Shown: positions 1 to 64,000 of the stretch, piece by piece | How positions within the stretch are numbered: position 1 is the first letter of the stretch | Layout: every line of letters begins with the position of its first letter | Source: Plumapathes pennacea | Lineage: Eukaryota > Cnidaria > Anthozoa > Antipatharia > Myriopathidae | Assembly: GCA_964036295.1 (NCBI GenBank) | Contig: OZ038464.1 | Location: 18,088,443 to 18,152,442, forward strand | Direction of reading: 5' to 3' | Length of the DNA stretch: 64,000 nucleotides | The notes under the pieces: model-generated | Seen by the model: only the letters and a program-made list of their open reading frames with translations | Database searches by the model: none | Told to the model about the DNA's origin: nothing | Program-made: the position numbers and the translations under genes

Positions 1-829
1 GCAATTTTTACGATGTGGCCTTGAGCCAGTTCTATTAAATACCCACTCCCGCAAAAGTACTTTTTACAAATTCGCGAGCTTACAGCTGCCTTGCTGCTTT
101 GATATAATTTGTGGCACTCGGAAGCCGTAGAAAAGAACCAGCCGGGTGGATCACTGTGGGTATTTCTTGGCCAGGCGATGTACAACACATCTATTCGGAC
201 AAAGGTTGACTTTCATAAATTTTTGCATTGAAATCTGTATATGGAGGTATTGCGACTTGCGTGATAAACGTGACCAGCCGGTCAAGGCTTTAACTGGCAC
301 AAGTGCGACAAATATGGCCTGCCAATCGTATGATCGAACTTTAGGGAATCCGAATCAAAACTTTCGAAAGGCTATAGGCAACGAGGCGAGCTTAGCGGCG
401 ACATTGCTTAGATATACAGTTTACACTAACAGTTTACACTGCTATTCATCTCATTGATCAGGGCAAAGGTTACGCCGGAAGATGATATCGTTTACAGTTG
501 CTAACATCTGCCTGCTTTTACTGTGATTAGAGCTCCGGATGAGTGCAGCTACAGCTGTGGCGGTGTTAATTACAGGTTTTGTTGAGGCTCTGTTAAACTT
601 GGCGGCAGCTCAAAGCAGAATTTGGCAAACATTCAACCGTCCACCGCCATGGTCAGACACGTACTGACTTAACAACCGCGCCAAAAAGCTAACACACCGA
701 GTGAGTAAGTGAGTGAGTGAGTGAGCGACAGATTGTAGACACCAATGACTCCCAGATATGCTATGCATATCCGTGAGTCAAAAACGAAAACAAACAAACT
801 CCGTTTTTAAGCTCGCCGCAACCGCGAGC

Positions 830-1395
830 AAATACACCGAAACAGTCCTGAACATTGAGTTTGTTAGTCACAAATGACTGAACATGCTGTGAACAAAACC
901 GCAATAATATTGTAAACAAGTCTCATGTACATTCCTCGCTTTCAATTTATATTTGTTACAGAGCGCGAATACTCGAAAGCCTCAGAAGAAACGCATTCAG
1001 TAAAAAGTCTTTAAAGTCAAACTGTCAAAATCGACTGTACATGAAAAGATAAGTCACGCATTACTCTTTTCTTGCTGGCTAACTTTTCACTCCAAAGATC
1101 AAAATGCAGAGTCGCTCAACCTTTAAGAAGCAAGTGTATGAGTGTTGTAATGACAATTTATACCAATAGGTTTAATATGAGCAAGGTGTGAAAAGTCAAG
1201 TTATTTATACTGTGTGATATTTTTCTGGTGAGAAACTGAAAGTCTCTTTTGGGAGCTCCGCTCTTGTCCCTACTTCCCATTTTAGTTTCCTCTGGTCTCA
1301 ACCCCACCCAACGAGCTCACTGGCAAACCAGTCTTGTTGATAAAACATTTAGGACCATTCAGGTAGGATTTTTTGGTTCGAGAAAGCCGCAGCAT
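830..1395 (+). promoter_or_regulatory. 5' flank of the MALT1-like gene, duplicated at 28.5-29.2 kb
   Basis: This upstream stretch shares long near-identical runs with 28523-29175, for example around 'acagagcgcgaatactc' and 'caagtgtatgagtg'. It includes an old, degraded piece of the TTAA MITE family (about 1085-1240). A promoter role is inferred from its position immediately before the first coding exon; no specific promoter motif is claimed. Confidence 0.5.
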
Positions 1396-1439
1396 AAAGG
1401 GACTGGGGCAGAGCTCTTTCTTTACAGCCGATAGAAAAC

Positions 1440-1752
1440 ATGGCAGTGTACGGCAGAGTTCCAACTCTGGTAAACTTGCTACCAATGGATGTTATGGAGA
1501 CGTTGAGTATGAAGCTAAACCCAAGACTCCCACGAAAAGACATTAGGACTCTGGCCGGAAAAATGAAATACACTTATGAGAGAATAAGGAATTTCGAGCG
1601 AGAGAAGAATCCCACCTTGGCGGTTTTGAACGATTGGTGGACCGTAGGAGGCAGGCGTGGAGAGGTCAAAACTGTGACAGAACTGATCGATTTGCTGGCT
1701 CAAATGAGACGGGATGACGCTGTTTTGCTTCTCAGAGAACACGAATACTCGA
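1440..1752 (+). CDS. MALT1: MALT1-like exon 1: death domain
   Basis: This exon encodes 104 residues plus one base (phase 1), ending at the donor gtgagt. It holds a complete death domain: a helix around LPMDVMETLSMKL, then LAGKMKYTYERIRNFE, NPTLAVLNDW and TVTELIDLLAQM with a terminal RRDDAVLLL. The PTLAVL...TVTELIDLL segment matches the PSLCLL...TVTELSDFL region of vertebrate MALT1. Death domains mediate homotypic assembly; in MALT1 this region contacts BCL10. Confidence 0.9.
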
Positions 1753-4700
1753 GTGAGTACGATCGCTGGTAATCATGCTAATAGGAGCTAGTCATAAACA
1801 TTAATTTACGCATATTAAAATTCCAATGCGTTTTCTTTTGTCATGCTGCGAAGATCACATCCACTTCGTTCTCGAACTCCCGTATGAACCTCCAGAGCAA
1901 AAACTTTTACCTAACGGAAACAGACTGTAGCAGGAACCCGCGTGTATTCCGATCGTGATTCATGTCTGGGCAGATTCCTGATTCCATCACGTAATTATTT
2001 GCATCATAGGTTTTTAAGTACATACCTTTTAAATATGATTCACATCTTTCACAATAAGGTATTCTTATCACACTTTTCTCTTCAATTTGGTCTGGTGGAA
2101 ATTCACATCGAGTACGTACACGCGAATTTTTTTTTTATTTTTTAACAGTACTATAATTTATTACAAAAGTCAGTGGTTTAAGATAATATTAGGATTACCT
2201 AGCATTTATACAGTTGTCTAAATCGATCTCCGCTATTGTATACCGTATATAATTCATAACGTTTGTTTTACTTGTACTGTATCTCAAGGAAGAGATGACT
2301 GTGTATAAAAAAACTAAATAGACTACATGTCGTGACTCCCTCTAAAATTGGTTTATTCAGCAGAGCAGAATATTTTGGTCTTATAAACGAGGTTTCATTA
2401 CTTTTGACACATTCTGAATTAGTTCCTAGGGGAGCTATTCCCACAGATTAATCTGTTTCTGTTATACTGCTATTTCTTATTCTGTGTATTCTCACTGCAG
2501 AGTAGTCCCAAAAGAGTACACCCTATGCATTTCTGCACCGGTAACCTCTAAGTATGAACTGATATAGTGTTTCTACCCCACAGCGGTCCAGGTATCACCT
2601 CCAGATGTCTATACGGCAAGACCGCCAGCCACAAATGGTCCTCTATTTGCAGGATATTCTGTGAATGGTAAGTCTGTTACTTAACATGGAAAAACTTTGC
2701 TACCATATATATGATAAGATAACTTCACAAATTGGTTGTTTGTGTTGTTGTTGTTGTTGTTGTACATCACAGATGTGACTGGAAAACTACCTCAGGAAAA
2801 TGATTATGGCACTTGGCACCCCCCACCACGGTACCATAATACGTCCCCACCCCCACAATATTACCAGCATCGGAACTTACAGAGTGAGTATGTGTCCCAT
2901 GCTATGATCGATATCCTGTATGCAGAATCTTCAAGCCAACAAAATGTTAGTCTGCACTTGCCATAATGATTCTAATAACTGCCCAGGCACATATTAAATT
3001 TTGGAGACATGGCACTTATTTGAAAAATGACACTCAACCCGGGGCACTTTCTGTACTTTGCCTTATTGGAAGCAGAGCACTTATTAGAATCATTATGATA
3101 AGCTAATGGTTTTCATGCATGACTTAATATTAATGCGAGAGTCCTTATTTCACAGTGAAAACAGGCTTGGTGCAAGTACAAATACAAGTGCAAGCTCAAG
3201 GATCAAATAATTTTCTTTCCTTAACCCCGTTCACTCCTGAGCTGATAATACAAATTTTCCCAACCATTTAGAAGAAAATGTATATGCGATGTAGGGAGAA
3301 TTGATAGGCCAATCAGCTTTACAGGCCAATCAGCTAATACATTTGTGTTCACTTTGCTTGTTACATTTTTGACAGTAAGAAACAGTAGGTAACATTCTCT
3401 ACTTCCTTTCTCAGGCACTGGTGAACTAAGTCCATCAGAATCAAGTATTGCATCAAGCGTTCAGGGCTCAAGGCTGCAAAATTTTGGTGTGGCATTCCCA
3501 TCTGAACCACATCCACAAGGTCAGAACATTGTTTTGCTGCCCTGTTCTTTTGTGCATTGATATATGAGAACATGTGCTGGATATTGGCTTTCACTCTGAA
3601 TGAATTCATAGCACAAATTCTCTTTTCCATTAAGAAAATAAATATACGTAATTTAACTGATAAATGATATTATACTCATGCGAAACATAGAATGACAGTG
3701 GAAGTGACCATGGCAGATATTGAAATTGCTCAAATAAGCCCCTGGGGGGAGGGGGGGGGGCTTATTTTAAAATTGACCTTGTAGAGGGGGATTATTTAAA
3801 GATGAGATGACAACAAGAGGTACTGCGTCATGGTCAACAAAATACTATGTGAAGTTAGATGTAGGAAATTCAGAAGTTCAAAAATCTATCACCAAGCTTC
3901 TAATGCATGTCTTTTTGTCTTATTTCTCTTCAATGTTTGGTGTTTAAAGTCAACAGCATGAAAATGGGGGGAGGGGGGCTTATTTTGAAAAATTGACCTT
4001 GTGGAGGGGGGCTTAGAGCATTTCTGGTAAATGATTGTTCAATCAGTTTTATTCTGATTAAGCAGTAAAATGCCATATCCTCACACTTTATGGTTATTAT
4101 ATATAGCATCTCTCTGGTGAGAGATCTGATCACTTACGTGTAAAAGGATTGAAGTCCTGACCATTAGTTTCTGACAATATGATACATTATTTTGGTTTGT
4201 TTTAGTGAGACATCCAGCTACAGACGAAGGGTCAGCACAATGTGAAAGAAATCCACAGCGAACCAGAGAGCAAGGTATTATCAGGCTTGAAATGAGATTT
4301 TTACAGGCTATATACAGTATATTAATTATAGCTTATATATCTATATAAAAATATGCTAACTCACTTCCGCCCGTCCGTAATGCTCTTTCCCAGGCCTCCT
4401 CATAAAGAAATCCAAAATGGCCACCACATCGAGTGAAACTAAGTGTAAATATTGGTCTTGTGTGCCGACCACAGTTCTTTTAGAAATCGAAAATGAGTGT
4501 GAAAAGAGAATTTGTGCTGTCAGGTGACTGGATGTTGGGCTGATGCTTCTGCATGTTCAAAAAACAGGGAGATTTTCATGTTGATCGATCGGCAATTTGT
4601 TGAGTGGTACACGCACTACAGAGAAATTTGTACATTGACACTGTAAACTGCATTCGAGATACTCGAAATGGACTTCAAAAAGGAAATAAAGAAGAAAGAA

Positions 4701-7700
4701 TAATGATAATAATAATAAACTTTCCAATCACCATAGTTTATGGGGGTCCCACTAGTATATATATATTACTTATCCCAGTATATACATCAAGCAACCACAA
4801 AAAGTCTGGTTGGCATTTATCTGGGTGTGGATTTTTATGTAGAATGAGATAAACACAATCTCACCCTAGACCATTAACATGTTTCTTTTTTCTTTTCTTG
4901 TTCAGATGTCAGAAATTCAGGTTGTGAGAGGACTTTGCCAAACTCTAATTATGGTAAGACTATGCTGCAGTTCTTTTCCTATCCCAGTAGGTTCTTGGAG
5001 TAATGCTAAATGATACGTTTTTTTTTTTTTCATTGTATCTCTTTTGTTTTGTTTGACAGATATCATACCTGACATTGGAGAGTCACAAGGCCGCCCTGGT
5101 TGGTGTGATCAATAATATTGATTAATAGTAATAGTAATTGTTAATTATTGATAACTAAATATGAGATCTCCCACCTTGAATTACATCATATGATATAGGG
5201 AATGAAAGAATTACTGATAATAAATTTTCATTTTCATTGCCACATTAATATTGTTATCATTACCAACATCACTACCGGTGTATGCATGAAACATCTTCAA
5301 TCACAAAGTAAAGCAATGTAATTTCATCCACCTGTTTATCTGTTTGTTTTAAAGTCACATTATTCCCACAGTTGTGACCGACAAAGTGGCTTTGCTGATC
5401 GGCAACAAGGAATATCAATGTGAAAAGCTGAGGGGGTTGTTTTATCCAGAAACGGACACACAAGATGTGGCAACGGCTCTCCTGGAGTTAGGCTTCAAGG
5501 TGCAGAAAGCCAGTATAGTATTTCTGAAATGTATTTTTATGTACTTAGTTTGACTCAGCTCTGCCTAACTCTTGTCTGATTCTCTGAGCTTTTCCTATCC
5601 TCTGCTGTTTGTCTTTTCTATTCCATTATGTCCTCTTTTCTTTTCTCATATCCCATCCTCAATTTATATGTCCCTTTATTTTTTTTCTCTTATTCAATAC
5701 CATTTCTCCCCCCTTCCCATCCTTTACCTGCTTTATTGAGTTGTCTGTTTCTCCTCGCTTTGTGTGAACGTTTTCATTACCCATTTCCCAGGTGGTTTCA
5801 CTGGTAAACTTAACCTTGAGTGAGATGAGGATCGCAGTGTTAGCATTCTGCAGACTTTTGGGTAGGTGTCAACACAAAACCTAGCCTTCGTAGCTGGCGG
5901 TCTCATTCGATGCGGTTGAACAGTGTTCACGGGCGCCATTTTGTACTGATGGCGGATGGGAGACTGAGGTCGAGTGACAAAATTACGGGGCGGGGGCGTG
6001 GGAAAAGACCCTTTTCTTTTCCCACGCCCCCGCCCCCCTCCCCCCGCCTCGCAATTTTGTCACTCGACCTCAGTCTCCCATTTGCCATCAGTACAAAATG
6101 GCGCCCGTGAACACTGTTCAACCGCATCGAATGAGGCCGCCAGCTACGTAGGCTACACAAAACCATGCGGTGATAGACCAATGTACAGTATTTCTTTAAT
6201 CCCCGGAAATTAGTTTACTAAAGCTTTATGACTGAACCTTGTTGTTCAGGTGCTGGTGTCTACAGTGTTCTTTATTACGCGGGTCATGGTTATGAAGACG
6301 GTGGAGAGAACTTCCTTCTCCCGGTGGACGCTACTCTCAAATACAGACGAGACGAGAGCATTCGAGCACAAGAAATCCTGCAGACCATGCAAGAATGTGA
6401 CACTGCTCTCAATCTGCTCATCATTGACTCATGCAGGATAACGTGAGTTCTATCTCTTTCCCTTCCTCCATTCCTCCCCCACATGGCGTGGGAGAGAGAA
6501 CTGTTGAGATCGTTGTTGCAAGAAAATTTTCCGTAATCCCTTCGCCTCTCAAGAATGATCAGATACAAACTTCTCCTTTTGGGATGCGTTCGATTCACCG
6601 TATTCCGGAATAGGAATAGCTAAAAAGATCCAAAGCTTTGCTTGTTCTGGGGGAAATTGTTTTCACAATGACATTTTGAGCAGCTCTCGATACATCTCGA
6701 CATAACTTAGCTCCAAAGCAAGATATTTTATCAATCAGTATCGCTATTTCTATTCCGGAATAGACCCAATCGAACGCGCTCTTCATGCAGTCTACTGTAT
6801 GTACATGCTCAGTGTGAAGAAGATGGCAAGTAATCTCTTGCTTGGGTTTAAGTTGGTCAGCCTGTGAATTCTCCTATCACTGCTCACATGTTTTGTTCAG
6901 GACGGGTTGAGAGTATTGGGGCGTAGATCAGACGGCCTCATAGCAAACACTGTGTGTGTGCTTTTCCAACGAAAGACGATAAGGTCTATCTCGGGTATGA
7001 AACGTTTTCTCTCAGTTGCTTACCATGTCTCCCACAGTTTGCCAGGAAGCGGAAATGTGAAATGCATAAGGCGAGGCGTGAACGGAAACAACATCTTTGC
7101 TTACTCTTGGTAAGTTCAGAAGCAGCCACGGCACGTCGCACGCGAAACTTTGAAGAGCAGAAATACAAAATAACTGTGTAACTTATTTTCTCTCAGCTGT
7201 TCTCAACAAGAGGCTTACGAGGAACCTGGCCAGAGGAATGGTCTTTATGCCAGTCATCTACTACGCCACATAAGACGGGACGCGAGGATCGAGGTCCTTC
7301 TGATGGACGTTGCCAGAGGTGGAGATAATTATGTTGAAGTTCAAGAGGAAAAATGTGTCATGTTCACTATCATCATCCTCGTCATCATCACCATCATTTT
7401 CGTCATCATCACCACCGTCATTGTCAACATCCTCACGTTACATTACAACCACCATCGTCATCATAATAGCCAAAAACGTAATGCGTGAGCATTAGGTGTT
7501 AGCGTGTATTCAGTTGAGTCTGTTGATCCGTTAACCCTTTCACTCACTCAGGAGTGATCAAAATCAATTTTCTCCTTTGGTTTCGGAAGCACAAATATAT
7601 CATACAGTAAGGAGAACTTGGCTTTTGATACCTTGCTCATATGATAGCTGATTAAACTATTAATTCTCACTATATCATTCATACAATTTCCTCTTAGAAG

Positions 7701-10142
7701 GTTGGGAGAGTCTGTATTTTGAACTTGGGAGTGAAAGGGTTAAGCGTCAGTCTTGTGTATCAGGTAGAGGTCGTTAAGAGTGGCGATTCATGGCGAATGA
7801 GTTGGCGTGTGTCAGAGATATATACACTGTAAGTGGTGACGGTTACTCATTAACGAAGGGAACAGTTGAGCCTTGAGTATTACCTGTGCTTCCAACGGAC
7901 CTACTCGGCACGTTACAGTCATCATCATTTTTAATATCATATCATCATCGTTGACATCATCCATCTTCGTCATCATTATAATAACCACCATGGTCAGCTT
8001 GCGCATCTGACGTGTCCCATGTTTCATTTTGCTCGTAGATTTGTCCTTGTCGACCCGGATGCTCCACCAGAGACCCTGCCACGAGAGCGACTCCGTGTGC
8101 GAGTGTCGACTCACTGACCCTATCCACCACAGAGCACAGCCCGAGGAATTTCAGGAACGTATTAGTCTTTGGCAGAGAGCACACAGTGAGTACCTCTTGA
8201 TGCAGAATCTCCCTATTTGTTTAAATAGCAATTCTGTAAGTGACAATGAGAATTAATAGTTTGGTCAGGTTTGTTTGGGCAAATTATTTAGACGCCATTT
8301 TGTTCTCATATCTGTACACGAAATTTGGAAGGAAAAGGTTACGTTTAGTATTGTTTGGCGGAGAAAATTATGGATTTAGATTTAAAGACCACACACGAAG
8401 CTGCTTGTGTTTAGAGACGTTAAATCATATCGCGTGAAAGTGCAACTTTTGCAACAACATTGTTGACGTTTGAAGGGCAGTCCTTTAATTCTGACGTAAA
8501 AAAATCCGTAAAGCCTCGCATCCAATTCTTTCCATTGCAGGTCTTCCCCCGCAGTTCAAAGTTGACATAAACCAAAGTCTCGCAGTGTATTTCACATTCA
8601 AAACTGCGTTCTCGAACGTGATGGAGGTTCTGATGACAGCCATCAACTCCAATCCTTTTCCCCTCACGAACTTCGCGATGGATTTGAAAATTTCAACAGT
8701 AAGTAAACACTGCAGCTGAACAGCCTTGTAGCTTGTGGAACCTTTCTGACAGCATAACGTCGGGTTTCCTTGTTTGATCCGACGTCGTGCACGCACATGA
8801 AGTCAATCTGCACATCCACGCACGCACACGAAGTCGGCATGCACATTCACGCATGCACACGAACCCAACACGCTCATTCACGCACACGAAGTCAACATGC
8901 ATATACACACACACGTACGCGAAGGTAACAGGCCCACGAATTCACCATGCGCGTACACGAAGTCAACACGCACATCCACGTACGGGCACGAATATTTAAT
9001 ATGTACATCTGGGCACGCTCACGAAGCCAAAATTCGTTCGCATTTGCGCGAAGTCCCACACACATTTACGGGCACCTTACCATTGTTTTATTCTTTGCGT
9101 TTTCTGTTTGAAAAGTCTTACGCGTTTTTCGCAGCCTGTGCAGAAGGAACTGAAGCATGTTTCTGGTGAAGTGCTGTCGGCAAATGGAGGAATGGTCAAA
9201 CAAGTGATTAGGCTTTCTGCTCTGCAGAAGCTACAGGTCAGCGGTTTTTGTATTATTGCTCGTACTTTGTACTTCAGCTGGAGCCAATTCAATAAAACAT
9301 TTACAAGTGTATTTTACAAGTTGGACCATTATTTTTTCACACGTTAAAATGCACTTTAATCCAATACCATTTCCAAGTACTGTAGGTTGGTTGTGATCGT
9401 CCGGTTTAGAGTAGTCTCCAGAAAGACTGTTGTTGGTGATCAACAACAGTCTTTCTGGAGACTACTCTAACCCGGACGATCACAACCAACCTACTGTTCA
9501 CACTCCTGGGTTCAAACCATTTGCCATTTCCAAGTACTGTTACAGCTATTCATATGAGACATTCTCTGAAACATTTTGCGGACTTTCGTCAGATTAGAGT
9601 CCATTTAGTGGTCTTTGAATAATGGTCCAACTTGTAATATACATTTGTAAATGTTTATTGAATTGGCACCAGGTCTTGTGATTTTTGTTAGTTGCTTTGT
9701 CCCGTGTCTTGTACCTTTTACCTTGTCTGCTGATTTTTCTTTGCGTTAATTCATGTTAAACATGTCTTGTGACTATATGCTGAATTCGTTGTTGGTGGTG
9801 GCTTTAGATCTTTGCATGTCTTGTGTATAAGCGTGGTGTGTTATCTCAATGTTGTCGTCTTTTGTATTTAGTCTTTAGTCCATTAAAATACTTTTTTTGA
9901 TGCTTGGCTCGCGGTGTGGTGTTTTTCCAGTAAATTCTTGGCTTGTAACTTATTAACTTGTTGCTCGTTCCAAGGACCCTCTTGTGTCGAACTTGCTCGT
10001 TTACTACCGCGTGGACGACAACATATATGAGCCTCGGGCGAAAATCCGCCTTGGCTGTCCATTGGTCGCCTCAGTGTTCGTCACGTGGGACTGGTGGTTC
10101 ACGTGCCAAAGATCACCCGCGATCAAGTGCACGCAAGTCTAG
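1440..10142 (+). CDS. MALT1: MALT1-like paracaspase, 16 coding exons
   Basis: Exons: 1440-1752, 2584-2667, 2773-2883, 3415-3519, 4206-4274, 4906-4953, 5060-5098, 5372-5499, 5792-5861, 6250-6442, 7038-7109, 7197-7318, 8039-8185, 8541-8698, 9135-9236, 9975-10142. All junctions are GT-AG and phases agree throughout, giving 642 residues. Order: death domain (about 1-100), Pro/Ser-rich linker (about 105-255), caspase-like domain (about 257-500), C-terminal Ig-like region. The catalytic dyad is visible as YYAGHGY (His335) and IDSCR (Cys384); the 49-residue spacing equals human MALT1 (His415, Cys464). MALT1 is an arginine-directed protease and scaffold downstream of CARD proteins and BCL10 in NF-kB signalling (known family role). 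The two Ig domains that follow the death domain in vertebrate MALT1 are absent. The ATG lies 11 bases after a good acceptor (tttctttacag), so an untranslated first exon is likely upstream. Confidence 0.93.
2584..5098 (+). CDS. MALT1: MALT1-like exons 2-7: small symmetric linker exons
   Basis: Six short exons (84, 111, 105, 69, 48 and 39 nt) are all multiples of three with phase 1 at both ends. They encode a low-complexity linker rich in Pro, Ser, Asn and Gln, for example WHPPPRYHNTSPPPQYYQ. No Ig fold is recognisable where vertebrate MALT1 has two Ig domains. Because each exon is symmetric, any could be skipped without a frameshift, so alternative isoforms are plausible (inference). Confidence 0.8.
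5372..9236 (+). CDS. MALT1: MALT1-like exons 8-15: caspase-like domain and following region
   Basis: Exon 8 starts the p20-like fold (VALLIGNKEYQ). Exon 9 reads VVSLVNLTLSEMRIAV, close to the equivalent MALT1 strand and helix. Exon 10 carries both catalytic residues. Exon 10 joins exon 11 at 7038 to give CRITLPGSG, then GNNIFAYS; exon 12 continues CCSQQEAYEEPGQRNGLYA, matching the MALT1 segment around its ATCQG motif. Exon 13 has RLTDPI and exon 14 AFSNVMEVL, both in the MALT1 region just after the protease core. The start of exon 11 is fixed by phase 2 continuity. Confidence 0.9.
5882..6155. mobile_element. Mutator-like MITE, 274 bp, 9-bp TSD
   Basis: Long terminal inverted repeats of about 110 bp start TAGCC and end GGCTA; the arms contain the 'gcgccattttgtactgatgg' motif and its complement. 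The element is flanked on both sides by cacaaaacc (5873-5881 and 6156-6164), a perfect 9-bp duplication as expected for Mutator-like transposition. It sits in intron 9 of the paracaspase gene and is the same family as the element at 14947-16075. Confidence 0.85.
6588..6783. repeat. Inverted-repeat MITE in MALT1-like intron 10
   Basis: Arms 'gcgttcgattcaccgtattc' and its imperfect complement 'tagacccaatcgaacgcgct' flank about 130 bp. It is non-coding, and other copies were not recognised in this window. Confidence 0.6.
7531..7743. mobile_element. TTAA-flanked (piggyBac-type) MITE
   Basis: It begins TTAACCCTTTCACTCAC and ends GGGAGTGAAAGGGTTAA, with terminal inverted repeats and a TTAA duplication, the hallmark of piggyBac-type insertion. 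It lies in intron 12 of the MALT1-like gene and belongs to the most abundant repeat family in the window. Confidence 0.8.
8783..9060 (+). repeat. Degenerate ~30-bp minisatellite in MALT1-like intron 14
   Basis: About eight imperfect copies of a unit built on 'cacacgaagtcaacatgcac' followed by 'attcacgcacg'. The array lies between exons 14 and 15 and ends about 75 bp before the exon 15 acceptor. Confidence 0.7.
9278..9672. repeat. Inverted-repeat element with an internal 54-bp hairpin
   Basis: The outer arms (about 9278-9327 and 9623-9672) are complementary: gccaattcaataaaacattt against its reverse complement near the end. Inside, 9382-9435 and 9441-9494 form a second, almost perfect inverted repeat of 54 bp with a 5-base loop and one mismatch. 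The element is in MALT1-like intron 15, just after exon 15. Confidence 0.75.
9975..10142 (+). CDS. MALT1: MALT1-like terminal exon: Ig-like C-terminus and stop
   Basis: After the acceptor ttccaag, 55 codons in phase 0 end at TAG (10140-10142). The residues NLLVYYRVDDN and IRLGCPLVAS align with the last strands of the third Ig domain of MALT1 (the VGKPLIAK region). The protein stops shortly after, without the long C-terminal tail of vertebrate MALT1, which carries TRAF6-binding sites. No canonical poly-A signal was seen close downstream. Confidence 0.8.
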   Translation, partial: DPLVSNLLVYYRVDDNIYEPRAKIRLGCPLVASVFVTWDWWFTCQRSPAIKCTQV

Positions 10143-12472
10143 ACGGACTGAAAACTGTACAGCGTCTCCGGCCGACACTCAAGTAAGACGTTGTTTGACG
10201 TCACGTCTACCGCTATTATTATCTTACTAGAGGTAAAAGTCCCGTTTTTCTCGTGTACAATTTATGCCAGAAGATATATTGAACTAGCTTATACTTAACC
10301 AACTAATTTTGAGTTTGTAGACTAAGTCTTGAGAGGTTACAAGCGTTGCACGACCAGCTACGAAAGCCAGACTTTAAATGGTGTGGTTTATGCTTTTTGA
10401 ATAACGACCTCTTGCCAGAACGATAAGAAGATTGTAGATCGTAGTGCTCCCGGGGACCCCCAGTTGGTTGGATGACACATTACACAGCATTCTTAAAGTG
10501 AAATGCCAATTACTCCTTAGATACAGTACTTGGAAATGAAAGGGTAATAGTGAGGCCACGATTTTAAATCGCCGTTGAATGCGGAAGAGACGTCATTGTT
10601 CACCATTTACGCCACTTCCTCATTTCAGAGCGGTCTAGTAATTTCGAGTGAACGGTCAAGAGACAATTGTAACATTTATCACTGAAGGTGACTTCCTGCG
10701 ACGGTTGCTTTCACTGAAATTCTGTACTCGCAGTTTCATATATAGTATATGACATTTATCATATATAAATCTCATACAATATTTTTGTAGATTACTGTAA
10801 TTATATGGATATTTTTTGACAGTGCAACCCACTTTGCCATGTATTCAAAGAATACGAAAGGATCTGTTGTATTTATATATAATTTTGTTGTAGAAGATTT
10901 TATTATTTTTCTAAGGTATTTTATCAATCTGTTGGAGGGAATTTTTTTGTAGCATTGTTCCTCAGATATCTTAAGGTGCAGAAATTGTACAGGATATATT
11001 TGTACGAAGTGGTGAATCACATTTTATTATATGCATACTGAGACATACTCATGAAAAAGCCATATCGTAAAATTTCGTACGCAAATGAGTTCTAGCCAAT
11101 GAGAGGCCGCGAACGACGCTTTTCACACGTGAAAAAAATCGTTCGTCCAATCACAAGCTGCGAACGACGATTTTTCACTACTTTTAAAGGGTTTCCCGGT
11201 CCCATCATAAATGTCTCAGTATGTATATAATAAACAGAAAACATCATGGAAAGTGCTTTGTACAGTTTTTATTCACTCGTTGTTTCGTATCATAAAACTC
11301 ACTCGCTCGCAAAGCCTCGCTCGTTCGTTTTATGATACTTCACAACTCGTGAATAAAAACCGTACGCGCGCACTTTCCATGAAGTAATCTCTATGTATAT
11401 AACCTCAAAGTCTTACTTTTATTTGGCCATGGACTTTGAGTAGACCATTTTCTTGTTAAAATGGATGTGTCAAAGATTTGAACTATTGACAAAACGTATG
11501 CAAAAATACTGTTATTTTTCTGTGTTGTCGCATGGTCGCCAAAACCTAACCGTAAGTGATGTAGAACGAAACCAGTTAGTCAGGATAAAAGAAGACAGAG
11601 ATTTTACCACAACACACTAGTTTCTCGCTCTCTGATTGGTCGATAGTCCCAGTCGAACACGACAGATCAACTTTACTTTTCTTCTTCATTTTCTCATCAG
11701 AAGCTGATTGAAATATCTTTTTTCACTGCATCACTCATACATTTTCTTCTTAAAAGGTTGGGAGAATCAGTATTTTGAACTTAGGAGAAAGGGAAAAGGG
11801 TTAACAAACATTATAAAATAAGCACGGACACAAGAATACCAACTGGTTTTATTTCTATGTTTAGAAGTTACAAAAAATAAACGTCAATTATTTTGTTGTA
11901 TAAGGTGCTCAGACCATTAATGTACCCTCGATAACATAAACTAAAGATTATGAATTACCAGTAATGCTCATTGTTTTGCTAATGTTCCAATATTAGGATA
12001 ACCATGCTTAGAAACAGTGCGTGGTGAAAAATAGACTGGGGCAGACAAGAGAAAGAGATCCAACGGTTAACGTACAATTGTCTGCCCAGTATCAAACGAT
12101 AAGCCGAGTACCAGTCGACTATAAAACGAGCATCAGTCGACTAATTGGCGAGTATCAGCCGACTATCAAACGACTATTATCCGAGTATTAACCGAGTATT
12201 ATTTGAGTATCAGCCGTCTGCTAGAGAACGGAAACAATGGGAAAATGAAGGATTTTCCAAGGCGGGGTAGAATCGACTAAACAGGTGCTGTTTTTAAGCA
12301 TGGTCCTCCTAAATCTCCGTAGATCGTAAACAGTCACTCCTCATCCCTCCAAGATTGTTTTCCGGAACCCGGCAGTCTAGAGCGCGGAAGAGCACGGTGC
12401 GGACTCCCGCAAAACGGTCTTAGAGGGAATAGGAGGGAATGTTCGCAGTCTTAATCTTTGGGTAAAAAGTTC
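10143..12472. other. Intergenic region, no gene recognised
   Basis: Two inverted-repeat elements are visible: about 11033-11225 (arms 'catactgagacat' / 'atgtctcagtatg') and 11242-11390 (arms 'catggaaagtgc' / 'gcactttccatg'). Fragments of two MITE families also seen elsewhere lie at 11612-11645 and 11696-11804, the latter ending GGGTTAA. About 12100-12225 is a degenerate tandem array of a cgagtatcagccgacta-like unit. No open frame with family similarity was seen. Confidence 0.6.
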
Positions 12473-14605
12473 TCAAACAGCGGAAATCCACTGACGGATC
12501 TGTGTCGCCCGTTTTCCGTTTATTCGCACAGCAACATTGAAACTCCTTTGGCGGCCGGGTACACGCGACACCCCGGAAAGGACTCCAACCACCACGTATT
12601 TCTTGTTGCTCATCAGAATTCCCGCGCCCGAGCTGCCGCGCGCGGTGTCGCACTTGTTCCCACTAGCGATGATGTCATTTGTTGCGACGGCGACTTTACA
12701 TTTGGAGAGCCACAAGCTGTCTCGTCCTTTGTCCCCATGAAAAGCTAAAAACATACGAGAAATCGCGGTCATGTGACGTGATAAATGTTTATTCAGCCAA
12801 CCAACCCCCAAACAAGACAGCCACCCTGCCCAATCAAACGTATACAAATTGGTGCGCAAAAGTTTTTAACCATGTTACCCAGAATGCGAAGGGGTCAGAT
12901 CATCTGGACGCTAATATAATAAATTCCCTTCATAGCAAACTGAGACGAAAATTAATAAAAAAATGGCGAGGAAATATGCACGGATAATTGTCCGAGGATA
13001 TTATCTGTTCCGAGAAGCGAACAGTTGCCCGAGAGCCCAGCTCGAGGGCAACTGTGAGCTTCAAAGAACAGATGATGTCCAAGGACAATTATTAGTGTAT
13101 ATTTCCGAAGCCAAAAGTAGTTTATTGTCTTTATTATCCCTTAAATATTTCCTCTCGAAGCGCAAGGACTGTGAAACCTTTTGGTGCTTTCTGGAACTGT
13201 GTTTTCGATCAAAGAATTGATGTCCTCCTCGGTAGTCATCTCGAAATGTTTCTTGTGATTAAATAAATAAAATTGTGTTCGGATATTGTCAATAAACAGC
13301 GGTAGCTTGCCAGGCGGAGGTTATTCGCTGATCACGTGTCACGCTTCCACCAATCACGCGTGAGAGGAAATATTTGATGGGTCATAAAAGCTTGTAAACA
13401 GTTTCGTTCCTGTTGGGAGCGAGACCTTGCAACTCACCGGAAAGCGAAATTGTCGTGCCTCGTGTAATAGTTTGCGAGCTGCTCACACTCAGCGGAGTGC
13501 GGTTCGATTCTCTGTCCAACCTCAGCACCGCATAGTCATCTGTGACCCGAGTACTTGTGGGGCTTCGGCTGAGGGGAAAGTCAACGCGCTCCACGTAAAA
13601 CCGATGAAGGCCCCCGTAGCTCTGCAAGAACCCCACTCGAAGGGAACGGACCGTTTTCGTTTGCACGCAATGCGCGCTGGTCAGTACATGACGTGAACCA
13701 ATCAGCATTCCGCTGCAGGACCAGTTACAGAGTATACCGCAGGACACCTGGCATGCGGCTTTGTGTGGAGCTTGTTGGGCCCTGGTGCCTGCTGGGAGTT
13801 TCTTGCGATCGTCTTTGCCAAAAATCTTTCGTTTCCATTGTCGTGATGTTGGTTCGTCTTGGCCCCTGAAGACAGAATACAACACCTTCTAACCATTTAT
13901 ATAATTAGTATATGAGTTATACGATGAAAATCATACGCAGTTCGCGATGCTGGGATATTTTGGCCGACCACCTGATGATAAAACTTACTTAATGGCGGGA
14001 AGAAAAGAGGACTGCTTCTTTGTAAGAATTCAATTATCTAGAAACAAACCGAAGCTTACTTGACACACTCTTTTATACGGTCAGTAAAAAGTATTATTTG
14101 CTACTACACATGATTGTGAAAGTAACTTATTTCTGGAAGATTTTTTTTCTCTCATCCTGGTTCTCAGGCTCTTTTTCCAGCCCCACTCCCAGATTGAGCA
14201 GGAAAAAGAGCCTGGCATATGGCTAGGATGTATTTTGTGACTTTTACAACTATGAATTTCAGCCGCCATATTCATACATAACAAGTGATAGAATCATAAG
14301 TTATTTCTCAAGACTACTCTTACACTTACCGTAAATTCGTCAAATGTTCAACTTGCGACGATTCGTCGGATTGTTCGTCAATAGTTCGACGCTCGTCGGG
14401 AATCGGAAGTGTAGCTTTCATCAACGTCACTGTTCGGGAACCGTTTCGATAGACCGTTTCATAACTCTGTTCCAGGTCGTCTGACGTCATATTTAATGCT
14501 GTTGCTATGGAGATCCAAGACTGATCCCCAGGCTCTTTCAGTCGCAAAGAAATGAGTTTTTCTGGTATTGAACCGGGAGGTATTTGCCCGGACTTAATAG
14601 GAACA
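12473..14605 (-). CDS. PRSS23: PRSS23-like trypsin-family serine protease, 3 exons, 5' incomplete
   Basis: Minus-strand exons in transcript order: 14605-14330, 13865-13438, 12744-12473 (stop included). Junction phases 2 and 1 match. The first exon (about 92 residues, Glu/Asp/Ser rich) is an N-terminal pro-region of unknown fold. The second contains CSGMLIGSRHVLTSAHCV (catalytic His) and VTDDYAVLRL (catalytic Asp). The third contains KCDTARGSSGAGIL (catalytic Ser in GSSG), VVVGVLSG and FNVAVRI. The Cys pattern and the final strand/helix, ending RQWISAV, match vertebrate PRSS23/PRSS35. All three triad positions are intact; PRSS35 lacks the Ser, so PRSS23 is closer. The first exon starts in phase 2, so an upstream exon with start codon and signal peptide must exist but was not found. 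The second intron contains a MITE. Confidence 0.88.
12963..13381. mobile_element. Palindromic MITE in the protease gene intron (copy 1)
   Basis: This block is the reverse complement of most of 57805-58222: shared runs include 'cggataattgtccgaggata', 'caaaagtagtttattgt' and 'cacgcgtgattggtgg' in opposite orientation. The ends carry related gaggaaatat sequence. It lies inside the last intron of the protease gene, 56 bp past the exon 2 donor. Confidence 0.7.
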
Positions 14606-15209
14606 CTACAAAACAAGAAAGGAAAAATTAAAGATGAAAAGGCCACACTACTCAAGGGTGCTTATATTAAAATTAAAAGGAAAAAACGTCTTGGAAAAAA
14701 CGTCCAACTGCTCTCTCTCTCTCTGTCGCGACTTTGTTCGGGTCGATGCGTTTTCTATTTCAATGAGCTGATAAAATTCGTGGTCTTTTCTTTATCATTT
14801 AGTCCAAATAAAGATTATTTGTCAGCAACAGTCAGTGTATTTAACATGAAGTTCGATTAAGCTGAAACAGGGCTATAAAACAAATTGTTTCCCTCGCCTT
14901 TCTCTAGCCAACCATCTGCGACAAGTTTAATCAGCTAACCAACTAATAGCCTGCGTAGCTGGCGGTCTCATTCGATGCGGTTGAACGGTGTTCACGGGCG
15001 CCATTTTGTACTGATGGCAGAAGGGAGACTGAGGTCAAGTGACAAAATTACGGGGCGGGGGGAGGGGAGCGGGGGCGGGGGAAAAGACCGCCTGCCCGAA
15101 GACTGTGGGTTTTCGACTGGCTGCGTGCACCAGTGCACGCAGCATTCTGATTGGCTGAGAATAATAAACTGTCAATCAAGTGAGCGGCGTGAGAGAAACG
15201 CGCAAAGAG

Positions 15210-15497
15210 ATGGCGGATTTGTTCGATATTGTTGTGGAAGAAGCTTTGAAGAAGTTAAATCTAAGAGGTTGCGACCGTGAGATCGTCCTGAAAAAAGAAC
15301 AGGAAACCGCCGTAAAAGATTTGTTGTCTATCAAGGATGTTGCCGCCATTTTGCCGTTGGCTTTGGAAAAAAGCCTGATTTTTACTCCGTTCGTGCTTGC
15401 CAAGGAGGATTTAAACGGGCAGGCTGGAAACGGTTTCGCGTCTGTTTTACCAGTATGCCACAGTCGGTGTACTGCTTTGCCGAGAAAGCGTCCTTGA
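15210..15497 (+). pseudogene. RecQ-like helicase N-terminal fragment in the transposon
   Basis: Reading from ATG at 15210: MADLFDIVVEEALKKLNL, then LKKEQETAVKDLLSIKDVAA and KSLIFTPFVLAKE. This matches the start of RecQ-family helicases (motif 0 and motif I region). The Walker A segment reads LPLALEKS in place of a G-x-G-K-S loop, consistent with small compensating indels, so it is unlikely to be a functional ATPase. Similarity ends near 15411, and the remaining frame is chance. Confidence 0.6.
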
Positions 15498-15686
15498 TGT
15501 GTTCGTAGATTGTGAAGTGGACGACAGTTTGCGATATTCTAATGCATGACGCCGTAAGTCCGCGATAAAACGCTCTCACTCCTTTGCTCTTGTGAGAATC
15601 TCGTACGAGTTGTAAAGCGTTCATTCGTTTCCCTTTCCTGTTGTCGAGCTGTAGTCGGGTCTTGATAAACCACAGCGGGTTGGCGA
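15430..15686 (-). pseudogene. SLC25A33/36-like mitochondrial carrier fragment in the transposon
   Basis: On the minus strand the frame reads TFANPLWFIKTRLQLDNRKG, then MNALQLVRDSHKSKGVRAFY, RGLTAS and VVHFTIYEHIKDAF. NPLWFIKTRLQL is the second carrier signature of the pyrimidine-nucleotide carrier group, which has Trp where other carriers have an acidic residue. FYRGLTAS and FTIYEHIK match the following helices. About 75 residues are open; neither flank continues the carrier, so this is a captured internal piece rather than a gene. Confidence 0.75.
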
Positions 15687-16084
15687 AGGTGTGATTTTAC
15701 AAACGAACAAAAGCAAGAACTGCCGAAGCCATGTGACTGGAACGAAATCCGTTTTCATGTGACCCGAACGACTTATGATGTCTTTTGTTTTGGATTCGTA
15801 ATTTTAGTATACAGTATTTTCGTCTTGTAAGTAAATCAGCTCGCCATGGGAAGTTTGCTGTGAAAAACACATATCATGTATCAGATGATGTCAACAAATT
15901 TGACAACTGACAGCCCATTGCTGATTGGCCTGTCACAAGTCTTCGGGCAGGCGGTCTTTTCCCCCGCCCCGTAATTTTGTCACTTGACCTCAGTCTCCCT
16001 TCTGCCATCAGTACAAAATGGCGCCCATGAACACCGTTCAACTGCATCGAATGAGACCGCCAGCTACGCAGGCTAACCAACTAA

Positions 16085-19000
16085 AAAGTTTGTTCTGGCA
16101 CAAAACATAGCGAGGAAGTAGATTTTGTCGACGAAACCTTCCCACTTCAGGCTTCCAAATGACATAAACCTAATTCAAGTTTAGTCTGTTCTCTGCTCTG
16201 ATCAACTGTGTTGCCTCAAACTTGCGTGGAGAAAGCCCGGAAAAAGCATTTGCACAGAAGTATAGGCGCCACATTGCGTGATAATCAAATATGGTTTACC
16301 TGGCGGCGATTAAAACACGATTTAGATTGTGCTATCTTGCATTCATTTTCAAAAAGAAATCGGATGTTCCTTGATCATATCCGCAGGATATTAGGGATGT
16401 ACGTAGGTGGCGTGGTGAGTATCGTGACGGGGTGTGTCCTTAACGAGTGAAACGTGATGGCCGCAGTCATTCAAACCTTTATATGAACGAGCCGAACACA
16501 CAAAACTAATAATTAAAACATACTCATTACAAAGAGTTTGAAAGTCACCGTCATAAGGTTAAAAATGTGAAGTGAACTTCCACGATCTCTACTCGAACTA
16601 CAAAGAAAAGACTAAGACCCCGTCCACACTAATCCGGTTTCGTTTGAAAACGAATATTTTTTATGCGTTTTTGCTTTCCGTCCACACTGAAGTGACGACT
16701 CAAAAACGAGGTTTTTGAAAGCAGATGTCACACGATATTATAAGGCCCTGTTTACATGGAAGAAGGGTGAACCTCCTGTCACCCTCCTTCCATGTAAACA
16801 GGGTCTAAATTACTGGTAAATAAGGATTTACGAGTTCGAATCATCCGTCGGCTTAGAATTTGTGTGGATATACTTGGGGTGGCGAATGGTAAAATCCAAC
16901 ACTTGCTGAGACGACAAGACCCTTGTTTAAAAATCCGAGAACGAAACCACTCTGAGACGGAAAGAAACGAAAAAAAAAAAAAAAAAAAAAAACTCCGAGA
17001 CTCATCAAAAGGCTGCCGAGGTTCCGAGATCGGACCAAAACTTTGGTGGCCAGTTTCTGGTTAAAATCTCTGTAAGGCTATGCTCTGTATAGCATAGCCT
17101 TACAAACAGGCCTTTGCTTTTGATTGTATTCTATAGGTAGACGGTAAAGGCGACACTGCGGGGAATTAGTGCGTCATGCGGCGCAACTTTAAATTGCCGA
17201 CTATTCTCTTTTCTCGATATCGTGATAAACATTACAGCGGACAAAACGTTAACGATCAGAATCACGCACGTTTTATTGCCAGATATGTTCATTTTCTCGC
17301 CGGCGGCTATCTCCTACGCGATGAGAGGATTGCAGCCGACTCTACCGATATGACATATTTGGTTTGATACAGGCTCTACATTAGACAACCGAATAGTCAA
17401 AGCTGTGCTTCATGCTCAAAGTTTCGACCAATTGTATGAGATAGGCTAAACTGAATAGCGTAAAAAAGTTAATCTTTGTGCGCACGTCCGTGAGCAACTT
17501 TTACATCCACTGACTAAATACATGTAGAAATAAGATGAAAAGTTGAAAAGAGCACAAAGTCCTAAATATAGATCACTGAAAACAAAATCACAACATGAAA
17601 ATTTGATTTGCGATTATTCCACAGCAGTACAACTGGGGCCAGATATTTATTATATTTCCTTTTTTTCATTTTCCCCATTTTTTGTCGTAAATGTGTACTT
17701 CCTAGAGGCCACACCGGAAAAAAAGTACGCAAAAGTCCCTGTTCGCACTTTCGAAATTTAAATTTCAAAGAATCCGGCCTTAGTTATTATTAGCTTTTCA
17801 GTCTTGAGAGAAGAAGGGCAAAGTTAAAAAGTTAAACATACAAAAGCGTATCGAAGTTGCCAAGTCGTAATCTGTTTTACTACGGCGCTACACTCGTAAT
17901 CACGACAGTTTTTATTTCGTATATTTGTTTTCTACATGAACAAACCCTTAATTTGGGGCGTCTTAAGTTTTCAGTAATCAACTAAAACAGTGGAAAATAT
18001 ATCCTTTGAAGTTAATGCAAACAATAAAGCACAAAAAATGGAGAGGAAGCTGAAGGTCGTGAATATAAATGGACGATATAAAACCAGACCTTTAGAATGC
18101 TGAATTGTTTTGGTAAAGCAGAAAATCCGGTGGTTCGTCATTTGGTTTTAAGGAGGAGATATTTATCTTAATGTTTAGGCAATGTTTAGCTTTATTTGCA
18201 GGTGCGTTCGTTTTGGCCGATTTTCTGTGTCCGGTCTTTCAGCAGTCCGTCACTACAGGCCGAAAATAAAAGCATGGGTAAGCAATGTTGCCATTCAATT
18301 ATTCTCTTTTTTGCTCTTGTTCTGTATTTATGTGGGTGCCGTTGAGCGGAATAAGAAACTAAATAAGTCTTTTAAAATCTCACCACAAATAAAATACGTT
18401 TCAACGCGATTCAAATACCAAGTAAATTCACTTGTAAGAAAACTATTTTACCTGTATACCGTCAGAAGACATAGCGCCACTGTGAGCATGAGTTGATGAT
18501 GTTCCATGCTGTTAGATTGCAGAGTCGAGCCGAATGGCGTGTAGGCTGTTCGTGCGACAAGCTTATTATTAAGGGCGGAAGGGCCACGTAAAGCAGATAT
18601 TTGATTTTTCCGGCGTAATTTTTTCCAAATCAGGCATATCCTAGAATATGAACAATCAGATATAACCTGGACAAATGAAACGATTTTAAAGTTCTTCTAG
18701 AGCTTTCTAATTTCATCTTCCAATTCTTTTCTTCTTAAATTGTTTTGTTTGTATCTCAGCTGTTGCTCTCCCACGGATCTTTTCGCGGGCGTAAGATTGT
18801 GGCTACAACTGATAAGATTAAATGTCGCACAAAAAAAAAAAAATAACAATAATAAAAAGCACACCACCTGATTCACATTAGGCCGTAACTTAGTGCCGTT
18901 GTGTAGCCTTCATTCAGTGTAACGCGAAATTCTGGTTTTATAAACCTTCTCCTATACCCACCCCCATTAGGCTACCCAATCTGGTAGTAATAGAAAATTC

Positions 19001-22000
19001 CTTTCGGTTATTAGCCGCCCTCCTCCTCCCCACCCTCCCCCCTCCGCTCGTAAGCGGACAGCTCTACTTATGGACACCTTTACGAAACCCCATTTAAACT
19101 CTAGCTCAGTTAAACTCTTTATTTACACATTCTCGAAAGCGAACAGATCCAGTTACGACACTTTTTCTGCTTCCCATGGGTGTTCGCATTCGTGTACCTC
19201 TGAAAAGATAAGGACAGTTCACACTTACCTTCAACACAAACAAGACAGTGAAAAGACTAACACTAATTAAAAAAAAGGTTTCCTGTTTACGTATTTAGAA
19301 CATTCTTTATATGGCCCGGCTATAAGCTCCCCGGTTTATTATAGCCACTTCTGTGAACTAGGATGTGGTTATACGCCCCTCAGAACACGTTGTAGAAAAT
19401 CATGATATATTTCGGCGCGAACGTGATGACAAAATTTGGCAAGTTAAACAGAGATCTGTTTCTTAACCCTTTCACTCCCGTGATCAACTTCAATTTTCTC
19501 TTTTCAGTCTCCCACCAGAGATATATCATACATTTGGAGAATTCGGCATTTGATACCTTGCTCAAATGACAGCTGATTAAAACATAAATTCTCTTTTCAT
19601 CACTCATACATTTCCTTATTTTATGGTTGGGAGAATCTGTATTTTGAGCTCGGGAGTGAAAGGGTTAATTGGACATAATGCAGTTATCAGTAGACTCAAA
19701 AACCAAGCTTGGAGATAAAGATTTGCTCGACGCTAGACACTTGTTCATACAGTGAGCGAAAAGTACTATTTGTTACTGCACAATATTGTTAAAGGTGGCT
19801 CATCGTTGACGAGGTTTTTCACTTTAAACAGCTTTGCTGTTTGATGAAAACTCCAGGCAAAGCTGAAACGCTAAACGTGTGTTTCTTCGGTTTTTAGTTT
19901 TTCTTTTGTGCTTAAATAATGCAAGTGTTAATTCGCCGGTTGCGATTCAGTCTCCCACTTCCGCTGTATTCCTTTTATAACTATATATAGGAAGCGATAT
20001 TTTTATACCTGATAAATACAAAGGAACAAGGAAAACAGCTGTTTACAACTTTTCCATAAATTCGCGTCGATTTATTTCCACGGCGAGACACAGAACAAGA
20101 AGTACTGACTCCTGTTCAGTAGACTATTCTAACTCTTACATCATGTGCACACTTATATACCACTTTTGTCATTTTTGGCGGGTCCAAAGACCAATATAAA
20201 CCCACGTGTAGAGCAGTAGACGGTTAGCCAATCCAGTTAAACCAGTCAAACCTTTTTAGTTGGTAGTGAACAAAATTTTGCAGTTTGTTGGCCAACAGAA
20301 CGAAGGAAAACATTTGGTTAACCCTGGATTACTCTTTGATTAACTCAATATAACTCCAATCAAATACAGCTACATTGAGGATGAACACAGTCAGTCACGA
20401 AAGAAAGTCGAAGTGTTGAAAAACTTGTGTCTGAGACTACCGATTTGCCCGCCTTGAACGCCTCACGAGACTCTTCCCTGTGAGTATCATATTTTGGTTT
20501 CAACAGGGAAGTACGATAAATATGAAATATTACTACCTTGTTCCCGAAATATTTGCCGCCTCCCCCATCAACGTATAAACTTCCTCGTTTCCAGTGTTTT
20601 TCAGTTTTTGCCCACCTGATATCCTGCCAATTTGAAGTGCTGTCGAATTGATGTTTTAGTTATTTTCAAGATCATGTTTCACGTCTTTCACTGTTGTCTC
20701 CTTCACTGAAGTTTTGGTTCTTTGCTCTTGTTCGAGCCCTTTTCACTCTTGATGTCCGGCCCCGTTGGAGGTGCCACGTATGGAGAAATTCCCTGCCTCC
20801 CCGAGAAGATGCTCTCTACAAGTCCCTAGATTTTTAACGATGTTTATTGCAGCGCTTCAATTCAGCACAAATTTTACTTTCAACTCACTCTAAGTCCCCA
20901 CACCTCATGTCGGCGTATCATGCTCAGATTTGATTGGCTGATCAGCAACGCCGGTTTGACATCAACTATAATCAACGTCTGATCTTATTAACGTATGCAT
21001 GATCTTGGTTCAGAAAAGCTAGAAGTGTGCAACTAAGTTTTCATGTTTCATTATCGGTCACGTTCGTGGTCGCTGTTCGCCAGGAATCCGGAGGGGAGTA
21101 TTTTGAATCAATGTGAGCAGAAACAGTAGACAAGTAAGTGAGATTTTAAAATAGCATAACTTTAACGTATTACGTCCGCGTTATTGAAGTTCTTTCGAAA
21201 ACCTACAAGCAAATACAATACAACTGAAAACAAAAAAGTTAACAAAAATTACATTATTCGCCATGTCCCCTCGCCCAAATGGTCACATATATCACTTATG
21301 ATTTCTAATGGCAGTACAAGACACCTTTGCAGTCGAATTCGCAAAAATACGGAAACTCGTTTTGAGCACGAAAAAGTGGAAATATTTAGCAACAATTGCA
21401 ACCAAGCATCTTATGAAATGGCGTTTCGTACTGCGCGCGTTCGTTGTCAACACTAAAATTATACCTGAAATATTATTCCCCTTCGCCGAGTACATTACTT
21501 AGTTGACTACCTCTCTGCTTGTATCTTGCAACTCATATTTTATATTTCAAAGAATTCTTCAAATCCAGCGAATGGTAGAGAATTTTGGAGATCCCAGAAC
21601 CAGAAAACGCGCGACTCCACCATCCTATAACCAAAACTTGCATAAATTCAGCGGGAAAATGGACTCTCTGATCCCAGAGATATGATGTTGTTACACGTAT
21701 AATGCCCTCGCAGGGCTCGGGGACGAAGGCTAAAGTATTTCTGAATTCATAGTTGAAAATTTAAAGTTGCTGTCCTTCTGAAACCAGGTACGCACAAACG
21801 ATATTCCTGTAGAATTTGTCATGGTTTCTTCCGCTTTCATTTCATCGGACATCGCGGCCACGTTTGGCACGGCTGATGGGCGCGCGAAGCACACGCCGGC
21901 ATTCCCCGCGCTCCGATGTGATATAACAATCTTGGAGCCCTTGGACGAGAATCGGATCAGCATGGACCCATTATGACTTGAACACTGCCTGAATACTCTA

Positions 22001-22130
22001 AATCTATATTTATAACAATGACCGGTCGTTTTTACTTTCGCACGGACAAAACTTTTCGGTTTTGACGTGTGAGTTAGGTTTCGCTAAATTGCTCAGGTTC
22101 GCAAATTACTAGCCGGGACACTAGCTGTTT
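16085..22130. other. Gene-poor stretch with scattered repeats
   Basis: No coding exon with family similarity was found. Items seen: a MITE end related to 25499-25881 ('ccgtccacacta') at about 16615-16740, a hairpin at 16742-16804 (arms 'ccctgtttacatggaagaag' type), a poly-A run near 16971-16991, a short palindrome at 17073-17104, and a full TTAA MITE at 19463-19668. Any upstream exon of the PRSS23-like gene may lie here but could not be identified. Confidence 0.5.
19463..19668. mobile_element. TTAA-flanked (piggyBac-type) MITE
   Basis: It begins TTAACCCTTTCACTCCCG and ends CGGGAGTGAAAGGGTTAA, with the internal sequence of the family (agtttctcaccagaaatata-like core). Confidence 0.8.
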
Positions 22131-22134
22131 TTAA

Positions 22135-23125
22135 AAAGTGCACATAAGCCCAAAGATGATATCTTCACAATCGATTCGACATAAAGTAAATAGTTGACTA
22201 TTAGATTACTTCTGTGTTTCAACATTGCGCCTATAAGTTATAGAGGTTTATATTTCGAATATGGTAATGACGTGACGTCAAAGGAGTAATTCAATGTTAT
22301 TTCTTTCTCTTCGGGATTGGAACTGTTTTCAGATTCATACAAAGTATTTGGTAAAATAATTCACACAGAATCCAAATATAAAATGGACGTTGATAAAATG
22401 TCAATTATCTCTGCTAACAAGATTTTGTATAATAAATTGTTCCTTCTTTGACCTCACGTCATTATCATATTCAAAATATAAACCTTTATAACTCAAAGGC
22501 GCAGTGTGACGTTACTAGACAAGACTCTAGTAGAACTAAAGATTGATTGTTTGTTGGGTTCAAATCGTGACCCGTTTGAATAACTGATTGTCTATTGTGG
22601 CGAGCCGCACCTTAGTTTGCACCTTTCTCATAAGTTAGGAATGTAATTAGCTTTTGTGTCAGTAGCACGCTCTTAGTCTTGGAGTCAACATCTGTGAAAA
22701 GAGTCTGGAGTCTTCAAGGAGTTAAGGAGTACCCCAGAGTATTTTTGTAAGCCCTGGTGTCAAGATCAGACGTAAGTTACGCCCGTATACTTCTAGTCTT
22801 CGATTTGGTGCATTTTATAGCTTTAGATTTGTATTTTTTACCTTCCTTTAACTTCGGTAATTGTGCATTCATTTATAGTTTTCACCACATGTGATGTATG
22901 GTCGGCTCAGCCTGATTCTAAATAAACGAGTTTAAATCTTGCTGCCCGTCTTGTACTGCACTGTGGTTAACCTGGCGAACTCTGGTGCACAACACAATGT
23001 GTCTGCGGTACCGGGAACGCGACACGCAGCGTTAAAACGCAGACTTATTCTAATAGTCAACATATTTCCGTCAAGTAGATTCGATTGTAAAGATATCATT
23101 TTTGGGCTTATGTGCACTTTAAGTT
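22135..23125. mobile_element. TIR element (~1 kb) with a nested MITE
   Basis: The outer arms of about 45 bp (aaagtgcacataagcccaaa at the left, its complement at the right end near 23085-23125) enclose about 0.9 kb. Inside, 22225-22505 is a second element with 60-bp arms including 'ataatgacgtgaggtcaaag' type sequence. The segment 22590-22975 resembles an LTR-like stretch (poly-A signal aataaa, then a tggcgaactctgg sequence), but this is weak. Confidence 0.6.
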
Positions 23126-23439
23126 AAAGGGGATTCGAGGGAAGTCGCAGTTAGATTTGACTACAGTACATTTAATGCACTGGGATGGAGTGAAGAATAT
23201 CGAGAATTCTTTGTCTGATACAGTATTTTCGCGTATTACGTGGCCAATAAAGTATGACTCTGAGCCACTTCCGCACGAAGCCCGTGGGTTCGCAGCCAAG
23301 CTTCTCACTCTCGCTCGGAGAGGACCGAGGAGCTCTGGGAACCAGGGCATGAACAACGGACAGAGCTGAATAACGCATTGCGCATGTCGGTGATGTCATC
23401 AAACATGGCGTCCCAAACAATGCTCCTGATGTCCTACAA

Positions 23440-23733
23440 AGGCACGACAGTGCGTTTTAGACACGGTGTCGGACAAATGCAGACTGCAGACTGCAGACTA
23501 GAAATAAAATGAAATAAAACAAAACAAAATACAAAAACTTACATAAAATAAAACAAAACACCGCATCACGGTGCAAATACAAAAACAAAAACTTACGTAA
23601 AATGCCGTGAAATAAGTTCGAACGATATCATCCAAACCATTGCGGAAATTCATCATCCAAACCGACTTATTGGGTCAGAAAATTCCTTCCTTCTATCAAG
23701 CGTTTCTGATCCGCTCGATACGTATGGGGATAA
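23440..23733 (-). repeat. Left arm of a large inverted repeat
   Basis: In reverse complement this arm matches 25950-26146 continuously, then 27658-27690 after a Helitron-like insertion, and its outer part matches 29430-29525 ('ctgcagtctgcagtctgcat' and the adjoining 'tttgtccgacaccg'). It is therefore an uninterrupted version of the right arm and documents the empty site of the insertion. Confidence 0.7.
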
Positions 23734-25074
23734 TATGGAAAATATTACAGTGACTTACCGCAAAGTTATTGCTGCCGGTGAAAGATTCCAAAAAATTGAA
23801 ACATGCAACGCAGCTATTTCTAACGTTTGATGGACTTGGTATTCAACATCTGGCGATCTGGCTAAACGATGTGTCATATTTCCGGTACCAACTTTACACT
23901 ATGGGGTGTAATCACCAATCAAGATAGAAACTGATTGGCTCAAAAGCCCCAAGTCGCGCGATTAAGTTCATGTTCACAAAACAAACCGGCGAAATGAACA
24001 CCTTGAATTTCTTGTCATATACAGCCAAGTCATTACCTGAAATTCGCCTGTCCCCACTTTAGCATTTAGCCTTCGTGCAACAACGCGGCCGACAATACAT
24101 GTGCCGTGGAATAAAGTACGGTTTGGAAAGGGCATGAATTGTGATCTTCTCTTTTGTCTCTTCCATCGGCCTTGTTTGTTGGATGAAATAGATTATTATC
24201 ATTTTTGAATACTGCTATTATTATTTTATATTATTATACTATTGTGTATAGAAAACCCGAAGACGCGCTATAAAAGGGAATGCTCCGCCCCTTAATTAGT
24301 ATTCAAACTGTGAACTGACCAAAATGGCTGCCAACGGTTAAAATGCTCTCATAGAAATTCAAATAAAAACTAACAATCTGCCTTGATTTCCTCTCTTAGA
24401 ATAAAGAAATGGAAGCTCTTTATTGATTATAAAGCATCTGTGAAGTTTTACACCCGTTTATTGACTTTTTACATCACTGGGAGAACAGCCGTTGTACGAT
24501 TCAAATTCGCGCTTCGAACTTCTTCGTCTCCGGGTCCTTCCTCGGCCTCCTGAGCCTTCTATCGCTAGATATGCTAAGAAGCAGTGTTTTCATGATATTA
24601 TGCGCGGACATCTAAATTGTAATTGCGCAAAAATATAATGTAACATTGTGTCGAGTAACGAGAGTTACAATTATCGCTCGATCAACGCTACAGCGATAGT
24701 TGTTGCTTCCGTTTCTCTTCGGTAACGACTCTTCGCTTTCCTGGATTTGTTTTTCTCGATGTGGCGACCAGTAATCATTCTACAGCAGGGAGGAAACGTC
24801 GATCGGCTGAAGAACGCCGCGGGTTATAGTTTTCAGTCGATCAACATCAAGCTGAGCCGCAAGTGAATCATTTCATGGCGACTTTTTGACGGATTTTAAA
24901 ATTCAGTGGATGGAACATCGACAAGAATTTATCGCTAGTTGTGTTCGGTGGGATTTGACGGAGTTCTGACCATTCTGAACGTATTTATCGGGCTTTGAGC
25001 TAAGACCGTTGGTAATCGGAAACTCCAGCCGTGTTGTTTTCACACGGCTTTCCTTCCGAGCAAAGCTGGCTAAA

Positions 25075-25113
25075 ATGTCTCAAAATCCCACCAGAGACAC
25101 AGGTAATCCGGGT
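25075..25113 (+). other. Possible first coding exon, unknown gene
   Basis: ATG at 25075 opens MSQNPTRDTGNPG and is followed by a consensus donor (ggtaagcg). About 350 bp of preceding sequence could be a 5' untranslated region. No downstream partner exon was found, and the stretch lies between the arms of the large inverted repeat, so it may be a captured or stranded first exon. Not recognised. Confidence 0.22.
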
Positions 25114-25498
25114 AAGCGTTAATCTAGGCTTAACTTTTTTCATTAAAATCGTTTACTTGCGGTCTTGTAAAATTTCCATGTATATTTGCGTTGGCTCGGG
25201 CGCCTGTGTCGAAATTTATTTTGAAATGGCAAGACAGTTGACCTTTTCTGTATACCGATAACCTCAGCATCACATTCCTCCATCATTCAACATCTGAATT
25301 CTTATATTTACAACGGTATATCCTGAACTCTACAGATTCACACGTATAATGGCAAATGACGGAACAATTTTTATTTCACAGAGAGATCCCATAAGAGCGT
25401 CCGACACGGACGGCGGTTGATTGACAACTGAAGGCGAGAAACCTTAGGCACCTCTCCTTTTATACCGCGTCTTCGTCTTCGTCTGCATTATTCAGTTA

Positions 25499-25881
25499 GG
25501 CCCCGTCCACACTACGCCGGATAAATTTGAAAACGCAACTTTCACTCTGAAAACGCAAGAAATGTTTTCCGTCCACACTGGAAAACGGATAAAATGTTTC
25601 CGGGCCCAAATGTATTGTTATTGCTCTACAAACGTCCCTGACAATCTTTGAAACCACTTGACGTGACCACGTGAGTCAGAGTTTTCGAAAAGTTTTTCGA
25701 AAAGAGTTTTTCGTCCACACCAAAACGCAAAGCCGGCGTTTTCAAATTTATCCACTTTGAAGAGCGTTTTCGAAAAGTTCCGTTTTCGTGGACAATTTAT
25801 CTGGATTAGTGTGGACGGTAGGCCTAACCGTAAGAATAAAGTTGCGCTTTCAAATTTATCCGGCGTAGTGTTGACGGGGCC
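25499..25881. mobile_element. TIR MITE of the 'ccgtccacac' type
   Basis: It begins ggccccgtccacactacgcc and ends with the complement (ggcgtagtgttgacggggcc); the arms extend over 'ggataaatttgaaaacgcaa'. It contains internal copies of the gtccacac motif and is non-coding. Confidence 0.7.
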
Positions 25882-26146
25882 TCATGACCGCGCAAGAAAT
25901 GGGGCGAGCACAAGAATGTGGTTGAGGGGGGAGGGGTGCGGTCGAAAAGTACATACGTATCGAGCGGATCAGAAACGCTTGAGAGAAGGAAGGAATTTTC
26001 TGATCCAATAAGTCGGTTTGGATGATGAATTTCCGCAATGGTTCGGATGATATCGTTCGTCAAGCTCACGGGAACCAATCGAACTTATTTCGCGGCATTT
26101 TACGTAAGTTTTTGTTTTTGTATTTGCACCGTGGTGCGGTGTTTTG

Positions 26147-27657
26147 TCCCCGAACGAAGTGAGGGAAATACTCACGACACTAATGCAGTAATATTATACC
26201 GCCTACTTGGGGACTCCAAGCCTGTCGCCATCTCGAAATTTAACGTTGTCTGTCAGTTTGTCAGTCAGTCTGTCGTACGACTTTAGGCGCGGTTACCCTG
26301 CTAACCAATAAGAAAGGCCGGATCGATCACGTGTGCCCTGGCCTGTAGTTTTACTCAGCAATGTTGTTTTACTCCGAAATAAGAGAAATTAGATTTGAAC
26401 GAAGCATTTAGATTTGAACGAAGCAACAATATATCGAAGCTGCGTTCACGAAAATGGAAAACTTAAAAACTGAAAAACTTGAAACACAACAGTCTCGCGA
26501 AGCTCGTCTTCAAATGAGAAGGGAACAGGCACGAGCAAGGCGAAATCGTGAAACGAGCGAACAACAACGCATGAATGCCGATCGAAAGCGACATGAACGG
26601 AAACGGGTAACGCAGACAACTCCGCAAAGAGAACAGCACTTGAACGCAAATCGGAAACTTCAGGAGAAAAAGCGGGCCGAAGAGAAGACTCCGCAAGTTA
26701 AGACAACAGCGCATGAATGCCGACCAAAAGCGACATGAACAGAAGCGGGTAACACAGACAACTCCGCAAAGGGAACAGCGCTTGAAAGCAAATCGGGAGC
26801 TTCAGATGCCGTTTTGTGTTAAACTCAGATACTTATTTAGAAAGGACAAGCAACAAAGGTTAGTCAGTGGAAATCGAACAATCACCGTGACAAATATATA
26901 TTTTGTAACTCGATCACTTCAAGAATGTATTAAAATCTGTATGCTGATCATTTTCCCTTGAAGTATTGTTTTACTACGCTTCTGTTGCCAGTTTCGGCTA
27001 CCGTATTTGCTCAGAGCAATCGGAACTTGGAGTCTTGAATGATTTAGTCAGATGTCTTATTTTTCTGTAATCTGACACGCGGTGATTGCAGCGAGAATCG
27101 TTCACAAGCCCTTAGAAGTATTACTGGGTCTGAAGCCCGTGTATAATTTGAAGTAAACTGTTCAAGTTTTGCTTTGATTCTGGGAGAAATTTTGCTGTTT
27201 TGAGTGGGTTCACATACAAAACAATTCGAGCCTATTAAATATGCATGCCTGAGTCTGGTGCATGCGGTAGTAAAAACAAATCGCACAGGAAGCCTATTTA
27301 ATTGTACTGCCTATGAATTCAAAATTGGAAAATCAGTGTTCCTTTCAGTTCCCGTACTACGACGGCCGACCAACTTCAAACTTTGAGTATTAAATTTCGA
27401 GAACGTGCTTGGCAGACTGTATGAATTAATTTGACGTGCCGACCGTGGGAAATACGTACTTCGTCACGCAATCGATTCTTTTTTCAACGCAAAAGTATAA
27501 CACACACCATTCTTTTTCTCCTTCCTTTGCGTGTAGCACTTGAGTTCGAAGAAAAGATTGAGTCAACATTTCGGTAAAACAAAGGCTACTCTTATTGGGA
27601 GTTACCAAAGTAAAAGTCCCATCAATGGCAGAGTGAGGGGGTATATGCGATTATCGT
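26147..27657 (+). mobile_element. Helitron-like non-autonomous element, copy A
   Basis: It begins TCCCCGAACG and ends TATTTCTAG. Copy B (36331-37804) has the same boundaries in opposite orientation. There is no target-site duplication. The 5' TC and 3' CTAG ends fit Helitron termini; no strong subterminal hairpin was seen. Near the left end an Arg/Glu/Gln-rich frame from 26454 resembles the N-terminal region of Helitron Rep-helicase proteins, but no Rep or helicase motifs follow, so the copy is defective. Confidence 0.65.
26454..26738 (+). pseudogene. Arg/Gln-rich coiled-coil ORF fragment of the Helitron-like element
   Basis: The frame starts [13 protein letters not shown] and continues with repeated units around [13 protein letters not shown] and [14 protein letters not shown]. 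Such short charged repeats precede the Rep domain in some Helitron proteins. The frame breaks near 26700 and picks up again one frame over ([12 protein letters not shown] at 26713), so it is frameshifted. The same pieces occur in copy B on the other strand. Confidence 0.5.
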
Positions 27658-28522
27658 ATTTCTAGTTTTATTTTACTTTACGTAAGTTTTTAAGGTCGCC
27701 CACTCCACGAAGTGGAGAGGCAACCTTTATGGGATTGAGTTGTCCCCTATTCACTCTGCGTCCACAATGGAAATCCATATAAAGATGTGTTCTTTTGTGT
27801 TCTATCCAAATTTGGGCATTCCAAATTTGGGCGTGACGAACGGGTTAACTTGTGGAAGGTAGTTTCTTCTGATTTATTTATCATGGTTGTGAAGCATTTG
27901 AAGCTTGTCGTTTGGCCATTGAGCCTGAGTGTTCCTACAGTGGTAGGGCACTCACTGTACTGTGATTACGAAGCATACCGAAATTGAGCGAGAATGTTCG
28001 GTCGAACGAAAATGATGAAACTGCATGGCTATTATGCCGTGATCATGAAATGCAGCCACTGTGCCGCTCTTTTGTAACGAGGGTGCTTCTACAGCTGTAA
28101 CGCATATCAAGGTTGACACAGCGAGGCAATTATGCTCGAAACTCAACACCGTTTGGTTCTGTGGAACATGTACGGATAAACTGGTTTTGGCTTGCGTTCT
28201 CAAGTTTACCGCGGAAATTTCGTGGATTCGATATTTGATGGATACCGCTACGCGATTGCAAATAACTCTGTCGCCGCTAATTATTTAGTCCCCACGAAAC
28301 TTTCTGTGGCGACACGAAATACTTCTGGGAAGATAACAGGCCGAAAACGGAAACCAAAGCTACTATGAGCTTTAGCCGTAAAACAATAGCGATTTTATGC
28401 TTCACATTGTACATGACATTCGTTGCCTAACAAAATGCTTCTGCTTATCATACATTGCCTGCTGAAATGTTTCTTCCATTCGATCATGTAGCTTTTGTTT
28501 GACAATGTTCAATGTGTACTAG

Positions 28523-29175
28523 AAATGAACAATACACCGAAATAGTCCTGAGCATTGAGTTTGCAGTCACAAATGGACTGAACACGCTGTGAACAAAACC
28601 GCAAAATATTGTAAACATGTATCGTGTTTCATTCATTCCTCGCTTTCAGTCCCGCGGGCTTTCAGTTTTATATTTGTTACAGAGCACGAATACTCTAAAG
28701 CCTGAGATAAGAAACGCATTCAGTTAATAAAAGGAATAGATAAGTATTGAAGCGAAGGCTGGATTAATCGTGGCCTCTGATTAGAAATAAATGTTCGAAG
28801 TCAAACTGCCAAAATCGATTGTGCATAAAAAAGTATGTCACGCATTACTCAGCTTTTCTTGCCGGCTGACACTTTTGCTCCTAAGCTCAAAATGCAGAGA
28901 CGCTCAACCTTCAAGAAGCAAGTGTATGAGTGCTGTAGTGATAATTTATAGTTTAGTCAGGTTTAATTGGAGGAAGGTGTCAAAAGCCAAGTTATCTATG
29001 CTGTGAGATATTTTTCTGGTGAGAAACTGAAATCTCTCTTGAGAGTTCCGCTCTTGTCCCTTCTGTCCATTTTAGTATATTCTGGTCTCCACGCAACTCA
29101 CGCCGCAAGCTCACTGGCAACGCCAAATCAACTGGGTCCCTGCAACTTCATCGTTCGAGAAAGCTCGCCATTTCT
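28523..29175 (+). repeat. Duplicate of the 5' region of the MALT1-like gene
   Basis: The same order of sequence as 830-1395, with small indels: 'caccgaaatagtcctgagca', the 'ttatatttgttacagagc' stretch, 'caagaagcaagtgtatgag' and 'agttccgctcttgtccct'. One insertion of roughly 60 bp ('aggaatagataagtattgaa' onward) is present only here. Similarity stops just before the splice acceptor and coding exon of the paracaspase gene, so no death-domain exon was copied. Confidence 0.75.
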
Positions 29176-29529
29176 GGCCGTTGGTACTTTTCCCGGTCGT
29201 CTTTGCACTACAGAGATCTATTTAAACTAGATTACCCTTGACGGGTTCAACTAGCGATCCAGTTCTTAAAATGTCCTCCCACCCTTCGAGTTTCGTGCAC
29301 ATTGGAGGGTCTGGGTACCAGATTGCTCAGATTTTGCGCAAACAAATTTCTCTTACTTTGGTGCAAAAAATTAATCCCTATCAGGCAGTATAACATATAT
29401 GGGCGACCTTACAGCGGCCACGCAGCTTTGATTGTATTTTGTTTTGTTTTATTTTATTATATTTCTGGTCTGCAGTCTGCAGTCTGCAGTCTGCATTTGT
29501 CCGACACCGTTTTAGACAAGCGTGGAAGA

Positions 29530-32127
29530 ATTTTTTACAAAGTGAATTTTAATACTACGTCAAATCCTCTATTCGACACACTAAAACTAAATCTTAACAG
29601 TTTAAAAGTGAGCTCAACAGACGGCTTTTATTTTACTCGAGTGTCGCTTCAACCGGCTTCAACCGTACATCCAGGGTAAATGCGCTTCTCTGCAGGACTC
29701 TTGAGAGGCGATCAGAATGAGAGAACATTGGGTTGGACCTCCTTAAGTGGTAAAAGCAGGCACAGGAGCCAGACGATGCTTGTGCCCTTCGTGATTGCTC
29801 GTCTGGCAGTCACAAGCCGGTCCCCCTGGACGTTTCTTTAGTCGTTTCGTTCTTCCTGTGGAGAAGATTCCGTAGAGAAGATTCTTTCAGTGTTGTGGTA
29901 CCTCACCAGGCTCGTAGTATGCAAGGAAGCTCCAACAAGCGGCAATAGGAAGTCGGTACGCCGAGATATCTTGCTCCAAAGTCGTCTACTAATGTCAATT
30001 TACTGTTTACGTTTTTAGTGCACGAGTCTGAGCAATATTTCAGCTGGTGGTGGGCTCCCCGTAAGAAAAAAATATAGCGATTTTATTAATTTTCATCTGA
30101 GAACGGAGAGGCAAAGGAGTGAATATGCGTATGTGTCCGACTTGCGTAAAGTGCAGTATCCGGCAAACTGTTGTGGCGGTCCGGTTAGCTGAATCCCGGG
30201 GGACGGGGTATAAATAACGAGATACATTACATAACAGATACAATAGTTGAGAAAAACCTAGTCGATTTTGGAGATTTTTGAAGCGGGATCTTACAGTTTT
30301 ATAGGGCAAAGTCCGTCTTAACCCACCGCCATCACTCAACAGCCATTGATCCGCATGCTACCTTTGCGAATCGCGGTGTCCAAATATATCGTAAACCAAA
30401 GAGATGGGGATCGAAAAACGGACTAAACGGAGACACTGCGGTGAAAGCAAACAGGGAAAGAATAGAACAAAATTTCTGGCACAGTTTCTGGGTAGCATCT
30501 CAGTCTCGCTCTGCCTGCCTGCTTGTCTGTCTGTCTGTCTGCCCCATATCCCCTATCCCCTCTGCCCCCTCCCTCCCTCTCTTTTTTCGATTTCTATCTG
30601 GCCAGGTGCCAGGTGGTTACCTGGAGCTGTGAGCCGCTTGGGTGTTCAAGGAATTTCTCACCTTGTGCCAAAATTGCGCGAATTAAAGACGCTATTTACA
30701 CAGCTTCCTTATTTTGTTTACTTGTTTATGCAAGTCAGAGCCTGTAATGGCTGGTGTTTGTTTAGATCCACGTCGTCCTGTCGAAAAAGCTTCCTTAAAA
30801 CGGGGCGTATTGTCTGCTGCTGTTATGACACAGAGGAGTTGAAAGTAACAATCGAAGCAAGTCAACCGATTGGTTCAAGTTGGTGCAAAGCGGGAGATTT
30901 ATAATGGACACTTCAGCTGGAGATCTGTCGCAATATCTTATTTTCATTCATTAACAGAAGAGAGGGTGTACATTATATTTTAAGAGTGAACTCTGAGTGG
31001 TTAGTCTCCTGAATTATTTTGTCATTCTCAGGCCAACTTTCCAAACCCTTGTCGATCCAGATAAAGGAAGAAAACCTCAGCAGGGTTCCTTCTACCGTCC
31101 CGCCTTTCATTGGCCGGTACTGAATGATTGACACGTGTTGACATATTGAACCCAGTGTTGTGCTCGCGACTGGTTGTGCCAGCCTTCAAGCTCTCTGTGT
31201 TCTGTGCAGGTTAGCGTTTCTCTACCGGGGGAAGTTGTCTTGCACTAGACGCATATTTTGGGGCCATTAATAGGCTAACAGATAATATCACAAGGTGAGA
31301 AATGTCTTATACTTGTCGCGCATTATTCCATTTGGGGTTGTTTCCCGTCCATTCCCTTCCTCCGTTCAACACCCACCTCAACGCCATGAGGCGTCAAGGC
31401 TGAAGCCGGCGCAAGGATTAATGCAGGACTCCTGCGCATACGGGTTAAACATTTTGCGTTTTTAAAATAAGGACAAATCTTGATCTTAAAGAGAGAGAAA
31501 AGCCCTTAATTTGTGCATGTTTGTAGGTATTTTGTTCGTGTCCCGGACGTGCCAGGTAGCGACAACACCGCGCTTCGATTCACAAAACCCGCGTTAAAGC
31601 AATAAATTCTATAAGCACCAAGACTGGATGGATAAATATAATTGTTTGCTTAACATAGAGTTTGAAAGACAAGAAGAAACAGTTCCCTGTCTCGAATAAC
31701 GAAATTTTGGCTGATTATCTCCAATATTCTGCTCCGCTTTTTACACGCAGACCCTCCCCCTTCATTTGTGTCGAAAATTTAAATATTCCGGAAAAATACA
31801 TTCTTGATTGTACAGAAAGTCAACAGTGCCTCCTCTTTTAATTTGAATTTCTTTTGCCCCGAGGAAAGGGACTGTCACTAACAGTTACAGTGTGTGTGTG
31901 TTTTTTTATGTAAGTATCTCTTGGAACATTGAGCGCTTGGGTTATACTTTGATCAATAACCAATATTGCTCGTGCTGAATCAAACTGAACCGTGCTTCGC
32001 CGACAATATTGACCAACCTCTCTTGTGCGCATGCATTCCTTCAGGATTACAACGGACATCGCTTCAGATTGAGCCATAAGAATCGAAGCTATTCGGAAGG
32101 GTAGCAACCCCTTTACCCTCTCTCGCC
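29530..32127. other. Region upstream of the MAM gene, no other gene recognised
   Basis: It contains a short (ctgt)n run near 30520-30542 within a pyrimidine-rich tract and several chance open frames. Untranslated exon(s) and the promoter of the MAM gene probably lie in the 3' part; none could be fixed. Confidence 0.4.
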
Positions 32128-32167
32128 ATGAGGGTATCTATCACACTGCTGCTACTCTTCGCTTCAG
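32128..32167 (+). CDS. MAM gene exon 1: start and signal peptide
   Basis: ATG in a good context (cgccATGa) opens [13 protein letters not shown], a classical hydrophobic signal peptide, followed by gtaagtg. The exon ends in phase 1. Cleavage is likely in the AQKPN region at the start of exon 2. Confidence 0.85.
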
Positions 32168-34897
32168 GTAAGTGAGGAACACAAATGTACGGCAAAAATC
32201 AAGCTTTACAACTAAAATGTCGTGTTTATTTACACTATGTTGCTCTTAAAGCACGTGTGATCGCTGACGCCAGCCAGTCCTCTCGCCCCCTGGTACCGGC
32301 AACACCGCAAATTGAATTCGTGTAAAATTATTTTACGCGTTCTGTCTAATTCATTCTGACGTTCAATTAAGCTCTCATACATCTCCTTATGATTTGACCA
32401 AATTTCTGTGCTTCTTGATCAAAGAATGATTATTGAACGCTTCAGCAGCATCCAAATATTTTAAACCAATTTATCACGCGGTCTTTTTTTTTTTTGTCTC
32501 GATCGATCTCTGTAATGGCGTTTTTGTCGGATGTCAGATTGTGTTTCAGAAATAACCGGAAGGCGGTAGAGGCGTACAGAATATTGCCTGTGAGAAACTG
32601 TTTCTGTTTCTGTCATATGGCTGCCTCAGGTTCCGTTCGAGTTTGCGCGGGGTCATAGTGTCAGTGATCGGAAATTGCGTTTTTCTTGTCCGAGGCGCTC
32701 GTGACTGGCACGATAATATGATGAGATTACGGAACGAGTAAATCTCATTTAAGCTGATTTATTTCGATTATTTCTTTTCCACTAGATCCCTTGCAGGATG
32801 ACTAAGATAATTTTGCAAGCAAATCAAACAAAGCTAATACATGATATTGTTTTTGGGCGAATTTTTCCTCGTCTTCCATTTTGTATATCATACATGCAAG
32901 TAGAAATATTCTCGTTTATAGCTTTCTTTTGCGTATTTTCCTTCCCGGCTTTTAAAAAGTACAGGTACTCAATTTAAATCAATTAAATGTGATTCTTCAA
33001 ACAAAAAATAGATAAAAAGCCAACAGTAGCAATTAAAAACATCTCTACAATACGTCATTTTTCAGCGAACATTTTTCGCTTCCTTTTCCTTGCAGTAGTC
33101 GCAGCACAAAAACCAAACTGCGATTTTGAGAAGCCTGGATTGTGCAACTACATCCAAGACAAGAGTGATACATTTGATTGGACCTGGAACCGAGGAAGCA
33201 CGGGAAGTCGAGGGACTGGGCCCCTGACAGACCACGCAACGATTGGGCAGAAGAAAAGTACGTGAGATGATAAAATCTGTTATTGTCGCCTTTTTTGCCT
33301 TGCTTTTTTTTTTCGAGGTCGAAGGTTGAATTGGTAAGTAGCTCTATCTAATGATGTCTTCCTTTCAATATCCTGGAGATTAATGAGGCTGTGATGAAAT
33401 TCAGATGCAAAAATTTTAGAGTGCTGTTGCATATGGCATGGTCTGATGTTGGTCTGCAGTTTAAGGAGATATTTGTGTCTGATCTTTAGCTTTCTTGGGA
33501 AATTCCCTTGCCCAGATTTCTGATCAGATTGTAATAACAACATTTGCATAATGGTGCTGTCTTATGTTAATACTGTTATGATAAGAAAATTATATTTGTA
33601 TTTTTCCTGTTTTGTAAGTGTTTTTTTTTTCATTCTCAAAGCAGCCGAAATATACTTTTAATCTGGAATCAATGAATTAATCTTGTATTGTAATTTGTAT
33701 TATATGCTGCCCAATGTAGGAATTTGCTAAACATTGAGGAATTTAGGAAGTTGTCTTGAAATAGTTTTAGACTTTCTAAAACACAGGACTAAAACGTCTT
33801 CCCAGCTAAAGTTAATAGTTAATATCATCAGCTATTATAATCAGAAAGTGCAGGTAATATTGACATCATGAAGAGAATATATAATTTATTTTAATAATAT
33901 ATTGGCAGTTTTGTTTGATGAATCTTGTGGTTCACTTGACAGTGTTTGCTTTCAGTACCGTTTGACTGTATGTTCTATAGAACTATTGAAAACAAAAGCC
34001 AAACAACTCAAAAAGTTAATTAAAAAATAATTATCTATACATAGCAATTATTTCTCATGGAAGAACTGGGTACAATATCATCAATTTTTATAACCAGGAT
34101 GTGAGAGTAAATATTGATGTCATAATCTTGTTTTGTTTAATTTGCTCTTGCTCTAAATCTTCTGGCAGCTGCGCATGCACTGTTCATTTAACTTACAGAC
34201 TTGTACGTGCATGCCTTTATGTTAATATTATGTGTGTATAAAGTAAAGCCTTTGATCTTTTAATCTCTGAAGGATGACCTTACAAAATAACAATCTACCT
34301 AATTAACAATTTGCAATAAATGTTATTGTACAATCTTTCACAATGCTCTTTTTGGGAAGTGTGTGAGTTCTTTAAAGTCCTTAATATTGGGTTTAATAGT
34401 GAAGGTTTAGAGGGAAGACTATGTCAACGGCTTGTGTCCCCACCCAAGGACGGAGAGTAGTTCAGACAAGACCATAGTCCTTAGATACCCAAGCCAATAA
34501 TATTGAACTCGGACTGCACTGGTAAAAGACCAGTGTGCTAACTGCTTGGCCACCTGAACAAAGGGTTGACAGCTTGGATAGTCTTTTCTGCTTTGTATTT
34601 GTTTATTGTTTTGATGATTAATATCAGAGGTGCTGTATGTGAGCTCAATCCCAAATTTCTTTGCACTTTACAGCATGGACTATAGCTGGCACTGGGAACA
34701 ATGCTGCCTGTGTGTTTCCATTTACCTACAGAGGAAGAAAATACAGCACTTGTACTATTACAGGCCACACTCAGCTATGGTGCTCTACAACAAACAATTA
34801 CCCTACAGATAGGAAATGGGGCAACTGTATTCCCAATGGTATGTACATCTTTATTCATAAACAATTCATCGCCCCTGCAACATTTTTATTATTATGA

Positions 34898-34954
<57 letters not shown>

Positions 34955-37900
34955 GATTATGATTATAATTATCATTCTTTTATTTCTATTTAGACTTATT
35001 GCTCATCTATTATGCCCAATTAGTGTAGTATTCAACACTTTTATAAAGCTACTCATTCATTCAGCAGTCTCCACTTGATGATACCTTTTACCAAGTAGTT
35101 GCAATGCAGATCAAGTAGGAACATTAGCTTGACACACACTCTTTTGTACCCTGAGCAAAAAAGCAAACAAACAAACAAACAAAAGCAAAAAAAAAAAAAG
35201 AATTACATGTGCTCCACTCAAATGTAAGAGTACAATGACTCTTGGCTGCAGATCAAGTAGGAACATTAGCTTGACACACACTCTTTTGTACCCTGAGCAA
35301 AAAAAAAAAAAAACAAACAAACAAACAAAAGCAAAAAAAAAAAAAGAATTACATGCACTCCACTCAAATGTAAGAGTACAATGACTCTTGGCTGCAGATC
35401 ATTTATAAATTATGTTATATAATACTGCATGTCTGTACATATGCACGCTTCTCACACTTCAAATAATTTACAATTACTACGCACTGCTTCACATTTCATG
35501 CTTTAGCTTAAAGGACTTTTTTTGATTGATTATATCTTTTCATTATGCTCTACTTAGCTTAAGATAAATAGCCATTGTTCTTTAAATTAATTTTTCACAG
35601 GAGCATACTACCTTGGGTGCTTCAAGGACAAGTTACAACGTGCCATTCCAAATTTGCTGGCAAGACTTACGGGAAATAATAAACTTGACCGTTGTGGGAA
35701 GCTTGCTACCCAGAAAGGTTTCAGTGCCTTTGCATTTCAGAACCAGGATGAGTGTTGGTCTGGTCCCAAGGCACACATCACATACAATAAATATGGTCCA
35801 CAGAGCACATGTCAAAAAGGACTTGGAGGCCCATGGGGTAATGATGTGTTCTTGAACCCTGGTAAGTTGAGTATATATAAGACATAAAAAGGTGTGTTTA
35901 TTAGAATGTGACTGCCTAATATTACCAGTAGTTACCAACAAAAAAGGCATTATGATTTAAACTCTTTCACTTCCAAGATTATAATGCAGACTCTCTCAAC
36001 CATTCAAGAAGAAATGTATGAGTGATGTTGTAAGAATTAATAGTTCAATCAGCTTTCATTTGCACTATCAAATGCCAATTTCTCCATATCGTATGATTTA
36101 TCTCTGGGGATAGAGACTGAAAGAGGAAATAATATTCCCTATTCAAATGGGGTGTATTAGATATGTGCAGATTACTTTGTCCTTTTTACAGAGGATATGG
36201 CCACTCAACTTTGACAGGGACTTACATGCAGTAGTTAACCCTTAATAATAATAATAATAATAATTTTATTTAGGCAGACGGTCAGCATCACTGTAAGGTG
36301 CTTTTCAGCTGAGCTCTGCATACAATAATACTAGAAATACGATAATTGCATATACCCCCTCACTCTGCCATTGATGGGACTTTTACTTTTGGTAACTCCC
36401 AATAAGAGTAGCCTTTGTTTTACCGAAATGTTGACTCAATCTTTTCTTCGAACTCAAGTGCTACACGCAAAGGAAGGAGAAAAAGAATGGTGTGTGTTAT
36501 ACTTTTGCGTTGAAAAAAGAATCGATTGCGTGACGAAGTACGTATTTCCCACGGTCGGCACGTCAAATTAATTCATACAGTCTGCCAAGCACGTTCTCGA
36601 AATTTAATACTCAAAGTTTGAAGTTGGTCGGCCGTCGTAGTACGGGAAAAAAGGAACACTGATTTTCTAATTTCGAATTCATAGGCAGTACAATTAAATA
36701 GGCTTCCTGTGCGATTTGTTTTTACTACTGCATGCACCAGACTCAGGCATGCATATTTAATAGGCTCGAATTGTTTTGTATTTGAACCCACTCAAAACAG
36801 CAAAATTTCTCCCAGAATCAAAGCAAAACTTGAACAGTTTACTTCAAATTATACACGGGCTTCAGACCCAGTAATACTTCTAAGGGCTTGTGAACGATTT
36901 TTGCTGCAATCGCCACGTGTCAGATTACAGAAAAATAAGACATCTGACTAAATTATTCAAGACTCCAAGTTCCAATTGCTCTGAGCAAATACGGTAGCCG
37001 AAACTGGCGACAGAAGCGTAGTAAAACAATACTTCGAGGGAAAATGATCAGCATACAGATTTTAATACATTCTTGAAGTGATCGAGTTACAAAATATATA
37101 TTTGTCACGGTGATTGTTCGATTTCCACTGACTAACCTTTGTTGCTTGTCCTTTCTAAATAAGTATCTGAGTTTAACACAAAACGGCGTCTGAAGCTCCC
37201 GATTTGCTTTCAAGCACTGTTCCCTTTGCGGAGTTGTCTGTGTTTCCCGCTTCTGTTCATGTCGCTTTTGGTCGGCATTCATGCGCTGTTGTCTTAATTT
37301 GCGGAGTCTTCTCTTCGGCCCGCTTTTTCTCCTGAAGTTTCCGATTTGCGTTCAAGCGCTGTTCTCTTTGCGGAGTTGTCTGCATTACCCGTTTCTGTTC
37401 ATGTCGCTTTCGATCGGCATTCATGCGCTGTTGTTCGCTCGTTTCACGATTTCGCCTTGCTCATGCCTGTTCCCTTCTCATTTGAAGACGAGCTTCGCGA
37501 GACTGTTGTGTTTCAAGTTTTTCAGTTAAGTTTTCCATTTTCGTGAACGCAGCTACAATATATTGTTGCTTCGTTCAAATCTCATCTCTAAGTTATTCCG
37601 AGTAAAACAACAGGGCACACGTGATCGATCCGGCCTTTGTTATTGGTTAGCGGGGTAACCGCGCCTAAAGTCGTACGACAGACTGACTGACTGACTGACA
37701 GACAACGTTAAATTTCGAGATGACGACGGGCTTGGAGTCCCCAAGTAGGCGGTATAATATTGCTGCATTAGTGTCGTGAGTATTTCCCTCACTTCGTTCG
37801 GGGATTAGAAGAAAAAAATGACTAAATTACAAAAACTGACTAAATTACAATAAAAGGCTAACTAAATTACAAATAATTACATTTATAATTGCAATAAATC

Positions 37901-40900
37901 TAGTTAAATTACAATAAAAAGCTAGGATTAATATATAAGCTAAAATCTAAGCTATTATATAAGAAAGTACAGCTTTAGAAAGTTCTAATTCAGAACTTCA
38001 TTATGTAGGACCTTATGAAACTGAGATAGGTTCTCAATCTCTCTTAACTCTATTGGGAGGGCGTTCCAGTCCTTAACAAAAATACATCCTGATCTTAAAA
38101 GACCCTTAGTGGTTTCACTCTCGTGATCAACTTCAATTTTCTCTTTTCAGTCTCCCACCAGAGATATATCATACAGTATAGAGAATTTGCTACTTGATAC
38201 CTTGTACAAATGACAGCTGATTAAAACATAAATTCTCTTTTCTCACTCATACATTTCTTTATTTTAGGGTTGGGAGAATTTGTATTTTGAGCTCGGGAGT
38301 GAAAGGGTTAAGAAAGCAACTGATAGATTAATCCTGAGCCCTTGATGCTTTCATGCAGCATATGATACTGAGTGTGCTGTGGGATCTTCAAAGATTTCAG
38401 CATTTTCTAGTGTTCTCCAAGATGCCTTTTGCCTCTGTTTCAAATCACAGCCTACTAGTGCAAAGTCTTCACTTTCATGTTCATTTTCATGCAAATACAT
38501 TTTTATAAGAGATAGTACTGTTCTTTTTTGTTAATTTTTGTAAAGGGTTTTACACATAAGCCTTGATTTGAAAGGCAACACTGCCATGTTGTTATTTGAC
38601 ATAAAAACATTGGCTTAGTCATATGGTTCTTCCTCAGGCTGGTACATCTACATTGAAGCATCAGGTAGGAAGCCAGGAGATGTGGCACGGATCTCAAGTC
38701 CACCAATTACGTTGGCTTCAAATTGCTTAAAGTTCTGGTACCACATGTATGGACCACACATCAACAGTCTTAGTGTTTACATCAATGAGAGTTCCTCGCT
38801 AGGTTTTCCTGTCTGGCAAAAAAATGGAACACAGGGGAATTCCTGGCAACAAGCTGTTGTCCCTGTTCAAAGCTCCTCATCCTACTCTGTAAGTAAAAGA
38901 TGTTTATAAATAATTTAAAAACAAAATTCTCTCAACTATTCAAGAGGAACAAACTTGACTAATGTAGTGAGAATTAATGGCTTGATCCATTTTCATCTGA
39001 GCTAGCTATTAACAGGGGTGCATCCAGATTGGTTTTTACTGGTTTATGGAAACCTGTCAAATTTTTTTTGGTATTCAATTAGGCTCAGCTTCTGGAGAGG
39101 TCAATCTCAATTCTTTTTCTTTGAGAACATGTCCCCAAATTGATACTGATACTGTTCTGGTGAGAAACTGAAGGAGTAAACTGACGTTGATCACTTTTAG
39201 GCCGAATTACTTTTACCCTTTTGATGTATTTTAGGTTGTGTTTGAAGCAACAGCAGGCGCAAGCTACAAAGGAGACATATCTATTGATGACATCACTTTG
39301 GATGCAGGAGCTTGCCCAGCCTCAGGTCTGTTGACAACATCACTCCTACATTTTCCCAGTAGAGGACCAACTCTTCCACATATGTGACGAAATATTGTCT
39401 CACCCCTTCTGTAAACTGACACCGGTCTTTCACTTTGAGAGCTATATTTAAGACTTTTTTTCATAATACCAGTGTTAATCCAACTCATTTTTAGTAAAAG
39501 TAGTCTTCACTTCCAACCCCAGAGAGCCCTACCTTTTAACCAATATTGGGACCCAAGATACCCGGGCCGAATTTCCCATCTGAGAAATTGTTGTGGTAGG
39601 CATATGGTAATGATTTTAATAACTGCCTGGGCACTTATATAATTTTGGGACCTCAAGGGAGGGTACTTAGTAATAGAGACAGGGTGAATTTGAGATGGGG
39701 TAATTATTTTAAAAAAGCACTCAATGCACAGGGTGCTTATTAGAGACGGGGCACTTGGAATCATTATGGTATATGCTTGTTTGGTGGCTTCTGGTCATTA
39801 AGCGAAATTGTTGGTCTTATTGTTACAGTTGGTGTTTGTGACTTTGAGAAAGATGACTGTGGATTTGTGCAAGATAAATCTGACAACTTTGACTGGAAAC
39901 GGATGAAAGGGTCAACACCCACACCAGGAACCGGCCCACAGGTTGACCACACTCTTGGATCTAGGAAAGGTAAGAGTGTTGTGTTGGGTTCTGAAGAGGA
40001 TGCATGCATGATCAGTAGTGTGTACCAATTTTGTCTGTGCCATAGCTTGTGCAAAGAAAGCATATTATTTTTATTGTAAGCTGAATGAATCTCAATTTTC
40101 AAATGAGTGTATGGTATATTGTACAGTCGAACCTCCTATAAGGCCCCTGCATAGAGCAGCCATGTTTGTTTGTCATGCCATAAGTACTCCTTTGTACAAA
40201 GTAACTCTGTCCCCACAATCTGACCATTGTAGGTCAACTGAAACCACAGGATAAAATACTGCTAGTACATGAGACTAGGAGATACAGTACATGTATTGTG
40301 ATCTTTTACTTTGGTGAACATACTAGTTTTTGCTTCTTTTCTTTTACCCTTTCACTCCCAAGCTCAAAATACAGATTCTTCCAACCTTGGAAGAAAACTT
40401 CTGAGTGATGTAGTGAGAATTAATAGTTCAATCAGATTTCATGTGGGCAAGTTATTAAAAGCCAAGCTCTCCTTACTGTATGATATAGTTCTAGTGAAAA
40501 ACTGAAGGAGAAAATTGAAGTTGGTCACTCTTGGGAGTGAAAGAGTTAAGGTACTGTGAAGCTTGTACACCCGCTAGATCTGTGCCACCCTAAACTTGTG
40601 TGTCAGCTTTTGGTGCAGGTTATAAATTAAAGTGTTAACAATTTTAATTTAACTATGCAGGATATTACATGTATACAGAAGTGTCTTCCCAGAGCAATGG
40701 TGATAAAGCTCGCATGGAAAAGAGTTACCTCAAAACCTCGTCTCAGGGCCGATGCCTACAGTTTTGGTACATGATGTATGGTTCAAACCTGGGCAGCTTG
40801 AATGTTTACCAGAAAGTTGGAAGTAATTTACAACCAATTTGGAACATCACAGGAGACCAAGGTGTTGGAAGGACCTGGCTCAAAGCGCTTGTAACACTTA

Positions 40901-43900
40901 AGAGCACAGTTGACTTCAAGGTTAGTGCGCATATTATATTGTAGCTCTTTTGTTGTCTACGGCAAGGTGAAATTAATAAATTTCCACTAATTTGCCGTGG
41001 TGTGGACTCCTATTTACCATGATTTACGTACGTTTTTATCATCACATGGTCAAAATGTTGTGTACTCACGGGGCGCTTCGCCGAGGGAGTCCACAACTAA
41101 TTTTGACCATGTGATGACGTAAATTGTGGTAAATAAGAGTCCACACCACGGCAAACCAATGGAAATTTGTTTTTTACCACAATATTTAGAAATATACAGG
41201 AAAGTTTCATTGTATTTTGCTGCAAAGCGTGACTTGCTGGCGTCAACATCATTGTCTGGACTCTTATTTACCATGGTAAACTGACCAATCAGAGAGCGAG
41301 AAACTAGTGTGTTGTGGTGAAAATATGTTTGTTATGGTACAGTCACTTTGCTTTTGAGTCAATGGGTGTAACACATTGTGGTCCTGCAGGTTGTATTTGA
41401 AGGCACCAGAGGCTCTGGGCCAAGGAGTGATGTTGCAATTGATGACCTGTCCACAACTGATGGGGCTTGTTCACAATGTAAGTTCTTACTTCAGGAGCTA
41501 TTTATATAATTCACCCAATTCTAGATATATAATACAGAGTTGAAGTACAATGATTGTTCGTAGATGTTTTCTGGCCCAAATTTGTGTGATAGAAATATAA
41601 CATAAAGAAATGCATGCAAAAACAACAACAACAACAACAACAACAAAAAAAACAGAGAAGAAAAAAGGTACTAGTACAGACTAGCTGATATTCAGACCCC
41701 TCACAGTCAGAGTATTAATTTTTGCCAAGTAAACACTTTCGTGTGGGAACCATGCTTCTCATTGGTGAGGAAATTAATTGATAACATTATCATTGAAGGT
41801 TCAGGTTAAATATAACGGTGAGTACTCTTCTGGTTTCAGCTGTGGGTGACTGCAATTTCCAGAAAGGCTGGTGTACCTGGAGAAATTCACCAACAGGGGA
41901 TCAGTTTGATTGGATCGTCGGCTCAGGGAGGACCCCTTCTTCTCTCACTGGCCCAAGTACTGACAGACTGGGCTCAACGTCAGGTTAGAACATCAAACCA
42001 AGCAAGATGTATCAACTCTCTCACTGGGGTCTTTTGCATCTGTGCCACATCTCCCACATGTTAATGTTGATTTTGCATTTTAGAGCTGTTCAGAACTTTT
42101 TAAATTTGTCCCATGATAGTTTAAATATGACTTGACAGAGCACGAAAAAGCCATCATCAACTCATTTTATGACAAAGGTTGCCATCAGCTCTAAATATTT
42201 CAACTTGCCAATTTCTATCCCCACCACCACTCCTGCAAGATCCACCTCTCGACCAAGTAGGCCTCGATCTCCCTGAAAATTTGCATATTCTGAATCTACA
42301 GTAGATACATAGTTGCAAGTAATGTTTTTTGTTTATTTGTACAGGAAAGTACATCTTCATTGAAACCTCCAGTCCAAGAAAGACTGGGGACAAAGCACGG
42401 GTGTTCAGCCAGCAGTTCAAAGGGTCAGTCTCCAAGAGTCAGTGCTACACCTTTTGGTACCACATGTATGGCAGCGCCATAGGGACCCTGAACATCTACC
42501 AGAAGACTGGTAACGTAGAGAAGTTGATCTGGACTCTAAGCGGCAATAAAGGAAACAAGTGGTTCAGTGGTCAAGTATCTGTAGGCCAGGCCAGTAACTA
42601 CCAGGTACAGCAGACCTGCTAACTCATCCAAACTCACTCCCAAGTTCAAGAAATGCAGATTCTCGTAACCATTCAAGAAGAAACTGTGTGAGTGATATAG
42701 TGAGAATTGATAGTTCAATCAGTTTTCATCTGAGCAAGTATCAAAAGCAAAGTTCTCCTTACTATATGATATATTTCTGGTGAGAAACTGTAAGAGAAAA
42801 CTGAAGTTGGTCACTTTTGAGAGTGAAGGGTTGACCCTTTCACTTCCAAGAGTGATCAACTTCAATTTTCTCTTACAGTTTCTCACCAGAAATATATCAT
42901 ATAGTAAGGAGAACTTTGCTTTTGATACCTTGCTCATATTACAGCAGATTGAACTAGCAATTCTCACTACATCACTCACATTTTCCTCTAAAAGGTTGCA
43001 AGAATGTGCATTTTTGATCATATATATATTTTTTGATACTAGTGTATGTGACACAAAGAGCGAGAAAAAAAGTACAAAAGTATAATTCAAATAATTATCA
43101 CTAAAAATATTGGTTTTAGCTCAATATTTCCAGCTTAGCAATCTACCCCCACCCTACCCCCAAATATTTTTTCCCTGAAGCTGAGTGGCACCCAGACTCC
43201 CATCCTGAATATTCCGCCTGAAATTTGTAAAGGTTGGCATCTGTTCATGCTCATGTCATCTCTGCGTTCTGAGCTACCGCAGCTTTGAGTGATCACACAT
43301 GGAGAAATAAAGTATTGTAATGGACATACTGTATTGAATTGGACATATCTCTGGTGCAGTCAATCTGGCCCAAACATTGCATTCCTTGAAAGTTCCCACT
43401 TTCGATTCCGGATTCGTTTTCTCTCTGGATTCACTAAAAATGACACCGGATGCACAAAAAACTAGTGCGAACGCTTTCACGAATCTGGAAACAAATGTCT
43501 TGAATCTAGATTAATTTGCTCTAGTGTAAACGGGGCCTAAGGCACGGAATCTTAATGGCCTTTGTTTTTCTGTTTTTCTTTTCAGCTTATAGTGGAGGGT
43601 GTGAGAGGAAAAAGCTACCTTGGTGACATCGCCATTGATGACTTTGAGTTTAAGCCGAGCTCTTGTTCAGTAGTGCCAGCTGGGGCAGCTCCTGGAAGTC
43701 CTTCAACTGTCACGACACCAGCTGTATTGACTACTACATCACCAGTTGGTGAGTACATTAACACTAAAAAACTGTCAGCCGATTGTGGCCATTAGTTGAG
43801 TTCATAGAGCCGTTTTCGGATGACTGTTGAAAACCAAAACCAAAGTAATCACACAGGCCAATCACAGAGACTGAGAGAAAACAGTTCAGCCAATTGGAAG

Positions 43901-45791
43901 CCAAAGTAATTTGCGTTTGGTCTTGCGTTTGGTTTTACTTTCCAATCAGCAGTGCGAGTACACGCCATCGCTTGCGTGAGAAGTGTTTGGTTTTGGTTTT
44001 GGTTCTGTTCCTGATTGGCTGAGCATGCTGACAAACTCGTGTGGACCAATCCGAAAGCGAAGCAAACGCAAAACCAAAGCAATCACACAATTACTTTCGA
44101 CAGTCATCCGAAAACCGCTCTATGTAAAAACATGCTGCTTAGTTGGAGATTTCATTTTTATTGTATTAAGTGGCAACCCTGATAGATACAATTAAATACG
44201 TTTTGTTTTTCAGTAAACGCTGGGATAAACTGCAACTTTGAACAAAGTCTGTGCAAGTCGTGGACACAGGACACTACAGATGTCTTTGATTGGACACGCA
44301 AAGCAGGACGTACAAGTTCATTTGGCACTGGCCCTTCTGTGGATCACACATTAGGAACTGGTAAATATGCTTTCAGTTTTAACCCTTTTACTCCTGAGCT
44401 CATAATACAAATTCTCCCAACTATTCAAGAAGAAAATGTATGAGTGACGTTGTGAGAATTAAAAGCTTAATCAGCTTTAAGTACCGTTTGGTTTCTCAGT
44501 CAAATTACTATTAGTGAAACCCCTCGTAAGCGACCATCTCTCGCATGCGACCGCAACCACCCTATTTGGATTGGACTGCATATTATCGTTAAAGTTATGT
44601 AAACTGACTACAGTGAAATTTTGTTACAGGCAATGGACATTACATCTACATTGAGACCTCCTCACCACGAAAACTCAACGATAACGCCCGTTTGATCAGT
44701 TCCGCGTTACCCGCTACAACAGGATCTACTGGAAAGTGTCTCACTTTCTGGTACCACATGTATGGGGCCGATATCAACAGGCTTAACGTTTATGTCAAGA
44801 CGGGTCCACACAGCACTTTGCTGTGGAGCAAACGGGGCACTCAGGGCGACAAGTGGATAGAGGCCAAGGCAACGGTGACCAGTAGAAGTCGCTTCCAGGT
44901 ACAAATTCTCACAAACATTCAAGACGAAAATGTATGAGTGTTGTAGTGAGAATTGATAGGTCAATCAGCTTTCATCTAAGTAAACTGCGAAGCGGCAAAT
45001 TCTCAATTCTTTAGTCCAGTATCCTGTAGGACATTCCGGGCTACCAGACTTTCACTGTCCGGGCTTGTAGATTTTCCCGACAACTTGCTCTGTATGAATT
45101 ACAGTTGAAGCTTGCTATTTCGGGACATTAAAAAAGTTCGAAATAGCGCGGTTTCGAAATAACCAAGCCAATAATCTAAGATGATTCAGCTTGAAATAAC
45201 GGGGACTTCGAATTAACCGAGTTCGAAATAGCGGGGACTTTGAATTAACCGAGTTCGAAATAGCGGGGAATTCGAATTAACCGAGTTCGAAATAACGGGG
45301 ACTTCGAATTAACCGAGTTCGAAATAGCGGGGACTTCGAATTAACCGAGTTCGAAATAACGGGGAATTCGAATTAACCGAGTTCGAAATAACGGGGACTT
45401 CGAATTAACCGAGTTCGAAATAACGGGGACTTCGAATTAACCGAGTTCGAAATAGCGGGGACTTCGAATTAACCGAGTTCGAAATAGCGGGGACTTCGAA
45501 TTAACCGAGTTCTAAATAACGGGGACTTCGAATTAACCGAGTTCGAAATAGCGGGGTTCGACTGTCTGTGGACTTGTGATTCATTGCTACAGCTTGCGCT
45601 TGGGTGAACAAGAAATGTTATTTGTTCACTTTCAGATTGTTCTTGAAGGAATCAATGGCAAGAGCTACCGTGGTGACATTGCCATTGATGACATTTCCTT
45701 AACAGATGGAGCCTGCAAGATATCATCCAGTATGTGCTGATTTTTTACTCTTACTAAGCAGAAGCGGGTGTTTTTTTAAGGGGAGAGAGCA

Positions 45792-45822
<31 letters not shown>

Positions 45823-48800
45823 CATCCCAAGGTTAATCATCATTAATAGAAATAATACAACAGTTGTTAATTAAAATGATAGTTTATAATAATTAGAAAC
45901 AACAATAGGTCGTATAATAAACGATTGATGGCACTTTGTCTGATAGGCTCCTGTAAGTTTGAGGAAAGCCACATCTGTAAGTATACTCAGGATACAACGG
46001 ATGATTTCAACTGGCGGCGAGGGAGCGGTTCCACCATTACTGCAGGAACAGGACCAACGGCAGATCACACGCTAGGAACGCCATCTGGTGAGTAGTGACA
46101 GCTGTTGCGATAGAGCGCTTTTCGGATGACTGTCGAAAACCAAAACCAAAGCAATCACAGAGCCAATCAGTGAGGCGGGCAAAAACACGTCGAACCAAAT
46201 TGAAGTTAGAGCTAAACCAAACCAAAACCAAGCAATTGCGATTTGTTTTACTAACCAATCAGCAGTGTTAGAACACGACATTGCCACTTTCTTTCTTGCG
46301 GGATAACATCGCAATCAGGTTTTACTTTTGCTCTTGATTGGTCAAGAGTGTTGCTAAACTTGTTAGGACCAATCGGAAAGTGAAGCAAACGCAAAACCAA
46401 AGAAATCACACGATTACTTTTGACAGTCGTGTGCTAAAACAGCTCTATGCAAGGAATTGCGATAATTTCTGTACATGGAAAGATTGTCGTGCCTGTCTAT
46501 TATTCCACCTGATATAAACAGCATGGTCGGTATGTGGTCAGTATGCGGTCGGAAAGTAGTCGGTTTGTGGTCGGTATGCGGTCGGAAAGTAGTCGGTTTG
46601 TGGTCGGTATGCGGTCGGAAAGTAGTAGGTATGTGGTCGGTATGCGGTCGAAAAGTAATCGGTTTGTGGTCGGTACCGTTGTTGGTCTTGGCGTGCTATG
46701 TTTTGGTTCTCGTTCTTGAGGCTAAATAACGGTCGCTTTTGTTTGGGTTTTCAGGTTTTTACATGTTCATCGATGCGTCAACCAACAGACAGGGTAAAAA
46801 AGCACGATTATTGAGCCCCCAGGAGCCGAAAACAAGATCCAAGTGTTTAGAATTCTGGTACCACATGTATGGCGCCACAACGGGGACGCTGAGCATTTAT
46901 AAGAAGACTGCGGCCGGTGTGGGAGCGCGCATTTGGACGGAGAGTGGTGACCAGGGAGACGAATGGCTGATTGCTAAAGTTCCTGTGTGGAGTCCGGTCA
47001 GGCCCTTCCGGTTGTCCTTTGAGGGTATGGTCGGTTCTGGAGGAAAAGGAGACATTGCCATTGATGACGTCAAGTTCATTGATGGAAACTGCCCTCCACC
47101 AGGTCATTTTTCTATTTATTTTCTGCTTTATTGCTTACAAGTGATTTTGTCAATCGTCCTCAAATTTACTCACCAAATCTGTTAAAACCAGTTAAAGTTG
47201 GTTACTTTTGCTTATGATTTGTATAGTTGGTTCTTGATTGACAGAAGCATACAGTCAACTCTTAAGCGGACACCTCTCTAAGGCGGAATCAGCATGCAGA
47301 TTTGGGCCTTTCTGATTTTCACTTGTTTCTCTGTAACTGAACTCTTTCTAAGACGGACACTTCTCTAAGGAGGACACAAGATCTAGTCCCAAAGGTGTCC
47401 GCCTTAGAGAGAGTTGAATGGATTCTCTTCTACAAAAGGAGGTATTAGCCGTGCAGTGTCCCATAATGGAACATTATTTTTCTGGCAGGTGATTGTACAT
47501 TTGAGACCGGCTTGTGCACATGGCGAAACACGAGAAAGGAGGACGACTTTGATTGGCTGCAAGGAAAAGGCAAGACTCTTTCACAAAGTACCGGCCCCTC
47601 CACCGACCACAGCACGGGCACCGTCAATGGTACCTACATGTACATAGAGACTTCAGCACCTCAACGACAAGGCGATAAAGCTCGACTTCTGAGCCAGTTC
47701 TTCGACTCGGTTCCAGCACAGGGCAGGTGTATCCAGTTCTGGTACCACATGTTTGGGTCGCACATAGGAACACTTAATGTCCTGTGGAAATACGGCCCTG
47801 GAAACTCATCTGAGACACTGCTGTGGACACTCAGTGGACAGCAAGGCAGTACGTGGCAGTTCGGCAAAGTGTCTGTCCCAAGGAAACAAGTGAAGCATTA
47901 CATCGTGTTTGAAGGCATCCGGGGCAGTAGTTACAAAGGTGATATTGCTATTGATGACATACAGTTCACCACAGGGGCGTGCTCCATCGTACCGGCCAAT
48001 GCAAACCCGATTCCCTCCAGCACCGTCGCGCCGACCACCAAGTTTACTCAGCCGCCAACTATACCGAAGTCTCAGTACAACTGCGATTTTGAGAAAGACA
48101 AGTGTTCCTACGTTGATGAGTCAATCACAGACGTTTTCAACTGGACGAGGAACCAGGGACACACCGGATCAGGCGGCACAGGTGATTGAAAAAAGACTTT
48201 TGCAATAGGTGTCATATGTGTAATAGTTAGTTGCTTTTAACCCTTTCACTCCCAAGATCAAAATGCAGATTCTCCTAGCTTTTAAAGAGGAAAGTGTATG
48301 AGTGATGTAGTGAGAATTGATAGTTCAATCTGCTGTAATTTGAGCAAAGTAAGTATCAGAAAACGTCTTTTTTTGTGTTTTTCCAAAATAGCTTTTTTAC
48401 ACATATTTGCCCTGTTTTAGCAGCATTTTATTTTTTAAGGGAAAAAAGCATTGGTTTTAGCGGACAATCCTGGGAAGTTTCTTAAAATGGATGAATCTCA
48501 CTAAGTACAATCTTATGTCCGCTAAATTCTGCAAGCCTTGGCTAGGAAAATCAGGCTGCAGAAATTCTGCAGCCTCAGGCTGGAACATAGGCCGCAGAAA
48601 TTCTGCAGCCTCAGGCTGGAACACAGACTGCAGAAATTCTGCAGCCTCAGGCTGGAATATATGATGAAATATGATGAAATCGCAATATACTACATTAAAC
48701 AGGATTCAGAGCAACTGCAGAATGCCCTGCCACTTCAGGAATTTTTATATATTCTTTTGTCTTATTAATATATTCTTTTAACCCTTTCACTCCCAAGAAA

Positions 48801-51800
48801 AGCAAAGTTCTCCTTACTGTATGAAAACATTATTGGTGAGAAATTGAAAGAGAAAATTGAAGTTTATCACTCTTGGGAGTGAAAGGGTTAATGTATCAGA
48901 GTTGGGAGGTGTGTGAGTGTGTGAATGTGCGTTGGTGTGTAGAGTTGGAGTGGAGTGGGGTGGGGGAGAGGGGGGGGGGGGGGGGGTTCGATGGTCATTT
49001 CACCCAGAATCTACAAGAACTTGAAATAATCTTTACTTTTTTACTGTCTCATATAGTAGCGATGCTGAAGGACTTTTTGAAATTTTAATAAAGTTAATGA
49101 TTCATTCATTCGTTCATTCATTCACAGGTCCCGGTCAAGATCACACCAAACTGCAGGGCGTGGTGGGGCCAAAGGGTCCCGGTTCTCTTCAGCAGACACA
49201 AAGTGGGAGTTGTATTCACGTGTACTTGGGTGGTTTCAGGAAACCCAGTCCTGGAACAACCCTTGTCTATTACAGAGGATGTGGGCAAGAGCGTTTGGAG
49301 TTTGTCATAACCTCGGACGGATATTGGCAAATGACGAAATTCAAGACTTGCCTTCAGAAGAGAGGGGGCGGGGGACAGAATGCGGATGACGTTGTGTTCG
49401 GGAGTTCCTGTTCTGAGAAGTGGCAGCTGACGGCAAAGGGTTCAATCCAGCACGTTGCTACCAAGAAATGTGTCATGCCCTTGAAGAATTACGTCAACCC
49501 TCCTGATAATACCAAGCTGGTCCTGTCTACCACGTGCGACAGTTCAAATCAGTTGTTTCGCTGGCAACCAAGTAAGTCCATGAACTTGACGTCACTTCCG
49601 GTGGTCAGCGTTAATCGCCATTACAATCTAACTTGGTCTAAATTAGTCAACTCAGAACGTTTTCCTGGTTTGTCCACAAACTAAATAATAATATTGTTTA
49701 TATCAGTCCACAACATGTCTCACAGTTCTTAATTGCTAAAACTTCTCAAACAACTGAAGCACAGCAGTTGTAATGTTGTGTTTTAATTCTTTTCAGCAAT
49801 GGGCTACTATCTCTTCATTGAAGCGTCTTTCCCACGAAAACCCAACGACACGGCAAGGATTGTTTCTCCAACAGTGAACAGCCCATCCACGGCCAAGTGC
49901 CTGTCGTTCTGGTTTCACATGTATGGAGCCCACATAGGACAACTTAACGTCTATATGAAAGTTGGAAACAGCTTCGGCAACGCAATCTGGTCTCGCTTTG
50001 GAACCCACGGTGACCGTTGGATCAACGCTTTAGTTCCGCTGACCAACAAGAGCCCGTACAGAATTGTGTTCGAGGGTATTCGAGGCACGAACTACGCTGG
50101 TGACATAGCTATTGACGACATCTCTCTGAGTAATGGCAGGTGTCCAGCAACTGTAAACTGTGACTTTGAGAATACTTTTTCTAAGTTCTGTGGTTGGAAG
50201 AATCTAAACTCGGACAGAACCGACTGGCGATATGGACAAGGCAAGACTTCTTCCGTCAACACTGGGCCTTCCAATGATCACACTTTTGGAGACAGCAGAG
50301 GTAAAGTTGCTTAAACGTATTGACAGACTTTGATGGTGTACATGTACTGTTTAGTGCAAGTATTATTATTGACCATTTCAGTCCTGAGCGCTCCACATTT
50401 CTTTTTTGGCCTCCAAGAGGAAAGAAACACCGCAGAAATACGTTCTTGACGTCACTTCCGTTGGTCAGCGTTCGTCTCCATGGCTATCTAGCTTCTCATA
50501 ATTCGAGTTAAAGTTTCACATCGTGTGCAAGCCTCGTTTTTTTTTTTGCACAACCTGCGTTATAGAAAATGCCTTGAACTAACTTACAGCTGAGTATCGA
50601 GTCCTAGTGTTAAGTTTTTTGGTCCTCAGTGAGGTTTTACGATCGATCGATTGATTTAGAACGAACTACAAAGTCTGCACCTGAATCCACGGTTTTGTGC
50701 AATAACCGCTGATCAAAAGCAAAGTGACCGCACGACCGAAAAACGTATTTCCGCGGTGTCGGAAAGAGAAGATCTAGTCACTTCCACAAGTAAAGGTTAA
50801 GCATTTATTTCCCTCTTTTCTGAGGCAAACTTCTCCTTTCAATACAGTCAACTGCACAAAGTTCAGTAATAGAGAAAATTCTTGGTGATCCCCGGCTTAA
50901 GTTCAAGCTAGTCAGACTATTAATTCTCGTAATAGAACTTAAACATTTTGTTGAGGGCAGATTTGGAGAATTTAATTTTCGATACGTGGGGATTAACCAC
51001 TGCTTTGTTTTTCGCTTTCAAGGGCATTACCTGTACCTCGAGACATCATTCATTCCCAGTGGCTCAAACGCCCGTCTGCAGAGCACCGTCATCTCCCCGC
51101 AGAACGGCAAGTGCCTTCGTTTCTGGTACCACATGTACGGTAGCAGCATCGGCCAGTTGAATGTCTACCTATGGCAGTCTGGACAATCTACTCCAGGTTT
51201 CGCCGTGTGGACGCGGACGAAGGGACAGGGGAACCAGTGGCTCGTCTCTCAAGTTTCGATTACCAAATTTGTACATGTTACGGTAAGTTGGCTTTTCAAT
51301 TTTTTCACTCGACATTCTGATTCTCCCCGACCACTCAAGAATTGAAAGGGGGAGCGATGTTTATAAGTTTTTACCCGAACAAGTTTTTAGTCTTCAAGCT
51401 GGATAATACAGTGGAACCTGCCTGAGCGACCACCTCTCGTAAGCGATTTGAAGTCTTTGTAAACTCTTGAGGAAGGGCTGCACTCCCAGGAGGGCCAGCT
51501 TTAGCGGGATTAGGTTACGGTCAAATCTTCGCCTGGTTGTTTGCCTCTGGGGAGAATTGCATGTAAAGGACCCTTCACTCCCCTTCCATGTAAACGGCCC
51601 CTTAGATGCTTAAAAACTGTGAAGACCACCCAAACATCAATTGGTTAAGTGGTGTCTTGATATCCTGCAGGTCGTGTTTGAGGCTGTACGTGGCACAAGT
51701 TTCCAAGGTGACATTGCCATTGATGACGTCACACTCATGGACGGCGCATGTCCAAGTCCTGGTTACTGCGACTTTGAAAAGTTTGATACTTGCACCTGGA

Positions 51801-54800
51801 CCAATGACCAATCGGAAGACGACTTCGACTGGAAAGTCAGCGCTGGCAAGACACCATCAGGCAATACTGGCCCTTCTATTGACCACACCACCGGCCTGGG
51901 AATTGGCAAATACATATATATCGAAGCATCCAATCCCCGGCGGCCAGGACACAAGGCCAGGCTGATCAGTGAGCGTTTCCCAGCAACGAGTGCACGAGGT
52001 TACTGTGTTAAGTTTTGGTATCATATGTATGGCGCATCCATCGGCACTCTGAATGTGGTGATCAAGACTGCAGCTGGAAATCAGTCCGAGACTGTTAAAT
52101 GGAGTTTGTCTGGAAATCAGCAGAACAAATGGCTGTACGGTCAAGCACCAGTTCTGAACACTCAGGGAGGATACCAGGTTGGTACCCAAAAGACTTATTC
52201 CCCCAACCTTTTAGGAAGAAAATGTATGACTTATGTAGTGAGAACTGATAGTTCAATCAGCGTTCGTCTAAGAAAGCTATCAAAAGCCAAGTTCTTCTTA
52301 CTGTATTATATATTTGTGATGAGAAACTGAATAACAAATTGACGGGGATCACGAAAAGCTAAAAAGAGTTCCTTATAGAGAAGAGGAGACTTTACAATAA
52401 ATTGACCCTTTTTACTTCTGAGCTCATAATACAAATTCTCCCAACCATCCAAGAAAGAAAACATACAAGTGATGTGTTGAGAATTGATAGGCCAATCAGC
52501 TACTGTAGAATGAATATTTACATTTTTTTCTATTGTAGGTCGTTTTTGAAGGAATCGTGGGTTCTAGCTATGCTGGTGACATCGCTATTGATGACATCAC
52601 GTACACGGCCGGCTCTTGCGCCGTGCTTCCCAGTAACGCTGTCCCCGTCAAGCCAACGACCCCGACCGTCGCGACACCGGTCCCAACCACTCTGCCTGCT
52701 GGAAGTTCTGATTGTAACTTTGAGCTGAATTTCTGTTCCTGGACACAAGATTCCAGCGACCACTTCAACTGGACTAGACAGAGTGGAAAGACATCTTCAG
52801 ATTCGACCGGGCCGACAACTGATCACACATTACAGACAGGTACACGCGCGAGAGAAGAGGCTCCGTTGTTTTTACTGTATAGGATTTATTTAGGGCCCGT
52901 TAGCTTTTGATCAGGCTCTCTCTCTTTTACGGCTGCGCGAGGTGTGCATGTGGGAGAGAGTTTGGCGCCAAACTTTCCCCCAGACCTCGCGTGGCCGTAA
53001 AAGGGAGAGAGAGCCTGTTTACAGGCTTAGCCCCGTTCCAGAGCAAGGCGATGGCATCTTTGAAGTCTGGTTGCAACTAACAAAATCTTCGTTGGTAACA
53101 AAGTGCTGTAACAAACTTAAAAAGTTGTCAACATTATGTTTGTTGATTTTCACAAGTGTGAATGGGACCTTGGTGCTGCATTTTTACAGAAATTGTAACT
53201 TGGAATTCCGAGGAAAATCTTAAGAATAATTATCAATCTTGTTCTATAAACATAGTGTAACTAGGGTGGGCAGGGAAAGCTGACAAATTCCCAGACGTTC
53301 CCATGAAATGTTGCAAATCAGTTAAATTAGTATAGGTAATCACATGATTTCGAGTGCAATTTGGAATAAATTAGCATGAGTAAATTTTTCAAAGACCACA
53401 AAATTGCACGAGCGCCGCGCGAGTACACATACTTTTCATAGATAAGAACGGTTTGGAAATTTTAAAAGTAAGCTAAACTTAGCCTTCTTTCAGCAGACCT
53501 TGAGCGGCTTCCGTTTTACTTCCCTCAGGGCTCTTTTTTCATAGTTAAGAATCCTAAGATGTTCCCATAAGCTGGGAATCGATTTCAGAGGGGTCATCGT
53601 AAGCTATCTCTTTTATTTACAGTTAATGGAACATATACTCACATTGAAACGTCCTGGCCTCGGAAACCAAACGACACAGCGCGACTGATCAGCCCTCTGC
53701 GAGCGCGCAACTCTCGGCCAGGCGACTGCTTGCAGTTCTGGTATCACATGTATGGTCCTGACATAGACACCCTAAACATCTACATAATGTCAAACAAAGT
53801 ACTCGGCAGCCCAGTATGGAAACGAAAGGGCAATCAAGGCAACTTATGGAAATATGGACAGCTCTTTATCCGCAGTCCGTTTTCCTACCAGGTACTTTTA
53901 CTTGAAGTCTGGTATTCTCTCGACCTTTGTTAAGCCTTTTACTGACTTCCAAGCTCAAAACGCAGTTAATTAATTTCTTTCTTTATTTTTTAAATGAAAC
54001 GTACTAGTGACATAAAGTGGGAATTTGTAGACTAATCAGCTTTCATCTGAGCAAGGTATCAAAATCTAAGTTCTCTTTACTGCATGATATAATATTTCTG
54101 ATGAGAAATTAAAGGAGAAAATTAAAGTTCATCACTCTTTAGGAGTGAAAGGGTTAAAGTCAAAGCAGTGGTGCAGTAGAACTCGAACCTTCAGGAGAAA
54201 CGAAAAAAGTTTTAAAGATATCGAGAGTTTGATCTATTGTGGGCGATTTACAAAAGGGGAAGTTGTCCTCATGGGATCTACAAATTAGTTCAAGTTAACG
54301 AAAGGTTCTACTTATATCATAAACACATGCAATCATGGTGGTTTATGTCTTCGTGTGGGAACAGTGAGCGTTTTTGACAGTTAAATCAGCGTTTTGTCTG
54401 CAGAAGTATCAGTTTATGTGTGGGTCAGACTGTAAAAGGAAAACCTTTCCCTTGAACTTCAGGTCGTGTTTGAAGGCGTTCGTGGTAAAGGCTACCGGGG
54501 TGACATAGCCCTGGACGACATCAAGATAGTGAGCGGCTTCTGTCCAGCACTCAAGGAATGCACGTTTGAAGACAGTAAACTCTGCGGCTGGACTAATGAG
54601 CCAAACAGCGTGGACAACTTTGACTGGACCCAGCAGAGTGGTTCTACTTCCAGTTCCGGCACAGGTCCCGCGTTTGACCACACATTTGGCACGGACAAAG
54701 GCATGTACATGTATATCGAGACGTCACGTCAAAAGGTTGGAGACAAAGCGAGGTTGTTAAGTCCCCGGTACTCCGCGACGTCCGGAAAGTGTCTTCGGTT

Positions 54801-57800
54801 CTGGTATCACATGTACGGTAGCGGCATTGGCACACTGAATGTGCGCATCAAGCGTGTACTGTTTGGCAGGCCGTATTATTTCCTACAGTGGTCCAGAACT
54901 GGCAACCATGGAAACTTGTGGAGAGTTGCACAGGTATTGTGAGCCTAGCTCTCCCGACCTGTCTTAAGCAAATTGTATGGATAATGTCGGGATAATTGAT
55001 ATATTGACCGGTTTGAACCTTTACTCAACTTTTTCTCCATACTAAAATATGTACCTTGGAAAGCAAGTACGGGTTAACGCTTTTGTCCTGATTGATTCAT
55101 CGTGACACTTCACACCTAACCAACATGCAGCGGGGTATTTGTACTAGGATACTCCAAGTCCTTATCAAGTTTTATCAATGCTACGTCTGATAAATCTTGA
55201 CTAATTGTGTTCCGTATTTTCTCAGGTTACGGTCAGATCAGGAACTAACTTCCAAGTCGCCTTTGAGGGCATCAGAGGCCAAAATTTCCGGGGGGACATT
55301 GCCATCGATGACGTCCAACTGCTTGACAACCCTTGCCCTCCCCCTGGGGACTGCAACTTTGAGACGGGAACCTGTACCTGGACGAACGCGCAAGGGACAG
55401 ACCAGTTTGACTGGTTACGATCGAGTGGTGGAACACCAAGTTTGTACACGGGTCCTAAAGTAGATCACACACTTGGAACTGCTGGTGGTAAGATGTTTTT
55501 TTTTTTTTTTCTCCTGTGTTTTCTTTCTTTTGACGGCGTTGCTCTTTACTCCTGAGCTCAAAATACAGATTCTCTCAACCTTTTGAGAACAAAATGTATG
55601 AGTGATGAAGTGAGAATTGATAGTTTCATCAGCTGTATGATAATCATATTTCTGGTGTTAACCCTTTCACTCCCAAGTTCAAGATGCAGATTCTCCCAAC
55701 CTTTCAAAAGGAAAATGTATGAGTGATGTAGTGAGAATTGATAGTTAAATTAGTTATCATCTGAGCAAGGTATTAAAAGCCAAGTTCTCCTTACTCTATT
55801 ATATATTTGTGGTGCCAAACAGAACGAGAAAATTGAACTTGATCGCGCTTGGGGGTGAAAGGGATAAACTGAAAGTTAATCACTATTGTCATTGGAAGGC
55901 TAATTTTATCAGATGTCACATTGAGTTACTGGCTGACACGTCGCGTTCAGTGCGACAGGTCATTTCGATCTCAGTCAGTGCTGATTCATGTTGATAGATT
56001 AAGGGCTCGTTCACACTTGGATCGCTTAAATGGGATTCATCCGACGTCGGTACTTAAATTGGTACCAGGATCACATTGGCGCGCTTTCTCACAGCGGAAA
56101 TACGTTTTTCTGCCGTGCGGTCAGCTTAGTTTTGAGTCAGCGGTCATTATACAAGTTCGGTGGAACGCTCGTAACGCCTCAAGAAACTCAATACTAGGAC
56201 TCGATATTCCACTATTAATAAATTTCCATTGGTTTGCCGTGGTGTGGACTCTTATTTACCACGATTTACGTCATCACATGGTCAAAATGTTGTGGAGCGC
56301 CTCGTGAGTCCACAACTAATTTTGATCATGTGATGACGTAAATCGTGATAAATAAGAGTCCACACCACCGCAAACCAGTGGAAATGTGTTTTTTACCAAA
56401 ATATTTAGAAATATACAGCAAACTTTCGTTGTATTTCGCTGCAAAGCGTGACATACTGGCGTCACCTGGCGTGAGCATCGTTGTCTAGATTTTTATTTAC
56501 CGCGGTAAATCGACCAATCAGAGAGCGAGAAACTCTGTTGTGGTAAAAAGTTATTTCAATGTATTTTCTATAACTTAAGTTGTGCACAAGATAAACTAAG
56601 TCTGATTTTTGCTAATGTAAGGTCATTTCTTTTGGTCACAGGGTACTACATGTTTATCGAGACATCGTCTCCACAAAAGCAAAGCGACAAGGCTCATCTG
56701 GTGTCCGAGGAATTTCAACCAACCGGCTCGAGTGGTCGGTGCGTGAAGTTTTGGTACCACATGTTTGGCAGGACTATCGATACAATGAATGTCTGGATTA
56801 ACACTACAAGTGGAAAGATTGGACAGATCTGGAGTCTGTCTGGGGATAAGGGGGACAAGTGGTTGTACGGCCAGGCTCCCGTCAGCAGCAAGGAGGTTTA
56901 TCAGGTGTGCGACAACAACAACAACAACAACAACAACAACAGGTCACTCAAAATGACAGGAAGGATGGTTGGAAAAAATGTGGAAAGGAAGGAAAAGCGG
57001 GAGGGAATGTGAAAAATAGTAAAGATGGGAAGGAATATGGAAAAGAGGGAAATATGTTGACAGGAGGGAGGAAGGAGTAGAGAGGAGTTACTGTAGTGAA
57101 ATAAAAGAAGGGACTGGGGTGGTATGCTCCATTTCTGTAGTTTTATTAGTCTTTAGTTGAAACACCATTTTTTATTGTATAGATCATCTTTGAAGGAATT
57201 AAGGGACAGAGCTACTCTGGCGATATTGCGATTGATGACATCGAGTTCACTGTAGGGAGTTGCAATGTGCTGCCATCAAATGCAAAACCGTTAAATCCAT
57301 GGACAACGCCCACAGCTACAACAGCCCCTGTCTCCACGGGCCCTCCGTCGGGTATGTAAATCGGTCATATTATACGATACGATGTGTTATAGCACAGTGT
57401 GATATGTACGAATCAATGCATTACAGTGCAAGCGATGCGATGTGTACGAAAGGATGCGTTGCGGTACAAGCGATGCGATATGTACGAAACGATACGTTAC
57501 GGTACAAGCGATGCGATATATATGAAACGATGTGTTACAGAACAAGCAATGTGATATGGTACGATGTATTACAGCTCTTGATTGGCCAAGAATGTTGCTA
57601 ACCATGTTAGGACCAATCGGAAAGCGTAGCAAACGCAAAGCCAAAGCAATCACACATTATTTTCGACAGTCATGCGAAAACGGTTCTAAAATGCGACGCA
57701 ATACTATGATATAATTCGATGCGATACGATACGATACAATTTATATCAGAATGCTGTGCGATGCGATATGATGCGATGCGTTATGAAAGTATTATTCATT

Positions 57801-60800
57801 ATTACCCATTAAATATTTCTTCTTACGCGTGATTGGTGGAAGCGTGGCTCGTGACCGACCCCCGCCTGGCGAACTATCGCTGTTTATTGACAATATCCGA
57901 ACACAATTTTATTTATTTAATCACAAGAAACATTTCGAGATGACTACCGAGGAGGACATCAATTCTTTGATCGAAAAAGCGGTTCCAGAAAGCACCAAAA
58001 AGTTTCACAGTCCTTGCGCCATTATTTGCGCTGCGAGAGGAAATAGTTGAAGGATAATAAAGACAATAAACTACTTTTGGCTTCGGAAATTTGTACGGAT
58101 AATTGTCCTTGGACATTATCTATTCCTTGAAGCTGATAGTTGCCCGAGAGCGAACAGATAATATCCTCGGACAATTATTCGTGCATATTTCCTCGCCAAA
58201 AGTAGTTTATTGTTTATATATCTTTGGTACAATTTTTTTCAGCCCCTTCCATCTATGACTGCGACTTTGAAAAGGGTTTCTGCACTTGGACTCAGAGTTT
58301 GGTGGACACCTTTAACTGGACTCGCGCAAAGGGAGGAACGGCCTCGCTTGGAACAGGTCCCGGCGTGGATCACACTACAGGAGGATCCCAGGGATACTAC
58401 ATCTTCATAGAGACTTCTAGTCCCAGAAAACCAAACGAGACTGCGCAGCTTGTTAGCAGAATGATCCCGGCCACCAGGCAAAAGTGTCTTGAGTTTTGGT
58501 ACCACATGTATGGCGCTCATGTGGATTCTCTTAACGTGTACACTATGGTTGGTAATAACCTGGGAATTCCGATCTGGAATAGAAAAGGAACCAGGGGAGA
58601 CAAGTGGTGGCATGCTACTGTGGAATTGACGGTGTCTAGCAAGTTCCAGGTAAACAAATAAACAAACAAACATACTCACGCAAACAAACAAATAAATACA
58701 CGAGTTCTTGTGGATGATATAGATTAGCTGTCCAGTTCCTGGATAAAAACGAACAACAACAAAACAGACGAAAGCCAACCTCGTTCCCAGGCTCTCCCGG
58801 CCCCCAAAAAGAACCTGAAAGAGCCTGGGAATGAGGTTGACGGAAAGCACGTTCACGAAAGTGCTATACTATCCATCACCAAAAACAAGCGTTCAGCGAA
58901 ACGAAACAAACAAAGCTACAAGAAATAACCTTACACTGCCGGAAGAAAAGCAAAATTACTGCTCACTACCAAGAAAGGCAAAGCAAAATTAAAACAGCCA
59001 CTAGAAATTATTAGAAACCTCGGAAAAAAGAAATACAAAGAAATACAGAAAAATGAACAAAGCAACAAACACTTTAAAATAGACAATAAGTGATTACATA
59101 TTGTCCAGGGTTGATCATTGACTTGATTTTGCAGGTCGTCTTTGAAGGCCGTCGTGGCAAAAGTTGGCAAGGAGATATTGCCTTGGATGACGTCACGGTT
59201 CGTGATGGACAATGTCCCTTCCAGGCCCAGTGCAGCTTTGAGGATACGAAGTTGTGTGGATGGAAAAATGTTCATGGAGACAACTTTGATTGGACCCGAG
59301 CTAATGGCTACACAGCGAGTTCCAACACAGGCCCTCCATTTGACCACACCTATGGCACTGCACAAGGTATAGTTAGTTATCAGAGAAAAATTGACTCTTT
59401 CACGCCCGAACTCAAAATGCAGGTTCTCCCAATTATTCAAGAAGAAAATATATAAGTGATGAGCATGCTATCAAAAATCGAATTCTATATACTGTTTATA
59501 TCTTTATTGTGACAGACTCAAGGAAAAAATTTTTACATTTTACATTTTTACAATGATTACACTTGGGAGTGAAAGAGTGAGGTGTTTTATCTTCAATGAA
59601 TTCTTTCATCCATCTGGAAGCAAGAAACGTATCCCCTGAGTTAAGCTTGATTATCGATAAGTTAGGATAAGTGATAAGTGATGTACACCGACTCTACTTA
59701 ACTGTTTTACTCCTAAGAGTTATCAATTTCAATTTTCTCCTTCAGTTTCTCACCAGAAATATATACAGTAAGGAGAACTTGGTTTTTGATACCTTACTTA
59801 AATGAAACCTGATTAAACAATCAATTCTCACTGCATCACTCGTATATTTTCTAGGTTAGGAGAATCTGTATTTTGAGCATGGGAGTGAAAGGGTTAAACA
59901 AATAGAGACATTTCAAAATTTTACCTTGAGATCTCATTTGCCACCATTTGCTTCACCCCCTCCCCCCAGGCTACTACATGTACATTGAAACGTCGAGACC
60001 GCGAACCAAGGGACACAAAGCGTGGCTCATGAGTCAGCAGTACCAACCAACCAACGGGAAATGCCTGCAGTTCTGGTACCACATGTACGGCGCGTCCATT
60101 GGTTCGCTCAACGTCCTGTTGTATCAGAACGGTTCCAGGTCCTCCCCCGTGTGGAGTCTGTCTGGTAACCAAGGCAACCAGTGGAGAATTGCTCAAGTCA
60201 CCCTTAACAGTCCTGCAGCTTATAGTGTAAGTTTCATTTCAGTTCTTGTTGTTAACCATCTAAGTCTCGAGATCTGGGGTGTAATTCTCCCAACCCTAAT
60301 TGAAGAAAGTGTATAAGTAGTATTGGAAGAAGTAAGGATTTGATCAGCCGGATTTTGACACGTCTTCCTCAACGATTGCCACTCCGCTCACAGGTCATGT
60401 TTGAAGGCGTCACTGGTACAAGTTTCCTTGGAGACATTGGTATTGACGACGTTGAAGTGCTAGACGGCTCCTGTCCCAAGCCAGGTTCGTGTACCAGACC
60501 AAACTAGGCAATCATCATGTTCCTGACCAAACTTTTTTCATAATAAATGTACAAAGACATGTGATAGGACAGTCTTAAAAGGTGCAAACGTTTGACCTGC
60601 TCTGGCGAATGGTTAACATTAGCTTAAACTTCTTTAATGGCGTTTAACTTTCGCACATAGACTTTCAGTCAACCCAAAGCTGAGACTAATTTAACTCCAT
60701 AATTAAAACTGGGCTGTTTTTGTTTGATTTCTTTAGGTGACTGCGACTTTGAGAAGGGAACATGCACATGGACAAACACTGCCGTCGGTACAGCGGATGA

Positions 60801-63800
60801 GTTTGACTGGAAACGACAGAGTGGACAGACTGCGAGTGTTAACACGGGACCAAAGGTGGATCACACCACCAATTCTGCAGCAGGTTTGACAGCAAGTTCT
60901 TTGTCCACCTCTTTGTTTTTCTGTGCGGTTGATTAATTAACTAGTCAGCTGTTTTTTGTGCTTGACCTTTCAAGTCCTGACGTTTTACAGAGCATTTTTT
61001 GTAAGGTTTCGCTCACATCCAAGCGGCCACGTTACCGACCACGTTACTGATCGACCACATAACCGACTACGTGCCGACCATATACCGATCACATTCCGAC
61101 AACATTACCGACAACATACCGAGCACGTTACCGACCGCATACCGACCAGCTCACTTGTTTACAGTTACCGAGAACGTTTGGAAAAGCATTTCCAGGCCTT
61201 AAAGTGTTGTCTTGTCCCTTGTTTTGTTTTTCTCAAGGCAACTACATGTACATCGAGACGTCACTTCCAAGAAAACGAGGTGACCGTGCGCGACTCGAAA
61301 GCACAGTTTTCCCGCCAACTACTGGGAAGGGAAGGTGCATGCAGTTCTGGTATCACATGAAAGGTGCGCATATTGGAGTGCTGAACTTGTACATGAAGAT
61401 TGCGGGCCAGTCGGAGACCATCCTGTGGAGTCTGGGAACTGACTTGGGTGACAAATGGCAGCAGGCTCAATTACCAGTTGTCAGCGGAGGAAGGAGTTAC
61501 CAGGTAGGGAGCAGTTCTGGAAGCTATATTTTCCCTTGGATATCTGACCGTGTCGACTGCCATGTTTGTTTTTATTGTCCAGAAATTACAATAAAACATT
61601 AACTCCGTTATTACACTGCTATTAGAACATACTGATCGAGAGCTTTCACTTGATTGGTTTCATTTGACAGTTCAGGAGTTGAAAGTGAACACTGTTATCA
61701 GAATGTACTCATTGAGAGCTTTCATTTGAGTGGTTACACTTTTGGGTTTTATTTGACAGTTCAGGAGTTGGAAGTGAACACTGCTATTAGAATGTACTCA
61801 TTGAGAGCTTTTATTTGAGTAGTCACACTTTTGGGTTTCATTTGACAGTTCAGGAGTTGGAAGTGAACACTACTATTAGAATGTACTCATTGAGAGCTTT
61901 CATTTGAGTGGTCACACCTTCGGGTTTTATTTGACAGTTCAGGAGTTGGAAGTGAACACTGCTATTAGAATGTACTCATTGAGAGCTTTCATTTGAGTAG
62001 TCACACTTTTGGATTTCATTTGACAGTTCAGGAGTTGGAAGTGAACACTGCTATTAGAATGTACTCATTGAGAGCTTTCATTTGAGTGGCCGGTCATACC
62101 CTTGGGTTTCATTCGATCATTCAGGAATTAGAAGTTTTTTTTTTAGGTGGCGGTAAAAAGGTCTCTGATTTTGATGTTGTTATTTAGATCATATTTGAAG
62201 GCATCCGGGGCACAGACTACCAGGGTGATATTGCTATTGATGACATCACGTTCACGGACACAGTTGGCAGCTGTCCGCTCCGCCCTACCCAACCCTCTGC
62301 AGTGCCATTTGGCTGTAATTTTGAGACCGGCTTATGCAGTTGGACCCAGGCCACCAACGACAGGTTCGACTGGACCAGGCACCAGGGCGCTACAGGAAGC
62401 ATTCAAACTGGGCCGAACACTGATCACACTTCGGGGACTGGTAAGCAATTTTTCGATCTTCCTTAGGACGGAATTCTTCTTTACTATCTATAAACGTCAC
62501 ATCTGGAGGAAAGTTGTTTTGATAGTTCTTGACAGAATTCCCGATACTTGCTCTGTTTAAGCCTTTCACTCTCAAGCTCAAAACACAGATTCTCTCAACC
62601 TTATAATAAGAAACTATGAGTTATGTAGCGAGAATTGCTAGTTTAATCAATTTTCATGTGAGAAACTGTTAATGAATGAAAGGGTTAAAATGTGGTCTCA
62701 CAGGAATTAGATAAATACATTATAGAATGATGACGGGAAAAGAAGCAATGACAATAAAAGGAGATGATATGATTCGTTGTGTTGAATAAACTTAAAAGAT
62801 AACGATAGCCAACTGCTTTGTGTAAAACTATGTACGAGGCTCGTACAGAGATCCCAAAGGCGAGAATCATTGCAATGTTTTTCGTGTCGTAGGCAAAGGT
62901 TGGTACATCTACATAGAGACCTCGAGTCCACGGCAACCGAACGACACCGCGCGAGTTCTCAGCCCAGTCATCAAGGGAAACAAGACCAAAGTTATCCGCT
63001 GCCTGTCGTTCTGGTACCACATGTACGGACCCCACGTAAACCGGTTAAACCTGTATGTTATGAGAGGGGGCAAGCTGGGCCCTGTACAGTGGACGAAGAC
63101 AGGAACCCAAGGAAACCGGTGGTTATATGCGGAGTACACGCTGATTAATGCTGATGACGTACAGGTAGAGACCTGGCTGTAGTCTTCGGAAAAGAAAGAA
63201 AAACCGTTCAAGTATATATTTTCTGAAAGCTTAATGACAGTAGATCACGACATAGCGTTACTCCACATTATAAATTCCCCCAGGTTGTCCGCTTATTACA
63301 GGCAGAGTTTACATTATCTTACTGGGAAGTAGATTTTTGGGACTTTGACTGTAGTAAAAGTTGACATCAAATCTACTGGACCTAGGAGCATATTTTGATT
63401 ATGATGAAGTTCTTGATTGTGTAGACGTGGGTTCAGTGTTGACTTATTTGCATGTGGTAGGTTGTCTTCGAGGGAATGCGAGGTCCCAGTTTCCGTGGTG
63501 ATATCGGTCTAGACGACATCGGACTGAGGGATGGCAGTTGCCCGACTTCAGGTAAATTGTGTCTTCATGTATGTCAGTGTGATACCAGCTCTTAAGAGGA
63601 CTAGAATAACTATGTCGGTGTGGTGAGAAAAACGCTGGTGTATCAACTGAAAGTTGATCGAGGTACTGGAACGCCGTAAGAGTAACAGTAGCTGACTTTT
63701 CGAGCGTCAGCCCTTCGTCAGAGCGAATTCTACATGTATGTCAGTCTGGTTTACATGAGCTGACTACCTTTTGTCTTTTATCTGATTTTCTTCCATTAAT

Positions 63801-64000
63801 GTTTGAGCTACAGCTTTGAAATCTGGCCGTCAGAATAATTTTGAGACGCTTTTCCTCGTGACGAGTTTCAATTGTTTGTTTCATTGTTTGTTTGATGAAA
63901 ATAAATGTTTGCTCATTACCGGTGGGCCACACTGACGTTTGTTTCTCTTGATGGATGAAGCAATGTGCAGTTTCGAGGCTCCGGATGTCTGCGGTTACAA
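32128..64000 (+). CDS. Giant secreted multi-MAM protein, 3' end beyond the window
   Basis: Exons: 32128-32167, 33096-33257, 34674-34838, 35601-35861, 38638-38888, 39235-39325, 39829-39969, 40661-40920, 41390-41477, 41840-41983, 42345-42604, 43586-43748, 44214-44360, 44630-44898, 45636-45729, 45947-46087, 46755-47102, 47489-48181, 49128-49571, 49797-50300, 51023-51282, 51671-52177, 52539-52839, 53623-53891, 54463-54933, 55226-55487, 56642-56904, 57183-57351, 58243-58649, 59135-59366, 59970-60226, 60394-60484, 60737-60883, 61238-61503, 62188-62440, 62893-63164, 63461-63551, 63961 onward. Phases agree at every junction. The product (over 3,070 residues so far) has a signal peptide, 16 MAM domains and part of a 17th, plus FN2, WSC-like and ricin-type inserts. 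MAM domains are extracellular adhesion/interaction modules. No membrane segment is present in this part. A typical MAM uses three exons (N-half, middle with FWYHMYG, C-end with GDIAIDD) with phases 1, 0, 1; several have lost introns. Confidence 0.94.
33096..39325 (+). CDS. MAM domain 1 (type A), split by FN2 and WSC-like domains
   Basis: The N-half is exon 33096-33257 ([26 protein letters not shown]). The middle exon is 38638-38888 ([28 protein letters not shown]) and the C-end is 39235-39325 ([15 protein letters not shown]). Exons 34674-34838 and 35601-35861 lie between the halves in the same frame. In other MAM repeats the N-half joins the middle exon directly at this phase-1 junction. Confidence 0.88.
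34674..34838 (+). CDS. Fibronectin type II domain exon inserted in MAM1
   Basis: Fifty-five codons, phase 1 at both ends. [35 protein letters not shown] gives the four cysteines and aromatic core of an FN2 domain (CxFPFxYxGxxYxxC ... WC ... GxC). FN2 modules bind collagen or carbohydrate-like ligands in other proteins. Confidence 0.9.
34894..34955. repeat. (ATT)n microsatellite
   Basis: About 20 uninterrupted att units in the intron after the FN2 exon. Confidence 0.9.
35106..35400 (+). repeat. Tandem duplication, period about 142-146 bp
   Basis: The unit beginning gcagatcaagtaggaac occurs at 35106 and 35248, with a partial third start at 35394. Each unit includes an A-rich run interrupted by aaac repeats. 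It lies in the intron before the WSC-like exon. Confidence 0.8.
35601..35861 (+). CDS. WSC-like (cysteine-rich) domain exon inserted in MAM1
   Basis: Eighty-seven codons, phase 1 at both ends. It reads [61 protein letters not shown]. This resembles a WSC-like module common in cnidarian extracellular proteins (GCFKD...RAIP, KYG, C.GGPW.N). The family call is by pattern only; a carbohydrate-binding role is inferred. Confidence 0.7.
36241..38104 (-). mobile_element. Non-LTR retrotransposon 3' fragment, antisense in the intron, interrupted
   Basis: On the minus strand, 38104 to 37988 encodes [20 protein letters not shown] and on to [16 protein letters not shown], typical of the C-terminal end of non-LTR reverse-transcriptase proteins (VWNSLP...). 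The element ends in (TTA)n at about 36243-36264 on the plus strand, a CR1/L2-like microsatellite tail. The fragment is split by the Helitron-like insertion 36331-37804. Confidence 0.6.
36331..37804 (-). mobile_element. Helitron-like non-autonomous element, copy B
   Basis: This is the reverse complement of copy A (26147-27657) with the same ends, TCCCCGAACG and TATTTCTAG. The target is A|T, as typical of Helitrons, and there is no duplication. The Arg/Gln-rich frame fragments are present on the minus strand ([15 protein letters not shown]) with different small indels. It lies in the intron between the WSC-like exon and the MAM1 middle exon. Confidence 0.65.
38104..38311. mobile_element. TTAA-type MITE, left end degraded
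   Basis: The right end GGGAGTGAAAGGGTTAA is intact; the left end reads cttagtggtttcactctcg. It abuts the non-LTR fragment. Confidence 0.65.
39829..41477 (+). CDS. MAM domain 2 (type B)
   Basis: Exons 39829-39969, 40661-40920 and 41390-41477. Motifs: [19 protein letters not shown], then [33 protein letters not shown] (His of FWYHMYG replaced by Met), WNITGDQG, and [10 protein letters not shown]. The GDIAIDD strand is altered to SDVAIDD, so this is the most divergent C-end in the array. Confidence 0.88.
40343..40549. mobile_element. TTAA-type MITE in MAM2 N-half/middle intron
   Basis: It begins ttaccctttcactcccaag and ends cttgggagtgaaagagttaa. Confidence 0.75.
40975..41335. mobile_element. 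Foldback MITE ('tttgccgtggtgtggactc' family), copy 1
   Basis: 40977-41169 is a long inverted repeat around aaatttccactaatttgccg / cggcaaaccaatggaaattt, followed by a tail ending gagagcgagaaactag. The same element is at 56216-56560, and a reverse fragment is at 11612-11645. Confidence 0.75.
41840..43748 (+). CDS. MAM domain 3 (type C) plus Pro/Thr linker
   Basis: Exons 41840-41983, 42345-42604, 43586-43748. Motifs: [72 protein letters not shown]. The last exon continues into a linker [19 protein letters not shown] ending TTTSPV, a likely O-glycosylated spacer. Confidence 0.9.
42620..43015. mobile_element. Two TTAA-type MITEs in head-to-head contact
   Basis: The first copy runs about 42620-42834; at 42832 a second, inverted copy starts (gaccctttcacttccaagag) and runs to about 43015 without a clear right end. 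They lie in the intron after the MAM3 middle exon. Confidence 0.65.
43803..44123. mobile_element. TIR MITE ('aaaaccaaaaccaaag' family), copy 1
   Basis: The arms 'catagagccgttttcggatg' and its complement near 44100-44123 match over about 50 bp. Related copies are at 46110-46448 and 57571-57690 (half). Confidence 0.75.
44214..45729 (+). CDS. MAM domain 4 (type A)
   Basis: Exons 44214-44360, 44630-44898, 45636-45729. Motifs: [74 protein letters not shown]. The intron before the last exon contains a 32-bp tandem array (45190-45560). Confidence 0.92.
45101..45565. repeat. MITE expanded by a 32-bp tandem array
   Basis: The ends acagttgaagcttgctattt and its near-complement 'cgaaatagcggggttcgact' (then gt) form imperfect TIRs. 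Between them about 11 copies of a 32-bp unit (ggacttcgaattaaccgagt plus tcgaaatarcgg) extend from 45190 to 45560. Two variants of the unit differ at one base (aatagc or aataac). It lies in a MAM4 intron. Confidence 0.8.
45947..47102 (+). CDS. MAM domain 5 (type B), last intron lost
   Basis: Exons 45947-46087 and 46755-47102. The second exon fuses the middle and C-terminal parts that are separate exons in domains 1-4. Motifs: [70 protein letters not shown]. Confidence 0.92.
46110..46448. mobile_element. TIR MITE ('aaaaccaaaaccaaag' family), copy 2
   Basis: It begins tagagcgcttttcggatgac and ends with a more diverged complement (cgtgtgctaaaacagctcta). It lies in the intron between the MAM5 N-half and the fused exon. 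Confidence 0.7.
46528..46680 (+). repeat. 33-bp minisatellite
   Basis: Four to five copies of ggtcggtatgcggtcggaaa plus gtagtcggtttgt. The period is a multiple of three, so it stays open in more than one frame, but it is intronic and lies 75 bp before the fused MAM5 exon. Confidence 0.85.
47250..47418. repeat. MITE-like inverted repeat before the MAM6 exon
   Basis: The left end cagtcaactcttaagcggac and right end tccgccttagagagagttga are complementary over about 28 bp with mismatches. The internal sequence repeats the ctctctaagg motif. The right end is about 70 bp upstream of the exon. Confidence 0.6.
47489..48076 (+). CDS. MAM domain 6 (type C) plus linker, single exon
   Basis: The whole MAM lies in one exon (47489-48181) without introns. 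Motifs: [73 protein letters not shown] Pro/Thr linker follows: [20 protein letters not shown] and on to TIPKSQ. The exon then runs into the N-half of MAM7. Confidence 0.92.
48077..50155 (+). CDS. MAM domain 7 (type A), split by a ricin-type domain
   Basis: The N-half ([22 protein letters not shown]) is at the end of exon 47489-48181 and finishes in exon 49128-49571 (PGQDHT). The same exon then encodes a ricin-like domain. The MAM resumes in exon 49797-50300 with [34 protein letters not shown] and [10 protein letters not shown]. Frame and phase 1 are kept throughout. Confidence 0.88.
48543..48655 (+). repeat. ~39-bp tandem repeat rich in gcagaaattctgcag
   Basis: Three copies of ctgcagaaattctgcagcct plus caggctggaacataggc-like sequence; each contains a perfect palindrome, ctgcagaattctgcag-like. 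It lies in the intron between exons 18 and 19. Confidence 0.75.
48778..48891. mobile_element. Short (114 bp) TTAA MITE
   Basis: Intact ends TTAACCCTTTCACTCCCAAG and CTTGGGAGTGAAAGGGTTAA with a deleted interior. It is the clearest case of TTAA plus perfect terminal inverted repeats in the window. Confidence 0.85.
49128..49571 (+). CDS. Ricin-type beta-trefoil lectin-like domain in MAM7
   Basis: One exon of 148 codons, phase 1 at both ends. After the MAM tail [10 protein letters not shown] it reads [82 protein letters not shown]. The CxxP and C...Q.F.W patterns with '[10 protein letters not shown]' are typical of a beta-trefoil (ricin B-type) subdomain. Two to three subdomains fit in about 130 residues. 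Sugar binding is inferred. Confidence 0.75.
50156..51762 (+). CDS. MAM domain 8 (type B)
   Basis: The N-half is fused to the end of exon 49797-50300 ([20 protein letters not shown]). The middle exon is 51023-51282 ([34 protein letters not shown]) and the C-end starts exon 51671-52177 ([17 protein letters not shown]). Confidence 0.92.
51763..52709 (+). CDS. MAM domain 9 (type C) plus Pro/Thr linker
   Basis: N-half and middle are in exon 51671-52177 ([54 protein letters not shown]); the C-end is in exon 52539-52839 ([10 protein letters not shown]). The linker reads [18 protein letters not shown] and on to TTLPAGSS, homologous to the linkers after MAM3, 6 and 12. Confidence 0.92.
52710..54548 (+). 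CDS. MAM domain 10 (type A)
   Basis: The N-half ends exon 52539-52839 ([19 protein letters not shown]). The middle exon is 53623-53891 ([43 protein letters not shown]). The C-end begins exon 54463-54933 ([10 protein letters not shown]). Confidence 0.92.
52911..53024. repeat. Foldback repeat
   Basis: Arms 'caggctctctctcttttacg' and complement 'cgtaaaagggagagagagcc' enclose a gc-rich loop. It lies in the intron before the MAM10 middle exon. A weaker relative with gttcccaggctct arms lies at 58773-58838. Confidence 0.6.
54549..55347 (+). CDS. MAM domain 11 (type B)
   Basis: N-half and middle are in exon 54463-54933 ([53 protein letters not shown]). The C-end is in exon 55226-55487 and carries a short extra stretch ([10 protein letters not shown]) before AFEGIRG, then [10 protein letters not shown]. 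Confidence 0.92.
55348..57351 (+). CDS. MAM domain 12 (type C) plus Pro/Thr linker
   Basis: The N-half ends exon 55226-55487 ([18 protein letters not shown]). The middle exon is 56642-56904 ([44 protein letters not shown]). Exon 57183-57351 holds [10 protein letters not shown] and the linker [19 protein letters not shown] up to STGPPS. Confidence 0.92.
55658..55867. mobile_element. TTAA-type MITE in MAM12 intron
   Basis: It begins TTAACCCTTTCACTCCCAAG and ends gggggtgaaagggataaa (TSD copy mutated). A partial second copy (55537-55640) precedes it. Confidence 0.75.
56216..56560. mobile_element. Foldback MITE ('tttgccgtggtgtggactc' family), copy 2
   Basis: Same layout as 40975-41335: an inverted repeat around aaatttccattggtttgccg, then the tail with gagagcgagaaactc. 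It lies in the MAM12 intron, about 80 bp before the middle exon. Confidence 0.75.
57376..57785 (+). repeat. 38-bp tandem repeat interrupted by a MITE half
   Basis: About five units of gcgatgcgatatgtacgaaa plus cgatacgttacggtacaa up to about 57570. Then 57571-57690 is half of the 'aaaaccaaaaccaaag' MITE. Afterwards gatgcgata-type repeats resume to 57785. Confidence 0.7.
57805..58222. mobile_element. Palindromic MITE (copy 2) next to the MAM13 acceptor
   Basis: Same family as 12963-13381, opposite orientation. Its right part (58058-58222) is itself a foldback with arms 'caataaactacttttgg'. The element ends about 20 bp before the MAM13 acceptor. Confidence 0.7.
58243..59220 (+). CDS. MAM domain 13 (type A)
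   Basis: N-half and middle are fused in exon 58243-58649 ([53 protein letters not shown]). The C-end begins exon 59135-59366 ([10 protein letters not shown]). The acceptor lies about 20 bp past a palindromic MITE. Confidence 0.92.
59221..60484 (+). CDS. MAM domain 14 (type B)
   Basis: The N-half ends exon 59135-59366 ([19 protein letters not shown]). The middle exon is 59970-60226 ([44 protein letters not shown]) and the C-end is 60394-60484 ([10 protein letters not shown]). Confidence 0.92.
59698..59896. mobile_element. TTAA-type MITE in MAM14 intron
   Basis: It begins ttaactgttttactcctaag and ends gggagtgaaagggttaa. A second, more diverged copy is at about 59394-59580 in the same intron. 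Confidence 0.75.
60737..62307 (+). CDS. MAM domain 15 (type C) with a shortened linker
   Basis: Exons 60737-60883, 61238-61503 and the start of 62188-62440. Motifs: [53 protein letters not shown] (Tyr of YHMYG replaced by Lys), [10 protein letters not shown]. The linker is only [14 protein letters not shown]. Confidence 0.92.
61020..61165 (+). repeat. Degenerate ~16-bp repeat (ccgaccacataccga type)
   Basis: Eight or nine imperfect units such as ttaccgaccacgttac. The motif is the reverse complement of the ggtcggtatgtggtcgg motif in the minisatellite at 46528-46680. It lies in the MAM15 N-half/middle intron. Confidence 0.7.
61605..62135 (+). repeat. 89-bp satellite, six copies
   Basis: The unit start gaacactg recurs at 61687, 61776, 61865, 61954 and 62043, exactly 89 bp apart, with one more diverged unit before. 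Each unit contains gaatgtactcattgagagct and gacagttcaggagttggaag. It fills most of the intron before the MAM15 C-end exon. Confidence 0.9.
62308..63551 (+). CDS. MAM domain 16 (type A)
   Basis: The N-half ends exon 62188-62440 ([18 protein letters not shown]). The middle exon is 62893-63164 ([43 protein letters not shown]) and the C-end is 63461-63551 ([10 protein letters not shown]). Confidence 0.92.
62557..62688. mobile_element. Shortened TTAA-type MITE in MAM16 intron
   Basis: It begins ttaagcctttcactctcaag and ends gaatgaaagggttaa, with an internally deleted core. Confidence 0.7.
63961..64000 (+). CDS. MAM domain 17 (type B), start only
   Basis: After the acceptor gatgaag the frame (phase 1) reads [12 protein letters not shown], the start of a B-type N-half. 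The exon is cut by the window edge. Confidence 0.75.

Follow-up and report, generated by a model that had tools for sequence, protein, structure and literature searches.

The gelatinases MMP-2 and MMP-9 have three FN2 repeats inserted in their catalytic domain. The locus analysed here, in the antipatharian Plumapathes pennacea, is similar in that FN2 lies inside a host domain, presumably as a binding side arm, and different in that the gelatinases are metalloproteases, their repeats number three, and WSC is absent from them. Endotubin and Diet1 contain far fewer MAM units than the gene that hosts our locus. Like this gene, they combine tandem MAM and LDLa domains in one protein, according to the available text of PMC4890752.

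The described system closest in architecture is a core coral skeletal matrix protein of the MAM/LDLa type, whose FN2 is reported in scleractinians and missing in corallimorpharians (available parts of PMC8382919 and PMC4890752). Its named counterparts are digitifera aug_v2a.09968+09969, A. millepora B3EWZ5/B3EWZ6, S. pistillata XP_022794736.1, and the ‘fibronectin II’ core SOMP of PMC8382919. The host gene appears to share with it a long MAM array, LDLa, FN2, P-type trefoil, a weak EGF-like match, a hydrophobic segment, and a tail, a likeness of described architecture (same sources). Unlike for the host gene, WSC, an FN2 within a MAM, and a ricin-like MAM7 module go unmentioned for the coral MAM/LDLa proteins in the available texts. 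For the A. millepora proteins, lectin domains are mentioned and nothing more specific (available text of PMC4043741). Domain shuffling is one proposed origin of the proteins of coral skeletons (PMC4890752, available text). FN2 or WSC nested in MAM was not found in the available literature, including the accessible text of PMC4043741, PMC8382919, PMC7115838, PMC4890752, PMC9570262, PMC12419799, and PMC8001218; domain figures (PMC8382919 S9, PMC4890752 S12) or UniProt records may show it.

The MAM1 Nest

The window, i.e., the whole 64-kb stretch of DNA that was analysed, contains the features listed in Table 1. Exon and frame reconstruction confirmed that the FN2 and WSC-like modules sit within one MAM domain, MAM1, the joining of the exons being predicted from sequence. 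The original prediction had described MAM1 as split by these two exons, with phase 1 at the junctions named and an intact MAM frame when both are omitted. The coordinates and phases were as claimed, and the MAM profile split and rejoined on removal of the exons. Without the insert, MAM1 gave a single unbroken match to Pfam MAM (PF00629, 1–158 of 158 positions, 144.1 bits, cut-off 26.4), and the joined parts had an E-value of 4.3e-42. With the insert, the MAM match fell into two stretches flanking fn2 and WSC (131.3 bits), and the C-part began at profile position 41. The junctions exon 1/MAM1-N, MAM1-N/FN2, FN2/WSC, and WSC/MAM1-C were in phase 1, and MAM1-C/tail in phase 0. All introns of the nest were GT-AG, and the joined frame of 323 codons had no stop. 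The intron upstream of MAM1-C was 2.8 kb long and rich in repeats.

Table 1. Coordinates of the host gene features in the window.
Feature	Position	Strand	Description
Exon 1	32128..32167	+	Start codon and signal-peptide-like 13-residue run (by eye); exits in phase 1
MAM1 N-part exon	33096..33257	+	Enters and exits in phase 1; 2 Cys; inferred Pfam MAM positions 1 to ~40
Nested FN2 exon	34674..34838	+	165 nt; class 1-1; 4 Cys; PF00040
Nested WSC-like exon	35601..35861	+	261 nt; class 1-1; 4 Cys; PF01822
MAM1 C-part exon	38638..38888	+	Phase 1 in, phase 0 out; 1 Cys
MAM1 tail exon	39235..39325	+	Bears last MAM cysteine; enters in phase 0, exits in phase 1
MAM2 to MAM16	39837..63544	+	Own-HMM scan, Pfam MAM genome matches
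MAM6	47494..47985	+	Intron-free MAM, basis of structure model
MAM7 N-part	48082..48181	+	End of exon also holding MAM6; exits in phase 1 after GSGGT
MAM7 nest exon	49128..49571	+	Remaining loop PGQDHT fused to ricin-B-lectin-like module; 444 nt; class 1-1
MAM7 C-part and tail	49797..50146	+	Re-enters in phase 1

The predicted domains of the MAM1 nest match their profiles far above chance level. The FN2 exon alone covered its whole profile (PF00040, 1–42 of 42, 64.7 bits, E 7.3e-18, cut-off 22.2), and FN2 reached 64.2 bits in the genome search (C3:18123151). An FN2 domain has four cysteines; the full profile above cut-off together with four cysteines places this exon in FN2. The WSC-like exon alone scored 31.6 bits for PF01822 (E 1.9e-7, cut-off 27.8, positions 1–69 of 82) and 30.7 bits in the genome search (C3:18124051), and inside the 323-aa protein it scored 27.2 bits, just below the cut-off. 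Classical WSC has an eight-cysteine pattern, which is absent here, where only four cysteines occur. Because of the score in the 323-aa protein and the four cysteines, we named the module ‘WSC-like’ and not WSC. A MAM domain has four conserved cysteines, and MAM1 has four, divided as two in the N-part, one in the C-part, and one in the tail. Both FN2 and WSC-like exons have a length of 3n, phase 1 at both ends, and a domain match, i.e., the features of class 1-1 exon-shuffled modules.

The reconstructed exons of the nest open, at its 5' end, a giant gene of MAM and LDLa domains, putatively for a surface protein of coral type, a gene that the original prediction left unmentioned. Our own HMM scan and the Pfam MAM matches of the genome search put its MAM units at 45 or more, and the array extends past the window, up to array coordinate 114095. 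Twelve LDLa were noted, and nine of nine tested were above cut-off. P-type trefoil gave 48.8 bits, the EGF-like match was weak and under the EGF cut-offs, and a hydrophobic segment (judged by eye) and a tail were present. Rfam gave no matches within the 64-kb window at gathering scores.

Intron Phases and Structure at the Insertion Site

Intron phases were predicted by splice-site scoring. Among 45 MAM pairs, the N/C intron was in phase 1 in 36 and in phase 0 in one, and eight had no intron. The C/tail intron of the same number of pairs was in phase 0 in 28, in phase 1 in seven, undecided in two, and missing in eight. As 7 of the 37 C/tail introns came out in phase 1, the N/C intron is not the sole possible slot.

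The splice sites of the nest were ranked against 35 N/C introns, i.e., all 37 except the two at 95914 and 105463. The MAM1-N donor was the weakest of the 35 donors ranked. The FN2 donor exceeded 21 of them and the WSC donor 34. Among acceptors, FN2 exceeded 10, WSC three, and MAM1-C four. These scores for 35 N/C introns do not discriminate exon skipping from inclusion.

An AlphaFold2 model was made of the intron-free MAM6, standing in for the nested MAM1. The best of five models showed pLDDT of 86.6 and pTM of 0.85, and three of the five had a mean pLDDT of only 70.6–72.7. The model has strands at residues 24–27 and 49–54 with the insertion site at residue 48, after a long coil and directly before a strand. 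It resembles solved MAM domains in fold, most closely 8yt7 with TM 0.85. SR-C (8yt7), enteropeptidase (8ziy), neuropilin-1 (5l73), MDGA1 (5oj2), and RPTP mu (2c9a) belong to the same sequence family as the window MAMs, and the model agrees in fold with 8yt7, 8ziy, 5l73, and 2c9a. In the five alignments examined (MDGA1 and four enteropeptidase chains), the solved MAMs run uninterrupted through the site, with no insert. As the site follows the coil between strands and the cysteine count is even in each module, the MAM sandwich may still be able to close, leaving the modules to project sideways.

Further Nests in the Genome

At least three nests were found in the genome: MAM1, MAM7, and a gene on C1. 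Within the array, domain-like exons were seen by eye in 2 of the 37 intron-bearing N/C gaps, those of MAM1 and MAM7. The array scan for symmetric 1-1 exons gave 77 rows, including overlapping alternatives, and misses exons with fewer than two cysteines, weak sites, or other phases. The MAM1 site looks like a reusable slot for added parts, because two other MAM domains of the genome carry modules at or next to it.

In MAM7, the N-part exits about 12 residues upstream of the usual N/C intron position. The module fell short of the PF00652 cut-off of 29 with 27.3 bits (E 4.6e-6, profile 3–126 of 126), its PDB matches were weak, and its model was poor and unusable (3-row alignment, pLDDT 53.4). We therefore call it ‘ricin-lectin-like’. 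MAM7 scored 142.4 bits without the insert, as an artificial cut inside an exon, compared with 132.4 bits in two stretches with it. As PGQDHT shares the module's exon and the preceding intron lies upstream of the usual position, the entry into MAM7 was no clean one-exon drop into the N/C intron.

The gene on C1 has two FN2 exons, FN2-a and FN2-b, nested at the corresponding MAM site. Each is 162 nt long and class 1-1, and all exons of the nest fit phase 1 as read from the letters. Its MAM scored 123.3 bits without the insert versus 108.6 bits in two stretches with it. The MAM-N donor was weak, and alternative donors were present.

Other FN2 and WSC matches did not show such nesting. WSC at C11:3231383, C1:4811586, and C9:7016797 had no recognised flanking MAM N-part and C-part in the stretches scanned, and four scanned stretches with WSC-like matches on C2 held no MAM N- or C-part. 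FN2 at C9:15063129 had no flanking MAM N-part and C-part by eye and MAM scan, nor did the FN2 pair at C10:2347898/2348932 within the 4.5 kb examined. A Pfam WSC match at C3:19114676, absent from the single-sequence scan, was rejected as a nest, as it lies past the tail of the last MAM detected in the stretches scanned at C3:19.1 Mb. On C11, a very weak N-part-like match (E 0.01) and a MAM C-part enclose an F5/8 type C unit; on C1, another such match (E 0.34) and a MAM C-part enclose a pentraxin-like stretch. These weak candidates were left uncounted because Pfam detects no MAM in either piece.

Origin of the Nest

Our preferred explanation, with a probability of about 80%, is that class 1-1 modules came by exon shuffling into a phase-1 intron within MAM1 of the giant MAM/LDLa gene. 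FN2 and WSC-like would have entered the ancestral MAM intron by this mechanism. The MAM intron directly ahead of the strand YIYIE is of phase 1 in almost every unit of the gene, the other internal one mostly of phase 0. Because both modules are 3n and class 1-1, the N/C intron would offer a regular place inside MAM for such modules, with the frame kept. The original prediction had the modules enter by an ancestral MAM intron at phase-1 junctions, which fits 36 of the 37 intron-bearing N/C sites, MAM1 and MAM7 included. The rarity it attributed to such insertion was not supported as worded, given domain insertions in 20% of multidomain proteins (available text of PMC13114784) and two more nests in this genome at or next to the MAM1 site.

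A single ancestral FN2-in-MAM insertion, later duplicated, may underlie both nests with FN2, that of C1 (two FN2) and that of MAM1 (FN2 + WSC), which we regard as possible but doubtful. The nests agree in site, phase, and first module, FN2, and a clade of seven members with support of 0.88 unites MAM1 with the C1 host (FastTree, 43 domains). However, the two are not sisters within it, and the other five members are nest-free, though support for this inner branching is weak (0.12 to 0.61). The FN2 of the window is 50% identical to C1 FN2-a, which ranks 11th of the 50 other genome matches listed, and C1 FN2-b is absent among the 50 genome matches listed for it. By identity, the MAMs closest to MAM1 are MAM16 (55.2%) and then MAM7 (53.6%). 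With MAM7 second in identity to MAM1 and the C1 host in the clade of MAM1, the nest hosts are not clearly unrelated.

Use of the FN2 and WSC exons as alternatively spliced cassettes, with some transcripts skipping both to give a plain MAM1, seems rather unlikely. Their 3n length and 1-1 phases, the full MAM of the skipped form at 144.1 bits, and the MAM1-N donor, last in the ranking, speak for it, and symmetrical 3n modules fit exon skipping according to the available text of PMC8001218. The donors of the two exons themselves point the other way, outscoring 21 (FN2) and 34 (WSC) of 35.

It is improbable that MAM1-N is a leftover, placed before an FN2-WSC unit and a headless C-part by unequal crossing-over, i.e., by recombination or deletion and not by insertion. 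The array has many MAM N-part exons available for recombination, but the C-part continues from profile position 41, the joined parts match 1–158 unbroken, and the MAM7 and C1 nests split and rejoin likewise. That the FN2/WSC exons are unused relics or belong to another transcript, with MAM1-N never joined to MAM1-C, is hardly credible: the long, repeat-rich intron before MAM1-C would allow it, but the frames are open, the sites GT-AG, and the phases compatible, the scan finds no MAM N-part from 33257 to MAM1-C, and the matching coral genes are described as encoding FN2 (available parts of PMC8382919 and PMC4890752).

Biological Meaning

With exon shuffling into MAM1 as the preferred reading, the MAM array might form a long extracellular stalk, with the nested modules as side arms for binding, within the extracellular or skeletal matrix, a matrix protein (FN2) or a glycan (WSC-like, ricin-like); we place this functional reading slightly below even odds. 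Tentatively, and with appreciably less confidence, the phase-1 intron next to the long MAM coil may be a standing anthozoan insertion slot. It would have been used more than once, perhaps three times independently (FN2+WSC, lectin-like, and FN2+FN2), for attaching binding modules to the side of MAM stalks. The gain of FN2 in the core coral skeletal protein, reported to part skeleton-building corals from corallimorpharians, would then be one such event inside MAM1 and not an added bead.

Domain counts that assume whole MAM domains may split nested ones, and the FN2 of the host gene should be treated as part of MAM1 in any study. The MAM1 nest is a precise candidate domain-shuffling event for a protein of coral skeletal type, with intron, phase, and loop identified. 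As the slot recurs, the entry of modules would be datable across corals, corallimorphs, and anemones, and the gain of FN2 could be compared with calcification.

The MAM1 nest

We rebuilt the 5′ end of the giant MAM/LDLa gene from positions 30000–41500. All introns from exon 1 to the MAM1 tail are GT-AG, and the joined exons gave 323 codons, open throughout. Every junction as far as MAM1-C is in phase 1, and MAM1-C/tail is in phase 0. The original prediction, that FN2 and WSC-like exons interrupt one MAM domain at phase 1 junctions, was borne out by the rebuilt frame for the phases (MAM1-N, FN2, WSC-like, MAM1-C) and by Pfam for the nesting. Without the two exons, MAM1 showed one MAM match (1–158 of 158, 144.1 bits); with both, the match was split in two (131.3 bits in total, the larger piece from profile position 41). 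In the full 323-codon protein, fn2 scored 60.7 bits and WSC 27.2 bits, compared with 31.6 bits as a lone exon and a Pfam cut-off of 27.8 bits.

The cysteine count is even in the FN2 and in the WSC-like module, and the MAM1 pieces sum to four. MAM disulfides join Cys 1 with 2 and Cys 3 with 4, so the insert would fall between the two pairs. In a sequence search the joined MAM1 matched 17 distinct PDB sequences, with MDGA1 and enteropeptidase as best; unlike MAM1, these carried no insert at the nest site in the five alignments displayed.

Exons and modules of the three nests and the trefoil (plain positions, window; array, window numbering continued past its end; C1, another contig of the assembly)
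Feature	Position	Strand	Remarks
Exon 1	32128–32167	+	start codon, then signal-peptide-like run
MAM1-N exon	33096–33257	+	2 Cys
FN2 exon, nested	34674–34838	+	4 Cys
WSC-like exon, nested	35601–35861	+	4 Cys
MAM1-C exon	38638–38888	+	1 Cys
MAM1 tail exon	39235–39325	+	1 Cys
MAM7 N-part	48082–48181	+	phase 1 exit, ~12 residues ahead of usual N/C intron position
MAM7 nest exon	49128–49571	+	loop residues PGQDHT, then ricin-B-lectin-like module
MAM7 C-part + tail	49797–50146	+	phase 1 entry
P-type trefoil (PF00088)	array 77008–77133 (L020)		48.8 bits; between two MAM units
C1 nest MAM-N	C1:4833048–4832920	-	second gene, L043 (C1:4828001–4833500)
C1 nest first FN2 exon	C1:4831697–4831536	-	
C1 nest second FN2 exon	C1:4830559–4830398	-	
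C1 nest MAM-C	C1:4829750–4829494	-	

Splice sites and intron repeats

Splice-site scores were ranked against 35 of the 37 introns of the array that separate MAM N- and C-parts (N/C introns). The donors of FN2 and WSC stood above 21 and 34 of the 35, respectively, and the MAM1-N donor was the lowest. The acceptors of FN2, WSC, and MAM1-C stood above 10, 3, and 4. These scores are compatible with skipping as well as with inclusion of the FN2 and WSC exons.

The interspersed repeat end AACCCTTTCACTCCCAAG had 19 window matches at ≤3 mismatches (0.08 expected), among them 7724, 35960, 38292, 48239, 48872, and 55660, several of them paired face to face. Most of the WSC to MAM1-C intron lies between two such facing ends, at 35960 and 38292. 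Tandem repeats occupied gene introns at 34882–34984, 35105–35401, 37190–37434, 45193–45556, 48524–48661, and 61656–62089, including a 142–146-base duplication in the FN2 to WSC interval, an 89-base array, and, in the intron leading up to the MAM7 nest exon, a 36-base array.

Architecture of the gene

The window corresponds to C3:18088443–18152442 of a 290-Mb assembly, which contained at least 153 MAM matches. An HMM made from the gene’s own units, run over the window and the following 60 kb, matched 46 N-parts, 49 C-parts, and 45 tails, some domains being matched twice. All array matches lay on the plus strand (33119 to 114095), with 45 neighboring N-to-C pairs. Twelve LDLa-like pieces were noted in the second half of the gene, and all nine tested exceeded the Pfam cut-off; the single EGF-like piece was under its cut-offs. 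From order and strand we infer that the MAM array, LDLa pieces, trefoil, and 3′ end form a single gene. Near the 3′ end (array 115803–117316; stretch L024, C3:18204245–18205758, on the window’s contig) we saw by eye a hydrophobic segment and, in open frames, two NPxY-like motifs (NPVY and NPLY). In other receptors, motifs of this type are binding sites for endocytic adaptors.

In PMC4890752, a single Acropora digitifera gene is reported to combine a long MAM repeat with LDLr, fibronectin, EGF, and trefoil domains; its product was detected in the skeleton, and it has likely Nematostella homologues. For Acropora millepora, PMC4043741 lists fragments 5145 and 7311 residues long and refers to lectin domains. 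As described there, their architecture fits that of the giant MAM gene.

Intron phase and fold at the nest site

Phases were chosen by splice-site scoring over the 45 pairs, MAM1 and MAM7 counted. The N/C intron was in phase 1 in 36 of 37 cases and phase 0 in one, and the C/tail intron in phase 0 in 28 of 37; of the remaining C/tail introns, 7 were assigned phase 1 and 2 stayed undecided. At each site 8 of the 45 pairs were intron-free. As the N/C intron is nearly always phase 1 and the FN2 and WSC-like exons are both class 1-1, this intron is a regular slot within MAM for such exons. According to PMC8001218, symmetrical modules of class 1-1 generally predominate in exon shuffling among metazoans.

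AlphaFold2 was run on the intron-free MAM6 with a 36-row alignment of the gene’s own units (pLDDT 86.6, 85.6, 72.7, 72.5, and 70.6; best model pTM 0.85). The model resembles solved MAM domains (best 8yt7, TM 0.85). The nest site corresponds to residue 48, preceded by coil from residue 28 and directly followed by a strand (49–54). Judged on this model of MAM6 rather than MAM1, an insert here need not break the MAM sandwich.

Further nests and their origin

Close to the MAM1 site, MAM7 of the same gene carries a lectin-like nest. Its ricin-B-lectin-like module fell short of the Pfam cut-off (27.3 against 29 bits; E 4.6e-6) and gave 8 PDB matches at E ≤1 (best 9.8e-7), mostly named lectins, 6 of the 8 spanning only ~30 residues. 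Structure prediction of this module gave no usable model. The C1 nest, two FN2 exons within a MAM of a second gene, occupies the same site as the MAM1 nest. Read directly off the sequence, its junctions all fit phase 1; its MAM-N donor is a weak one, and nearby alternatives, some out of phase, score equal or one point higher. In all three nests Pfam showed MAM as one stretch once the insert was removed, the larger piece otherwise beginning at profile position 41, 40, and 39.

Counting themselves, the window FN2 had 51 genome matches, the window WSC at least 108, and the ricin-like module 6. The first C1 FN2 ranked 11th among the other 50 FN2 matches (50% identity), and the second was absent among those listed. 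In a FastTree of 43 MAM domains (41 from the giant gene, 2 from C1) the three hosts were not sisters. MAM1 and the C1 host (41.8% identity) shared a 7-member clade (support 0.88; low supports within it), and MAM7 was remote from both; by plain identity to MAM1, MAM16 (55.2%) came first and MAM7 (53.6%) second. On these sequence relations the lectin-like nest therefore looks separate from the FN2 nests, which may represent one event or two.

Among the matches listed, MAM1 was the only place where a WSC-like exon came directly after FN2; the nearest other FN2–WSC neighbors were ~13.5 kb (contig C9) and ~18.5 kb (C1) apart, and WSC-like kin of the nested one clustered at C11:5.67–5.72 Mb, C11:6.77 Mb, C7:14.1 Mb, and C1:10.63 Mb. 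Large mosaic genes with WSC, FN2, and MAM C-parts lie in L025–L026 (C11), L046–L048 (C1), and L047 and L044 (C9). Those on C11 and C1 have F5/8 type C units exceeding the Pfam cut-off; pentraxin-like stretches had weak Pfam support. Several MAM C-parts in mosaic genes had no recognized N-part upstream, and could be headless MAMs or additional nests.

Novelty and possible function

The giant MAM protein and its FN2 are already known. In the literature passages searched, we found no description of FN2 nested within MAM1, of its WSC-like neighbor, of a lectin-like nest in MAM7, or of the phase rule. We read the nests as probable exon shuffling using a reusable slot within a domain instead of a domain boundary. 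In several proteins, collagen or gelatin is the ligand of FN2 modules; WSC modules are regarded as glycan binders, and ricin-type trefoils bind galactose-type sugars. The protein would present a long MAM stalk with the nested modules as side arms, candidate matrix binders.
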